Source: an uncultured Verrucomicrobiota bacterium (GTDB taxonomy: Bacteria > Verrucomicrobiota > Verrucomicrobiia > Palsa-1439). Taken from it: a DNA stretch of 48,316 nt. Where the stretch lies: positions 1 to 48,316 of the forward strand of contig CAIKAP010000141.1 in the NCBI GenBank assembly GCA_903825435.1. Direction: 5' to 3'. Positions 1 to 48,316 of this stretch are shown in pieces (the first letter of the stretch is position 1; every line of letters begins with the position of its first letter). A program made the translations under genes and the position numbers. Below the pieces are notes generated by a model. That model saw nothing but the letters and a program-made list of their open reading frames with translations, had not been told where the DNA came from and ran no database searches.

Positions 1-74
1 ACGGGCCGACGCCAAGGGCGGAGCATGGTCGCCCATCGTAAAAGTAAGCCGAAGGGCCTCTGGAAAAACTGTTT

Positions 75-203
75 TCACACCTTCGGCTCGCCATCTCCAC
101 TCCAATCGCCATCCACTAAAAGAAGTTTTGCAAGAACGTCTCCATTTAACAGGCTTATTAAGGTAATAATGGCGATCAGGCTGCGATTGAACCTCATTTT
201 CAT
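75..203 (-). CDS. Possible short secreted peptide or truncated gene start
   Basis: A 42-codon frame starts MKMRFNRSLIAIITLISLLN, which resembles a signal peptide (basic start, hydrophobic core, then DVLA as a plausible cleavage site). It is preceded by AAAGGA. Only about 17 residues follow before the stop, so it is either a very small secreted peptide or the surviving 5' end of a broken gene. A 9-bp inverted repeat (AGCCGAAGG / CCTTCGGCT, 47-88) overlaps its 3' end and could be a hairpin. The rest of 1-309 shows no convincing gene; the 89-aa plus-strand ORF lacks recognisable features. Confidence 0.3.
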   Translation of the reverse strand: MKMRFNRSLIAIITLISLLNGDVLAKLLLVDGDWSGDGEPKV

Positions 204-309
204 TCCTTTTGTTGAGTATTTCTGCCAAAAACCTGCACGAATATCAATAGCCATGACTTGGCTGGAACAATATTTACCAATCCAAGCCGCATAATGCTAT
301 TATTCGCCC

Positions 310-582
310 ATGAGACGACTCTTTCTGCCGCTTCAACTGGTGGTACTCTCTTTTCTTATTTCTGGTTGTGGCTCCGACAAGACACCGCCACCTGCCACTG
401 AAGCTGCGAAGTCACAAGTCATAACCAATTCTTTTAGACCAGACACAAAGGCCGTTGAGTCTGGAAGTATGGTAGGTTATGATGGTAAGCAGATGCGCAA
501 AAGCGTGGATAAGGCCCTGAATGGAATGGATGCCCACAATAAAGATCTTGAGAAGGCCACAAGTGACATGGGGTTACAGTAA
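310..582 (+). CDS. Small putative lipoprotein
   Basis: The 90-residue product starts MRRLFLPLQLVVLSFLISGC. This is a type II signal peptide with lipobox LISGC, so cleavage before Cys20 and lipidation are predicted, followed by SDKTPPP as a flexible linker. The rest is hydrophilic and lysine-rich with a probable helical C-terminus (KSVDKALNGMDAHNKDLEKA). No enzyme motif is visible and I do not recognise a family. The next gene, a SWIB protein, starts 50 nt downstream on the same strand and could be co-transcribed. The export prediction is secure; the function is unknown. Confidence 0.7.
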   Translation: MRRLFLPLQLVVLSFLISGCGSDKTPPPATEAAKSQVITNSFRPDTKAVESGSMVGYDGKQMRKSVDKALNGMDAHNKDLEKATSDMGLQ

Positions 583-632
583 CCAAGAAACCAAGAATAC
601 ATAAGCGTTTAACAACAACCAAGGAGACCAAC

Positions 633-896
633 ATGGCTGCTGAACGTAAACCCAATGCCGCATTCATGAAGCCCGTTCAGCCCAACGAGAAACTGTCTGT
701 GGTAGTCGGATCGAATCCATTGCCCCGTACAGAGCTAACCAAGAAACTCTGGGTGTACATAAAGAAAAACGGACTACAGGACAAGAGGGTTAAGACCCAG
801 ATTAACGCTGATGCCGCTCTACAGGCTGTATTCGGCGGTAAGAAACAGGTCAGTATGTTCGAGATGACGAAACTCGTTTCCCAGAACGTCAAGTAA
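633..896 (+). CDS. SWIB/MDM2 domain protein
   Basis: The 87-residue protein is almost entirely a SWIB/MDM2 fold. It shows the LPRTELTKKLWVYIKKNGLQD helix pair, then a KTQINADAALQAVFGGKKQVSMFEMTKLV segment, where INAD replaces the usual I.pDe.L. Stand-alone SWIB proteins of this size are typical of Chlamydiae and Verrucomicrobia. They are presumed to be chromatin-associated, but their bacterial role is not established. The start is supported by an AAGGAG Shine-Dalgarno site upstream of the ATG. It lies between the lipoprotein gene and a small membrane protein, probably in one short transcript. Confidence 0.85.
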   Translation: MAAERKPNAAFMKPVQPNEKLSVVVGSNPLPRTELTKKLWVYIKKNGLQDKRVKTQINADAALQAVFGGKKQVSMFEMTKLVSQNVK

Positions 897-911
897 TCAA
901 GAAAGGTATCC

Positions 912-1139
912 ATGACTACACCAGAATGTTGTATCCCGTCCGAAGAGAAGAAAAGTTGCTGCTGTAAGAAGCTGCTAGGACTCTTCCTCGTCCTGATTGG
1001 TTTCACATTCCTGCTACGTGCGGCAGGCTTTATTAGCCATAAGGTTGCTGGACTTATTTGGCCAGCTATCGTGATCTTGGCAGGAGTAGGATGCATATTC
1101 CGTGGCCAGTGCAAGTGCTGCAAGACCGAACCGAAGTAA
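912..1139 (+). CDS. Small cysteine-rich membrane protein
   Basis: The 75-residue product has two predicted membrane helices, LLGLFLVLIGFTFLLRAAGF (about 21-40) and VAGLIWPAIVILAGVGCIF (about 45-63). They are flanked by cysteine/lysine clusters (CCIPSEEKKSCCCKK at the N-end, CKCCKTEPK at the C-end). The two-helix layout recalls LiaI/LiaF-type small envelope proteins, but similarity is topological only. The paired cysteines on both flanks could bind metal or form disulfides (inference). It follows the SWIB gene by 15 nt and is followed by a strong hairpin that probably ends the transcript. Confidence 0.65.
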   Translation: MTTPECCIPSEEKKSCCCKKLLGLFLVLIGFTFLLRAAGFISHKVAGLIWPAIVILAGVGCIFRGQCKCCKTEPK

Positions 1140-1152
1140 TTGAGGCTAAATT

Positions 1153-1185
1153 GGCAAAGGCGGTCCTTAACGGATCGCCTTTGCC
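1153..1185. terminator. Hairpin between converging transcripts
   Basis: A 14-bp stem (GGCAAAGGCGGTCC paired with GGATCGCCTTTGCC, one G-T wobble) closes a 5-nt loop just after the 912-1139 gene and downstream of the minus-strand tRNA. It lacks a long T-tract on either side, so it may be a bidirectional or factor-assisted terminator. Confidence 0.6.
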
Positions 1186-1323
1186 ATTTCTAGGATCACG
1201 AGATTTACACAGGGCAAAATTACTTTGGTGGAGGATGGTGTGTGTAGGAAAATTTCAGTGAGTTTGTTGTAATTGGTGTTGTAACGATTCTAGTGAAATC
1301 ACAAAAATGCCTTAAAATTGAGG

Positions 1324-1402
1324 TGGTCGGGGCGGCCGGATTTGAACCGGCGACCTCCTGCGCCCAAGGCAGGCGCGCTAATCCAAACTGCGCTACGCCC
1401 CG
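1324..1402 (-). tRNA. tRNA-Pro (anticodon UGG)
   Basis: The reverse complement folds into a full cloverleaf. It has acceptor CGGGGCG/CGCCCCG (7 bp), a D-arm with GCGC stems, an anticodon stem CCTGC/GCAGG around loop CTTGGGC (anticodon TGG), a T-arm GCCGG-TTCAAAT-CCGGC, discriminator A and an encoded CCA. The C1-G72 start pair is normal for proline tRNAs. Length is 79 nt including CCA. Confidence 0.97.
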
Positions 1403-1447
1403 ATCAACAACGGACAGTGTACGGGAAACGCTGTGGTTAGGCAACCG

Positions 1448-1643
1448 TCATCCACCATCCTGTTGTTGCGTGCGGGAAATTTTCTTCACTTCGTAGCCGG
1501 GCATCGGCTTGCCGTCGTCGGTGATCTTGTCGCAGCCCCAGCAGGCCACACGTTACCAAGTCAAGGTAACGATTATCGCTAACGCTAAGGTTGTCGTAGC
1601 CGATGGTCGTGATGAAGACGGGGGCGTTGAGGCATGTGCTCGT
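1448..1643 (-). pseudogene. Decayed C-terminal remnant of a ThuA-like gene
   Basis: Reading the minus strand, one frame gives NAPVFITTIGYDNLSVSDNR followed by YLDLVTCGLLG. After a +1 shift a second frame continues CDKITDDGKPMPGYEVKKIS and ends at TGA (1448-1450). Joined, this resembles the C-terminal end of ThuA-like domain proteins, where VF.TT.GHDN....D..YLDLVTRGLLWACDKL is typical. Losing one T in a CTGCTG-TGG context would explain the shift. The upstream frame is closed by a stop at 1644-1646, so only about 65 codons remain. The rest of the 1403-1811 gap shows no gene. The family call is from motif memory, not a search. Confidence 0.5.
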
Positions 1644-1811
1644 CTAAGGCACTACTGCCAACGGCGGTTGTCGCGCGGCCCCATCGGAAATGCAACTTTA
1701 GCTTCAGCGAGGCCGGATGTTCACTACTTTCTATTTTTGCACAGGGTTCTCAATTCTAACAGTTTACTTCATGGTCATGCCGTCTTGATGCCTTGCTCAT
1801 TAACGGCGGCG

Positions 1812-3158
1812 TCATGAAGAAACGATTTCGTGGCCTAGTTTCCGGAGGTGTTGAAGTTTGTAGAGAAGGGCGCGGCGGCTGATGCCGAGCGCTTTTGCCG
1901 TCTCAGTACGGTTGAACTTGTGCTCGCGCAAGGAACGGAGGATGGCGTCGCGCTCGATGTCACCGAGTTGTTCCGAGGGCGAGGGCGCGGCCGGCGACGG
2001 CCCGGCGATGACGGCTCGGACGCGGGTCGGGAGATGTTCCGGGAGAATCATCTCGCTGCCGGACAACAGGACGGCGCGTTCCATCGCGTTGCGCAGTTCG
2101 CGGATGTTGCCGGGCCAGGAGTAGCGCTGCAAACATTCAGCGACGGTTTCGGAGAATCGCGCACGGCCTTTGGAGAACTCGGTGATGAACTGGCCGGCGA
2201 GCGGGAGGATGTCTTCGGGCCGCTCGCGCAACGGCGGGACGTGAAGCTCGACGACGTTGAGCCGGTAAAACAAATCCTCGCGGAACCGGCCGAGCTTCAC
2301 CTGTTCTTCGAGGTTGCGGTTACTGGCGGCGAGCAGGCGGGCGTCGCTGCGGATCTCGCGGTTGGAGCCGATGCGGTGAAACCCGCCGTCGTGGGTCACG
2401 CGAAGCAGCTTGGCCTGCAACGCGGGGGACATCTCGGCGATTTCGTCGAGAAGAATCGTGCCGCCGTTGGCCTCCTCGAACCGGCCGATCCTCTGGGCGT
2501 GCGCGCCGGTGAAGGCGCCTTTTTCGTGGCCGAACAGTTCGCTTTCCAACAATGTTTCGGGAATCGCGGCGCAGTTGACTTTCACGAGCGGGCCGCGGGC
2601 GCGTGGGCTCCAGGCGTGGATGACATCGGCGAGAATCTCCTTGCCGGCGCCGCTTTCGCCGGTGATGAGGATCCGGGAGTCGGAAGGCGCGATGAGGGCG
2701 GCGTCGCGAAACACGGCCTGCATGAGGGGACTGTTGGCGACGACGGAGGCGGGGAGCGCGGTGTTGTTGGCGAGTTGCAGCGTCGGAGTGGCGGCAAGCC
2801 CGGTGGCTTGGCGGACGGAGTCGAGGAGTTCGTCGAGGTCAATCGGTTTGGCGAGGTAATTGACGGCGCCGTCGCGCATCGCCTCGACGGCATCACGGAT
2901 GTCGGCGTAGGCGGTGACGAGCAGGACGGGCAACGTGGCGTGTTCCTTTCGCGCCAGCCGGAGGGTTTCCAGCCCGGTCAATCCCGGCATCCGCACGTCG
3001 GAGATCATCATCGCGATGTCCCCGGCTCGGAGGATTTCGAGGGCGCGTTGGCCGGAGTCGGCGACGATGGTCTGAAAACCCTGGCCGCGCAGAAAGGAGT
3101 CGAGCAGGCTGCGCTGGCCCGGGTCGTCGTCCACGATGAGGATGCGCGTTGTCTTCAA
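1812..3158 (-). CDS. NtrC-family sigma-54-dependent response regulator
   Basis: The 448-residue cytoplasmic transcription activator has three parts. The receiver domain (about 5-118) has the acidic pair at 10-12, phospho-acceptor Asp54 (MISDVRMPG) and Lys104. The AAA+ sigma-54 interaction domain (about 140-365) has Walker A GESGAGKE (167-174), an intact GAFTGA loop (214-219) and Walker B ILLDE. A Fis-type helix-turn-helix (about 400-445) carries NRTETAKALGISRRALLYKL. All catalytic motifs are intact. Its start overlaps the kinase stop by 4 nt (ATGA), so the two are translationally coupled at the end of the secretion operon. A sigma-54 promoter with an upstream palindrome occurs at the operon head, about 18 kb away, and is a natural candidate target (inference). 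Confidence 0.95.
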   Translation of the reverse strand: MKTTRILIVDDDPGQRSLLDSFLRGQGFQTIVADSGQRALEILRAGDIAMMISDVRMPGLTGLETLRLARKEHATLPVLLVTAYADIRDAVEAMRDGAVNYLAKPIDLDELLDSVRQATGLAATPTLQLANNTALPASVVANSPLMQAVFRDAALIAPSDSRILITGESGAGKEILADVIHAWSPRARGPLVKVNCAAIPETLLESELFGHEKGAFTGAHAQRIGRFEEANGGTILLDEIAEMSPALQAKLLRVTHDGGFHRIGSNREIRSDARLLAASNRNLEEQVKLGRFREDLFYRLNVVELHVPPLRERPEDILPLAGQFITEFSKGRARFSETVAECLQRYSWPGNIRELRNAMERAVLLSGSEMILPEHLPTRVRAVIAGPSPAAPSPSEQLGDIERDAILRSLREHKFNRTETAKALGISRRALLYKLQHLRKLGHEIVSS

Positions 3159-4654
3159 GTCTTACCGGCGAGTTTGAGGTGCGTGAGGCGGAAGATAGCA
3201 CCTTTTGGCTCGTTGGGAAGACATTCTATCACCCAGCCGTGGAGGAGAGTGATTTGTTGGACGACGGCGAGGCCGAGGCCGGTGCCGCGTTGGTGGGTGG
3301 TGACGTAGGGCTTGAAAATCTCCTGCCGGCGTTCGGGCGGGACGCCGGGGCCGGTGTCGCGGATTTCGAGGAAGGCTTCGTTGGGATTTGTTTCGCCGGC
3401 GAGGATGCGGATGGAGCCGCCGGTTTCTAGAGCTTGGATGGCGTTCATCAACAGGTTGAAGAGCGTCTGACGGAGGAGTTGTTCGTCGGCCTCGATGGTG
3501 AGCGGGTCACCGTCGAGTGTGAACGCGATTTGTTTTTCCTCGATGTCGTAGTTGAGGGCGCGCTGGACTTCTTGGATGGCGGCGTGGAGGGCGACGGAGG
3601 TGCGGCGGATTTCGCGGGGCCGGGAGTAGTTGATGAACTCGTTGAGTTGGGCGGTGACTTTGTCCACTTCGTCAACGATGGCGCGGGATTTGTCGCGCAG
3701 CTCGGTGGTGGCGTCGGGCTGTTTGGAGATCATTTGGGCGTGGCCGCGGATGATGTTGAGTGGGTTGCGGGTCTCGTGGGCGAGGCCGGCGGCGGCGAGG
3801 TTCATTTCCTTGAGATGCGTCGTCACTTCGCTGGCTCGGACGAGGCGGAGTTGGAGGTCGGAGGATTTGCCGAGGTTGCGCCAGGCGAGGCCGGTGCCGG
3901 CGGCGGCGAGGGCGGCGAACAGGAGAATGAGAAGCCGTCGCCAGAGGTCCTGCTCGGCGGCGGCGCGGACGGCGTTGGTGGACATGACGATGAGGAAACT
4001 GTGGACACTTTGTTTCTGGAGCGCGGCCTTGTATTCCGGCTCGCTCATCCAGCGGGGCCGGGCGAAACGCGGTCGGCCACCGACGCGCGGGACATCGCCG
4101 GTGATGGTGAGGGTGGAGGTGAAGTTGGTGGGCAATTCGGACGGGCGCGGTGGCGACAACAGCAAGGATGGCGTCGCGTTGGTGGCGGAGGGGCCGTACA
4201 TTTCGGCGCGCGGCAGGACGACGGGCGGGTTGAAGCCCTCGATGTCGCGGGTGACGTTGGTGCCGAGGTCAACGAGGTTCATCAGGGTGACGGTCTGGTC
4301 TTCCCAAAATTCCGCGGGACCGGCGATGGATTTCGGGTGGAAATCGACGAGCGTGCCGGCGGAGGCGACGACGTCGCCGGCGGGGTTGAAGAGGGCGATG
4401 CCGTTGAGGTCGCCGGGTTTGACGAGGTCGCCGAGGGCGGATTCGAGGCGTTCCTTGGAGATGATGTTGCCGAAGCGACGCTGGGAGCGGAGGACGATGC
4501 CGAGGGTCGTGGAGATGTCCTTGGCGCGGTTGGTCAATTCTTCGCGCGCGGTCCGTCGCACGCCGATGTGCTCGGCGGCCTGCCAGCCGAGCACAAGCAG
4601 CCATGCGACGGCCAGCAGTCCGTAGATCAACGCGATGCGGCGGTTCAATTCCAT
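3155..4654 (-). CDS. Membrane sensor histidine kinase
   Basis: The 499-residue kinase is an NtrB/AtoS-like partner of the following regulator. It has one N-terminal membrane helix (about 7-25), a roughly 210-residue extracytoplasmic sensor region and a second helix (about 240-258). These precede HisKA with His293 (GLAHETRNPLN) and HATPase_c with N-box NLLMNAIQA (about 400-408), G1 DTGPGVP (433-439) and G2 GTGLGLA (457-463). The sensor region has no recognised domain and is proline-rich near 150-200. It starts 5 nt after the secretin C-part and overlaps the regulator by 4 nt, so it belongs to the secretion operon. The ligand is unknown. Confidence 0.95.
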   Translation of the reverse strand: MELNRRIALIYGLLAVAWLLVLGWQAAEHIGVRRTAREELTNRAKDISTTLGIVLRSQRRFGNIISKERLESALGDLVKPGDLNGIALFNPAGDVVASAGTLVDFHPKSIAGPAEFWEDQTVTLMNLVDLGTNVTRDIEGFNPPVVLPRAEMYGPSATNATPSLLLSPPRPSELPTNFTSTLTITGDVPRVGGRPRFARPRWMSEPEYKAALQKQSVHSFLIVMSTNAVRAAAEQDLWRRLLILLFAALAAAGTGLAWRNLGKSSDLQLRLVRASEVTTHLKEMNLAAAGLAHETRNPLNIIRGHAQMISKQPDATTELRDKSRAIVDEVDKVTAQLNEFINYSRPREIRRTSVALHAAIQEVQRALNYDIEEKQIAFTLDGDPLTIEADEQLLRQTLFNLLMNAIQALETGGSIRILAGETNPNEAFLEIRDTGPGVPPERRQEIFKPYVTTHQRGTGLGLAVVQQITLLHGWVIECLPNEPKGAIFRLTHLKLAGKT

Positions 4655-4659
4655 GATGG

Positions 4660-5883
4660 TCAGCGGCGTTTGTTGTCCTTGTCGGTGGACTTCTGCGGAA
4701 TCTTTTCGAGGAAACGATCGAGTTCCTTCTCGGAATTCGTCTCCGGCGTCAATGTTGTGTCGCGTTCCTTGGTGGTCACGGCGGCCATCTGTGTCGGCGC
4801 GTTGACAATGTGCGGCGTGAGGAAGATGAGCAACTCGGACTTGGCGTCGCTCCTGACTTTCCGCTTGAAGAGATTCCCTAGGAACGGAATGTCGCCAAGG
4901 AAAGGAATCTTGCTTTCGCTGAAGCTCTTGTCATTTTGCATCAGACCGCCGATGACGACAGTTTGCCCGTCGGGTGTCACGATCACCGTGTCCGCTTGGC
5001 GGATGTCGATCACCGGCGCGCTCACACCGGTAGAAATAGGCACCGTTATCGTGGGGTCAATCGACGATGTCTGCGGCGAGACCATCATCTGCACCAAGCC
5101 GTCGGGGGTGATGTACGGGGTCACTTTCAGTATGATTCCTACTTCAGTATAAGTCACCGAATTGATGGGGTTACCGGTTAGCCCGTTGTAGGAGACACTG
5201 GTAATCAACGGCACGGACTGTCCGACAACGATAGAGGCCGGTTGGCTATCACGCGCCATGATGGACGGCCGCGACAACAATGTCGCCTTGCCCGCCTGTG
5301 CGATAGCCCGTAGCGTGGCTTGGAAATCTTTACCGAGGATCTGATACAACCCCGCACCCGGTCCGGCTGCGTAGGGCGCAATCTGTTGGAAACTGGAGAT
5401 TGGCTGTCCTAACATGTTCGCGTTGGAGCCGACAATCGAGCTGAGGCTCGACAAGCCGAAGCCGTTGGCGAATGAGCCAGCCGTTGTCGAGTTGCCGACC
5501 TTGCCGCCCCAACCGCCCTCGATGCCGATGTCGGAGGCGTTGTTGTGCGTGACTTCGAGGAACACCACCTTGATGAGGACCTGCGGTCGTGGACGGTCCA
5601 AGTTGCTGATGACTTGGCTAATCTGTCGCATCGTGTCCTCGTCGGCGATGACGGTGATGTTGCGCGTGTCCGGGTCAATCGAAAGGGTAGCGCTGCCCAC
5701 GCCGCCGTTCGGGTTGTACTGCTGCTGGCTACTGCTCGATGTGCCACCACTACGGGATGCGCCGCCAGAAGCGCCTCCACCACCCGCCCCGCTGCCACCA
5801 CCAAACCGTTGCTGCGCGTGGACGGCCACCGCGAAGCCGAGGGCGCCCGCCAAGATCGCCGTAAGTTTTAAATGACTTTTCAT
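4660..5883 (-). CDS. gspD: Secretin pore domain protein (C-terminal half of GspD)
   Basis: The 407-residue outer-membrane secretin protein lacks the usual periplasmic N0-N2 domains. It begins with its own signal peptide (LTAILAGALGFAVAVHA, cleavage near 23), then a Gly/Ser-rich linker (about 26-60). The second half of an N3-type ring domain follows (SATLSIDPDTRNITVIADED to SNLDRPRPQV, about 64-101). The secretin barrel region then contains LLSRPSIMARD, GQSVPLIT, GGLMQNDKS, IPFLGDIPFLGNLF and LLIFLTPHIV. Its start has a strong AGGAG site directly after the TAA of the upstream gene, so it is translated on its own. The missing N-domains are in the adjacent 435-aa protein, which ends inside N3. 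Confidence 0.93.
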   Translation of the reverse strand: MKSHLKLTAILAGALGFAVAVHAQQRFGGGSGAGGGGASGGASRSGGTSSSSQQQYNPNGGVGSATLSIDPDTRNITVIADEDTMRQISQVISNLDRPRPQVLIKVVFLEVTHNNASDIGIEGGWGGKVGNSTTAGSFANGFGLSSLSSIVGSNANMLGQPISSFQQIAPYAAGPGAGLYQILGKDFQATLRAIAQAGKATLLSRPSIMARDSQPASIVVGQSVPLITSVSYNGLTGNPINSVTYTEVGIILKVTPYITPDGLVQMMVSPQTSSIDPTITVPISTGVSAPVIDIRQADTVIVTPDGQTVVIGGLMQNDKSFSESKIPFLGDIPFLGNLFKRKVRSDAKSELLIFLTPHIVNAPTQMAAVTTKERDTTLTPETNSEKELDRFLEKIPQKSTDKDNKRR

Positions 5884-5895
5884 GTTATATCTCCT

Positions 5896-7203
5896 TTAGA
5901 ACGACGGGCCTGAGACACCAGAGCGTCCGCTACTGCTCCCCAGCCCGGTGCCGAAGGAGGTGCTGGAAGAGGACGAGTTTTGGTTTTGTTGAATACGGTT
6001 CATCAATGGGCTGTTCTGCGACGAACCGCGCGAGCTACTGCGACCCGATGTGCTGTTTTGGAACATGTCCTGCAACACCGGCAACACCTCCTGCGGATCG
6101 GCGTTGTTTAGGTGGAACACTTGTACTGAGGTTTCCTTGCTCGAATGATGATCGAGCTGATCGATCATCCCTGAAATCTGCTCCATCAAATCCTTCGTTG
6201 TCGTCACCACGACCGCCGATGTGCGTGCGTCAGCTACTGCGATCACTTGTTGGCGTTTTTTGACTCGCTGTTTCTGTGACGAAGCCGTCGCAGCGCCTCC
6301 ACCCGGCGCGCCTCCCATCATCGCCGCCATGAACGAGCCAATGCGCCCACCTCCACCCGGTACGCCTCCACCTAAGCGGATAGGCGCTTGTGTTGTTGAG
6401 CTGCTCTGGTCGGGGAAGAGACTCATCAACAGTGATGCCATCTCGACCGGGTCGGCATGCTTCAGTGTGAACACCCTTAACTGCGTCTCATCCTCGGCGC
6501 TCGAATCAATCGCCTTGATGATCTCCACCATGTGACGGATGTTCGCCTGCGTATCGGTCAACGCGATCGAGTTGCCCGCCTCATTCGCGACAATCGTTGC
6601 CTGCGGCGAAACCATCGGCGAAAGATCTTTCGCCAGTTGCGCCGCCTCGACGAACCGGACCGGAATGATCTGCGTCACAATCTCGTCGTTGTTCGGAATC
6701 ACCGCCGGGTCGCCGCCGGTTTTCACCGGGATGTTGGCGCGCAACGCCTCGGTCTTGCTGAGGATCGTCAGTTTACGACCGTTGCGGATCGCCGCGTAGC
6801 CGTTCTTGTTGAGCATCGAGTTCAAGAGGTCCACCGCTTCCTCCTTCGTCACCGGCAACGCGCTGTACACATCCACCGTACCTTGCACCGGTGTCTGCGT
6901 CTCGATAATGAACCCGGCCGCGTCGCTCATATAATTCAGCACCAGCCCGATGGGCGCGTTGCGGAAATTCAACCGCAGCTCGCCCTCCTTCAACGGCGGT
7001 AATGGCGGTTCTGGCGCCGCATTTGTCGCCACCGCAGTTGCCGTCTCTGGCACCGGCGGCGCTGGCAACGCCGCTGATGTTGCTGGCGCGTTGGTGTCTG
7101 TTGCCACAGCCGCTATTGGTAGCGGCTGCTGCTGTGCGATGGCTGACAACAGCACAGCCAGCGCGCAACACGTCAATAATACGGATAGGGTTGGATTCTT
7201 CAT
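5896..7203 (-). CDS. gspD: Secretin periplasmic N-domain protein (N-terminal half of GspD)
   Basis: The 435-residue exported protein has a signal peptide (LSVLLTCCALAVLLSAIA), then a Pro/Ala/Thr-rich linker to about 70. Next come N0 (about 75-150, LRLNFRNAPIGLVLNYMSD...), N1 (about 175-235) and N2 (about 242-352, with a long Gly/Met-rich loop). The opening strand and helix of N3 follow (VQVFHLNNADPQEVLPVLQD, about 360-380). It then runs into a Ser/Gly/Asn-rich tail and stops, with no secretin barrel. The protein starts with a 4-nt overlap with the GspC/PilP-like gene and is followed after 12 nt by the barrel half. Together they make a full GspD cut in the N3 loop. A sequencing frameshift is unlikely because the second part has a signal peptide and ribosome site. 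Confidence 0.92.
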   Translation of the reverse strand: MKNPTLSVLLTCCALAVLLSAIAQQQPLPIAAVATDTNAPATSAALPAPPVPETATAVATNAAPEPPLPPLKEGELRLNFRNAPIGLVLNYMSDAAGFIIETQTPVQGTVDVYSALPVTKEEAVDLLNSMLNKNGYAAIRNGRKLTILSKTEALRANIPVKTGGDPAVIPNNDEIVTQIIPVRFVEAAQLAKDLSPMVSPQATIVANEAGNSIALTDTQANIRHMVEIIKAIDSSAEDETQLRVFTLKHADPVEMASLLMSLFPDQSSSTTQAPIRLGGGVPGGGGRIGSFMAAMMGGAPGGGAATASSQKQRVKKRQQVIAVADARTSAVVVTTTKDLMEQISGMIDQLDHHSSKETSVQVFHLNNADPQEVLPVLQDMFQNSTSGRSSSRGSSQNSPLMNRIQQNQNSSSSSTSFGTGLGSSSGRSGVSGPSF

Positions 7204-7745
7204 TTTAGCTCCTGTTCTCTTTTTTGCATAAGCTTTTTGAGTAATTCGGCTGCGTCAACGTTGCCACCGCTCGTTGCTATCGTCGCTGGAGTGGTATTGG
7301 TTGTCGTGATTGCAGAGGCAGCGCTTGCGGCACTGTTGGCGCTGACCAATTGAACAGCGACACCTTGACGGCGCAGTTGTGTGCCGACTTTCATCTCGAA
7401 TTGTTTGCCATCCGCTTCCAGCTTCACGCTGTCAGGCAGGATTACCGCCAGCTTGTAACCGGCGATTGTGTCAGTTGCTTTGGCGGCTTTGCGATACTCG
7501 TGGCTCGTTCCGTCGAAGAACGCGAATTGGCCATTTTCGCACACTAACGTGCCGACCAGCGTGAACCCATCCACCGCGCCGCGAAGTACGGTACGCACGA
7601 CGGGCGCGCCACCGCGCGGTACCGGAATGCGGTTCTGGTTGAAAATGTTCCGCTGGCTGACGACGCGGTAGGACGAGATGTCCTGTGCCGGAATTGTTCC
7701 GGCTGTCAGCGCGAGGAGGACGAGGATGATGCGTGTCGGGTTCAT
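7200..7745 (-). CDS. GspC/PilP-like secretin-connecting protein
   Basis: The 181-residue protein has an N-terminal signal peptide or anchor (IILVLLALTAGTIPA). It continues with YRVVSQRNIFNQNR, the RNIF..NR motif typical of GspC/PilP homology regions that contact secretin N0. A beta-rich section follows (RGAVDGFTLVGTLVCENGQFAFFDG) with a second small beta unit (GYKLAVILPDSVKLEADGKQFEMKVG). The C-terminus is Ala/Thr-rich and ends in a charged helix. The predicted role is to link the inner-membrane platform to the secretin. It overlaps both neighbours by 4 nt (GspM upstream, secretin N-part downstream), as expected for a co-translated assembly unit. No PDZ domain is seen. Confidence 0.75.
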   Translation of the reverse strand: MNPTRIILVLLALTAGTIPAQDISSYRVVSQRNIFNQNRIPVPRGGAPVVRTVLRGAVDGFTLVGTLVCENGQFAFFDGTSHEYRKAAKATDTIAGYKLAVILPDSVKLEADGKQFEMKVGTQLRRQGVAVQLVSANSAASAASAITTTNTTPATIATSGGNVDAAELLKKLMQKREQELK

Positions 7746-8272
7746 GGTGTTGACGGTGTGAGGACGAGGCCGCTGACTTGGAGGCCGAGCGTCATCTGTT
7801 GGCCGTTGTCGTCGTGCGCGGCCAGCTCCACCGAGGTCAACCGCAACGCCATCGGGTCCCTCTCGATGTTGTAAAGGAACCGGCTCAACGTTTCCAGATC
7901 ACCGGCGGCGTCCACGCGGCATTCGAGCGTCATGTACTCGTCCTCGTGTTTCCATTGCGGCGTGATGGAGGTGATGGCGGCGCGGCTTTCGCGCGACCAC
8001 GAGTCGAACGCGCGGAGGACCTGTTGCTCGGCGAGCGAGGGACTGACGGGCAGCGTGTTGCGCCGCATCTCGTCCCAACGGCGGCGGATGGACTGTTCGC
8101 GTTTGACGAGCGAGGCGCCTTGCTCGATCTGTTTGCGCAACTCGGTGATCTTGGTCGAGCGGTCTTTCCAGACGCGCGTCAACGGCGACACGACCGCGCG
8201 GTCGGCGATCAACAGGCCGACTGCCGCAATCGCGACGATGACGAGCAGTTGTTGGCGGTTCTCAATCTTCAC
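7742..8272 (-). CDS. gspM: GspM/PilO-like inner-membrane platform protein
   Basis: The 176-residue bitopic protein has a short cytoplasmic start, a membrane helix (LLVIVAIAAVGLLIADRAVV, about 9-28) and a periplasmic coiled-coil (about 35-75). A ferredoxin-like domain follows, with TLECRVDAAGDLETLSRFLYNIERDPMALRLTSVEL, characteristic of PilO/GspM. It partners GspL in the T2SS platform. It overlaps GspL by 11 nt and the GspC/PilP-like gene by 4 nt. Confidence 0.8.
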   Translation of the reverse strand: MKIENRQQLLVIVAIAAVGLLIADRAVVSPLTRVWKDRSTKITELRKQIEQGASLVKREQSIRRRWDEMRRNTLPVSPSLAEQQVLRAFDSWSRESRAAITSITPQWKHEDEYMTLECRVDAAGDLETLSRFLYNIERDPMALRLTSVELAAHDDNGQQMTLGLQVSGLVLTPSTP

Positions 8273-9692
8273 GTTTGCCTCCTTGCTGCCAGTGGAAATC
8301 GAAACTGAACTGCATCGTTTTCTTCCCGCGGATCTGGTCCACCTTCAAATCGGCGATGCCGGAGGCACCGCGCATCGTGCTCAGCGTCCGCAACAGCGAG
8401 GCGTTGTCGCGCGCGACGCCGGAACAGGTCACGACGTTGGCGTCGCGAATCTCCAGCATCTTTGCTGACACGGCGCCGTCCTCGGGGAACGAGAGCGTCA
8501 TCTGGCGGAGGATGTTCAGCGACCGGCACGAGTGGTCGAACCACGGCCGGTACTGGCGGATTTGTTGTTGGATGCCATCAAGTTCGCCGACCTTGGCGGA
8601 CATGCCGGCCCAGCGGGAACGCAGGATCATGAGATGGATTTGCTGGTACAGGAACGGGCCGCAGACCAGCAGCAACACGCCGACGGCAACCGCACCCGCG
8701 GTCCGCAGCCGGCCGGCGGAATACTTCGTCACGACGCGTTGCCACGCCGTCACCTTTGGCGGCAGGAACTCGAACGGCGACCCGCGCCGGGCGAGTTGGC
8801 GCGCGGCGAGGCTGAACGCGCGCGACACCGGCGCGTCGGCCGGAAGCTGGACGTTGAACTCGTTGGCGGCGTAGGCGGTGACGAGTTCAATCTGGAGGCC
8901 GAGCGATTCGAGGCGCAGTTCCAGTTCGTCGGCGAGCGGCTGGGCGAGGTTAGACGGGCCGAAGATGCGGATGCGTTTGACGGTCTCGCGGATCGCGGCG
9001 GGAAGCTGGCCGATGGTGACGCGGATTTCGCGCGCGATGAGGTCGGCGTCGAACGCGCCGTTGTCGAGAGCGCCTTCGAGGGCGCGCAGCGCGGCGACGC
9101 CGCCGTGGGAGGTGATCTGAAGGTCGAGGTGCGTTTCGCCGATGGCGAGCGCGAGAATGCCGCTGGAGGATTCGGCGTCGGGCGGCTGGAGCGCGGCGAT
9201 GCCGAGGGAGAAGCTGATCGGTTTGAGCTTCGCTTTCTCCAATACCTGTTCGAGCAGCGCGACGTGGTTGGCCGGAAGACCGATCTGGGTGGCGTGTTTG
9301 CCGCAGCGTGAGGCGGCGAGGCGAAGCGTGGCGATGTCGCACGGGAAGCCGCGCTCGGCTTCGATCTGGAGGAACCCGGCGACGTCGTCCTCGGCGATGT
9401 CCGGTATGTCGGCGTGGGTGGTGAGCGCCCATTTCAACGGGATGCAGACGACGCAGTGGCGTTCCTTGACGCCGGCGGCGTCGAGGTGGTTGCGGATTTC
9501 CTGGCCGACAAGCTCGGGGTCGGCGGTGAGCGGGTCGAGCGAGAGCGTGGCGGTGAACGTCTGTTCGAGGTGTACCGCGCCGTTGGTGCGCTTGAGGACG
9601 ACGCCGTCGAGGCGGCTGCCGTCGAGGGCGAGACCGAACAGCGCGGTGGGAACGCGGCGTTTTCGTGAAACGAGTTTGAGGAGGTCAATCAT
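8262..9692 (-). CDS. gspL: GspL-like protein (PilM-type actin fold plus PilN-type region)
   Basis: The 476-residue protein joins two parts. The first is a PilM/GspL-like cytoplasmic actin-fold domain (about 15-300; FGLALDGSRLDGVVLKR at the start, CVVCIPLKWALTTHADIPDI, and LALAIGETHLDLQITSHGG as a phosphate-loop-like segment). The second is a PilN-like part with a membrane helix (AVAVGVLLLVCGPFLYQQI, about 348-366) and a periplasmic domain ending MQFSFDFHWQQGG. This matches GspL, which docks the GspE ATPase to the membrane platform. It overlaps GspK by 4 nt and GspM by 11 nt. Confidence 0.85.
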   Translation of the reverse strand: MIDLLKLVSRKRRVPTALFGLALDGSRLDGVVLKRTNGAVHLEQTFTATLSLDPLTADPELVGQEIRNHLDAAGVKERHCVVCIPLKWALTTHADIPDIAEDDVAGFLQIEAERGFPCDIATLRLAASRCGKHATQIGLPANHVALLEQVLEKAKLKPISFSLGIAALQPPDAESSSGILALAIGETHLDLQITSHGGVAALRALEGALDNGAFDADLIAREIRVTIGQLPAAIRETVKRIRIFGPSNLAQPLADELELRLESLGLQIELVTAYAANEFNVQLPADAPVSRAFSLAARQLARRGSPFEFLPPKVTAWQRVVTKYSAGRLRTAGAVAVGVLLLVCGPFLYQQIHLMILRSRWAGMSAKVGELDGIQQQIRQYRPWFDHSCRSLNILRQMTLSFPEDGAVSAKMLEIRDANVVTCSGVARDNASLLRTLSTMRGASGIADLKVDQIRGKKTMQFSFDFHWQQGGKRED

Positions 9693-11035
9693 GGTGTGTT
9701 TTTGGCGACAACGAGCTGGCGGACATTTTCGCCGAGCGCCCAGCCGAGCCGGCTGAGGTCCTGGCGGAACAGAATCTTCGGCGTGCCTTCGGTGATGTCG
9801 AAGATGAATTTGACGCGCCGGTAGCCGCGTCCGTACGGGCCGACGGCGGCGATGTCGGCGGTGAACTGGTAGCTTTGGGTGGTGATGTAATCGCCGGCGG
9901 AGAGCGCTTGGATGGCGGTGTGGGTCGAGCCGAGCGCGTCCACGATCCAGGCGATGGAACTGATGTTGTCGGGATTGGCGGCGCGGTAGTTGACGAGTGT
10001 CTGTGCGGTGCCGGTGTCCATGCCGGGCAGGCAGGCGAGGACGGTGGCGCTGGCGGTGTTGATGTTGACGCGGCCGGTTTTGTAGCGGGAGGTGCTGATG
10101 GTCGCGTTGCGGTAAATCTGGGAGAACTCGGCCGAGGTCATGCCACTGCGAAGGTAGAACGCGAGCAGACCGCGGAAGGTGCCGGTGGTGACGGAGGGCC
10201 GGCCGGGGCGGCTGGGACCGGTGGTGTAACCGAGCCGGAGCAAAATCTGGCTGGCGCGACCGGGGCCGAAGGCGGACTGGAGCAGCGGGAGGAGTTGGAC
10301 GGCGGTGTTGACGTTGGTGCGCATGGAGCCGTCGCTGTGGAAATTCGGTTCGCGGCTGTAGACGGTGACGTACTCGAAAAGGCCTGGATCAACCTGGCCG
10401 TTACCGCCTTCGTCTTTCTCGTTGGTGTCGAGGATGCCGTTGCGGTTGACATCGTCGCCGGCGAGGATGTCCATCGAGGTGCCGTACACGAGGCGGAGTT
10501 CGTCCACGGTCTCGAACGGCGCGCCTTTACATTGGTACGGCGGCTGGACCATCGCGTAGTAAAGCTTGGAGCCGCCGCTGGCGTTGGGATTGCGCCAGTC
10601 AACGATCGCGGTGAGGAGGTCGGGATTCATACCCGGTAGGTAGGTGAGGAAGTTGGTAGAGGCGCTATTGAGGTTGAGCTTGGAGGCTTCGTCAACGAGG
10701 CCGAAGGTTACGAGGTCGGGATGCATGGGCGGCGAGCTGAGGTCGCGGCCGATGATCCAGAACCGGGCGTCACCGACGGGAACAGCCTCGGCTTGGTACT
10801 GACTGATGTCGGGCATGACGCCGTTGGTGGCGTACATCGAGAGCACGTAGGCAACGTAACGCGCCCCACCTTCGATGGCTTGGTCGGCGGCGAGCGCGGC
10901 GGCGCGGTTGTCGGAGGCGCGCAGTTCGAGCGACATCGAGTTGGCGAAGTACAACGCCATACTGACGAGGCCGAGTGCAATCCACAACACGATGATCAGC
11001 ACAGAACCGCGGCGGTTGGAGGGAGGCAGGTTCAT
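9689..11035 (-). CDS. gspK: GspK minor pseudopilin
   Basis: The 448-residue product is large for a pseudopilin, as is usual for GspK. The N-terminal prepilin-like helix is RRGSVLIIVLWIALGLVSMAL, lacking the Glu5 found in other pilins, a known trait of GspK. Two helix-hairpin-helix (SAM-like) units are visible, at LNLNSASTNFLTYLPGMNP and VNINTASATVLACLPGMDT. Between them lies an Asp/Asn-rich segment (GDDVNRNGILDTNEKDEGGN), possibly a calcium site (inference). GspK caps the pseudopilus tip with GspI and GspJ. It has 4-nt overlaps with both neighbours. Confidence 0.92.
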   Translation of the reverse strand: MNLPPSNRRGSVLIIVLWIALGLVSMALYFANSMSLELRASDNRAAALAADQAIEGGARYVAYVLSMYATNGVMPDISQYQAEAVPVGDARFWIIGRDLSSPPMHPDLVTFGLVDEASKLNLNSASTNFLTYLPGMNPDLLTAIVDWRNPNASGGSKLYYAMVQPPYQCKGAPFETVDELRLVYGTSMDILAGDDVNRNGILDTNEKDEGGNGQVDPGLFEYVTVYSREPNFHSDGSMRTNVNTAVQLLPLLQSAFGPGRASQILLRLGYTTGPSRPGRPSVTTGTFRGLLAFYLRSGMTSAEFSQIYRNATISTSRYKTGRVNINTASATVLACLPGMDTGTAQTLVNYRAANPDNISSIAWIVDALGSTHTAIQALSAGDYITTQSYQFTADIAAVGPYGRGYRRVKFIFDITEGTPKILFRQDLSRLGWALGENVRQLVVAKNTP

Positions 11036-11730
11036 TGTGTGTCGACGTCCTGCGTCAGGTTGGTGCTGATCTGTGGGTCAATCGCCACGAGCAGCTCTAT
11101 CGGCTGTTGGCGACGCGCGTCATCGGGGGTCGAGCCAGACAACTGGAGGCGCAGGCGGATGGCGACTGGCAGGTTGGTGTCGCTCTGCGTCGTGTCCCAA
11201 GTGTTGCGCCATTGCGAACCGTCGTAGCATTCGAACTCCAGCGTGTTGACGCCGCCAAGAAGCAATTGATCCGATGGCGTCGGTGTGACCGTGGAGAGAA
11301 GATTGCGCGTGACGCTGCGGATCAAGTCCTTACCCGGCTGCGTGCGGTCGGCGGGATCGCGCAGGCCGTAGGTGACGCGCTGGACTTCGGCCCACGGCTC
11401 GTTTTCGTGCAGCGTGCCGGTGGTGGTGTACATCTCGATGGAAACATTCTGGCTCAGGCCGAAGCTGGTGATGTCGCCGACGCGGAAATCGCCAGCCATC
11501 ACCTTGTTGGTGGATGGCGTCAACATCAAGCCCTGCAAATCACGCCGCACGATGACGACCGCCTGTTCCAGCGGCAACGCTTCATCCACCGTGCGCGTCG
11601 TGCTCTCGCGCAACCGCACGGCGCTGAAGAACACGCCGCCGACCGCCGTCACCACGATGGCGCACACGCCGACGGCGAGCACCAGCTCGATCAACGTGAA
11701 TCCGCGGCGATTGTGTCTCGGGTTTCTCAT
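11032..11730 (-). CDS. gspJ: GspJ minor pseudopilin
   Basis: I place the start at 11730 rather than the ORF-track start at 11829. MRNPRHNRRGFTLIELVLAV is then a canonical prepilin leader with cleavage after Gly and Glu at +5, and its ATG overlaps the GspI stop by 4 nt. The 232-residue protein has one hydrophobic N-helix and a beta-rich C-domain (TLEFECYDGSQWRNTWDTTQ, AIRLRLQL) typical of GspJ. It should join GspI and GspK at the pseudopilus tip. A prepilin peptidase is needed but is not in this window. Confidence 0.9.
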   Translation of the reverse strand: MRNPRHNRRGFTLIELVLAVGVCAIVVTAVGGVFFSAVRLRESTTRTVDEALPLEQAVVIVRRDLQGLMLTPSTNKVMAGDFRVGDITSFGLSQNVSIEMYTTTGTLHENEPWAEVQRVTYGLRDPADRTQPGKDLIRSVTRNLLSTVTPTPSDQLLLGGVNTLEFECYDGSQWRNTWDTTQSDTNLPVAIRLRLQLSGSTPDDARRQQPIELLVAIDPQISTNLTQDVDTQ

Positions 11731-12107
11731 TGTGAATTCAATAGCGTGCTCAGCCGCACCGCGTGCTCCCGGTCCTGAGCGTTGTACGTCACCTCCGCCG
11801 TCAACTGCCGCATCGAGGCGTCCTGCCATGGCTCGTTGCGCAACATCCAGCGAAACTCGTGGCCGTTCTCGGAATACGTGCCGTTTTGCGACGACTGGTT
11901 CCAGCTACCCATGACGATGTTCTCGGTCAACACCCGCTCCGCCACGCGCACCGCCTCGGCCTTACGCTCGGCAACCTCACCCGCCGCACTCGCAATGTGC
12001 AACGCCTCAATCGCCACCGGCACGACGATGGCCATGAACATCAGCGCCGCCAACACCTCGGCCAGCGTAAACCCGGCGCTGTTATGGGAGTGTGTTACGA
12101 ATTTCAT
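11727..12107 (-). CDS. gspI: GspI minor pseudopilin
   Basis: The 126-residue pseudopilin has leader SHNSAGFTLAEVLAALMFMA (cleavage after Gly, Glu at +5). A helix follows (HIASAAGEVAERKAEAVRVAERVL), then the GspI-type segment NGHEFRWMLRNEPWQDASMRQLTAEVTY. It overlaps GspH by 26 nt and GspJ by 4 nt. GspI nucleates the tip complex with GspJ and GspK in known systems. Confidence 0.88.
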   Translation of the reverse strand: MKFVTHSHNSAGFTLAEVLAALMFMAIVVPVAIEALHIASAAGEVAERKAEAVRVAERVLTENIVMGSWNQSSQNGTYSENGHEFRWMLRNEPWQDASMRQLTAEVTYNAQDREHAVRLSTLLNSQ

Positions 12108-12582
12108 AATTCACATGGTTGGTTGTTTCCATGAGCCAGAGCGCCGCGTTGTCAACGCCCCCGAGACGCAACACCGTCGGACTCGACTCGTCAATCAGCC
12201 CATCCGGCAGGAAACGGATCGCCGGCAGGTTTCGGCCGCGGACCGGTACCGGCTGGGTGTTTTGCGCCTCCAGCGAGAGGCCTTCCTCCAGCGAAAACTC
12301 CAGTGCCTTCGGGTCGCCGTCGCGCGGCGGCGTTTCCTGTTCGAGGCCGTACGACGATCGCTCGGTGTCCATCCACAACAACATCGGCAGCCCTTCCGAT
12401 ACCGCGCGGCTCTGCCCCGCGTGCGTCAACGCCAGCAGACGGCGCGCCTCAGAATCCAACGCGCGTCCGCGGAAAAAGCTGAACAGCGACGGCGTCGTGA
12501 CGGAGATCATCGCCACCAGCAACGCCATCACGAGAATCAACTCGATCAGCGTGAACGCCCGCGTTGGATATTGAACTCGCAT
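12082..12582 (-). CDS. gspH: GspH minor pseudopilin
   Basis: The start is set at 12582 (MRVQYPTRAFTLIELILVMA). This ATG shares one base with the GspG stop (TAATG), whereas the track start at 12606 would lie inside GspG. The product is about 166 residues. The prepilin site is A|FTLIE, with Ala rather than Gly at -1. The C-domain has ALDSEARRLLALTHAGQSRAVSEGLPM, typical of GspH/FimT. It overlaps GspI by 26 nt. Confidence 0.85.
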   Translation of the reverse strand: MRVQYPTRAFTLIELILVMALLVAMISVTTPSLFSFFRGRALDSEARRLLALTHAGQSRAVSEGLPMLLWMDTERSSYGLEQETPPRDGDPKALEFSLEEGLSLEAQNTQPVPVRGRNLPAIRFLPDGLIDESSPTVLRLGGVDNAALWLMETTNHVNYEIRNTLP

Positions 12583-13022
12583 TACCGACGAACTGTCCAG
12601 TTGCAAACGTCATCGTCCGTGCCGGGCCGTCCATCGGGGCCGACGGAGTATAGGTCGTACGACTTCGGGTTGTGGCGGCCGGGGCACTCGTACACATAAT
12701 CGTTACCCCACGGGTCCTTCGAAATCTCTTTGACATACGGTCCGTGCCAGTTAGGGCAATCACGCGGCTGCTGCACGAGATCGCCGAGGCCGCTCTTGCC
12801 TTTCGGATAGTAACCGTTGTCAACCTCGAACGCGTCCAGCGCCGTGCTGAACGTCGAAATGTCGGTCTTTGCTGCTGCCAGGCGCGCCTGCTCGCTGCGC
12901 CCGACCATCTTCGGCACGACCAGCGCCGCGAGAATTCCGAGAATGGTGAGGACCAGCAATAACTCAACCAGCGTAAACGCCTGCTGGCCGATCCGGTTTA
13001 TTCGATGATGATTTTGTTTCAT
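12582..13022 (-). CDS. gspG: GspG major pseudopilin
   Basis: The 146-residue major pseudopilin has prepilin site QQA|FTLVELLLVLTILGILAA (Ala at -1, Glu at +5). It continues with FSTALDAFEVDNGYYP, DPWGNDYVYECPGRHNPKSY and the calcium-binding tail DLYSVGPDGRPGTDDD. These are hallmark GspG motifs. It starts 20 nt after GspF and its stop overlaps the GspH start (TAATG). It polymerises into the pseudopilus that drives export through the secretin. Confidence 0.95.
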   Translation of the reverse strand: MKQNHHRINRIGQQAFTLVELLLVLTILGILAALVVPKMVGRSEQARLAAAKTDISTFSTALDAFEVDNGYYPKGKSGLGDLVQQPRDCPNWHGPYVKEISKDPWGNDYVYECPGRHNPKSYDLYSVGPDGRPGTDDDVCNWTVRR

Positions 13023-13042
13023 AGTTTTCCTTTCGTTGGAGT

Positions 13043-14290
13043 TTATTTGATGTAATCCTGCAATGTGAAAATCGGCAGCAACATTCCGATGAAAATCGTG
13101 CCGATGAAACTGGCGATCAAAAACAACATTAGCGGCTCCGCGAGCGCCACCGCTGTCTTCATCTGGCGGTCAAGATCGCCCTCGGTAACGGCGGCGATGC
13201 GCACCAGCTCCGCATCGAGCCGTCCGCTCTCCTCGGCGACCGAAATCATTTCCAGCACCGACCCCGGAAACAAACCCCGGCACTCCGCCAGGCTTTGCCC
13301 GAGCCGTCCGCCTTCCTGCACCCGCTCGATCGAAGTCGAGACGGCGTCCACGAGAATCTGATTGCCGACCGATTTGCGGGCGACGTTGAGCGCCTGGACC
13401 AGCGGCACGCCTGCGCCGAGCAACGTGCCCAGCATCCGGCAGAACCGCGCCATCGCAAACTGCGCCACGAGCGAGCCGACGACCGGCGCCCGCAACATCA
13501 GCCCTTCCCACACGCGCTTGCCTTTCTCCGAGGCGAACCAGCTCCGCACCATCAAGACGGCGACGAACAACCCGACCAGCACAAACAAACCGTACGACCG
13601 CAATACATCGCTTATGCCGATGATGATTTGCGTGATCAACGGCAACGAACCGCCGAAGCCGGAAAAAACTTTCTGGAATCGCGGAATAAAAAACACCAGC
13701 AGAATCGTCAATACCACCAGCGCCAGCACCAGCAGGATGCACGGGTACAGCATCGCCGTCATCACTTTCGAGCGCAATTCCTTCTCGCGCGCCTGGAAAT
13801 CGGCGATCTGCGCCAGCACCACGTCGAGGAACCCGCCCGTCTCGCCCGCCTGGACCATCGCCGTATAAACCCGCGGAAACGTGTCCGGGTACTGCGTCAT
13901 TGCGTCGGCCAACGCCATCCCGTCGATCACCTTGTCATGGATTTCTTTCCACTTCGCCGACGCCGCCGGCGTGGCAGCCTCGCGGTACAAAATCACCAGC
14001 GCCCGGCTCAACGGCACCCCCGCCGCCAGCAAACTCGACAGCAACCGCGTAAAATTCTCCAGCGCCTTCGCCGTCACCTTGTTCGACTTCATCTTGAAAT
14101 CGAACCCGGCAGCGCGCGCCGTCCCTTGCGCACCGTTACCGGATGCCTTACCGGCTTGCTCCGCGAGACTGACCGGCCGCAACCCACGCGTCTCCATCTG
14201 CCGAAACGCATCCGGCCGGTTCCCGGCATCGATCTGGCCTTCCGCCACCGAGCCGTCCGCCGCAATCGCTTTGTAGGTGAATGTAGGCAT
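13043..14290 (-). CDS. gspF: GspF inner-membrane platform protein
   Basis: The 415-residue protein has a complete T2SS/T4P F fold. Two T2SSF domains (about 75-200 and 275-400) contain ARLLSSLLAAGVPLSRAL-type and RMLGTLLGAGVPLVQALNVA helices. Membrane segments are AMLYPCILLVLALVVLTILLVFF, GLFVLVGLFVAVLMV and LMLFLIASFIGTIFIGMLL. The N-terminal MPTFTYKAIAADGSVAEGQI segment is normal for the family, but its first 48-50 bp occur three more times upstream (14962-15009, 17319-17368 inside the chimera, 18209-18258). The gene is thus intact but separated from gspE by about 4.6 kb of inserted DNA, so its expression probably depends on readthrough or an internal promoter (inference). Confidence 0.95.
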   Translation of the reverse strand: MPTFTYKAIAADGSVAEGQIDAGNRPDAFRQMETRGLRPVSLAEQAGKASGNGAQGTARAAGFDFKMKSNKVTAKALENFTRLLSSLLAAGVPLSRALVILYREAATPAASAKWKEIHDKVIDGMALADAMTQYPDTFPRVYTAMVQAGETGGFLDVVLAQIADFQAREKELRSKVMTAMLYPCILLVLALVVLTILLVFFIPRFQKVFSGFGGSLPLITQIIIGISDVLRSYGLFVLVGLFVAVLMVRSWFASEKGKRVWEGLMLRAPVVGSLVAQFAMARFCRMLGTLLGAGVPLVQALNVARKSVGNQILVDAVSTSIERVQEGGRLGQSLAECRGLFPGSVLEMISVAEESGRLDAELVRIAAVTEGDLDRQMKTAVALAEPLMLFLIASFIGTIFIGMLLPIFTLQDYIK

Positions 14291-14377
14291 TATGAGGAAA
14301 ATCCGTTACCGGGTCTGCACGACCATAGCGCGCCACAACTTGACAAACGCTGTGCCGCAAAGTTAAGTTCGCACGTC

Positions 14378-14611
14378 ATGAACGCACTGCTGTCTCGCAT
14401 CACGGTTGACTCGGCGATTTGCCACGGCAAACCGGCCATTCGCCACCTGCGGTATCCGGTGGAAAGCATCCTCGAATACCTCGCGGCGGGCGACAGCTTT
14501 GAGGATCTCTTGGGCGAGTTTCCTGATTTGGAACGCGATGATCTGCGGGCCTGTCTGGAGTTTGCGGCCCAATCGCTCAAGCAGAAGAGCCTGCACTTGG
14601 CGCTGACATGA
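14378..14611 (+). CDS. DUF433 antitoxin-like protein (module A)
   Basis: The 77-residue protein runs antisense to the secretion operon. It starts MNALLSRITVDSAICHGKPA, followed by YPVESILEYLAAGDSFEDLLGEFPDLERDDLRACLEFA. This is the compact DUF433 fold (ICHGKP.I....PV..IL..LA.G.S...LL..FP.L...D..A.L.FA), a VapB-like winged-helix antitoxin family. Its stop overlaps the toxin start (ATGA). It lies in the 3' part of a DNA block wedged between two gspF starts. By eye it shares about a third of residues with module B, so the two modules are not recent copies. Confidence 0.85.
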   Translation: MNALLSRITVDSAICHGKPAIRHLRYPVESILEYLAAGDSFEDLLGEFPDLERDDLRACLEFAAQSLKQKSLHLALT

Positions 14612-14961
14612 AATTTCTCGTGGATGCACACCTGCCGCCGGGTTTGTGCGCCGCGCTCCAAGCCGCCGGGCATGACGCCGTCCACACGCGGCAGTTGCCG
14701 GCCCACAATGCCACGTCCGACGACACGATCAACACGCTGTCCATGGCGGAGCAACGCGTGGTGATCACCAAGGATACCGACTTCTACTACTCCCATTTGC
14801 AGCGGGGCGAGCCGTGGAAACTGTTGCTGGTTCGCACCGGCAACATCCGCGCTCGCGACCTGACCACGCTGGTCGAACGGCACCTGCCGGCCATCATTGC
14901 CGCCTTGCAGCATAATTCCCTCGTCGAACTCGACCGGCAGTCCGTGCAGGTCGTTACCTGA
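14608..14961 (+). CDS. DUF5615 PIN-like toxin (module A)
   Basis: The 117-residue protein begins MKFLVDAHLPPGLCAALQAA, followed by GHDAVHTRQLP, DDTINTLSMAEQRVVITKDTDFYYSHLQRGEPWKLLLVRTGNI. These match the DUF5615/Mut7-C PIN-like family: Asp6, Asp near the DDTI segment, and the TKDTDF acidic cluster as likely metal ligands. Such proteins are usually the toxin half of a DUF433 pair and probable ribonucleases (family knowledge). It is translationally coupled to its antitoxin. Its TGA is followed with no gap by a 48-bp copy of the gspF start in the other orientation. Confidence 0.87.
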   Translation: MKFLVDAHLPPGLCAALQAAGHDAVHTRQLPAHNATSDDTINTLSMAEQRVVITKDTDFYYSHLQRGEPWKLLLVRTGNIRARDLTTLVERHLPAIIAALQHNSLVELDRQSVQVVT

Positions 14962-15009
14962 CGCCACCGAGCCGTCCGCCGCAATCGCTTTGTAGGTGAA
15001 GGTGGGCAT
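14962..15009 (-). repeat. gspF 5'-end copy 2 (48 bp)
   Basis: This is a copy of the first 48 bp of gspF, encoding MPTFTYKAIAADGSVA. It differs from the real gene at two synonymous sites (CCC and ACC at codons 2 and 3). Homology begins at the ATG, with no shared upstream sequence, and ends at the toxin A stop codon. The frame stays open for 239 codons through the antisense strand of module A and ends in a TAATG overlap with the true gspF start. Confidence 0.9.
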
Positions 15010-15113
15010 GGTCAGGATAACCCAGGGTTGAAACTGGCCGATACCGAGCGTCGAACGGCCCGCGCGCGGCCGTTGCTGTTCTGTGGGTGTTGGTTCAACT
15101 GCATTTCTTCTGC

Positions 15114-17057
15114 CTATTTGAGGAAAAACTCTTTCAGCGGGCGATAGCCGAGCTTCGCCAGCAGTGCATCCCAGTTGGCGGGCAGTTTGATTTCGATCGT
15201 GACGTTATTGCCGCCGGGCATGATTTGCACCTTGTTCCGGTCCGCGTCCCCGGTGAGCAGAATCGCAGTCGTGCCGGGCTTCATCACGGGGATGGTCTGG
15301 ATTTTCTCCAGCCCTTGAACCTTGGGGAACCACGGGGGTGGGGCCGTCAACTCTCCGCCTTCGTCGCGGGTGATCTTGCGCGCGTGTTGCTCGACCGTGT
15401 AGCGGGTCGGGTCGAACGCGCTGCCGGCGCTGGCCCAGTAGTTGGCGAAGGCGCGTTCATAGACCGGTCGCCGGGCGGTAGCGATCAGGGCTTGTTCGAG
15501 CTTTTCCTTGGTGGGATACCCGCGGGCCAGGTCGCGGGCGACGTACTCGGTAATCAGCATGGTCCGGGGCGTGAGCCGCGGGCCGCTGCCGGTCGCAAAC
15601 TGCCCTTTCTCCACCGCATCCCAAGCCATAAGCTGCATGATTTTTTCGGGGTTGGACGTTGCCGGGGTGAGATTATTGCCCCACAACAGCGCGGAAGCTC
15701 CAGTGAGCGTGCTCTGGTTCAGATCAAACCCTTGTTGCACGTGGTGCGGCTTCCAGCCAATCTTGAGACAAGCCTGTTCATCCTCCGCCAAGCACCACGG
15801 CATGAGATAACCAAAGCTCCCCATCCGGTCTTGTTTGATGTAGTACCCACCGAGATTCATCATCGCCAGACTTATAAAGCGGCCAAGCACCGCGTTGCGT
15901 GGCTCATTGATCTGTCCTTGTTGGGAGTCAATCCCCAGTTGTCGGGCCACCGGTCCGTTCACCCAACAGAAAGGCGTCCACGCATGGGTGCTGGCCAAGG
16001 TGCGCCGATAATTGCCATTCGCCAGAGTTTTGGTATAGGCGATCAGCAGCGGCATGAACTCCGGCGGGCATCCCGCCATCACGCCATTCACGGCCACATG
16101 CCAGACCAAGGTCTTCCGATAGGCGATTGGCAGCACGGCGACAACCTGATCCCAAGGCTGGTCGGTATATTTCAGAAACTCCGCCACCCGTTCTACCGTC
16201 GGGGGAATAATCGGCAGCCCGTCGGACCAACGCTGTTCGATGAAAAACCGATTCACCCCGTCAACCGTGCCCACGAACACACGGTCCTTGGGGTCTTCGA
16301 CGCCGGCTTTGCGACGTGCAGCGATTTCCGCCTCCGTGATCGGTTTCGTCAGGGCCGCGACGATCTGCGGCCAAAGCACTTCTCTGGTATTCTGGATCAA
16401 CTCCTCTCGTGTGTGGGCTGCAAATGCGCCGGGGTACGTAGCGGCGCGCGGCGCGGGCACGCCGTTGTTGACGGCTGTAGAATACACCTGCTTCACAAAA
16501 TTCGGCGCCGCGATGGTGACGGCGGGAATGCCCACGTACTCCGCCGCGATACTCGAACCCGTTTCCTTGGGAGTACAGAGTCCACAACCACCGTTGCCGG
16601 AGATCACGGCTTGCACACCCAGGGCTTTGAGCTTCTTCTGGAAATCGTCCTTCGCCTGTCTAATAACTCCGGGGCCAGGATACGATCCAGCCGACCCTAT
16701 TTCATCCAGCAAGATCACCTTTGCAGTCGGATAGTTCTGCAAGATCAGCCTCTTAATTTCAGGATGTGTTACGCGGGCCATAAAACTTCCGCCCACAACC
16801 GCAATCGTCTTTCCTGCCAGCGTGTCCAAGCGCGGTGCCTGCGCGATCCGCGGAATCGTTTGCTTACCAACCGGGGCCACGACCGCGTATTTCCCTGGAG
16901 GGAGCGGCGCTCCCGGAACCAGACACGCGTCATCGCACTCGTATGACATCGCGCTTCCTATTCCGCTGGGGGCGGCTGGTTTCGTGGCCGATTCTGCCGG
17001 CGCCATTCCCGCGCACACGTTCAAGACTGCACAAACTCCTATCATCCAAATCTTCAT
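15114..17057 (-). CDS. Exported UGSC-like family protein, long form
   Basis: The 647-residue protein has a signal peptide (MIGVCAVLNVCAGMAPAES). An N-terminal UGSC-like domain (about 75-250) includes GKTIAVVGGSFMARVTHPEI and the redox-like segment AVISGNGGCGLCTPKETGSS followed by IAAEYVGIPAVTI. In UGSC (seleno)proteins this position carries U/C-G-S-C; here it is CGLC. A long C-terminal part starts FIEQRWSDGLPIIPPTVERV, seen in long members of that family. The biochemical role is not established. It sits between the gspF/gspE chimera (74 nt upstream) and gspF copy 2, replacing the original short gspE-gspF junction. Nothing else is visible in 15010-15113. The family call is by motif memory. Confidence 0.6.
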   Translation of the reverse strand: MKIWMIGVCAVLNVCAGMAPAESATKPAAPSGIGSAMSYECDDACLVPGAPLPPGKYAVVAPVGKQTIPRIAQAPRLDTLAGKTIAVVGGSFMARVTHPEIKRLILQNYPTAKVILLDEIGSAGSYPGPGVIRQAKDDFQKKLKALGVQAVISGNGGCGLCTPKETGSSIAAEYVGIPAVTIAAPNFVKQVYSTAVNNGVPAPRAATYPGAFAAHTREELIQNTREVLWPQIVAALTKPITEAEIAARRKAGVEDPKDRVFVGTVDGVNRFFIEQRWSDGLPIIPPTVERVAEFLKYTDQPWDQVVAVLPIAYRKTLVWHVAVNGVMAGCPPEFMPLLIAYTKTLANGNYRRTLASTHAWTPFCWVNGPVARQLGIDSQQGQINEPRNAVLGRFISLAMMNLGGYYIKQDRMGSFGYLMPWCLAEDEQACLKIGWKPHHVQQGFDLNQSTLTGASALLWGNNLTPATSNPEKIMQLMAWDAVEKGQFATGSGPRLTPRTMLITEYVARDLARGYPTKEKLEQALIATARRPVYERAFANYWASAGSAFDPTRYTVEQHARKITRDEGGELTAPPPWFPKVQGLEKIQTIPVMKPGTTAILLTGDADRNKVQIMPGGNNVTIEIKLPANWDALLAKLGYRPLKEFFLK

Positions 17058-17131
17058 GTTTCTCCTTATAATTTGTTCAACGTTTTTTTCCAGCAGCTAT
17101 TGGGATCACATCTTGTCATTCAACAACTCCT

Positions 17132-17368
17132 CTAACTCGCCTTCGCCTCCGCGGCCGGGGCGGTTGGTTTGGCGCTGGTGGCTACTTCCTTGGCGGTGGT
17201 GACACTCAACACTTCTTCGACCGTCGTGATGCCTTGGCGGACGAGGTGCCAGCCGTCTTCGGCCAGCGTCTCCATCTGCCGAAACGCATCCGGCCGGTTC
17301 CCGGCATCGATCTGGCCTTCCGCCACCGAGCCGTCCGCTCCGATTGCTTTGTAAGTGAAGGTGGGCAT
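17132..17368 (-). CDS. Chimeric small ORF: GspF head fused to GspE tail
   Basis: The 78-residue ORF is GspF residues 1-34 (MPTFTYKAIGADGSVAEGQI...FRQMET) joined in frame to the last 44 residues of GspE (LAEDGWHLVRQGITTVEEVL...EAKAS). The junction sits in a 4-bp match, GCGT (17266-17269). This is the expected novel joint of a tandem duplication spanning the gspE tail to the gspF head. Compared with real gspE, the tail has eight synonymous changes and one replacement (His for Arg). The head has five synonymous and one replacement (Gly for Ala), all in the first ten codons. That pattern suggests protein-level constraint after duplication. Function is unknown; it could bind GspE or GspF partners (inference). 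Confidence 0.65.
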   Translation of the reverse strand: MPTFTYKAIGADGSVAEGQIDAGNRPDAFRQMETLAEDGWHLVRQGITTVEEVLSVTTAKEVATSAKPTAPAAEAKAS

Positions 17369-17376
17369 TGTCAGTT

Positions 17377-17427
17377 AAATCCGAAACTCGAAATCCGAAA
17401 TCCGAGACAAATCCGAAATCCGAATGA
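17377..17427. repeat. AAATCCGA-type short tandem repeat
   Basis: This is an array of degenerate AAATCCGA/AAACTCGA units, read on the minus strand as (T)CGGATTT repeats that would translate as FGFRISDFGF-like text. Such tracts are common in intergenic DNA of Verrucomicrobia and Planctomycetes. It lies immediately upstream of the chimeric ORF start. Confidence 0.7.
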
Positions 17428-17443
17428 CCAAAACGCCCGTTGT

Positions 17444-17541
17444 GCGCCGGTCTCCGACCGCGCACTCAGGTTTGACCGAAGGTCTCCCGGCACAACTGGA
17501 GACCTGACGGTCGGCAAAACGGCGCGGTCGGAGACCGGCGC
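17444..17541. repeat. Nested inverted-repeat element with perfect 20-bp termini
   Basis: GCGCCGGTCTCCGACCGCGC (17444-17463) is an exact inverted copy of 17522-17541. A second inverted pair, AGGTCTCC/GGAGACCT (17480-17487 and 17498-17505), lies inside. The 98-bp element could form a long two-part hairpin and resembles a MITE or REPIN. No transposase is nearby. It occupies the gap between module B and the repeat tract. Confidence 0.8.
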
Positions 17542-17610
17542 CGAACTGGCAGCCTCACCGTTGATAACACGTCCTTGAGTTAGTCGTTCGATTCCGGTAT
17601 CTTCAGTTGC

Positions 17611-17838
17611 ATGAACGAGCGCATTGAAATCACGCCCCGCGTCTGTGGCGGACAACCCGTCATCAAAGGCACACGCATTTCGGTGGCCGCCCTCCTGGAA
17701 CAACTCGCGGCCGGCGAATCGTGGGATTCGCTCCTGCACGGTTACCCGGAGCTGACCCGCGCCGACATTCAAGCGGTGCTGGACTACGCCCGCCAAGCCA
17801 TCCTCCACACCGAATTCAGCGTCCTCGAACCGGTCTGA
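17611..17838 (+). CDS. DUF433 antitoxin-like protein (module B)
   Basis: The 75-residue DUF433 protein begins MNERIEITPRVCGGQPVIKG, then TRISVAALLEQLAAGESWDSLLHGYPELTRADIQAVLDYA. The CGG.PVIKGTRI core is the family signature, clearer here than in module A. It is expected to bind DNA and neutralise the adjacent PIN-like toxin. It ends 6 nt before the toxin start and runs opposite to the secretion operon. Confidence 0.9.
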   Translation: MNERIEITPRVCGGQPVIKGTRISVAALLEQLAAGESWDSLLHGYPELTRADIQAVLDYARQAILHTEFSVLEPV

Positions 17839-17844
17839 GCCGTC

Positions 17845-18207
17845 GTGCGCCTTTATCTCGACCAAATGTTGCGGGCGGAACTCGCCGACCTGTTGCGCGC
17901 CCACGGCCATGATGTCGTCCGCGCCGTGGAAGTGGGCCAAGACCGAGCCGATGACGCACTGATTCTCGAACGCGCCGTGCACGACCACCGCGTGCTCATC
18001 ACCTTGGACGAGCATTTTGGTGACTGGGCCGTGCTGCCGTTGTCCGAGCACAACGGCGTGATCCGCGTCAAGGCGCACCCGCCCACCGTGGACAACGTCG
18101 CCGCGCTGCTGCTGCCGTTGCTGGCGGGCCGCTCCGAGGCGGACTTCCAAAACCGGCTGGTGATCGTCTCGCCGCGCCGGGTGCGCTGGATTCGCACCGC
18201 CGACTAA
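17845..18207 (+). CDS. DUF5615 PIN-like toxin (module B)
   Basis: The 120-residue protein uses a GTG start (MRLYLDQMLRAELADLLRAH). It continues with GHDVVRAVEVGQDRADDALILERAVHDHRVLITLDEHFGDWAVLPL and GVIRVKAHP. The Asp6, RADD and TLDEHFGDW acidic positions fit the DUF5615 PIN-like metal site. It is a probable ribonuclease toxin of the module B pair (family knowledge). It is clearly diverged from the module A toxin. Its TAA is separated by one base from the 50-bp gspF-start copy at 18209-18258. Confidence 0.88.
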   Translation: MRLYLDQMLRAELADLLRAHGHDVVRAVEVGQDRADDALILERAVHDHRVLITLDEHFGDWAVLPLSEHNGVIRVKAHPPTVDNVAALLLPLLAGRSEADFQNRLVIVSPRRVRWIRTAD

Positions 18208-18208
18208 C

Positions 18209-18258
18209 TCCGCCACCGAGCCGTCCGCCGCAATCGCTTTGTAGGTGAATGTGGGCAT
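18209..18258 (-). repeat. gspF 5'-end copy 1 (50 bp)
   Basis: This is a copy of the first 50 bp of gspF, encoding MPTFTYKAIAADGSVAE. It has a single synonymous difference (CCC for CCT at codon 2). Homology starts at the ATG and stops one base from the toxin B stop codon. Its frame stays open for 295 codons, antisense to module B, and ends two bases before the ATG of the chimeric gspF/gspE ORF. The neighbouring 18259-18344 shows no gene. Confidence 0.9.
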
Positions 18259-18344
18259 GAGGAGTTAACGTTGAACATGAGCGGCAGACCACGGCTTACC
18301 GGGGGGTGACAACTCGATGGAAGGAGTTAAGTTCAGATTAGCAC

Positions 18345-18863
18345 TCACGCGGGACAAACCTCGTTGATGTAGTACTTACCAATTTCGGCTACGAACTCTC
18401 CCAGGTGTCCATGCGTTATCGTGACTTCAAAGTTCTTGTGGCCTCTTGGAGTGGTATTCCAAAAGCGATATTTAGATTGCTCAACAAGCACCTCGAAATT
18501 TGCATGTGCGATAGCGTTGCGAAGCAAGCGCAGAAACTCGTCGGTTGAGACTTCGCCCGTAGATGACAGGGAGAAATAACTACGCGTCTTGAATGCAAAC
18601 TTGGTCTTCGTTCCTATTGGTTCCCACATCTCTTTCGGAACTACTAGCAGTCCGTAGAGAAGTGAAATTAGTAAACCTTGGTTCTTGAGGTTGAATTCAA
18701 CGCTTTGCAGGTGCTGGGCCTTCGTGAACTCAAGCATGAAGGCACTGATTGTCATATTCGGATCAGAAGCAAGGCTGTCAGAGAGCGCAAACAGAAGTTG
18801 ACCGTTATACCAACACCATTTTGGCACTTCATTACCGGTGGAATTGGATTTGCGTTTAGTCAT
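18345..18863 (-). CDS. HEPN-like protein of unknown function
   Basis: The 172-residue protein is recognisable only by EFLRLLRNAIAHANFEVLVE. This contains the R-x4-H pattern (RNAIAH) typical of HEPN ribonuclease or RNA-binding domains, within helical flanks. No other domain is seen. Its DNA is visibly more AT-rich than the secretion genes around it, which suggests recent transfer. It starts 12 nt after the gspE stop, within sequence that is also conserved after the chimera's gspE tail; similarity between the two loci ends just past this ATG. Opposite-strand toxin module B lies beyond it. HEPN assignment is tentative. Confidence 0.55.
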   Translation of the reverse strand: MTKRKSNSTGNEVPKWCWYNGQLLFALSDSLASDPNMTISAFMLEFTKAQHLQSVEFNLKNQGLLISLLYGLLVVPKEMWEPIGTKTKFAFKTRSYFSLSSTGEVSTDEFLRLLRNAIAHANFEVLVEQSKYRFWNTTPRGHKNFEVTITHGHLGEFVAEIGKYYINEVCPA

Positions 18864-18875
18864 TCCACAATTCCT

Positions 18876-20597
18876 CTAGCTCGCCTTCGCCTCCGCGGCC
18901 GGTGCGGTTGGTTTGGCGCTGGTGGCGACTTCCTTGGCGGTGGTGACGCTCAAGACTTCCTCGACGGTGGTGATGCCTTGGCGGACGAGCCGCCAGCCGT
19001 CTTCGGCCAGCGTGCTCATGCCGGCGCGGCGGGCGGCGTCGCGGAGTTGGTCGGTCGAGGTGTTTTTCAAAATCAGTTCGCGGATGGTGGCGTCGCTGTC
19101 CATCCACTCGAAGATGGCGTGCCGGCCGTGGAAGCCGGTGTTGCGGCATTCGCGGCAGCCGACGGATTTGTAGAGCGTCGTTTCCGCCGGGATGCCGATT
19201 TTGAGTTTGAAGGCCTCGGCGGTGGTGGAGTGGTCGGGTTGTTTGCAGTGCGGACAGAGGACGCGGACGAGGCGCTGGGCGAGCACCGCTTCGAGCGAGG
19301 AGGCGACGAGGTATGGTTCGACGCCCATGTCCACGAGCCGGGTCAGGGCGCCGGGGGCGTCGTTGGTGTGGAGCGTGGAGAAGACGAGGTGGCCGGTCAG
19401 CGAGGCTTGGACGGCGATCTGGGCGGTTTCCTGGTCGCGGATTTCGCCGATGAGCACGACGTCGGGATCGTGGCGCAGGATTGAGCGCAAGCCGCGGGCA
19501 AACGTCAGCCCGGCTTTCTCGGAGACCTGGATTTGGTTGACGCCCTTGAGCTGGTACTCGACGGGGTCTTCAATGGTGATGATTTTGCGGACGGCGTCGT
19601 TGATGGTGTTGAGCGCGGTGTAGAGCGTGGAGGTTTTGCCGCTGCCGGTCGGACCGGTGACGAGGATGATGCCGTGCGGGAGCTGGAGGACGCGGTTGAA
19701 ACATTCGAGTTCGCGCGGGGCCATGTCGAGTTCGCTCATGCCGCGGAGCGTGGAATTCTGGCGCAGCAGACGCATGACGACCGCTTCGCCGTGCAACATC
19801 GGGATGACGGAGACGCGGATGTCCACTTCGGCGTCGGCGATGCGGATCTTGATGCGGCCGTCCTGCGGCAGGCGTTTCTCGGCGATGTTGAGGTGACTTA
19901 AAATTTTGACGCGCGAGACGATGGCCGGCTGGAACCGCTTGAGCTGGGCCGGGACGGAAGTCTCCTGCAAATTGCCGTCGATGCGGTACCGGATGCGGAA
20001 TTCGTCCTCGAACGGCTCCAAATGGATGTCGGAGGCGCGCAGTTCGATGGCGTCCTTCAAAACTTGGTTGACGAAGCGGATGATGGAGGCTTCGTCCTCG
20101 GCCATGTCGAGATCGGTTTCTTCCCGCCCTTCCTCAACGACTTGAATTCCTTTTTCCTCGTCAAGCGTGCCGATGGTATCCGCGCCGACGCCGAGGTGGC
20201 GTTTGATCTCGCGCTGCACCGCCTCGGTCGACGCGAGCACCGGCTTGAGGTTCAGTCCGGTCAGTGTTTTCAGAGCATCCAGCCCCTGCGTCGCAAACAA
20301 CCGGCTCGTGGCGATCTCGACGTGGCCGTTGACGCGTTTCAACGGCAGCAATTCCTCTTTCAGCAAAATTCTAGCGGGAAACAACGAAAGAAGCTGGCGA
20401 TCCGGCTCCAGATTTTCGAGCGTGGTGTAGCTCAGTCCATATTCATTCGCCAACCACTGCAACGCCGCCTCCTCGCTCGCCACGCCCGGCGTGGCCCGGC
20501 GCAGCACCTCCGCATCGGTCGCGGCCAGTTGCTTGCCCGCGACCATCCGGTCGAGCAGTTCGTTCAAAGCAGCTTCGGTAGAGACGGTGTTACTCAT
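18876..20597 (-). CDS. gspE: GspE/PulE secretion ATPase
   Basis: The 573-residue cytoplasmic ATPase powers pseudopilus assembly. The N-terminal MshEN-like region is about 20-145. The catalytic domain contains Walker A GPTGSGKT (315-322), the Asp box (IITIEDPVEYQL), Walker B VLIGEIRD (about 380-387) and the His box TGHLVFSTLHTNDA. A CxxC-x29-CxxC zinc motif has Cys448, 451, 481 and 484. The last 44 residues (from Leu530) are duplicated in the chimeric ORF at 17132-17368. It is the second gene after the sigma-54 promoter, with a REP-like element just upstream. The gene is intact. Confidence 0.95.
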   Translation of the reverse strand: MSNTVSTEAALNELLDRMVAGKQLAATDAEVLRRATPGVASEEAALQWLANEYGLSYTTLENLEPDRQLLSLFPARILLKEELLPLKRVNGHVEIATSRLFATQGLDALKTLTGLNLKPVLASTEAVQREIKRHLGVGADTIGTLDEEKGIQVVEEGREETDLDMAEDEASIIRFVNQVLKDAIELRASDIHLEPFEDEFRIRYRIDGNLQETSVPAQLKRFQPAIVSRVKILSHLNIAEKRLPQDGRIKIRIADAEVDIRVSVIPMLHGEAVVMRLLRQNSTLRGMSELDMAPRELECFNRVLQLPHGIILVTGPTGSGKTSTLYTALNTINDAVRKIITIEDPVEYQLKGVNQIQVSEKAGLTFARGLRSILRHDPDVVLIGEIRDQETAQIAVQASLTGHLVFSTLHTNDAPGALTRLVDMGVEPYLVASSLEAVLAQRLVRVLCPHCKQPDHSTTAEAFKLKIGIPAETTLYKSVGCRECRNTGFHGRHAIFEWMDSDATIRELILKNTSTDQLRDAARRAGMSTLAEDGWRLVRQGITTVEEVLSVTTAKEVATSAKPTAPAAEAKAS

Positions 20598-20620
20598 AAA
20601 CGTTGAACATCGACGGTTTC

Positions 20621-20680
20621 GCCGCGTGGGGGCACGCGGCCTACAACAGCGTCGTTGTAGGCCCGCTGCCCCCAGCGGGC
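20621..20680. repeat. REPIN-like double hairpin
   Basis: Two perfect 8-bp hairpins, GCCGCGTG-GGGG-CACGCGGC and GCCCGCTG-CCCC-CAGCGGGC, flank an inverted 10-bp pair GGCCTACAAC/GTTGTAGGCC. This symmetric two-REP layout is typical of REPINs. It lies between the 196-aa gene and gspE and may attenuate transcription or protect the mRNA end (inference). Confidence 0.8.
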
Positions 20681-20692
20681 GAATGATTGTTG

Positions 20693-21283
20693 TTACGGCA
20701 GCAAGCCCATCAACGTCGCTTGCGCTTCCTGCTTCGCGGTCAAAACCTTGCGGAGGTCTTCCTGCGCGGTGGCGAGCTTGGCTTCCTTGTCCTTCTTCGT
20801 GGCGCGGAATTTTTCGAGTGCGCTTTTGATTTGCGCGGCGGGTGCGTTGTCATCAAGGGCCTTCTGCAACGCCTCGGTATCCGGGTTGGGGGTGCCGAAG
20901 AAACTGCTAGGACGGCGATCGCCACCACCTTGCGGTGCGTTGCCGCCGCTGTTGCGGCGACGGAACATACCGCCAATGCCGCTCGCCATCGTCTCTCGGC
21001 GCAGATCAAACACCTTTTGCACTAACGGCTGCACCGCAGTCCACTCGGTGTCGTCCTTGAACTCGAGCCGTTCCTTGATGCCGTCCATTATGCGTTTCTG
21101 AAATTCCGCAGGATCGAAGTTGCCGCGGCCCGGACGCCCCGAGTTGGCCCCTTCGGTAGCAGACGGAGGCGTGCTACTGGGAGGAGGTGACGCGGGCGGA
21201 TTATCTTGTGCTGACAGTGCCGCGACACTTAATGCTAGAGTAGCGGCGATACCACATCGTGTGAACATGTTTCGTAACTTCAT
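20693..21283 (-). CDS. Exported helical protein, first gene of the secretion operon
   Basis: The 196-residue product has a signal peptide (GIAATLALSVAALSA), then a Pro/Ser-rich linker. A helical section with FDPAEFQKRIMDGIKERLEF follows, then a Gly/Arg-rich stretch. A C-terminal coiled-coil ends RKVLTAKQEAQATLMGLLP. The LTAKQEA segment recalls the LTxxQ motif of Spy/CpxP periplasmic proteins, but this is a weak resemblance. AAGGAG precedes the ATG, and a -24/-12 promoter lies about 50-60 nt upstream. It is likely periplasmic and linked to secretion by operon position only. Confidence 0.75.
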   Translation of the reverse strand: MKLRNMFTRCGIAATLALSVAALSAQDNPPASPPPSSTPPSATEGANSGRPGRGNFDPAEFQKRIMDGIKERLEFKDDTEWTAVQPLVQKVFDLRRETMASGIGGMFRRRNSGGNAPQGGGDRRPSSFFGTPNPDTEALQKALDDNAPAAQIKSALEKFRATKKDKEAKLATAQEDLRKVLTAKQEAQATLMGLLP

Positions 21284-21341
21284 GAAAAAGCTCTCCTTTC
21301 AGAGCTGGGTTGTTTATTTCGACTACGTCTCGACAAGCTTA

Positions 21342-21357
21342 TGCAAGGAGTGTGCCA
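21342..21357 (-). promoter_or_regulatory. Sigma-54 (-24/-12) promoter
   Basis: The minus strand reads TGGCACACTCCTTGCA. GG and GC are separated by exactly 10 bp, and the site matches the TGGCAC-N5-TTGCA consensus at nearly every position. Predicted transcription start is near 21332, giving a leader of about 49 nt before the 196-aa gene. The secretion operon ends with a GAFTGA-bearing activator, so the promoter and a dedicated activator occur in one unit. Confidence 0.78.
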
Positions 21358-21399
21358 CACGGCTAAGTACTGTTTTGGTGCGTGTACTCATCTTGACCC

Positions 21400-21416
21400 T
21401 GCGCAACAGTTGCGCA
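21400..21416. promoter_or_regulatory. Palindrome, candidate enhancer site for the NtrC-type regulator
   Basis: TGCGCAA-CAG-TTGCGCA is a perfect 7-bp inverted repeat centred at 21408, about 76 bp upstream of the predicted sigma-54 start. That is a usual distance for an activator binding site. A further TGCGCA half-site lies at 21431-21436. Fis-type HTH dimers bind such palindromes; assignment to the operon's own regulator is inference. Confidence 0.5.
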
Positions 21417-21464
21417 ATCATCCTGTTTTGTGCGCATTTCTTACACACCAAAAGCGCAGAAACG

Positions 21465-21494
21465 CTCTGATCGTCAGTAAGCAAGAAATCAGAG
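21465..21494 (-). terminator. Possible terminator after the mannose operon
   Basis: CTCTGAT/ATCAGAG forms a 7-bp stem with a 16-nt loop 14 nt beyond the stop of the last GH38 gene. The downstream T-tract is weak, so the call is tentative. Confidence 0.3.
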
Positions 21495-21507
21495 CTACAA
21501 GCTGAGT

Positions 21508-24500
21508 TTATGACCTGTCTACCCGCAATGTCACGATGCTCCACGAGGGAACGGGAATTTGTGCTGGCGCCCTCTTACCCGGCATCTCTGACATATCTGA
21601 GTATGCAATGGTCGGTGATCCCGGTAATGTCAACTGCGCTGTTTCGTCTTTACCGGATGCACCCAATAGGCGGATGATCCACGCCTTGCCGTCATTGCTG
21701 GGTTTGAATTCACTGACCAGCACACCCGCAGGCTCAACTTGCAACACGGACGCCATCGGCTTGGCGCCAATCGCCGGCGCAGCGATCAATGGAATCGTGT
21801 TTTCGATGCCGAAATGGGCCGCGGCGATTGGATCGTAGCCGCGATGTGGACGCACAGCATACCGGAACGTAGTCCATCCTTCCTGATCTGCTCTGTAGTT
21901 GGTGTGCCAGTGGTTGTTCATTACCCAAGAGTAGAGCTTGGATGATGGGTTTATCGTTTTCATGTATGCATTAGGGTCTGGTTGCGTACGCAATAGGTTG
22001 GCGGTCAACCCGCCCATTTCAACGAGCGGCGCGTCGGCGGTTGTCCACGTTACACCGTACTGTGCATTAGCGACATCCACCCAGCGCTCGATGCTGAACC
22101 AATTCTTGCACGCGCCGGGAAGTTGGTCCTTCTCCGTCTCGACGACTGCCAATGGACTGTTCATGCGCACCGTCGCGTCTGGCACGTTAAACTCGAATCC
22201 GAAATGGACGCCTTCGACCGCACGCACCGGCAGTTTGTCCACTCGGTCAATCAGCTCCACGTGGTCGAGCCCATCCACAACGCGCACTTCCCTCAACAGC
22301 TTACGGCAGCCGGGCGCGTCGGACTGGATCATCAACGAGGCCACGAGCGGGCCGTGCTCCTTAACAGTAATTTTAACTGGCCCATTTGATTTTGCATCCT
22401 TGATATTCGCCCCCGGCAAATAGATGTAGTGATTGAGCTTGCCGTCCACCAACTCGGCATTAAGACCGGTTTGACGTAAGCTGGTAATAGCGCCGGTGGC
22501 TGGGTCAAGTCTCACTGTAATCTGCGGTGTCGAGAGTGTGCCGACGGTTGCCTTCGCGTTTCCGGTGGCAGACCGTCCCGTACTAACCGTGAATCGCTTT
22601 GCTCCAAACGGCGGAACTTCGCTCGCAAGGAAGACGAGTTCACCGGTGGAGAGCCGCTGTGAGGGTATCAATTTATCAGTATTATCTTTGACCATGTCGC
22701 CTTTGGTGTTGACTGACAGCGTCACGAGACCTGTGCGCCGCCATGAGGTGGTGTTAAAGACGTCAATTGTCTGGGCATCACCTGACGGGAGGACTGCAGT
22801 TAGGAGTTTGTGCGACTGTTTGTCAGCATTCAGCGCGTAGGCCTGCTTGTATTTCCATTGGGTCTTCACGAAATCGAGGTCAGGCTCTCTGACGCTATTA
22901 TGAGCGCCCCATGTGTGCTCGCTGTACATCGCGGTATTCTTCCACGCCTCAGCAAACTCGGCAGCGGGAAACTTGCCGGGGTTCAGCATCGCCCAAAGCG
23001 ATTCGGCTTGGAGGAGGCGGTCAGCATTGTGACGATTCATGCCGGTTTCGCGCGCGGAAGAACCGACACCATCTTCCCAGTAAGGGGTGAAATCGCCACG
23101 ATAGGTGGGAATCTTGTCGCCATATCGTTTCTCGAACTTGTGGAACATCTCGCTCGTCGTCGCGATGATGAGCTTGGGGTAGGCATACTTCGCATTCCAG
23201 TCGTGGACCTCCTGCATGACGCGTTCGTCAGCGCTACCGTTGTCGCCTTTCGACCAACGGATGTGTGTGATGTCATACGGATAACCCTTTGCCTCAAGCT
23301 GCTTGATGTCACGTCGCACGGCGTCGGTGATGCGGTCAAGGGTAGAGCCGTAGGCATAACCGAAGTACGATGACCAATAGAGCACTTTGTCTGTGCCGTT
23401 TGGCCCAATCCACCAGAATGGGTTGTCTTCCCACGTGACTCGCGCCCAGCCGATGCGGTCGATATAGTTTGGGCCATCAGAAATGTATTTCACGCCGGCC
23501 TGCGACAACGACGGGACAACCCCCCACGTCAACCCTGGCACGTCACTGATCATCATCGAATCCACCTTCACGCCGCAACGTCTACCGAAGTCAGTGGCGA
23601 AGCTGAACTGGCGAAGTAATTCCTCGCCGCGGCAGATGCCAGTCAACAGGTTGGCATACATCGCATCGATGCCAATGTAACCATCGCGCACGTCTTGCTC
23701 GAATTCCTTCTTTTGCTCGGGCGTCGCGGTTTTGTAGAATTGGTCGACCGGCCAGAATACTTCGGCGTTCCACTTGAACTGTGCATCTGGTGGATAGTTT
23801 TTCGTCTCGCGGATCAGCTCGATCGCACGGGTGATGTTGCGCGCCTGTTTCTTTTCGATTTCCAGCTGGATGTGGGTGTAACCGATGTCCACGTGCGAAT
23901 GCATGAGGACGTACACTTCCCATCGGCGCATCGCCGGCACTTTAACGGTCTGTTGCAGCATCGCCTTGCCGACACGCAGCACAAGCTTCGCTTCGCAAGC
24001 ATTCGTGACACTTGCTGGCAAGATCAAGCTGAAATGCTCCGCGCCGCTCCCGTCTACTGGAATCGTTGTGGTTTCCTTCACGCCCGCGCAATCAACGTCA
24101 AACGTAACCGGCGTATAGAGTTTCGCACCATGAACCGTGACGGCGATTTCACGCCCAGCCTTGCCATCAGAGCGGTAGCGGTAAAATGGCTGTGGCGCAC
24201 ACATCATGCCAGTGGGCACTGGTAGATCGGCTTCAGCCACCGCTCGGCGCGTTAGGAACCGCACCTTGCTGAGGCCGTAGCAATCAGCGCCGTAATTGTT
24301 CACTGCACAAATCACCACCGATTTCACCTTCTTACCGGCGGCAAGCGTGATGCGCTGCGCAGCTTGCCCGGGGGCGCCCGAAGCGCGCGTAAGCACGACG
24401 TCGTGGAGCGGGAACCAGTTTTCGCCATCGGCGGTGCCGAAGATGTGGGTATTGCAAAAACCACGCTGAGTAAGGCCGGATTGGTTGAGGTTCCAAATGC

Positions 24501-24813
24501 GAATTTCGTCAATTACACGAGGCGCAGCGAAATCAAATTTCACCCATGCCGGCGATGCCGGCAGGCCGACCGCTGCGCACGTGCGTGTCGGTTTGAGGAT
24601 GGTATGCCACATCGTTTCGGCGCCGTCTGCATTGTCATGTAGGCCACCCGACAATCCGGAACCGTCCACTAAATGTTGCACCGCCTGCGTCGGGCTGCAC
24701 GTGGTTGAGGCTTTAACGGTAACGGTACTAGCAGGTGTCTCGTCGTAAATCGTGATGGCGGACGCGAAACGTGCCAGGCACATGGACAACATAAGAATCA
24801 ATAAACGCTTCAT
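21508..24813 (-). CDS. Secreted GH38 alpha-mannosidase-like enzyme with N-terminal discoidin-like domain
   Basis: The start is set at 24813 (MKRLLILMLSMCLARFASA, signal peptide) with AAGGAG upstream; the track's extra 49 codons lack support. The 1101-residue protein has an F5/8-type carbohydrate-binding-like region (about 30-190; HLVDGSGLSGG, DFAAPRVIDEIRIWNL). The GH38 N-domain follows, starting YVLMHSHVDIGYTHIQLEIE, the metal-binding H.H.D.G motif. MISDVPGLTWG has a likely nucleophile Asp, and TWGAHNSVREP lies near the end of the catalytic part. A long beta-rich C-region completes it. It probably releases mannose outside the cytoplasm. It is the last gene of the operon, 55 nt after the isomerase. 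Confidence 0.85.
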   Translation of the reverse strand: MKRLLILMLSMCLARFASAITIYDETPASTVTVKASTTCSPTQAVQHLVDGSGLSGGLHDNADGAETMWHTILKPTRTCAAVGLPASPAWVKFDFAAPRVIDEIRIWNLNQSGLTQRGFCNTHIFGTADGENWFPLHDVVLTRASGAPGQAAQRITLAAGKKVKSVVICAVNNYGADCYGLSKVRFLTRRAVAEADLPVPTGMMCAPQPFYRYRSDGKAGREIAVTVHGAKLYTPVTFDVDCAGVKETTTIPVDGSGAEHFSLILPASVTNACEAKLVLRVGKAMLQQTVKVPAMRRWEVYVLMHSHVDIGYTHIQLEIEKKQARNITRAIELIRETKNYPPDAQFKWNAEVFWPVDQFYKTATPEQKKEFEQDVRDGYIGIDAMYANLLTGICRGEELLRQFSFATDFGRRCGVKVDSMMISDVPGLTWGVVPSLSQAGVKYISDGPNYIDRIGWARVTWEDNPFWWIGPNGTDKVLYWSSYFGYAYGSTLDRITDAVRRDIKQLEAKGYPYDITHIRWSKGDNGSADERVMQEVHDWNAKYAYPKLIIATTSEMFHKFEKRYGDKIPTYRGDFTPYWEDGVGSSARETGMNRHNADRLLQAESLWAMLNPGKFPAAEFAEAWKNTAMYSEHTWGAHNSVREPDLDFVKTQWKYKQAYALNADKQSHKLLTAVLPSGDAQTIDVFNTTSWRRTGLVTLSVNTKGDMVKDNTDKLIPSQRLSTGELVFLASEVPPFGAKRFTVSTGRSATGNAKATVGTLSTPQITVRLDPATGAITSLRQTGLNAELVDGKLNHYIYLPGANIKDAKSNGPVKITVKEHGPLVASLMIQSDAPGCRKLLREVRVVDGLDHVELIDRVDKLPVRAVEGVHFGFEFNVPDATVRMNSPLAVVETEKDQLPGACKNWFSIERWVDVANAQYGVTWTTADAPLVEMGGLTANLLRTQPDPNAYMKTINPSSKLYSWVMNNHWHTNYRADQEGWTTFRYAVRPHRGYDPIAAAHFGIENTIPLIAAPAIGAKPMASVLQVEPAGVLVSEFKPSNDGKAWIIRLLGASGKDETAQLTLPGSPTIAYSDMSEMPGKRAPAQIPVPSWSIVTLRVDRS

Positions 24814-24868
24814 GGTTTTCTCCTTATTATCTTTGGTCTTCGTTCTGACGTTCCTTATGAAACTTTCT

Positions 24869-26590
24869 TCAACAGTATCGGACATACGCTTTGATGGTTC
24901 CACAACGGGCACCGGTTGTTCGCGGACGAATCGTATAGGCCCCGGTCGCGGCGGGTACAATGAAAGTTTCCGCGTAGTGAACGACGAACGGCGGGAATGC
25001 GTTCGACGGACTCTCGACGATGGCTTCCTCGCCTTCGATCAAGTTGAGGACGTTGACGCCGCCTTGTGTATCGTGCGGCACCAGCTTTGCGAACCAGTGC
25101 CGACGCGTCTCGATGAACTCGCGTTCATGCAGGCCGGTACGCTCTTCGAACCAGCCATCACCGGTTGTGACGGGCGTGATGCGGTTAACCAGTTCGCGCT
25201 TTGTCCACTCAGCGTCGCGATGCCACTGGATGACTTCCTTGCCGTGGTTGATGTGAATCGGTCGCGGCTTGCCGTCGAGACCGAGACGGTCCCAGTCCCA
25301 AAGTTTGAACGTGAAAATGTACGGCGTGGCGCTGATTTCCAACACCAGCGTGTTCTTACCGGAGCAATGCACCGTACCGGCGGGAATAAGAAAATGGTCG
25401 TGTTTCTTCGCCGGCCAGCGGTTCACAAACTTTTGGGCATCGAATTTTCCGCCCGCCTGTGCAGCCTCCAGTGCTGCAATCATTTCGGCTGAGTTGCCGC
25501 CGGTTTTCAGGCCGAGATAAACGGTCGCGTCTTTGCCGGCATCTAGTAGGTAATAGCTTTCGTCCTGAGTATAATTCATCCCGAATGTTTGTTGGATGTA
25601 TTCGGTGAGCGGGTGAACTTGGAGTGAGAGGTTGCCGCCGTCCATTGTATCAAGGAAGTCGAACCGGATCGGAAACTCGTCACCGAACCGCGCGTGAACC
25701 GGGTCGCCAAGCAATTCGCGCGGGTTCTGAAACACGAGGTCAATCGCCGGTAGCTCGAAATTCTTCACGGCGCCAAAGCTAAGGTAGAGGCTGTTTTCTT
25801 CCGGTACGCAGTCGAAACACCAGCCGTAGTTCTTTGGCGTCGGGTTGAGTTGGCAGACCTCCTTCATCCATTGTCCACCCCACGGCGCAGGATCGAAGAA
25901 TGGCACTACCCGGAATGGTTGCCTGCTCGCGAGGCGCAATCCTTCCCGGACGGCATCGCCGGTGGCGAGCTTCGGTTCTGCGCGCGTGTTGGCGTCGAGG
26001 ACGAAGTCGCACCGGCGCAGCAGCGGTTTCTTAGACCGGTCGGCCACGCGCCAATCCACAAAGAACGCCCGCTTGTATTTCAGCCCGGCGGCGAGCGTCT
26101 GATTGTCCACACCCAAGTTGCCGGTCTCGTTGCGGCGGAACCGGAGTTGCGCTTCCCAGCGGGCGAGATCAGCGTACACGAGCACGTCCGGTTGCGGCTC
26201 GACGAGCGTCGCGCCGACGCCGACAATCAGCGCAGAACCTCGAATCCGTTTCCTTAACTCCGCAAGCTTACCGGCATCGAAGAACTGTTCGAGGTTGAGG
26301 TCGGTGAGGTAGCCAAAGACCGGGTCATTGTCACCGAGAAATGGTTCCACCAACTTGTCGATCTCCGCCGGCGGTAACATTGCTTCCCGAGTGTGGACGA
26401 CGACCGCCGGCTTGAGACGCTGCCGGAGTTCGTTGAGGACTTCTGTTTCGTGAACGCCGGGGTAGCATTCAATCGCCACCACGGCGCCGGTCAATCGCGC
26501 AGCGATGGCGTCCCAGCCGATGTCGCAGGCGTGGCCGGGGACGTTGACGAACGGGGCTTTGTCGTAATTCGGGCGATGGCTCAGATACAT
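24869..26590 (-). CDS. Class I phosphomannose isomerase with extended N-terminal domain
   Basis: The start is set at 26590 (MYLSHRPNYDKAPFVNVPGH), overlapping the ROK gene end by 10 nt; the 573-residue product is nearly twice a minimal isomerase. The C-terminal half carries class I isomerase features: DTMDGGNLSLQVHP (metal-binding region), AKKHDHFLIPAGTVHCSGKN, and a cupin-like tail. The N-terminal ~270 residues (AIECYPGVHETEVLNELRQR, DVLVYADLARWEAQLRFRRN) resemble a kinase-like or P-loop-derived domain without an intact P-loop (weak inference). It converts mannose-6-phosphate to fructose-6-phosphate, following the neighbouring sugar kinase. Confidence 0.82.
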   Translation of the reverse strand: MYLSHRPNYDKAPFVNVPGHACDIGWDAIAARLTGAVVAIECYPGVHETEVLNELRQRLKPAVVVHTREAMLPPAEIDKLVEPFLGDNDPVFGYLTDLNLEQFFDAGKLAELRKRIRGSALIVGVGATLVEPQPDVLVYADLARWEAQLRFRRNETGNLGVDNQTLAAGLKYKRAFFVDWRVADRSKKPLLRRCDFVLDANTRAEPKLATGDAVREGLRLASRQPFRVVPFFDPAPWGGQWMKEVCQLNPTPKNYGWCFDCVPEENSLYLSFGAVKNFELPAIDLVFQNPRELLGDPVHARFGDEFPIRFDFLDTMDGGNLSLQVHPLTEYIQQTFGMNYTQDESYYLLDAGKDATVYLGLKTGGNSAEMIAALEAAQAGGKFDAQKFVNRWPAKKHDHFLIPAGTVHCSGKNTLVLEISATPYIFTFKLWDWDRLGLDGKPRPIHINHGKEVIQWHRDAEWTKRELVNRITPVTTGDGWFEERTGLHEREFIETRRHWFAKLVPHDTQGGVNVLNLIEGEEAIVESPSNAFPPFVVHYAETFIVPAATGAYTIRPRTTGARCGTIKAYVRYC

Positions 26591-27543
26591 TGCGGCTTGT
26601 GAGTGAAAAGCGTCGTCACGCCGATCACGCCAGCTTGGTTGCCGAGCGCGGCGGCGCGGATCTCGATCGGCTCGACGATCCACGCGTGCTTATTGACGCA
26701 ATCTTGCATGGCCGGGAACATAGCACGCGCCGCGGCACCTTCCGAGACGCCGCCCCCGATCACGATCCGGTCGGGATCAAAGGCGTGCACAAGACTGATG
26801 ATGAGTGCCGTCCAATAACGCAGACACCGGTCGCGAACGGCCACAGCCACCTCGTCGCTGCGGGCCGCGTGCCCGAATACAGCGGCGAAATCGATCACCT
26901 TCTCGCCCGCCAGCGCCGACTTGGCAAATTGCGGGTGCGCCTGCGCTTCGCGGGCGAGGCTTTGCGCCGCGGACTCGGCCTCGTAACAACCGGAGGCGGG
27001 ACACGCGGCGCACGCCGGGCCGTCTTCGGGGTTGGCGATGAGATGCCCGCCGAGCACACCGGCTTGGAAATGTTTGCCGCGCAGCGGCCGGCCGCGAATC
27101 AGCACCGAGCAGCCGATGCCGGTGCCGAGCGTGAGCATGACGAAATCATCCGATCCCTGCCCGGCGCCGTGACGCCACTCGCCCAGCAACGCGGCATGGG
27201 CGTCGTTTTCGATCTTGATGTCGATACCGAGTCGCTGGCGGGCCCAAGCTGGCAGGTCGATGTCGCAGGCGTCGCCGTATTTCTCGCGCGGCACGGACCG
27301 GATCCGCTGGCGAATCGGGTCCACCAAGAACGGCACCGCCATGCCAATGCCCCGGCAGTTGGTCGATTTGAGTTGCCGGCGGGCACAGAGCCTCTCGATC
27401 AACTCGGCGATGCGTGGCAGTTGCGGCGCGAGACCTTCCCGCGAGTTGGCCGGGATGGATTCGGCCGCGAGCACTTCCGTGCCGGCCACGATCCCGGCCT
27501 TGATGTTGGTGCCGCCAAGATCAATGGCAATGGTGGGTTTCAT
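26581..27543 (-). CDS. ROK-family sugar kinase (probable mannokinase or glucokinase)
   Basis: The 320-residue protein has N-terminal ATP site IAIDLGGTNIKAGIV, catalytic-region ENDAHAALLGEWRHGAGQGS and LTLGTGIGCSVLIRGRPL. The ROK zinc segment is CAACPASGCYEAES. The usual ExGH motif reads LGGH here (VLGGHLI), so its Glu is replaced. No DNA-binding HTH is present, so this is a kinase rather than a repressor. It overlaps the upstream GH38 gene by 4 nt and the isomerase by 10 nt. Context points to phosphorylation of mannose released by the two mannosidases; the sugar specificity is inferred. Confidence 0.87.
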   Translation of the reverse strand: MKPTIAIDLGGTNIKAGIVAGTEVLAAESIPANSREGLAPQLPRIAELIERLCARRQLKSTNCRGIGMAVPFLVDPIRQRIRSVPREKYGDACDIDLPAWARQRLGIDIKIENDAHAALLGEWRHGAGQGSDDFVMLTLGTGIGCSVLIRGRPLRGKHFQAGVLGGHLIANPEDGPACAACPASGCYEAESAAQSLAREAQAHPQFAKSALAGEKVIDFAAVFGHAARSDEVAVAVRDRCLRYWTALIISLVHAFDPDRIVIGGGVSEGAAARAMFPAMQDCVNKHAWIVEPIEIRAAALGNQAGVIGVTTLFTHKPQCI

Positions 27544-30500
27544 TCGATTCCTTTCTCTGTTCCGTCGGGCATAATCAAGAGTAGTTCGCAGATGCGGACG
27601 ATACCGTCAACGTCGGCACGTTCGGCTTTCGGTAGATCGGCGGCGGGAACGAAGACGCGGAGCGCGTCCGTCGTCACCGGCTGAGCGAAGGTGACAACGG
27701 CATCCTTGGCCGTCGCGTCCTTGAGCACACCGGCAGTCTTCCACGCGCCGGCTTCGCGGATTTGAACCTGAAGGTTTTTCTGAAACGGGATGACCTCGCG
27801 ATGGTCGCCGATGATTTTCACGCCCTTGATCGTGACCGGCTTCTTAAGAAACTCGATGGCCCACCAGACATCCAGCGGCTGCGCTTTCGTGCCGCCGCCG
27901 TATTGCTTGGAAATCCACGCGCGGTACGGATCGGGATCGCCGTCGATGACGAGATCCACTCCGTACTCCGGCGCATAGACCGATTGGGCAGTGACTTTGA
28001 CGGCGACGTCCTTGGTGCGGATGGAAACTTCAGCCGAGAACGCGCCCTTCTGCCCGGCGGCGTCCACGGCGCGCACTTTGTAGAGGTAAGTCGTGCCAGG
28101 TTCGACAGTCGTATCGGTGAACGTGGCGTGGTCATATTCTTTCACCTTATACTTGATGTGCGACTCGCCGTAACCGCCGCTCCGTGGCGGGATATCGTCG
28201 CTCTTCACGACGCCGACCAGCGCGCTATTCCGGTGGATCTCGTACTTCATCACGTCCGGCTCGCAGGCGGTGCGGAATAAGAGAGTCACAAAATTATCTC
28301 TGGTGATCGGCGAAACCAAGATGGCGCGCAGGCCTTCGACAGCGACCGGCGGCAGGTTCGCTTGCTCGGCTGCCGGTGTGGTGACAGTGGCAACAGCGCT
28401 GGGCGTGCCGGGATTGTTGGTGCGATCAACAGGGACAACCCGGTAGTAATAGGTCGTCTTCGGCGCGAGGCAACTGCGCAACCAACCGCCGAGGTTCACC
28501 CGCGGACAGTCGCTGAAGTTGCCGGTGGCGGATTGGCCGATGAAGTTCAATTGCGTCGGCGCGCAGTCCGGGGTCGTGTCGCGGTAGATGTTGAAGTGGC
28601 TAACGTTCTTGCCGGCGTGTTTCCAACTCAGATCCACCTGCATGTCGGCGACGGCTTTCGCTTTGAGGCGAGCCACGATCATGAGATCGGTGGCGCACGT
28701 CACGCGGATGGTTTTGACGCCGAACGGCCGGAGCGTGATGGCGAAAGTATTCCCATTGCCGATCTTGGGGCGTTCAACGCGGTCATTCTCCACCAGCGAG
28801 GTTTCAACAACGGACTCCAGCGGCGGCAGCAACGGAAGTGCGACGTTCGCTGTCGCGGCGCGGCCGGTGGTTTCGTTGAACCGCAGGATGAAGCCGCGGC
28901 CGTTCGTTTCTGCCGGCTTGATGACACTGCACGTTACGTTGGGCGCATCAACGCTCAGGAAACTGCCGCTGGCCGGCAACTTGCCGAGGTTTTTTCCGTC
29001 GGCGCGCCATGCGAGCAATGGTTGCAGCACGCTGCGGCCGAACCGATCCGCACCGCCGGCCTTCCAGTCGCCGGCGTGACTGCGCAACGCCCACTCAAAA
29101 CCGACAGGCCCGCGCTGGTCTGCGGCGATGTTTACAGAAAACATATTGTTCAGGAGGTACATATATAGCCTCGCATTCCCCGGATATGTGCGATCGCGTT
29201 TAAAATTTTGGCGCTCTCCTGTCCACACCGGAACTGGCGCGGAAGTTGGTGCGCCATAGCAGACGAGGCTCCCCGCGATCGGGCTTACGGTGACGCCGTA
29301 TTTGTCGTTGGACAGATCGGTGAAACTGCGGATGGCGTAATGGCCGGTGGCACTGCCCTCAAATTGCTGGCGATACGGTTCGATCACAGCTCCGGGCAGT
29401 TCGTGGCGGATCGTAAAATTCGGAATCGCCAGCGGCAGAGCGACAAACACCGCTTCGTGCTGGTTCGGAAATGAACCTTGGAATGGGGCTTTGTCAAGCC
29501 ATATACCGAAGTCCACGCGCGGCAAATCTTTATAGAGGATAACCGTCTGCTTGAGCTCCTTCACGCCGCCCGCCTTGCCCTCCACGGTCAGAACATCGGC
29601 AACCGGGCCGCGGATAACCATCACTGAGTCAGCTTTTTCCATGCGGCTCCAAACCGAGTCGAAACTCAGACCGGTAGTGTGGGTGCGAAACTCGTAGAGA
29701 TATTCATTGAAGCCATGCGGCGCGTTCGTCTCGACCAGTTCGATGCCGATCGTTTTGTCGAACAGGCTCGTCAGTGCGCCCGTGGCGGGGTTGAAGGCGA
29801 GGCGGTAGAAGCGGCTTTCGAGCGATGGTGTTATATCGGACGGAGAGGACGGATTCGACGAATCTTCCAAGACAAAGACTTTGTAGCCGGTGGCCGGGAT
29901 GTTCTCAGCTACGAATATCGCCGAGCCATCCGGTAACTGTTGCACCGGCGTTTTTCTACCGCTTATCGCATCCACGACGTGGTCAGCCGGTATGTCCGAA
30001 CGAACTATGTCAGTGCGCTGGTACGGGAGCGGGTTGAAAACGATGAGGTTGTTCGCGCCAGTTCGAGTGATGACGCCGTCAATTCGTTGGGCCGCGTTCG
30101 TGAACACCTCTTGCTGATAATCGCGGGCTTCAGCGACCATCTCGCGGTTTTCTTCAAGTTCCGTCTCGTACCAGCACATGTTGCCGTTTGGGTGGTCCTT
30201 GGCGTTGGTATGCTCAAAGTACTGGAGCAAGCGGTGATAGGATTGGAAGAGATTGATCCACTGGCTGCCACCGCCGGTGAGGGCTTGCGCCACGCTGGCC
30301 AGCGTTTCCGTGGCCGGCAATTCCTCGCTGAGCCGACGCGCCTTGCCGGTAGTGCGGGCGGTGGCATAGTCCTGATCCGACCACTGGTTGTTGGAATCAC
30401 CGGAAAAGGTTTTGATTTTGGCCTTGTCGGCTTGGGCGGCGACGGCATTGAAGAACATGTCCATCGTACCGCAGACCATCCGCGGATACGCCCACTTGGC

Positions 30501-31571
30501 GTTCCAATCGTGGATCTGATTTGCCAAGTCCCGCGTTGCCGGCTGGAAGTCCTGGCCGTTCTGATACAGCAGAACATCATATGGCCATTTGACGCTGGCT
30601 TGGTATTGGATGTATTTCAGGATAGGTTCGACGCCGATATTGCTGGATCCGCAATAAGGTATGGCACGCTCAAGTAAACGTCCTTTCGTGTCCGGGGCTT
30701 GCCAGTAAAACACCGGTTCCGACTCAGCAGGCTGCTCGCAACGACCGCAACTGTTGTAGCCGTGGAAGAAATACGGCAAGTCCGCCTCCGCGCCGTAGGT
30801 GGCCAGTGGCCAGGTCAGGCCGATTACGTCATCATTCTGCATGGTCTTGTTGGGCGGAACGCCGAGTAAATCCACGGCATAGCGTCCGCTCATATAGAAC
30901 AGGCGCGCCATCAGTTCGTGACTCAGTTCTTCGGTGTTGGCGGTGTTGTGAAGCCCTCCAAGCTCGATGCGACCCTCGCGCAGGCGTTGCGCTAGTTCAC
31001 GGGCGGCGTCCTTGCCGTGGAAACTGATGAAACTGGTGATCGGCTCGCTCGTCTCGATATTGAACCGGTACTGGTCGTCGTCAGGCCAATCGTCGGTCTC
31101 GCGGCAGAACCGCAATGGCAACCGGATGTTCTCGTGTCGAATGGAGGTGCGCAACCGGTGCGGGTAATCGCCGAAGCCGAGATCCTGATGCGAATACGAG
31201 ACGCAGTAAATCTTCCACTTCTTGGCCGGCTGCCAATCGAGTTTCTTCGCCGCGAGCGGCTGACCGTCTTTGGTCAATAGTTCGATGCTCACCGGTGTCG
31301 GCGCAGCGATGTCGGGAATCCGAATGGCAACGGCGGATTTGCCCTTGGCGAGCGTGCCGAGATCCTGCGTCTCCGTCGGTTGCGTCCCGACTGTGATCCG
31401 GGCAACTACGACGACCGATGCTCCGGGGTTCACAAGATGCAGCCGTGCCAGTTGCTTCAGCGGCTGGCCTTCGGCGGGCTTTGGAAACAGCGGCGTCGAT
31501 TCAACCTGTTGGATTTCAACAGCAAAGCATGTGGAGGCGGCAATCGCGACGATGCAGGCGGCAATAATCAT
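27540..31571 (-). CDS. Very large secreted GH38-like enzyme with Fn3-like and C-terminal discoidin-like domains
   Basis: The 1343-residue protein has a short signal peptide (MIIAACIVAIAASTCFA). A beta-domain leads into GH38 motif IYCVSYSHQDLGFGDYPHRL, where H.D.G is kept, and QNDDVIGLTWPLATYG holds the likely nucleophile Asp. A long beta-sandwich C-region follows. At about 980-1200 are repeated fibronectin-III-like modules (LSWKHAGKNVSHFNIYRDTT, YYYRVVPVDRTNNPG, YLYKVRAVDAAGQKG). An F5/8-like end completes it (YGVDLVIDGDPDPYRAWIS, WAIEFLKKPVTIKGVKI). It is distinct from the 1101-aa GH38. It starts 19 nt after a UroD-like gene and overlaps the kinase by 4 nt. Substrate is probably a mannose-containing glycan. 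Confidence 0.85.
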   Translation of the reverse strand: MIIAACIVAIAASTCFAVEIQQVESTPLFPKPAEGQPLKQLARLHLVNPGASVVVVARITVGTQPTETQDLGTLAKGKSAVAIRIPDIAAPTPVSIELLTKDGQPLAAKKLDWQPAKKWKIYCVSYSHQDLGFGDYPHRLRTSIRHENIRLPLRFCRETDDWPDDDQYRFNIETSEPITSFISFHGKDAARELAQRLREGRIELGGLHNTANTEELSHELMARLFYMSGRYAVDLLGVPPNKTMQNDDVIGLTWPLATYGAEADLPYFFHGYNSCGRCEQPAESEPVFYWQAPDTKGRLLERAIPYCGSSNIGVEPILKYIQYQASVKWPYDVLLYQNGQDFQPATRDLANQIHDWNAKWAYPRMVCGTMDMFFNAVAAQADKAKIKTFSGDSNNQWSDQDYATARTTGKARRLSEELPATETLASVAQALTGGGSQWINLFQSYHRLLQYFEHTNAKDHPNGNMCWYETELEENREMVAEARDYQQEVFTNAAQRIDGVITRTGANNLIVFNPLPYQRTDIVRSDIPADHVVDAISGRKTPVQQLPDGSAIFVAENIPATGYKVFVLEDSSNPSSPSDITPSLESRFYRLAFNPATGALTSLFDKTIGIELVETNAPHGFNEYLYEFRTHTTGLSFDSVWSRMEKADSVMVIRGPVADVLTVEGKAGGVKELKQTVILYKDLPRVDFGIWLDKAPFQGSFPNQHEAVFVALPLAIPNFTIRHELPGAVIEPYRQQFEGSATGHYAIRSFTDLSNDKYGVTVSPIAGSLVCYGAPTSAPVPVWTGERQNFKRDRTYPGNARLYMYLLNNMFSVNIAADQRGPVGFEWALRSHAGDWKAGGADRFGRSVLQPLLAWRADGKNLGKLPASGSFLSVDAPNVTCSVIKPAETNGRGFILRFNETTGRAATANVALPLLPPLESVVETSLVENDRVERPKIGNGNTFAITLRPFGVKTIRVTCATDLMIVARLKAKAVADMQVDLSWKHAGKNVSHFNIYRDTTPDCAPTQLNFIGQSATGNFSDCPRVNLGGWLRSCLAPKTTYYYRVVPVDRTNNPGTPSAVATVTTPAAEQANLPPVAVEGLRAILVSPITRDNFVTLLFRTACEPDVMKYEIHRNSALVGVVKSDDIPPRSGGYGESHIKYKVKEYDHATFTDTTVEPGTTYLYKVRAVDAAGQKGAFSAEVSIRTKDVAVKVTAQSVYAPEYGVDLVIDGDPDPYRAWISKQYGGGTKAQPLDVWWAIEFLKKPVTIKGVKIIGDHREVIPFQKNLQVQIREAGAWKTAGVLKDATAKDAVVTFAQPVTTDALRVFVPAADLPKAERADVDGIVRICELLLIMPDGTEKGIE

Positions 31572-31590
31572 TCTTTTGAGGTTTATAAGT

Positions 31591-32607
31591 TTATTCCTTT
31601 TCGTTAGCGGCGTTAATGAGAGCTTCTACATTGGCCGGCGGGACATTTGGGAGAATAGCCTCATGGCTCGGACTGACAATCAAGTTGGGACCGAGAATTC
31701 GTTTGACCCTGCGAACGTCGGCGCGGATTTGTGCCGGGGTGCCGCTGGTCAGCAATGCTTGGGCGTCAATACCTCCCATGAAGGCAATACGTCCCTTGAA
31801 ATCGTGCGCCAATGTCTCGGCATCCATGTTCGCCGCCAGCGCCTGCAACGGATGCAGACATTGCACGCCGGCCGCGATCAGGCGTTCGATGACAGGATGA
31901 ATCGAGCCGCACGAATGCAGCACCACCTGATAGCCGTGCACCCGTCCTTGGTGGGTGAATCGGACAAACCAGGGAAGAATAAATTCATCAAACTGTTGTG
32001 GCCCGCAGATCAGGCTCAATTGTGTGCCGAAGTCGTTGCCGAAGAAAAAACCGTCCACTCGCTCGCCGGCCGCCGCGAAAAAGCGTTCGTTGGCTTCGTA
32101 GTAAAACCGGCACACTTTGTCCGTGACAGCCTGCACCACTTGCGGGTGCGTGTACATTTTGACAAAGTATTCTTCCATGCCGAAGAGGTCGGCAACATTG
32201 TGGTAAAAGCACGTCCAGAACCCACTGAGCCGGTACACGTCGCCGGCGTTGTCCAGTGCGCGCAAGCAGGAATCGAAATGGAGATAATCCGGATTCGGCC
32301 ACGGATAAGCGTTCACTTCCTCGACGGTTTCACAGTTGGCCAACGGCGGCGCGGCATGGGCTTCGCGATCCAAGCCGGCATCGAATAGTATTCGGCCTGC
32401 GGGGTCTCGGTAGGCGTCGTCATAGAACTGGGGACAAATCCACCGGCAGTCGTCACCGGCCTTGACGCGCAATTCCTCCTCAGTATGAGTGCCAAAATGT
32501 TTGTGCAGCAGCGGCCAGGTTTTGGTATCGGGATTTCCGAGCCAAAAACCGCAACGCTCTACCGGCTCACCGGCAATCAGCCGATTGATCAAATCTCGTC
32601 GGTTCAT
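31591..32607 (-). CDS. UroD-like methyltransferase-family protein (paralog 1)
   Basis: The start is set at 32607 (MNRRDLINRLIAGEPVERCG). It overlaps the preceding UroD-like stop by 4 nt and gives 338 residues, the same length as the paralog at 33795-34811. The fold is the UroD/MtaA TIM barrel. HSCGSIHPVIERLI carries the HxCG zinc motif of corrinoid-dependent methyltransferases, and IAFMGGIDAQALL is the typical next strand. The C-terminal Cys of MtaA is replaced by His (SPSHEAILPNVPP). True heme-pathway UroD residues are not evident. It probably handles methyl groups rather than porphyrins; its substrate is unknown. Confidence 0.82.
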   Translation of the reverse strand: MNRRDLINRLIAGEPVERCGFWLGNPDTKTWPLLHKHFGTHTEEELRVKAGDDCRWICPQFYDDAYRDPAGRILFDAGLDREAHAAPPLANCETVEEVNAYPWPNPDYLHFDSCLRALDNAGDVYRLSGFWTCFYHNVADLFGMEEYFVKMYTHPQVVQAVTDKVCRFYYEANERFFAAAGERVDGFFFGNDFGTQLSLICGPQQFDEFILPWFVRFTHQGRVHGYQVVLHSCGSIHPVIERLIAAGVQCLHPLQALAANMDAETLAHDFKGRIAFMGGIDAQALLTSGTPAQIRADVRRVKRILGPNLIVSPSHEAILPNVPPANVEALINAANEKE

Positions 32608-33785
32608 CTCGATACTCCTTGGTTGGCATACAAACATTGTTTTGCTTCGACGGCGAACGCCTCGATTAACTTCAAATCGGCATCGAAGAAGTGATCTGAG
32701 GGACTCAGGATGAATCCGCCACCGGCTCCCGCCTCCTCGAAACAGCGGCGCACTTCGGCGCGGGTTTGCTCCGGCGTGCAGCCGGTAAAGAAATGAAGCT
32801 GGTCGAACCCGCCGATCATGCAGACCTTGTCGCCGATTCGCCGTTTCGCCTCGGCCAAATTCGCATCGCCGCCCATACCGGCAGGCGTGAACGTTTCCAT
32901 GGCATCCGGCTTCATCGCGGCCAGTCGTTCCAAAACCGGCATCATCCCGCCGCACGTATGATACACGATCCGCTGCCCGGCGTCGTGCGCGGCAGCAATG
33001 ACCGGTGCGTCGTACGGCGCGACGAACTCATCAAAGATACCGGGCGAAATGACCGTAGACGACGCATCGCCGCCGCCAAACTCGATTACATCGTAACGCG
33101 CACCGACCAGTGAGCGGGTGTAGATGAGTTTACGGCGTTGCAGAATCTTCAACAACTCATGCACCCAGGCCGGGTCGTCGTAGGTTTCCATGATGAGTTT
33201 CTCGATGCCGACGAGACAAGCTGTGTCCTGCCAGCAGCCCGGTTGCCCGAACACATCAAAACAACAAATATGACTGCGCACGATGCCGCGTTCGCCGAAC
33301 GCCTCGACTTCGCGGTTGACCGCCGCCACATCGCATTTCGGCGCCGGCATGAATTCGCCCAGCAAATCAATGTCGCGTTTCTCCTTGATGAGATGTTCCG
33401 TAACCCATGCGGTGTGTTCGTTCGACTGGAGAATCAGCGAGAGCTCACCCTTCGGCGTAATAAACCGGTAACGTTGCATCCGGTATTCCTGACCGGGAAT
33501 CTCTTCCACTGCAATGCGCCACTGGTCCGTGATAACTCGGCGCGCTTCAAGAAAGCCCAGCGTGTCCTGGATCGGATCCTGGCGTTCGCCCTGCGACTCG
33601 TCAGGCCGGTGCGCTACGACCCAGTGAATTGCGTCCAAGTCAAAGTGGTCGAAGAACCCCCGGCTGTCCGTGCCGTTTAGGTACTTCTTCAAGAACGAAT
33701 CCATCAAGTGATGCGTGGTGACCGGTAAGCGGTCTGGTTTCCTTCTTTCGAGTGCACAAATCAAACGCTGTTTTGAGGTCAACAC
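32604..33785 (-). CDS. UroD-like methyltransferase-family protein (divergent)
   Basis: The 393-residue protein has a GTG start (MLTSKQRLICALERRKPDRL), with an AGGAGG site that overlaps the upstream gene's stop. The RKPDRLPV N-end is typical of UroD-like proteins. IVYHTCGGMMPVLERLA carries HxCG, CMIGGFDQLHFF follows, and the C-terminal ligand position reads SPSDHFFDAD. It is clearly less related to the other two UroD-like proteins than they are to each other. The three are packed between the sugar porter and a GH38 gene, so they may form one multi-protein activity. Confidence 0.82.
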   Translation of the reverse strand: MLTSKQRLICALERRKPDRLPVTTHHLMDSFLKKYLNGTDSRGFFDHFDLDAIHWVVAHRPDESQGERQDPIQDTLGFLEARRVITDQWRIAVEEIPGQEYRMQRYRFITPKGELSLILQSNEHTAWVTEHLIKEKRDIDLLGEFMPAPKCDVAAVNREVEAFGERGIVRSHICCFDVFGQPGCWQDTACLVGIEKLIMETYDDPAWVHELLKILQRRKLIYTRSLVGARYDVIEFGGGDASSTVISPGIFDEFVAPYDAPVIAAAHDAGQRIVYHTCGGMMPVLERLAAMKPDAMETFTPAGMGGDANLAEAKRRIGDKVCMIGGFDQLHFFTGCTPEQTRAEVRRCFEEAGAGGGFILSPSDHFFDADLKLIEAFAVEAKQCLYANQGVSR

Positions 33786-33794
33786 GCCGGCCTC

Positions 33795-34811
33795 CTATTC
33801 CACGACGGCGTGTGCCAAGGCTTCGATGTTTTGCGGCGGGACGTTGGGCAGGATTGTTTCATGGCTGGGACTGACGATCAGATTGGGACCGAGGATGTTT
33901 TTCACCCGTTTAACTTCGGCGCGGACCTGAGCCGGCGTGCCGTTGGTGAGGAGTTCCTGCATGTCGATGCCCCCCATGAAGGCGACACGGCCTTTGAAGT
34001 CTCGGGCCAGGGTCACGGCATCCATGTCGCGCGCTAGTGCCTGCAGCGGATGCAGGCAGTCCACGCCGGATGTGATGAGTTGATCGATGACGGGATGAAT
34101 GGAGCCGCAGGAATGCAGCACGACCTGATAGCCGTGCCGGTGGCCTTGCTCGGTGAAACGCACAAACCACGGCAGAATGAATTCGTTGAACTGGTCGGGG
34201 CCGCAGATGAGGCTCTGCTGCGTACCGAAGTCGTTGCCGAAGAAAAAGCCGTCCACCATGTCACCGGCAGCGGTGAAGAAACGCTCGTTGGCTTCATAGT
34301 AAAAGTTGCCGACTCTGTCGGTGATAGCGCGCACGACGTCCGGGTTTGTGTACATCTTGACGAGGTACTCTTCCATGCCGAACAGGTCGCAGATGTTGTG
34401 GAAGAAACAGGTCCAGAATCCGCTGAGTCGGTAATATTCGCCAGCAGCCCGCAGGTCGCGCAGGCATGGCTCGAAGTTGAGGTAATCGGGATCCGGCCAC
34501 GGGTAGTCCTCTAGTTGTTCGACTGTCTCACAATGCGCCAGTGGTCCGACACTGCCAAACTTTTCCCGATCGAGACCGGAGTCGAACATCGGCAGCCCAG
34601 AGGGATGTTTGTACACTTCGGTCTTGTAGGACTGCGGTCCGATCCACCGAACATCGTCGTTCAACTTCCGCCGCCATTCCTCTTCGGTCTGCGTTTTGAA
34701 GTAGGCGTGCAAAATCGGCCAAGTGGTGACGTTCGGTTTACCCAGCCACAACCCACACCGTTCGACCTTCTCGCCGGCGATGAGGCGCTTAATCAACTCG
34801 CGTCGGCTCAT
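33795..34811 (-). CDS. UroD-like methyltransferase-family protein (paralog 2)
   Basis: The 338-residue protein is close to the 31591-32607 gene; roughly two-thirds of residues appear identical by eye. It starts MSRRELIKRLIAGEKVERCG. Shared segments include RLSGFWTCF, GFFFGNDFGTQ, VVLHSCGSIHPVI and SPSHE.ILPNVPP. The HxCG motif is kept and the last MtaA-type Cys is again His. The duplication probably arose within this operon, with the divergent member between the copies. It follows the sugar porter by 18 nt. Confidence 0.82.
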   Translation of the reverse strand: MSRRELIKRLIAGEKVERCGLWLGKPNVTTWPILHAYFKTQTEEEWRRKLNDDVRWIGPQSYKTEVYKHPSGLPMFDSGLDREKFGSVGPLAHCETVEQLEDYPWPDPDYLNFEPCLRDLRAAGEYYRLSGFWTCFFHNICDLFGMEEYLVKMYTNPDVVRAITDRVGNFYYEANERFFTAAGDMVDGFFFGNDFGTQQSLICGPDQFNEFILPWFVRFTEQGHRHGYQVVLHSCGSIHPVIDQLITSGVDCLHPLQALARDMDAVTLARDFKGRVAFMGGIDMQELLTNGTPAQVRAEVKRVKNILGPNLIVSPSHETILPNVPPQNIEALAHAVVE

Positions 34812-34829
34812 AGTGCAAATACCTCCGCA

Positions 34830-36488
34830 CTATCCATCATGGCGCTGCCACGACTTCTCTATTTCCTCAAGCGACTTGCCTTTGGTTTCCGGGATCACAA
34901 AGAGTACGAAAAGGAAGGTCGCTAGCGAGCATGCACCATATAAGAAGAACGCGGCGGCCGGGCTAAGACGCATCAGTGCGGGCGAGGTTTGCACGACAAT
35001 GAAACAGGCCAGCCAGATTGAAAAGGTCGCCACCGACATGGCCCGGCCGCGCATCTTGGCGGGGAAGATTTCAGAGCACAGCACCCAAGGAATCGGCCCC
35101 ATCGCCATGGCAAACGCGAGGATATAGACGATGACCAGGCCCAGCAACGAACCAACCGTCACCGAACTCGTGTAGAACAAGAATCCAACGCCGACCAATC
35201 CGACGACCTGGATTAGGTTACCCGCCAAAAGTAGCGGCTTGCGCCCAAGTTTATCTATAAACAGGATGGCTATGAAGGTAGCAAGGACGTTAACCAACCC
35301 AAGCCAAACCGAGCAGGTGAAGGCGGTCTTGCCGGCGGATGAACTGATTTCAGCCATACTCTTCCCGAGTTCACTGTCGGTGACGAGGCGGCGGGCGCGG
35401 GCGGCGCCAGCCCGAAGGACTTCCAGCGAAGTGGCGGATTTTGCTTCCTGAAGTGCGATGGTGACGGCCCGAACCTGGGTGACGTCAAGTTTGCCCTGTA
35501 GTGCTGGCGATTGAATGGATTGGATGGCGGCATCGAGTTTCTCCCGCCCTTTTGCCATGTCGACTGCCTTTTCAGCCTTTTCGGCGCTGTGGTTGAAGGC
35601 ATCAATTGGCTTCGATCCGCGCATGAAAATATCGGTCGAGTAATACATAATGACATTGATGCCGCTAAACTGGGATGCAAACATGATGAAGACGGCGATC
35701 ACCAGCGGTAGGCGGTAGTTCTTCGAGAACAGCTCAGAAAACGAACCCTTCTCCTGCTTGAGTACCTCGTTGACGGCGGCCACTTCCTCGTCGGCATACG
35801 CAGGGCCGCCGATGCGGTTAAGCGTCTGGCGGGCTTCCATTTCGCGCCCTGCTTGGATCAACCAACGGGGGCTTTCAGGAATGGGAAACAACAGGGCGAG
35901 GAAGACTAGGGCGGGCAATGCCTCCAACGCAAGCATCCACCGCCAACCCGTTGCCGCACCCCACTCTGCCGTACCTAGGGACTGTATAAAACTGTTGCTG
36001 AACAATGCGATAAATATTCCCACAACGATGCCGAGCTGGAAGAGCGTGCCCAGCCGTCCGCGCCATTGCGGCGGTGCAATTTCCGCGATGTACACCGGAC
36101 AAATCATCGAGGACACGCCGATAGCTATGCCATTGACAATTCGGGCAACCATGAAGGAAGTGAAGCTCCAAGACATGGCGCACAGCACGCCGGAAGCCGC
36201 GTACAAAACGGCGCAAAAAAACAGCACTTTGCGACGGCCAAATCGATCGCTAAAGAACCCGGCCGACATTGCGCCTACAATGCAACCGATAATCGCCGAA
36301 GAAGTCGCCAAGCCGATCAGGAAGGCATTTTCCTCGATGTCGAGGTGAAAATTCTTCTGGAGCAGCGAGTTTGCTCCGTTGATTACAGCTGTGTCGTAGC
36401 CAAACAGAAATCCGCCGATACCGGTGACCGCCGCGCAGAACGCGACAAACCAAATGTTAATGCGATTAGGGCGCTCGTTACTCATCAT
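34830..36488 (-). CDS. MFS sugar porter with a long insert between helices 7 and 8
   Basis: The 552-residue, 12-helix sugar porter shows SDRFGRRKVLF, PPQWRGRLG, PESPRWLI, SQFSGINVIMYYSTDIF, DKLGRKPLLLAG and PETKGKSLEEIE, the sugar-porter signatures. An extra ~95-residue, Ala/Lys-rich helical insert (about 291-387; AEKAEKAVDMAKGREKLDAA...) lies in the periplasmic loop between helices 7 and 8, making the protein longer than the usual ~450-470. It is the first gene of the mannose operon, with AAAGGAG upstream and a possible operator further up. Mannose or a related sugar is the likely cargo (inference). Confidence 0.9.
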   Translation of the reverse strand: MMSNERPNRINIWFVAFCAAVTGIGGFLFGYDTAVINGANSLLQKNFHLDIEENAFLIGLATSSAIIGCIVGAMSAGFFSDRFGRRKVLFFCAVLYAASGVLCAMSWSFTSFMVARIVNGIAIGVSSMICPVYIAEIAPPQWRGRLGTLFQLGIVVGIFIALFSNSFIQSLGTAEWGAATGWRWMLALEALPALVFLALLFPIPESPRWLIQAGREMEARQTLNRIGGPAYADEEVAAVNEVLKQEKGSFSELFSKNYRLPLVIAVFIMFASQFSGINVIMYYSTDIFMRGSKPIDAFNHSAEKAEKAVDMAKGREKLDAAIQSIQSPALQGKLDVTQVRAVTIALQEAKSATSLEVLRAGAARARRLVTDSELGKSMAEISSSAGKTAFTCSVWLGLVNVLATFIAILFIDKLGRKPLLLAGNLIQVVGLVGVGFLFYTSSVTVGSLLGLVIVYILAFAMAMGPIPWVLCSEIFPAKMRGRAMSVATFSIWLACFIVVQTSPALMRLSPAAAFFLYGACSLATFLFVLFVIPETKGKSLEEIEKSWQRHDG

Positions 36489-36538
36489 GGTTCTCCTTTT
36501 AAGAATGTGTTCGTGTGCTACACTGATTTGTTACTTAT

Positions 36539-36564
36539 GTAGTGTACCGTTTGACAAACACTAC
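36539..36564. promoter_or_regulatory. Candidate operator, inverted repeat upstream of the mannose operon
   Basis: GTAGTGT (36539-36545) and ACACTAC (36558-36564) form a perfect 7-bp inverted repeat with a 12-nt centre that contains TTGACA on the plus strand. It lies about 50-75 nt upstream of the porter start and between divergent genes (mannose operon and cysE). No matching regulator is encoded nearby. Confidence 0.35.
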
Positions 36565-36670
36565 CATCAACTGAAAACTCTCCAAAAGAGCAAGACATAA
36601 GGCGACGGCAGTGTGCAACACTCGATTTGGCCTTGCACGGGCGGTGTTCGCGGCTAGAGTGTCAATTGTT

Positions 36671-37600
36671 ATGGCAAAGAAACTGGCGAAAATTGTGGAA
36701 AATCTGGTGGCGTCGTTCCGTGAACACGGCGGCATCAACCGCCTAGACGGCTCGAACCTGCCGTCGCGCGACGCGGCGGTCGGGATCACGAAGGATTTAT
36801 TACGGCTGGTCTTTCCCGGTTTCTACGACGCCGAGCCGGTGCACTCCGCGCAGATCAGTCAGTATACGGCGGCGTTGGCGGCGTCCATCGCGCGGCGGTT
36901 GGAAACGGAAATTCATAAGAGCCTGGAGTACCTCCCGTGCCCGCATTGCGACCGCAACGACCTCGCCGGCACGGCGGCGCGGGTGACGCAGGAATTTCTG
37001 GCGGAGCTGCCGTCGGTGCGAGCGGTGTTACAGACCGACGTAGTGGCTGCCTACGAGGGCGACCCGGCGGCGATCAGCACCGAGGAAGTCATTGTGGCGT
37101 ATCCCGGTATTGAGGCGATTGCGGTGCAGCGGATGGCGCACCGTCTTTACCAGCGGCAGATCGCGCTGATCCCGCGGGTCATGACCGAGTGGGCGCACAA
37201 CAAGACTGGTATCGACATTCATCCCGGGGCCGAGATCGGCCCGAGCTTCTTCATTGACCACGGTACCGGCGTCGTTGTCGGCGAAACGAGTGTGATCGGG
37301 CGCAACGTGAAGATTTATCAGGGTGTCACACTCGGCGCAAAAAGTTTTCCGAAGGACGCGCAGGGCCGTTGCGTCAAGGGGATCAAACGCCATCCGAACA
37401 TCGAGGACGGCGTCACCATCTACGCCGGAGCGACGATTCTCGGCGACATCACCATCGGACGTGATTCGATTATCGGCGGCAACGTCTGGCTGATTGAGGC
37501 AGTCCCGCCGAACACGGTGGTGTACCAAGAGGGCGGCCAAACGAAGATGAAGACGACGGCGAGAGAGCGCGAGAAGATGGTCGGCCACGCGCAGAAATAA
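36671..37600 (+). CDS. cysE: Serine O-acetyltransferase
   Basis: The start is set at 36671 (MAKKLAKIVENLVASFREHG). The 309-residue protein has an extended N-terminal helical domain and a left-handed beta-helix (about 185-290). The helix region reads GIDIHPGAEIGPSFFIDHGT, VVVGETSVIGRNVKIYQGVT, GVTIYAGATILGDITIGRDS. DHGTG carries the catalytic His. It makes O-acetylserine for cysteine synthesis, the acceptor for sulfide. It is divergent from the mannose operon. No cysK is visible, and the sulfite reductase and cysH 6-8 kb away look damaged. Confidence 0.92.
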   Translation: MAKKLAKIVENLVASFREHGGINRLDGSNLPSRDAAVGITKDLLRLVFPGFYDAEPVHSAQISQYTAALAASIARRLETEIHKSLEYLPCPHCDRNDLAGTAARVTQEFLAELPSVRAVLQTDVVAAYEGDPAAISTEEVIVAYPGIEAIAVQRMAHRLYQRQIALIPRVMTEWAHNKTGIDIHPGAEIGPSFFIDHGTGVVVGETSVIGRNVKIYQGVTLGAKSFPKDAQGRCVKGIKRHPNIEDGVTIYAGATILGDITIGRDSIIGGNVWLIEAVPPNTVVYQEGGQTKMKTTAREREKMVGHAQK

Positions 37601-37621
37601 CAACCATTCTCTTTCAACTGA

Positions 37622-38482
37622 GATGGTGCTGCTTGGGCCTTTGCCTGGCGGCGGCATCGGTGTTGGTCGGCGAACAGGCGCGGGATGCGTTCGGACGCAT
37701 CATGTTGCAACCTACCGTGTCGGCGGGGCCGGACGTGATGGAGACGTTGCTGGCCACCAGGGCAGGAGGTGAACGCGTGCGATGAGAACGAGCGGACACC
37801 ACTGCATATCGCGGCACTAATAGGATCGGCCGACGTGGCACGGTTGTTGATCAACCACGGCGCCGACGGCACGGCGCAGACAACAAACAGGGACACGCCG
37901 TTACAACTAGCCCGTCATCACACGCAAGAAGGGCGCCGAGACCCAACTCCGCGTCGCGGTTTGAGGACGTAAACATCAAAAAACGTTTCGGCCTGACCGC
38001 CTCCGACATCGCGCGCGAATAGGAACTATGGGTTCTGCACTCAATCGCAGACCACTAACTCAAGGACGTTACCTCCGGCGACAAACTCTGGACATCCGTT
38101 GATGGCGTCACGTGGCGGTCTCGTGCGACATCGTTCATGGAGCCATTCTGCGGCATCAGTTTAGTCAACGGCGATTTCTTCGCCACTACCACGCGGAGCA
38201 TCCTCCTGCGTTCTCCCGACGCCATCACTTGGCCCGCGCACAAACACAAGCACGGCAGCTAGAACCCCTGACGGCAGGTCTGTCGCTGCGGCAAGCTGTG
38301 GCTGTCCGCTGATGAGGAAGTCAATGCTCGCCTCTCGACCAATGGCCAGACATGGGCTTGGCGCACGCTCGCAGATGCCGAGGTCACCTACACCTACCTG
38401 ACTGTCATCTGCTACAGCCAAAACGACTTCATTGCCGGCGCGGCGCGACGCCATCTGGTCAAGTCATATTCCGTGATGCCGG
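37622..38482 (+). pseudogene. Decayed ankyrin-repeat and propeller-type gene
   Basis: Fragments in different frames fit one ancestral gene. A signal-like stretch (CCLGLCLAAASVLVGE) comes first. An ankyrin part (NERTPLHIAALIGSADVARL, LLINHGADGTAQTTNRDTPL) follows after a shift near 37770. DVTSGDKLWTSVDGVTWRSR...LLRSPDAITWPA comes next, and finally LWLSADEEVNARLSTNGQTW...FIAGAARRHLVKS. The last parts recall SxDGxxW propeller repeats. Stops (for example at 38030 and 38260) and frameshifts interrupt it. It ends against the converging GT2 gene. Function is lost. Confidence 0.65.
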
Positions 38483-39190
38483 TCAGTCGAAGAAGCGGTA
38501 GCGAAAGATGAACCAGAGCGCGGCGAGGCCATCTTTCCAGCCAATCTTCTTGCCTTCGGAATAATCACGCCCCGAGTAGCTGATCGGCGTCTCGTAGAAA
38601 CGGCAGCGCCGCCGGGCGAGCTTGGCGGTGAGTTCCGGCTCGATTCCGAAACGCTCGGAGGACAGCCGCAGGTTCTCCACGCAGGACCGCTTGAAGACCT
38701 TGTAGCCGGTTTCCATGTCGGACAGGTTCAGGTTACAGACTATGTTTGACAGCAGAGTGAGAAAGCGGTTAGCGACGTAGTGCCAGAAGAACAACACGCG
38801 ATGCGGCCCGCCGAGGAACCGCGAGCCGTACACGACGTCAGCGCGTCCGTCGAGGATCGGCTTCAACAGCAGCGGATAATCCGCTGGGTCGTATTCGAGG
38901 TCTGCGTCTTGGATTAGCAGGATGTCGCCGGTGGCGTGCTCGATGGCAGTGCGGACTGCGGTACCCTTGCCTTGGTTGAAGGGATGTGAAAAGACCTTCA
39001 CGTCGTTATCTTGGGCAAGACACTTCAGTATCTCGCTCGTGCCATCGGTGGAAGCGTCGTCCACCAAGATGATCTCCTTGGCCAGACCGCCAGCGTCTGC
39101 AGCGCGGACGCGCCAAAGAATTTCCTTGATGGTGCGAACTTCATTGAATACTGGAATCAGGATAGAAATCTTGTGATGAGCCGCAACCAT
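38483..39190 (-). CDS. Family 2 glycosyltransferase (dolichyl-phosphate-mannose-synthase-like)
   Basis: The 235-residue protein starts KISILIPVFNEVRTIKEILW, followed by EIILVDDASTDGTSEIL (nucleotide-sugar site), ILLIQDADLEYDPADYP (DxD metal site) and VYGSRFLGG. The C-terminal DMETGYKVFKRSCVENL and SYSGRDYSEGKKIGWKDGL are typical of GT2 enzymes that load lipid-phosphate carriers. No C-terminal membrane segment is clear, so it is the soluble form. The enzyme probably transfers a sugar to a polyprenyl phosphate. Nothing convincing lies in 39191-39459. Confidence 0.92.
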   Translation of the reverse strand: MVAAHHKISILIPVFNEVRTIKEILWRVRAADAGGLAKEIILVDDASTDGTSEILKCLAQDNDVKVFSHPFNQGKGTAVRTAIEHATGDILLIQDADLEYDPADYPLLLKPILDGRADVVYGSRFLGGPHRVLFFWHYVANRFLTLLSNIVCNLNLSDMETGYKVFKRSCVENLRLSSERFGIEPELTAKLARRRCRFYETPISYSGRDYSEGKKIGWKDGLAALWFIFRYRFFD

Positions 39191-39459
39191 ATACTAAATA
39201 AATATACTGGGAAAATGGAAAACGCGCCAGTAGTTTTTCCGGAAAACCTGAGGAATTTCGTGGCTGCCGCAAAGCGAAATAGAGGGAAAAGGAAGAGCTT
39301 TTAAGATGGAAGCTATTAGCTGGCTGCCGCCTTTTTTTGGTTGACTGAAGTGGATCATTGCTCGCGCCGCTCCGACGGACCTAGTTTCTGGTTGGCAGAG
39401 GCGGACGGTTTCAGCAACGATTAACCGCATGAGCGTGGATACCAAATTACAAAAACATT

Positions 39460-39775
39460 ATGCGTTACTGTTATAGCTCCTGGGAAGTCAAAACCGTAGC
39501 ACTGAAACTGGAGAAGAAAAAGATCGTTAGTCAGGCTTGCGAGTTACGGGGAATAGGACAGGAGGAGGCGCATGAGATCGTGCGACGGGTGGTGGAGCGG
39601 CACGACGGCAACTTGTGGGGCGTGGCCGCCTGTCTTGAAATGGGCGCTGGCGAGCTAATTCGTGAAGGCGTTCGACCATCTGCGGGACGATCCAGAGCAG
39701 CAGAGGAAAGCGGCAAATCCCACAGCCTATCATTCCAGTCGTTTTGTCCACGACGGTTTTGTTCCTACCAAACAA
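39460..39775 (+). pseudogene. Frameshifted small HTH-like gene
   Basis: One frame gives EKKKIVSQACELRGIGQEEA, then GNLWGVAACLEMGAGELIRE, which looks like a Fis-type helix-turn-helix. After about 39662 the natural continuation KAFDHLRDDPEQQRKAANPT moves to another frame, consistent with one extra base. Assignment is weak, and the true start and end are unclear because the region meets the converging terminator. Confidence 0.3.
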
Positions 39776-39811
39776 AACAGCCTGCCCCGCGTTAATGCGG
39801 AACAGGCTGTT
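39776..39811 (-). terminator. Rho-independent terminator of the PA2779-family gene
   Basis: On the minus strand AACAGCCTG...CAGGCTGTT with inner CCGC/GCGG forms a strong stem, followed directly by TTTTGTTT. It lies 16 nt after the PA2779-family stop. Confidence 0.85.
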
Positions 39812-39827
39812 AGGAAGTCAATGATCT

Positions 39828-40208
39828 TTACTTGGAATCACGCCAGAAGAATAGGACTTGAAAGATGTTGTAGAAGAAGGCGCCGAGCTGATTGAAGAAC
39901 GCGCCGAACGCGCCGCCACCGGTCGAGTCACCCTGGATGTCGCCACCGGCGCGGATTTGGTCTATCTGGGTGGCTAACTGCTCGATCTGGGTGTCGCTGA
40001 GCCTGGCGAGGCGGGTACTGACTTGGTTACGGGTCAAGCCGAGTGAGGTGAGTCGGTCGGTCACGACTTTCTCGCCGAGGAATCCTTCCACCTTGGTCAG
40101 GCCCGCTGCACGGCCAGATTCAACGGACTCAACGGGTGCGGCCACCGCCGAGGAAACTGCGATCACGGTTACTGCCATCAATAATGCAATAGCTTGGGTT
40201 AGCTTCAT
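39828..40208 (-). CDS. PA2779 family protein
   Basis: The start is set at 40208 (MKLTQAIALLMAVTVIAVSS, signal peptide), upstream of which the track adds 15 codons that overlap EboE. The 126-residue protein has EKVVTDRLTSLGLTRNQVST and LARLSDTQIEQLATQIDQI, characteristic of the PA2779/DUF6627 family. A C-terminal hydrophobic helix (FGAFFNQLGAFFYNIFQVLFF) follows a Gly-rich linker. Elsewhere this family sits beside a PA2778-type cysteine peptidase, which is absent here. Its role is unknown. It is downstream of eboE by about 29 nt on the same strand. Confidence 0.75.
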   Translation of the reverse strand: MKLTQAIALLMAVTVIAVSSAVAAPVESVESGRAAGLTKVEGFLGEKVVTDRLTSLGLTRNQVSTRLARLSDTQIEQLATQIDQIRAGGDIQGDSTGGGAFGAFFNQLGAFFYNIFQVLFFWRDSK

Positions 40209-40236
40209 GACTTGCCTCCAGTGTTGTACGACTTCA

Positions 40237-41307
40237 CTATACCCGTGTGCCACGGGCAGACAAGGAAATTTTTTCGCGTACCCAATCTAGCTCACGGGCG
40301 GCGGTTTCCACGAGCCGTTCGCGTGTGGTGTAGGTCTCGATGATAGCGGGAACGGAAGGATGAATGGTTGGAAGGGTGGCGGCGAGGAATCGTTCAACCT
40401 CGGCCAACGTCGATCCATCCCCGGAAGGAAAGACAGGCAGATGATAGTGAACGCGAAACTTTTTGATGGCGGGCGACGGCGTCGTATCGGGCCAATCCAG
40501 AGAGAAGTAAGTCTTTTGCCCGGTGGCATCTATGCCGCAAACTTGGTGGAGGTAGATCGAGTCGGTGTGGAACGGTTTCCACTCGGTCAGTTCGGCGGCA
40601 TTGGAAATGTGTATTTTGGCGATGGGAACGCCGTGCCGCTGGAGGAATGCGACCGACTCGCCCAAGTCCTCAAACTGGACCAGTTGATGGGAGAGATCGA
40701 AGTTAACCCCAAGATGCGGCCGCAGGTCGTCCGGCACGAACCGATCAAAGAACTCGACTGCTTCCGCCGTGGTCTCGACGCAGAGGCCAGGTTCCGGTTC
40801 GAGCGCGACGACACAACGCCGGTCGAGCGAGGCGGCGTGTTTGGCGCAGCGGAGAATGTTCGGCGCGACAGCCTCCATCGGCACAGGCTTGAGCGCGCCG
40901 AACGGGACGCTGACAGGAAGATTTTCGCCTTTTCCACATTTGGCCAACAGACCGAGGCAGACGTTGGTGAAACGAACGCGGGCGTCGGACTCGTGCCAAC
41001 CGGGCAGATAGACGCGTTCCTTGACGCGTTCGCCGTGGAACGCCGGCATGACGAAGGCGTTGATGGTCACCAGCGCGAGGCCGTGGGCGTCGAGGAACGC
41101 TTTGAGCGGGGCGACGTCGCGAAGTTCGCTCAGGAGGCTTTCGGAAAGGCGGAGCTCAATCGGGAACGGTTCGTCCGGAAAGGCGATGCCCTTCAGCTTC
41201 AACACATCGCCTTCCAGGCACGCCCACAACTCGGCGAGCGTGCGATACGGGAAGACGTTCAGGGCGTAGCCGACTGCGCGGCCGGTGGGGCGGAAATTTT
41301 CTGGCAT
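40237..41307 (-). CDS. eboE: EboE-like metabolite traffic protein
   Basis: The 356-residue TIM-barrel protein matches EboE in GYALNVFPYRTLAELWACLE, VTINAFVMPAFHGERVKERV, YLPGWHESDARVRFTN and HLGVNFDLSHQLVQFEDLGE. EboE belongs to the eboABCDEF set proposed to export or process isoprenoid-linked precursors. Here only a related TIM-barrel gene accompanies it, overlapping by 49 nt upstream. No eboA, B, C, D or F is in the window. Function here is therefore uncertain. Confidence 0.8.
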   Translation of the reverse strand: MPENFRPTGRAVGYALNVFPYRTLAELWACLEGDVLKLKGIAFPDEPFPIELRLSESLLSELRDVAPLKAFLDAHGLALVTINAFVMPAFHGERVKERVYLPGWHESDARVRFTNVCLGLLAKCGKGENLPVSVPFGALKPVPMEAVAPNILRCAKHAASLDRRCVVALEPEPGLCVETTAEAVEFFDRFVPDDLRPHLGVNFDLSHQLVQFEDLGESVAFLQRHGVPIAKIHISNAAELTEWKPFHTDSIYLHQVCGIDATGQKTYFSLDWPDTTPSPAIKKFRVHYHLPVFPSGDGSTLAEVERFLAATLPTIHPSVPAIIETYTTRERLVETAARELDWVREKISLSARGTRV

Positions 41308-42125
41308 GTGGCGGTGAGGAACTCGATGGCGCGCCGCGCCACTTCGGGGGCGCGATGGCTGTCGCGGGGCAGTTCGACATTGATCAGCCCGGTGTATTTG
41401 TTGTCGGCGAGCACCTTCAGGATGTTGACGAAATCAAGTTCGCCCTCGCCGAACATCAGGTGCTCGTGTTTGCGGTCGCGGATATCCTCGATGTGGATGT
41501 TGCGGATGAGCGTGGCGAACTTACCGTACACTTGGCGGAACGGGATCGTCTCGGTGCAGAACACGTGCCCCACATCCAGCGTCAGGCCGAACCGAGCACT
41601 GGTCAGGTGTTTCTTGAGAACCTCAAACTTGACGGTTTCGTCCACGAGCATCCCCGGCTCCGGCTCGAACGCGAGCTGGATGCCGCGGCGTTTAGCGTGG
41701 TCGGCAAGCTGGAGGCAGCCCGTGACAAGCCAGTCCCAAGACTGATGTTCCGTCACACCCAGCTCGGCGGCACCCGACCAGAAGCTGACGCATTCGGCGT
41801 TCAACTCCGCCGCGATATCGATGGCCCGACGCAGGAACTCCAGTCGGATCTGCCGTCCTTCGGTGCTGACGAGTGTGGGGTAATGTTTCCGCTGTGGGTT
41901 CAGGAGATAGCGCGCGCCAGTTTCGATGACGCAGCGCAGCCGCAGCCGGTCGAGCACCTGGCCAAGCCGCATCAGGTCAGCCGGCTCGGAGGTGAACGGG
42001 TTGCAGTGGTAGTTGTCGAGCGTGAGAGCAACGCCTTGGTAGCCGCAGTCGGCAATGACTTCCAGCGCCTCCTCCAGCTTGTGATGGGCGAACCCGTTTG
42101 TATTATAGCCGAAGCTTAGATTCAT
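41259..42125 (-). CDS. Sugar phosphate isomerase/epimerase-like TIM-barrel protein
   Basis: The 288-residue protein has AP-endonuclease-2/xylose-isomerase-like features: FGYNTNGFAHHKLEEALEVI, FEPEPGMLVDETVKF, LTLDVGHVFCTETIPFR and NIHIEDIRDRKHEHLMFGEG with likely metal-binding His, Asp and Glu. It overlaps eboE by 49 nt, so both are co-translated. Its C-terminus runs into the EboE start region, which may be disordered. It probably isomerises or epimerises a small polyol or sugar derivative. The reaction cannot be told from sequence. Confidence 0.82.
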   Translation of the reverse strand: MNLSFGYNTNGFAHHKLEEALEVIADCGYQGVALTLDNYHCNPFTSEPADLMRLGQVLDRLRLRCVIETGARYLLNPQRKHYPTLVSTEGRQIRLEFLRRAIDIAAELNAECVSFWSGAAELGVTEHQSWDWLVTGCLQLADHAKRRGIQLAFEPEPGMLVDETVKFEVLKKHLTSARFGLTLDVGHVFCTETIPFRQVYGKFATLIRNIHIEDIRDRKHEHLMFGEGELDFVNILKVLADNKYTGLINVELPRDSHRAPEVARRAIEFLTATCQKISAPPAAQSATP

Positions 42126-42178
42126 CTCGCCTAAACTGCTCGATAATTACCGCGAGTCTGCTAAATTTGCCAGCGCAA

Positions 42179-43000
42179 ATGAGAGTTTTCGTGTTTCTCG
42201 CCAGCTTGCTGTCGGTGGCCGCCATCTCGCGCCCGCCCGCGCAGGTGGACCCGGGCTTGCTGCAACACCTCCGCCCCGTCCAGCAACGCGACACCACCCG
42301 CGCCCTCGCGCACCAGAGCCGTGGCCTCACACTCGTCAGCGAAAGCAAGTTCGAGGCTGCGCTCGATCAGTTCCGTCGTTCCACTGCCTACGACCCAACC
42401 CTCGCACCGACCTACATCAATATGGCCTATTGCCTCGACCGGTTGGGCCGATTTGAGGAAGCCATCGCCGAACTCAAGGCCGCCGAGAAACTCGACCCGA
42501 CCAACGTCATGATCTTCATCAACTGGGGCAACTCGCTCCTGAACCTGAAGCGCTACCAGGACGCCCTCGAGCCGCTCAACAAAGCCGCCGAACTCGATTC
42601 CGCCAACGTCCTCGCCCGCCTCAACCTCGCCGCCGTCTACTCCAACCTGAACCGGCCCAAGGACGCCATCACCGAACTCGAAAAAGCCGCCGACGCCGCC
42701 CCGAAGAACCCGCAGATCTTCTTCAACTGGGCCATGCTGCTCTCCAACACCGGCGACGTTGGCGCCGCGTTGGAAAAATACCAGCGCGTCATCGAGCTCG
42801 ACCCGAAAAACCTCTCCGCCTACTACAACCGCGCCGCGCTTTTCGAAAAAACCGGCCAGCTCGACAAAGCCATCGCCGTGCTGCAGGAAGCCATCAAGGT
42901 GCTTCCCGACAACGCGACGCTGAAAGAAATTCTCCAAAAACTCGAAACCGTCCAGCGCCAGCAACCGATGCAGTTGCCGCCGCCCACGCTAAACCGCTAG
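42179..43000 (+). CDS. Exported TPR-repeat protein
   Basis: The start is set at 42179 (MRVFVFLASLLSVAAISRPP, signal peptide). The 273-residue protein then has about six TPR units, for example APTYINMAYCLDRLGRFEEA, VMIFINWGNSLLNLKRYQDA, LARLNLAAVYSNLNRPKDAI, IFFNWAMLLSNTGDVGAALE and LSAYYNRAALFEKTGQLDKA. It has a short Gln/Pro-rich tail. It probably acts as a periplasmic scaffold. It is divergent from the isomerase gene. No partner is identified. The following 43001-43212 is AT-rich without a gene. Confidence 0.88.
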   Translation: MRVFVFLASLLSVAAISRPPAQVDPGLLQHLRPVQQRDTTRALAHQSRGLTLVSESKFEAALDQFRRSTAYDPTLAPTYINMAYCLDRLGRFEEAIAELKAAEKLDPTNVMIFINWGNSLLNLKRYQDALEPLNKAAELDSANVLARLNLAAVYSNLNRPKDAITELEKAADAAPKNPQIFFNWAMLLSNTGDVGAALEKYQRVIELDPKNLSAYYNRAALFEKTGQLDKAIAVLQEAIKVLPDNATLKEILQKLETVQRQQPMQLPPPTLNR

Positions 43001-43212
43001 CAGTTGCGTCTCGTCGTAACCGCTTGGCGATTGACCTTACTGAAAGGAAAAAGACTTCATCTTAAGTTCCGTCGAAGATTGTTCTCAGCTGCTCGTATTG
43101 CCTCTCTAGCCTCATATCGAGCCGTCGTTCGATTACTAGACTCGGGTGTTATTTGTGATTTAATCGTGTCTAGCTCTGCTTGTTTCTGGTCGATTTTTGG
43201 TTGCAGTTTTTT

Positions 43213-43560
43213 TTATTCTAGCTGAGCAGGCGCCAGCTCGCGCATCCCGCGCTCGAACGGTTCCAGCTTCATCGTCGCGCTGAATTCTTCCGGCAATGTC
43301 TCGCCATGGCGCGCCTCCCAATGCGCGGCGCTGAGGCGCGGTAAGTAGGGTTTGAAGTTCAGGTTAAGCCGCTTCGTCAACTCGTCAGCGAAGCGGTAGG
43401 TCGCGGGTCGGTTGAAGCCGTGGTCCACCCAGAGCACCGGGATGTCCGTCTACACTTGCGTCGCAAGGTGCAGGATGACGGCTTCGTAGGGGCGGAAGTT
43501 GGTGGAGACGATCGCGTTGCCTTGCGCGACGGCCCAGCGTGTCATTTCCAGCGGCGTCAT
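43213..43560 (-). pseudogene. cysH: Broken cysH (phosphoadenylyl-sulfate reductase)
   Basis: Reading from the ATG at 43560, MTPLEMTRWAVAQGNAIVST...AVILHLATQV is followed by an in-frame TAG (43450-43452), then TDIPVLWVDHGFNRPATYRF...RLSAAHWEARHG. The PVLWVDHGFNRPATYRFADEL segment is a CysH hallmark. The gene then stops at LAPAQLE, so the product is 116 codons instead of the usual ~230-240, lacking the C-terminal half and the catalytic ECG.H region. A CAG to TAG change would explain the nonsense codon. The ATG overlaps the sulfite reductase stop (ATGA). It is non-functional as read. Confidence 0.85.
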
Positions 43561-45167
43561 TGCGGGAACTCCAGCGCGCGCGCCGCCCAGTCGCCGAACC
43601 GTTCGCCGCCGGCGCGTTCCTGCGCGTATCGAACGAGCAGGGGACGCAGCACGCCGACGAGGTCCGCCGCCTTGACGTTCTCTTTGTAGAGACGGTTCAG
43701 GCGGGTGTTGACGCCGTTGCCACCAATATAAATTTGATAGAGGCCGACCGATTTGCCGACGAGGCCGATTTTGGCAGTGTAGGACCGGACGCAACCATCC
43801 GGACAACCGGTGAGGCGCAGCGTGATCTCGTCATTCTGCAAACCAAGCTCCTCCAGCACGTGCTCTAACTTGTCGAGCAACGACGAGAAAAAACGTTCCG
43901 CCTCGGCGATGGCTTGGCCACAAGTCGGCAGCGCGACGTACGCCATCGAGTCTCGTCGCAACGCACTGGGCGTGATGTGCGCGACGAGCAGCTTGGTGAT
44001 CGCGTCGCGATCGGCGGGGGCGACGTTGACGAGTAACAGATTCTGCGACGGCGTGAGGCGGACTTCCGTTTTGAACCGGCTGACGACTTCACAGACCGCG
44101 GCCTTCAGTTCGCCCTTGATGCGGCCGCTCTCGACGTACAAGTCGAGAAACCACCGGCCATCAAGCTGCCGATGCCAGCCGAACAGGTCGCCTTGCTTCG
44201 TGAAGCTAAACGGACGCGCTTGCTGGAGCTTGAAGCCAAGTCGCCGTTCAAGTTCGGCGCGGCACCAGTCGGCACCTTTCTCGGCGAGAACGTATTTCAG
44301 ACGGGCGTGCTTGCGATTGCTCCGATCGCCGAAATCGCGGTGGATGCCTACCAGCGCGTGTGTGACCACGACGAGAAAGTCCGGCTCGACAAAACCAAGT
44401 ACGTCGGCCAAGCGCGGGAAGGTGGCCGGGTTGTTGTGCGACATGCCGAGGCCGCCGCCGGTGAGGACGTTGTAGCCGACGAGGCGGTCGCTCTCGATGA
44501 TGGCGACGAATCCGAGATCGTTGCTGAAGATGTCAACGTCGTTGAGCGGTGGGACGGCGAAGGCGGTCTTGAACTTGCGCGGCAGGTAGGTCTTGCCGTA
44601 GAGCGGGTCGGTGAAGTCGTTGTTCAGGTCAAGCTGAACGCCCTCGACCCAGATGGCGTGGTAGGCCGGTGTCCGCGGCAACACGGCGTCGCTGACTCGT
44701 CGGACGTCAACGAGCACTTCTTCCACCACGTGGCTTTGCGTCGGCGTCGGCGGTGCCATGACGTTACGGTGGACGTCACCGCCGCCGCCAAACGTGGTCA
44801 GGAGAGCGTCGTTGATGGCCTTGACCAGCGGGCCGAGGCGCGTTTTGACGACGCCGTGGAACTGGAGGTCCTGACGCGAAGTGATGCGGAGCGTGCCGTT
44901 GCTGTGATGGTCGGCAAACTCATCGCAGGCGAGGTACTGGGCTGCCGCGAGGATGCCGGCGGGAAGTTTGGTACGGACCATGAATTGATAGTGCTTCGTG
45001 CTAGTCTTGCGGACATCGCGGTCGTCACCTTGATAGATGCCGTGGAACTTCAGGAAGTAGTCGTCGTCCGTGTTAAAACGGTCGGTAGACGGGTCGCCGA
45101 GCGAGGTGGCGATGGTACCCGCAAGCGTCGACGAGGCAGACTTTAGGTGCTCGTTCTTAGTAATCAT
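43557..45167 (-). CDS. cysI: Sulfite/nitrite reductase hemoprotein, one Fe-S cysteine replaced
   Basis: The 536-residue protein has two ferredoxin-like NIR_SIR halves and siroheme-binding segments such as GTLRITSRQDLQFHGVV and LTGGGLGMSHNNPATFP. The Cys cluster region reads AYVALPTCGQAIAEAERFF and LTGCPDGCVRSYTAKIGLVG. Compared with E. coli CysI (Cys434, 440, 479, 483; spacing 6-39-4), this protein has Tyr410, Cys416, Cys455 and Cys459. Only the first ligand is lost, by TAC instead of TGC. The rest looks intact. It heads a coupled pair with the broken cysH, so sulfate assimilation here looks inactive or altered. Confidence 0.9.
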   Translation of the reverse strand: MITKNEHLKSASSTLAGTIATSLGDPSTDRFNTDDDYFLKFHGIYQGDDRDVRKTSTKHYQFMVRTKLPAGILAAAQYLACDEFADHHSNGTLRITSRQDLQFHGVVKTRLGPLVKAINDALLTTFGGGGDVHRNVMAPPTPTQSHVVEEVLVDVRRVSDAVLPRTPAYHAIWVEGVQLDLNNDFTDPLYGKTYLPRKFKTAFAVPPLNDVDIFSNDLGFVAIIESDRLVGYNVLTGGGLGMSHNNPATFPRLADVLGFVEPDFLVVVTHALVGIHRDFGDRSNRKHARLKYVLAEKGADWCRAELERRLGFKLQQARPFSFTKQGDLFGWHRQLDGRWFLDLYVESGRIKGELKAAVCEVVSRFKTEVRLTPSQNLLLVNVAPADRDAITKLLVAHITPSALRRDSMAYVALPTCGQAIAEAERFFSSLLDKLEHVLEELGLQNDEITLRLTGCPDGCVRSYTAKIGLVGKSVGLYQIYIGGNGVNTRLNRLYKENVKAADLVGVLRPLLVRYAQERAGGERFGDWAARALEFPQ

Positions 45168-45266
45168 AATTAACTTAGGTTACATACTTATGTATCATAG
45201 AGAGGTTTTTTTTCAACAAGAAATCTTTACCTGTTTGCTCCTCCGTCATAAACTCCCACTACGACC

Positions 45267-45743
45267 ATGAAAGAGTTCTTTATCGGCCTGTTTCTCGGCA
45301 TTGTCTTGACGTTGGCGACGGTCTGGTATTTCGCCATCGGACGCAAACAGCCTCAGATCCGCCACACGCAGGACGTTGCCGCCGCCACAGTGCAACACAC
45401 CGTCGACGTGGTGGACGTCAAGCTCACCGCTTGGCACCTGACCACGCCGGAAATCAAAGCCGACCTCGCGCGCACCGGTCAAGTTGTCCGAAGGAACGCC
45501 TGCGATTTCGGCGCGATTGCCGCGAGCACGGCGAGCGACGCCACCATCACCGCAAAGATCAAGGCAAAACTCATCGCCGAGCGCAACCTTTCGGCGTGGA
45601 ACATCGGCGTCAACACCACCGGCGGACACGTCACGCTGGCCGGAACAATTACGGAACATGGCCTCATCGCGAAAGCCATCGCGCTCGCGCTCGAAACCGA
45701 CGGCGTCCGCGACGTGACTTCCAATCTCCAAGTGCAAAAGTAA
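45267..45743 (+). CDS. BON-domain exported or membrane-anchored protein
   Basis: The 158-residue protein begins with a membrane anchor or signal helix (FFIGLFLGIVLTLATVWYFA). A helical region follows, then a BON domain (about 90-155; DATITAKIKAKLIAERNLSA, WNIGVNTTGGHVTLAGTITE, ETDGVRDVTSNLQVQ). BON domains bind phospholipid or stabilise envelopes (family knowledge). It is divergent from the sulfite reductase and immediately precedes polX with a 3-nt gap. Confidence 0.88.
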   Translation: MKEFFIGLFLGIVLTLATVWYFAIGRKQPQIRHTQDVAAATVQHTVDVVDVKLTAWHLTTPEIKADLARTGQVVRRNACDFGAIAASTASDATITAKIKAKLIAERNLSAWNIGVNTTGGHVTLAGTITEHGLIAKAIALALETDGVRDVTSNLQVQK

Positions 45744-45746
45744 TTC

Positions 45747-47552
45747 ATGGATAAAAAAGAAATTGCCGAAATTTTTGAGGAGATTGGACAACTGCTGGAG
45801 TTGAAAGGCGAGAATCCGTTTCGCGTTCGCGCCTACCTCAACGCCGCGCGGATTGTCGAAAGTTTGCAGGACGAACTCGGTAAACTCGTTGCCGAAAACC
45901 GGCTGACCGAAATCAAAGGTATCGGCAAAGATCTCGCCGCGAAAATCACCGAGATGGTCACGACCAACCGGCTGGAATTTTATGAGAAGTTAAAATCGTC
46001 GTTACCGGCGGGCTTGCTCGACATGCTCCGTATTCCCGGCTTCGGCCCGAAACGCGCAAAGATTGTGTTCGACAAACTCAAGATAGATTCCATCGAGAAA
46101 CTCGAAGCCGCGTGTAAATCCGGTAAAGTCGCCGCGCTCGACGGCTTCGGCGAAAAGTCGCAGCAGAAAATTCTCGAAGGCATCGAACTGGTCCGCAAAT
46201 TTGCCTCGCGTCATCACATCCACAAAGCGCGCGCAGCAGCGGATGCCGTGCTCGAATCGTTGCGCGCACACGACGGCGTGATTCGTTGCAGCATCGCTGG
46301 AAGTTTGCGGCGTTGCCGCGAAACGATTGGCGACGTGGATTTTCTCGTCAGCGCCAAACCGAAGGACGCGCCTGATGTTATCGCCGCGTTCGTCGCGACG
46401 CCCGGCGTGATCACCGTTTCGGCAAAAGGCGAAACGAAAGCAAGCGTCGTCCTCAAAGGCGGCATTCAAGCAGACCTCCGCGTTGTCGCCGACGATCAGT
46501 TTGCGTTCGCGCTGAATTATTTTACCGGCAGCAAGGAGCACAACATCGCGATGCGCGCGCGCGCGTTGCGGCTGAAAAATCTTTCGCTGAACGAATACGG
46601 TTTCTCGCCCGCCGCCGAGAAAGAAAAAAGCGCAAAGGAACTCGGTAGCTCGGTTTCTTGCAAGAGCGAACCGGAAATTTATGCCGCGCTCGATCTCGGT
46701 TACATCGAGCCAGAATTGCGCGAGGACATGGGCGAGATTGACGCCGCCGAAACCGGCAAGCTGCCGAAGCTGATCGAGATGTCGAACTTGCGCGGCGCGT
46801 TTCACGTTCACTCGACGTGGAGCGACGGCATCGAGAGCGTCGAGGCCATGGCGCGCGCGGCGCAGGAACTCGGACTCGAATACATCGGCATCGCCGACCA
46901 CAGCAAAGGTCAGCGCCAAGCCAACGGCCTCGACGAGAAACGACTTCGCGAGCAGGCTGACGAGGTGAAGAAACTCAACACCGGCTTCGCGAAAGAAGGC
47001 TTCCGGATTTTCTTCGGCACCGAGTGCGATATTCTTCCGGACGGCACGCTCGATTTCGACGACGAGACACTGGCGTTGTGCGATTTCGTCATTGCCGCCG
47101 TTCACACCAATTTTAATCTCGCCGCCGACGCGATGACCGCGCGCATCTGCAAAGCGCTCGCGCATCCGCGCGTGACGATGCTCGCGCATCCGACGGGCCG
47201 GTTGTTGTTGGAGCGCGAAGCGTACGCCGTTAACATGCCCGAAGTGATCGAGACCGCGGCGCGACACGGCAAGATCATCGAACTGAACTCGCATCCCTAC
47301 CGGCTCGACATGGATTGGCGTCTTTGGAAACACGCGAAGGAACTCGGCGTGAAGTGCGCCATCAATCCCGACGCGCACAGCATTGACGACTACCAATCGC
47401 TCGTGTTCGGCGTCGGCATTGCGCGCAAAGGTTGGCTGACGAAAGCCGACGTGGTGAACTGCCACCATCTGAAACAGGTCGAGAAAACCCTAACTTCAGT
47501 GCGGAGAGAACATCAACACGCACCCCGCTCCACGCCTGCCTTGCCTGGTTGA
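45747..47552 (+). CDS. polX: PolX-type DNA polymerase/3'-5' exonuclease
   Basis: The 601-residue protein has an N-terminal helix-hairpin-helix series (NPFRVRAYLNAARIVESLQD; LRIPGFGPKRAKIVFDKL) and a family X nucleotidyl-transferase core with GSLRRCRETIGDVDFLV (catalytic Asp pair). A C-terminal PHP domain has FHVHSTWSDGIESVEAMARA, IGIADHSKG, IFFGTECDILPDG, MLAHPTG and NPDAHSIDDY, with all metal-binding His/Asp positions visible. It likely acts in repair gap filling. It follows the BON gene by 3 nt. The last ~25 residues (RREHQHAPRSTPALPG) are non-conserved. Confidence 0.93.
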   Translation: MDKKEIAEIFEEIGQLLELKGENPFRVRAYLNAARIVESLQDELGKLVAENRLTEIKGIGKDLAAKITEMVTTNRLEFYEKLKSSLPAGLLDMLRIPGFGPKRAKIVFDKLKIDSIEKLEAACKSGKVAALDGFGEKSQQKILEGIELVRKFASRHHIHKARAAADAVLESLRAHDGVIRCSIAGSLRRCRETIGDVDFLVSAKPKDAPDVIAAFVATPGVITVSAKGETKASVVLKGGIQADLRVVADDQFAFALNYFTGSKEHNIAMRARALRLKNLSLNEYGFSPAAEKEKSAKELGSSVSCKSEPEIYAALDLGYIEPELREDMGEIDAAETGKLPKLIEMSNLRGAFHVHSTWSDGIESVEAMARAAQELGLEYIGIADHSKGQRQANGLDEKRLREQADEVKKLNTGFAKEGFRIFFGTECDILPDGTLDFDDETLALCDFVIAAVHTNFNLAADAMTARICKALAHPRVTMLAHPTGRLLLEREAYAVNMPEVIETAARHGKIIELNSHPYRLDMDWRLWKHAKELGVKCAINPDAHSIDDYQSLVFGVGIARKGWLTKADVVNCHHLKQVEKTLTSVRREHQHAPRSTPALPG

Positions 47553-47565
47553 AATATTACCCACA

Positions 47566-48316
47566 ATGGTTAAAACAATTATTTTGTGGAATGGGTTGGT
47601 AAGGACGAGCTTAATGACGGCCCTGATATCGCTCTGGATGGCCCCTGGGGCTGGCGTTGCATCGGAAAAAGAATCGGCCACTCGGCCGTGGTCCGATGAG
47701 GTCGTCTATGTTGTGATCGAGGGAAAGTTCTTCGATGGAGATCCTTCGAACAATATGATGCTCAAGCGGTTTGGAGCTAACAAGAAAAACTATGCGGGGT
47801 GCGGCTACTGGGGAGGCGACCTGAAAGGAGTCCAGAAGAAGCTCGATTATCTGCAAACACTGGGCGTAACCACCTTGCTCTTGTACCCGGTAATGCTGAA
47901 CGACAGAGAACCATGCGGTAAATGGCTGCCCAGTGGATATAGGCCGCGCGACTATTTCCGCATCGATGAGAATCTCGGGACTATGGAAGACTTGAAGAAC
48001 CTCGTAAGTGATGCACACAAACGGGGTATTCGTATCGTTCTTGACATGCCGCTAGGGATACCCGGCTTAGAACATCCATTCTACACCGACCGGGCAAAAA
48101 AAACGTGGTTTGGCGACTCGACTGTATACGGTGTTCGCCGATGGAACACTGACAATACGGCGGTTGCCGATTACCTGATCAGTGTTGGCAAATTCTGGAG
48201 GAATAAGTGCGACGGATTCCGCATGGACTCGTGTCAATTGCATTCCATAGGGTTCTGGAAGAGATTTACCACGGAGATCCGTAGCGACCCGGGGTTTAGC
48301 GATTTCTTCCTGCTAG
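47566..48316 (+). CDS. Secreted GH13 alpha-amylase-like enzyme, partial at window end
   Basis: An open frame from the ATG at 47566 runs off the window. It begins with a probable signal peptide (MVKTIILWNGLVRTSLMTAL...), then VVYVVIEGKFFDGD, WGGDLKGVQKKLDYLQTLGV (GH13 start) and DLKNLVSDAHKRGIRIVLDM. The second conserved region reads DGFRMDSCQLH, where Asp is the usual nucleophile position. The region-I motif, normally DxVxNH, reads DMPLGIPG, so Asn and His are changed. At least 250 residues are seen. Full domain composition and substrate cannot be told from the fragment. Confidence 0.82.
   Translation, partial: MVKTIILWNGLVRTSLMTALISLWMAPGAGVASEKESATRPWSDEVVYVVIEGKFFDGDPSNNMMLKRFGANKKNYAGCGYWGGDLKGVQKKLDYLQTLGVTTLLLYPVMLNDREPCGKWLPSGYRPRDYFRIDENLGTMEDLKNLVSDAHKRGIRIVLDMPLGIPGLEHPFYTDRAKKTWFGDSTVYGVRRWNTDNTAVADYLISVGKFWRNKCDGFRMDSCQLHSIGFWKRFTTEIRSDPGFSDFFLL

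Follow-up and report, generated by a model that had tools for sequence, protein, structure and literature searches.

It has long been asked how chromosomal toxin–antitoxin pairs can move without transposases, and the question is raised by a gspE–gspF junction in the stretch of DNA analysed here (the window, 48,316 nucleotides; contig 141 of genome G000), where copies of the start of gspF recur around two predicted pairs. Did this junction receive one insertion that was duplicated and then drifted, or were different cassettes placed into equivalent slots, as the first-pass annotation had proposed? We compared the junction with those of relatives, mostly Verrucomicrobia metagenome-assembled genomes (MAGs), and surveyed toxin–antitoxin loci across the Verrucomicrobiae.

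Read along the minus strand, the junction consists of gspE, a HEPN gene, gspF head d, pair B, gspF head b joined to a second gspE tail, a UGSC-family gene, head c, pair A and gspF. The intact gspE (18876..20597, minus strand; PF00437, 460 bits) encodes a type II secretion/type IV pilus ATPase and is followed directly by a HEPN pEK499_p136-like gene (18345..18863, minus strand; PF18736, 48.4 bits against a cut-off of 26.6). Head d (18211..18258, minus strand, ATG at 18258) corresponds to gspF codons 1-16 and is a target-type repeat that abuts the stop codon of toxin B. Pair B lies on the plus strand and consists of a DUF433 antitoxin (17611..17838; PF04255, 85.9 bits) and a DUF5615 toxin that is PIN-like and Mut7-C related (17845..18207; PF18480, 73.7 bits). 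Head b (17266..17368, minus strand, ATG at 17368; 103 nt) is followed by the second gspE tail with about 30 bp past its stop (17099..17269, minus strand; 89% identical to 18843-19013) and by the UGSC-family gene (15114..17057, minus strand; 647 aa; PF24696, 57.8 bits against a cut-off of 25). Head c (14962..15009, minus strand, ATG at 15009), also a target-type repeat, abuts the stop codon of toxin A, a plus-strand DUF5615 gene (14608..14961; PF18480, 89.4 bits) preceded by its DUF433 antitoxin (14378..14611, plus strand; PF04255, 74.1 bits, the Pfam match being computed on 14408-14611 and the start codon read from the sequence). The intact gspF (13043..14290, minus strand; PF00482, 188.7 bits) begins with the second repeat copy, head a. 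Both toxins match DUF5615 best and PIN_10 and Mut7-C more weakly. ORF positions, profile matches and the repeat comparison thus bear out the gene order and coordinates of the first-pass annotation, as well as its division of the cargo, with the HEPN gene and module B in one copy and the UGSC-like gene and module A in the other.

Heads c and d run from the gspF start to codon 16 and measure about 48-62 nt including some upstream sequence. Head b extends to codon 34, where it is joined to the gspE tail (stop at 17132) at a common ACG, and the two are in frame in a fused ORF (17368-17132) that reads MPTFTYKAIG...RQMET-LAEDGW. When the gspF heads were sought as a mobile repeat across the rest of the genome, none was found. 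The HEPN gene and the UGSC gene both lack flanking repeats of their own; the cargo contains no defence system according to PADLOC, and NCBIfam gave only sub-threshold UGSC/PrdB matches in it, with NF041046 below its cut-off for the UGSC gene. A 29-nt inverted repeat with GGTCGGAGACCGGCGC arms (17435-17463 and 17522-17550) lies between antitoxin B and head b. Intergenic GTCATTCGGATTTCGGATTT-type repeats adjoin the heads in both the window (17369-17430) and its congener (4983-5108 and 5704-6000 of locus L058), and may have a role in rearrangements.

The repeated host pieces are well preserved. Heads a and b form a repeat of 118 nt at 91% identity and the gspE tails one of 171 nt at 89%, both far beyond chance. 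The gspF heads had been described as nearly identical, which is so for a, c and d (1-2 differences over 48 nt) but not for head b, which differs from head a at 8 of the first 48 nt and at none of the next 55 (92% overall). Over 138 nt the gspE tail copies show 10 differences (93% DNA identity), falling in 8 synonymous codons and 1 non-synonymous codon, a bias that neutral drift would give with p = 4e-4. Because of this bias, the comparison suggests that the second tail diverged mostly while it was part of a functional gspE in a different strain. The two pairs had been called only distantly similar, and they share 25% protein identity in the toxin and 38% in the antitoxin. Pair B is therefore not a drifted copy of pair A, since the duplicated gspE and gspF pieces have kept 91-93% DNA identity. 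Simple drift after duplication was ruled out as a candidate by this gap in divergence between A/B and their flanks. Head d is closer to a and c than to b, so that any order of events proposed for the window is tentative.

A scan of 84,980 species yielded 80 gspF loci at which to make the comparison that the first-pass annotation had recommended, that of the junction in related genomes. At 78 of these gspE and gspF are neighbours, with a single gspF head, no toxin–antitoxin pair and a gap that is mostly below 250 bp. As for the other two, one contig (L111) is without gspE, and L058, from the one congener compared (genome G001), is occupied by pair A only: it reads gspE, gspF head (ATG at 5109), pair A, gspF (ATG at 6001). 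L058 matches the downstream unit of the window and is without the second copy, pair B, the HEPN gene and the UGSC gene, which have so far been observed only in the lineage of the window. At one of the 78, L056, the gap (1776 bp, 4250-6000) holds unrelated small ORFs and no DUF433 or DUF5615 match. Between the two species pair A is 86-89% identical in DNA as against 81-82% for gspE and gspF, as vertical descent would predict; because the congener carries the same head, pair A and gspF, pair A is ancestral at this junction in the genus.

At three places, two in the window (14290-15009 and 17371-18258) and one in L058 (5109-5999), the frame that starts in the dead head crosses the antisense strand of the pair without a stop codon and ends exactly where the next gspF begins. 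Of 90 pairs surveyed, only 6 have an antisense frame, aligned to the toxin codons, that is fully open. The open antisense frame may preserve translational coupling across the insert.

The arrangement at gspF is one case of a pattern that recurs in the class. In the Verrucomicrobiae, loci were tested for a direct repeat shared by the first 150 bp past the toxin stop codon and the sequence upstream of the antitoxin gene, with a score cut-off reached by 0.5% of random positions. Such repeats flank 22/92 DUF5615, 8/30 PemK/MazF, 4/28 VapC and 1/30 ParE loci, and none of the cold-shock (0/30) or acetyltransferase (0/30) control genes. Taken together, 35 of 180 toxin–antitoxin loci carry them, compared with 0 of 60 control genes (Fisher p = 1.7e-5) and 11 of 2338 random positions (p = 2e-32); the tested loci were the best-scoring members of each family and the random positions were drawn from gspF neighbourhoods, so these rates are estimates. 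The lower cut-off admits some repeats that consist of simple intergenic sequence; at a stricter cut-off of 60 the counts are 23/180, 0/60 and 6/2338. A repeat scan of 0.95 Mb that was blind to gene content returned 20 pairs, mostly simple intergenic repeats, and the few complex ones include L058 (DUF5615 pair), L077 (PIN_3 gene) and L084 (PIN pair). In the clear cases the repeats are about 50-203 bp long and 82-98% identical, and the unit between them (0.56-0.83 kb) is a bare two-gene operon. Around another DUF5615 pair in the congener (L384, contig 63) we noted longer direct repeats, one of 1.37 kb (83%) and another of 0.43 kb (84%). No flanking repeat was detected at about 80% of the toxin–antitoxin loci and ParE gave 1/30; either this is not the sole route, therefore, or the repeats decay.

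In many clear cases the repeat lies at the end of a long ORF, with one side retaining the whole gene. The repeated piece is a 3' end for thiC (L188), trpS (L145), pgm/pmm (L021, in the window's own genome), mgsA (mgsA/rarA; L167), a ROK kinase (L134), hsdS (L221), type ISP (L190) and AIR carboxylase (L332), and a 5' end for aldehyde dehydrogenase (L193), uvrB (L336) and gspF (the window and L058); at L165, L186 and L137 the repeats are outside long ORFs. Comparison with empty sites in relatives covers gspF, with its 78/80 single heads, and pgm, while the other targets are read as an intact gene plus a fragment only. Where related pairs occupy unrelated sites, the DNA that they have in common ends at the toxin stop codon (L190/L221 at 78%, L135/L138 at 87%, L157/L159 at 75%). 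Judged by this structure, the gspF heads resemble copies of the target made when toxin–antitoxin pairs inserted. Since ordinary genes of related bacteria show this layout at their ends too, the sequences suggest that toxin–antitoxin pairs spread by inserting at gene ends, which are duplicated in the process.

The pgm locus shows two different pairs in one slot. In the genome of the window (L381, contig 143) a DUF433–DUF5615 pair lies between two copies of the pgm 3' end, with the pgm end at 1443-1539, the toxin at 1557-1910 and the second copy at 2191-2287. In the congener, a DUF2281 antitoxin gene and a PemK/MazF toxin gene come after pgm, and behind them lies a shortened second copy of its end (L314, 3424-3471); in two members of another genus of the family (G003 and G008) there is one copy of the pgm end. 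The second pgm end of the congener is 39/42 (93%) identical to the pgm end of the window species and much less so to its own. Just past the duplicated pgm end of L381, a second pair, of PemK type, lies at 2518-3000, so that two pairs are stacked there too. Because the pgm slots of these two genomes hold different pairs, the view that the gspF site took up two cassettes has a parallel. For the toxin–antitoxin pairs, the proposal of different cassettes in equivalent slots is thus supported, both by this parallel and by the 25/38% of the pairs against the 92-93% of their flanks.

We therefore favour, at a probability of roughly 0.65, a reading in which the gspE–gspF junction serves as an insertion slot for toxin–antitoxin operons, with duplication on entry, a later doubling and lock-in by addiction. 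A bare DUF433–DUF5615 operon of about 0.6-0.8 kb, without a transposase, would have entered at gspF codon 16 and duplicated 50-60 bp of the gspF start, leaving a complete gspF downstream and a dead head upstream. Its presence here predates the split of the genus, because the congener has the same head, pair A and gspF. In the lineage of the window, the segment from the gspE tail to gspF codon 34 would then have been doubled, with the joint at the 3-bp ACG microhomology; a related strain probably supplied one piece, since the gspE tails differ almost only at synonymous positions. The outcome would be pair B in the upstream slot and pair A in the downstream slot, with HEPN and UGSC between gspE tail and head. 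Direct repeats should permit loss of an insert by recombination, and post-segregational killing would remove the losers, so that slots stay filled; selection would retain those cases in which the host gene survives. Recombination in the gene-end repeats that two pairs have in common could let one take the slot of the other, a route consistent with the outcome seen at pgm. The duplication itself may be made on insertion, by staggered breaks or template switching, or one copy may be imported by homologous integration. Against the slot reading stands the position of pair B at the same gspF codon as pair A: duplication of targets at random does not account for this, and the reading needs allelic replacement or gene conversion in addition. 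The assemblies underlying this reading are all MAGs.

A Campbell-type integration would account for the repeats differently, with a circle or fragment carrying the pair and the gene end of a related strain, so that the repeats are the resident and the imported copy. The 8 synonymous against 1 non-synonymous codons of the gspE tails speak for it, as does the excess at 9 other sites, where the repeat copies differ by 32 synonymous against 23 non-synonymous codons (14 synonymous expected under neutrality; p = 4e-7), and the second pgm end of the congener resembles that of the window species rather than its own. Changes that arise in the intact copy after insertion also favour synonymous sites, however, so import explains the excess only in part, and no circle or donor was found. 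The synonymous excess, to which evolution of the intact copy contributes as well, favours a share of import, and overall we consider the Campbell-type integration unlikely, though far from negligible. We would be equally tentative about a broader idea in which the ends of housekeeping genes act as attachment sites, such that a pair with a copied end, needing no recombinase of its own, would enter that gene in related species by homologous recombination, spare the gene, be locked in by killing and be open to exchange; at gspE–gspF the antisense frame would also have been kept open from the dead head to the true gspF start.

That these units are recognised in trans by a transposase or site-specific recombinase of their own is improbable. 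The homology of related pairs does end exactly at the toxin stop codon, as such an enzyme might produce, but inspection of the unit ends by eye revealed no shared terminal motif at the junctions, the repeats range from about 50 to more than 200 bp, toxin families without any relationship show the same behaviour, and the clear units leave no room for a recombinase besides the pair. The units hold two small genes, with no transposase, terminal inverted repeats or short target duplication of fixed length, and no integrase was seen between the repeats. Highly improbable, too, is a single-pair insertion followed by tandem duplication of gspE tail, pair and gspF head, with A and B as drifted descendants. 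It would explain why both units contain a gspE tail and a gspF head, arranged alike, and have a microhomology joint, but pair A is 84/93% identical to the pair of the congener and so evolves slowly, the pairs are far more diverged than their flanks, and only A is shared with the congener; this contradicts the first-pass annotation's own counter-hypothesis of ordinary divergent descendants. An assembly or binning artefact is the least credible account even among MAGs, because the junction of head, pair A and gspF is repeated in the independently assembled congener, the repeat copies differ from one another, and control genes of the same genomes are without the pattern.

If these duplications arise as proposed, the duplicated gene end at about one fifth of the loci is a readable scar, one that marks and orients insertions and reduces the mobile unit to the bare operon. 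Such a scar makes both mobility and the idea that addiction locks a pair in testable.

Known systems resemble these units in different respects. SXT in prfC is an integrative element that enters a gene end and supplies a replacement end. As in SXT-type elements, the host gene here stays intact and its end is duplicated or replaced; unlike them, the units have no integrase, are under 1 kb, and carry repeats that are far longer than an att core and differ from site to site. PIN-COG2442 (DUF433) systems of the VapBC family were predicted in PMC2701414, and in one example, vapBC10 of Synechocystis, the toxin stops growth and the antitoxin neutralises it (PMC3834315). The predicted pairs here likewise have a DUF433 gene directly followed by a PIN-like toxin gene, but their toxins match DUF5615 best; flanking target repeats are not described in these two papers, and the term 'direct repeat' is absent from PMC2701414. 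In the literature located on flanking direct repeats or target duplication, which covers subscription journals little, we found such descriptions for restriction–modification systems and none for toxin–antitoxin pairs. The former insert with long, variable target duplications on the order of 100 bp (PMC3874152), a phenomenon attributed to Nobusato et al. 2000 and Furuta et al. 2010 in PMC3874152, PMC1643837 and PMC3031569. The likeness is close: an addiction-type pair without its own recombinase, variable flanks of about 100 bp and empty sites in relatives. Compared with the cases given there, the cargo here is toxin–antitoxin, from four families (DUF433-DUF5615, VapC, PemK and ParE), the hosts are Verrucomicrobiae, the repeats that could be read lie at gene ends, and one slot holds two different pairs in two congeners.

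Follow-up and report, generated by a model that had tools for sequence, protein, structure and literature searches.

Enhancer sites for sigma-54 activators have been described in several systems that resemble the locus reported here. The NtrC sites at glnA and other genes are 17-bp elements of the form TGCACC...GGTGCA (PMC8743547, PMC4987338). The AtoC sites at atoD, GCTATGCAGAAATTTGCACA and GCTATGCAGAAAATTGCGCA, occur as two per promoter, and the second contains a TGCGCA half (PMC3118216). ZraSR/ZraP is a sigma-54 envelope-stress system with very few targets (PMC4987338, PMC7657598). For PEP-CTERM, a 17-nt activator motif together with a sigma-54 element showed a phylogenetic profile matching that of the NtrC-type regulator PrsR and the kinase PrsK (Haft et al. 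2006, PMC1569441). With regard to type II secretion, a 2025 survey found sigma-54 enrichment of its genes mainly in Myxococcia, and less in Polyangia and Planctomycetia (PMC12316311). In the open-access literature we found neither a description of a TGCGCA-N5-TGCGCA operator nor, for Verrucomicrobia, one of type II secretion under sigma-54 control.

The DNA analysed here (the window) is a stretch of 48,316 nt from an uncultured Verrucomicrobiota bacterium (Palsa-1439), positions 1-48,316 of the forward strand of contig CAIKAP010000141.1 in assembly GCA_903825435.1. It carries a palindrome that is very probably the promoter-proximal member of a two-site enhancer, through which the operon's own regulator would activate the sigma-54 promoter of a type II secretion operon. 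The genes for GspE, GspF, pseudopilin, GspK and secretin were found together, and the gene order was the same in relatives. All genes of the operon described here lie on the minus strand. The first encodes an exported helical protein of 196 aa with a weak Metal_resist/CnrX-like signal (20693-21283). It is followed by gspE for the secretion ATPase (18876-20597), gspF for the inner-membrane protein (13043-14290), gspG, probably for the major pseudopilin, with a prepilin-type N-terminus in its sequence (12582-13022), minor pseudopilin genes of GspH-, GspI- and GspJ-like type (11032-12606), and gspK (9689-11035). A PilM/GspL-like gene and a small gene behind it (7200-9692) were assigned by weak family matches and conserved order. 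The secretin is split in two genes (4660-7203), one for an N-domain protein (5896-7203) and one for the secretin core (4660-5883). The last two genes, at the opposite end from the promoter, encode a histidine kinase (3155-4654), in which the part flanked by two predicted membrane segments is the probable sensor domain, and an NtrC-type response regulator (1812-3158) with a receiver domain, an AAA+ domain with GAFTGA and a Fis-type HTH.

As to the two-gene secretin, the core gene has its own ribosome-binding site and its own signal peptide. A single open frame spanning both parts was present in none of 8 relatives, so the split is probably not a sequencing error. Another peculiarity of the operon lies between gspE and gspF, where four copies of the first ~48 bases of gspF were found on the minus strand, at 14290, 15009, 17368 and 18258. 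Between these copies lie three inserts of 0.7, 2.4 and 0.9 kb, a pattern that suggests several rounds of insertion at one site, with the gspF start regenerated each time. The inserts contain a UGSC-family gene (15114-17057), a small gene on the plus strand (17845-18207) whose sequence reads like a putative DUF5615/PIN-type toxin, and a HEPN-family gene of the pEK499 p136 type on the minus strand (18345-18863), within the secretion operon. At locus L065, copies of the gspF start were seen at 3470 and 4362. One such insert, similar in sequence, is present in G001, a genome of the same genus, and the other relatives have none.

The region upstream of the operon separates its first gene from a GH38-type gene whose end is at 21508. 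Here the sigma-54 promoter TGGCACACTCCTTGCA (-24/-12) was found at 21357-21342 on the minus strand. This element, of the form TGGCAC-N5-TTGCA, is the only zero-mismatch sigma-54 match in the window and is conserved in relatives, and the genome encodes sigma-54 (rpoN), as indicated by its sigma-54 DNA-binding domain. Thus both a -24/-12 promoter downstream of the sites and the sigma factor for it, as expected of an NtrC-type system, are present. With the GC placed at -12, transcription of the operon would start at about 21331, and the centre of the palindrome (21408) would lie at about -77. The palindrome, here named UAS1 (TGCGCAACAGTTGCGCA, 21400-21416, no strand assigned), is the promoter-proximal candidate activator site and forms a perfect dyad, with arms TGCGCAAC and GTTGCGCA of 8 bp each around a single central base A. 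Farther upstream lies UAS2 (TGTGTAAGAAATGCGCA, 21431-21447, minus strand), a degenerate 17-bp candidate site centred at about -108 and 31 bp from UAS1, centre to centre. It differs from TGCGCA-N5-TGCGCA by 2 mismatches, and its outer half is the degenerate one. These results agree with the initial annotation in the sigma-54 promoter that it had predicted and in the placing of a palindrome about 76 bp upstream of the predicted start. The perfect inverted repeat that it had reported is exact at 21400-21416, with arms of 8 bp and not 7 bp. It had also reported a further TGCGCA half-site some 20 bp farther out; this half-site does exist, at 21431-21436, 14 bp past the end of the palindrome, and is part of the full-length 17-bp UAS2.

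On its own sequence, UAS1 is only mildly surprising as a chance event, and it is the comparison with relatives that decides. Perfect inverted repeats with 8-bp arms number ten in the window when overlapping ones are counted separately, and such a repeat was present in about 2% of sequences obtained by mononucleotide shuffling of the intergenic region around UAS1. The exact 17-mer TGCGCAACAGTTGCGCA occurs once in the genome, and a search of the same genome found no second place with fewer than 2 mismatches to it.

In a first set, 57 genomes were searched for homologs of the first gene, and 9 genomes (own included) were positive, with 10 loci. The own promoter and 8 other gspE-linked loci showed a -24/-12-like element with two TGCGCA-N5-TGCGCA-like sites on its upstream side. 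The tenth locus, an orphan copy in G020 without adjoining secretion genes, had no sites and no promoter. In the 8 relatives, the operon order was identical, the kinase was present, and the HTH was conserved in the regulator ortholog, which had 68-83% identity. The assembly of G001 has the regulator gene on a different contig, at its end, so that linkage in a single operon is not visible there. In relatives, the DNA adjoining the operon promoters (1.2-3 kb examined) yielded no homolog of the GH38 gene, indicating that the sites belong with the downstream operon. A strict search in relatives, for a perfect proximal site together with a TGGCA-type promoter, matched the own promoter alone, because most of their sites carry one or two changes.

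A larger set was then composed of 80 named loci, mostly from Verrucomicrobia subdivision 3 / Limisphaerales, and loci from a class-wide search, giving 91 gspE-linked promoters. Two sites plus a promoter were found in 71 of these 91 promoters, compared with 3 of 1820 dinucleotide shuffles, and the tandem sites alone in 72/91 compared with 0/1820. The consensus of the sites was YGCGCAR-N3-YTGCGCR, a 17-bp dyad, and the two sites of a pair were mostly 29-35 bp apart. In 70 of 78 loci the proximal site started 56-60 bp before the -24 element, in a tally that omits several loci whose symmetric site had been oriented wrongly. Six of the 8 exceptions were at 67-69 or 78-80 bp, about one or two helical turns more, as expected if helical phase matters. 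Such constrained spacing between site and promoter is a trait of NtrC-type upstream activating sequences. In some regulator-positive loci (e.g. G087, G163 and G243), a -24/-12 element of good quality was not found at the expected place.

The regulator status was known for 60 gspE-linked Verrucomicrobia promoters, 42 with an ortholog of the regulator and 18 without. Absence of the motif from homologous promoters had been named beforehand as the result that would speak against an activating sequence. As it turned out, tandem TGCGCA-N5-TGCGCA sites were present in 41 of the 42 regulator-positive promoters by the preset spacing range, and in 42/42 when G263 is counted, since its tandem sites exist 18 bp apart, outside that range. 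The regulator-negative operon promoters had tandem sites in 0/18, and none of them retained sites of a similar kind. Fisher's test on the 41/1 versus 0/18 table gave 2e-14 with kinship ignored. The kinase followed the same pattern among 36 tested genomes, being present in 18/18 regulator-positive and 0/18 regulator-negative ones. On the GspE tree, six state changes were counted, at least five of them forced by well-supported branches, and all were concordant. A tree-aware sign test gave p = 0.0625, which is the floor for the only five independent pairs available. The orthologs had 63-83% identity to the regulator of the window, and in genomes without the operon no regulator exceeded 48% identity. 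Dyad sites upstream of the promoter, usually two, are characteristic of NtrC-type enhancers, and they are represented here by UAS1 and UAS2 and by the tandem sites of all regulator-positive promoters. A cognate AAA+ activator with a GAFTGA loop and a Fis-type HTH was likewise recognized by Pfam and sequence, and is assigned to the sites by linkage and co-occurrence.

To look beyond the operon, the sigma-54 element together with the proximal site was scanned over 384 genomes of the class. Matches were obtained in 17 of them, 16 at the promoter of the secretion operon, and the remaining one, in G226, resembles protein-coding sequence. A control with the reversed pattern gave 0 matches in the same genomes. 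The regulon was judged from these pattern searches, whose pattern was strict and missed many true sites. The 384-genome scan gave no sign of a second target, and the regulator apparently has one target, the secretion operon. Genomes that lack the operon contain perfect TGCGCA-N5-TGCGCA sites too, and among those fetched, none lay within 200 bp of a sigma-54 element, which shows that the motif by itself is insufficient. Taken together, the co-occurrence, the tandem sites at a nearly constant distance from the -24 element and the scan, which marked essentially this operon only, support the proposal of the initial annotation that the palindrome is an upstream activating sequence of NtrC type at which the regulator of the operon itself would act.

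Other explanations of the palindrome were weighed against this reading. The sites might be sigma-54 enhancer sites bound by a different one of the cell's NtrC-type activators; the genome encodes about ten sigma-54 activator domains of full strength. We consider this improbable, since the sites are found in 42/42 loci with the ortholog and in 0/18 without it, genomes lacking the ortholog own other NtrC-type regulators (up to 48% identity) and yet have no sites, and regulator, kinase, sites and promoter were gained or lost jointly. The regulator of the operon is inferred, from co-occurrence and linkage, to be the binder of UAS1 and UAS2, and as far as sequence goes another factor, co-inherited with the regulator, could conceivably bind them. 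Operators of LacI and GntR type typically show a perfect 17-bp dyad too, and the palindrome could in principle be the operator of a repressor or other such factor acting on this promoter independently of sigma-54. This is very unlikely, because the sites come as a pair at a nearly constant distance from -24, too distant upstream for a direct block of polymerase, and because they were lost jointly with the sigma-54 element and the NtrC-type regulator, no such sites being kept at any of the 18 regulator-negative loci.

The least credible readings of the palindrome are a product of chance, a terminator for the GH38 gene and a dispersed repeat. The shuffles of the intergenic region, of which a small share contain such an inverted repeat, would allow for chance, but the tandem sites, seen in 72/91 loci and in none of 1820 shuffles, do not, and their conservation already contradicts it. 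As RNA the palindrome could form a hairpin of -10.2 kcal/mol, but no T run lies behind it on the minus strand, and relatives keep the sites although no GH38 gene was found beside their operon promoters. The single occurrence of the exact 17-mer in the genome speaks against a dispersed repeat. Just past the GH38 gene, a stem GCTCTGAT/ATCAGAGC was observed at 21464-21495, with a weak T-rich stretch behind it on the minus strand; this stem may be the terminator of the GH38 gene and is a likelier one than the palindrome.

Enhancer sites of the operon's own regulator therefore remain the preferred reading, and they can be compared with the systems named at the outset. On this reading the locus is a new instance of the well-known NtrC type of bacterial enhancer. 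Like the NtrC sites, those found here form a 17-bp dyad with outer TGC...GCA, lie upstream of a -24/-12 element and are predicted to be recognised by a receiver-AAA+-Fis-HTH protein. They differ in the half-site, TGCGCA instead of TGCACC, and in their target, a secretion operon. The regulator scored 395 bits against the NtrC model TIGR01818, below the cut-off of 558.6, which places the locus outside the NtrC regulon proper. Its best scores were with the AtoC, ZraR and NtrC models, AtoC being the top-scoring NCBIfam model, and all scores were below cut-off, for AtoC by far: AtoC 467/714, ZraR 399/760 and PrsR 322/503 bits. The AtoC system shares with the present one the two sites in one promoter and the TGCGCA half, whereas its sites are 20 bp long with a spacer about one base longer and its target is different. 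The resemblance to ZraSR/ZraP consists in a histidine kinase with an NtrC-type regulator, a sigma-54 promoter ahead of the gene for a small exported helical protein, and few targets. Unlike in ZraSR/ZraP, a complete type II secretion operon is also headed by the promoter here, the Metal_resist/CnrX likeness of the first gene is weak, and the two-component system of the window scores below the cut-offs of both ZraR and ZraS. PrsK/PrsR is the nearest precedent for the reasoning, as in both cases the profile of motif plus sigma-54 element tracks an NtrC-type regulator with its kinase; PrsR is tied to many scattered genes, whereas essentially one operon is concerned here.

The following course of activation would be consistent with these results. 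The kinase of the operon would sense an envelope- or secretion-related signal and phosphorylate the NtrC-type regulator, whose dimers would occupy UAS1 and UAS2 and then form an AAA+ ring. Bending or looping of the DNA would let the ring contact the sigma-54 polymerase, and ATP hydrolysis by the regulator would open the promoter. The whole operon would then be switched on, including the regulator's own gene, which would amount to positive autoregulation.

The product of the first gene was also considered. A family search with the 196-residue product found no family match. Pfam Metal_resist gave an E value of 0.018 in the best of four members of the first-gene family. The structure model was of moderate quality (mean pLDDT 68), and its comparison with known structures found no significant match, CnrX and NccX being among the weak hits. 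From sequence and model, a ZraP/CnrX-like nature of the product is suggestive only, and a ZraP-like feedback role, proposed by analogy, would be a guess, because the Metal_resist likeness is weak. Orphan copies of the first gene, with no secretion genes near, were observed in four regulator-positive genomes (L067 / L126, L275, L296 and L297), and these four copies outside the operon had neither activator sites nor a sigma-54 promoter. A wider picture can be proposed tentatively, and we regard it as rather doubtful at present: a feedback circuit with one promoter, in which the first gene's product, as a ZraP/CnrX-like exported protein, would inform the operon's kinase about the condition of the envelope or of the secretion machine, and the type II secretion system of many Verrucomicrobia would regulate its own assembly by means of an NtrC-type activator with TGCGCA-N5-TGCGCA as its private operator. 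For type II secretion, the first gene is marked by the analysis as a candidate sensor or chaperone.

These results offer a concrete operator, promoter and regulator, each predicted by comparison of genomes, for the type II secretion of Verrucomicrobia subdivision 3 and related lineages, a large group that is mostly uncultured. They also suggest that the operator of a sigma-54 activator may be conserved over dozens of families, seemingly at a single target.
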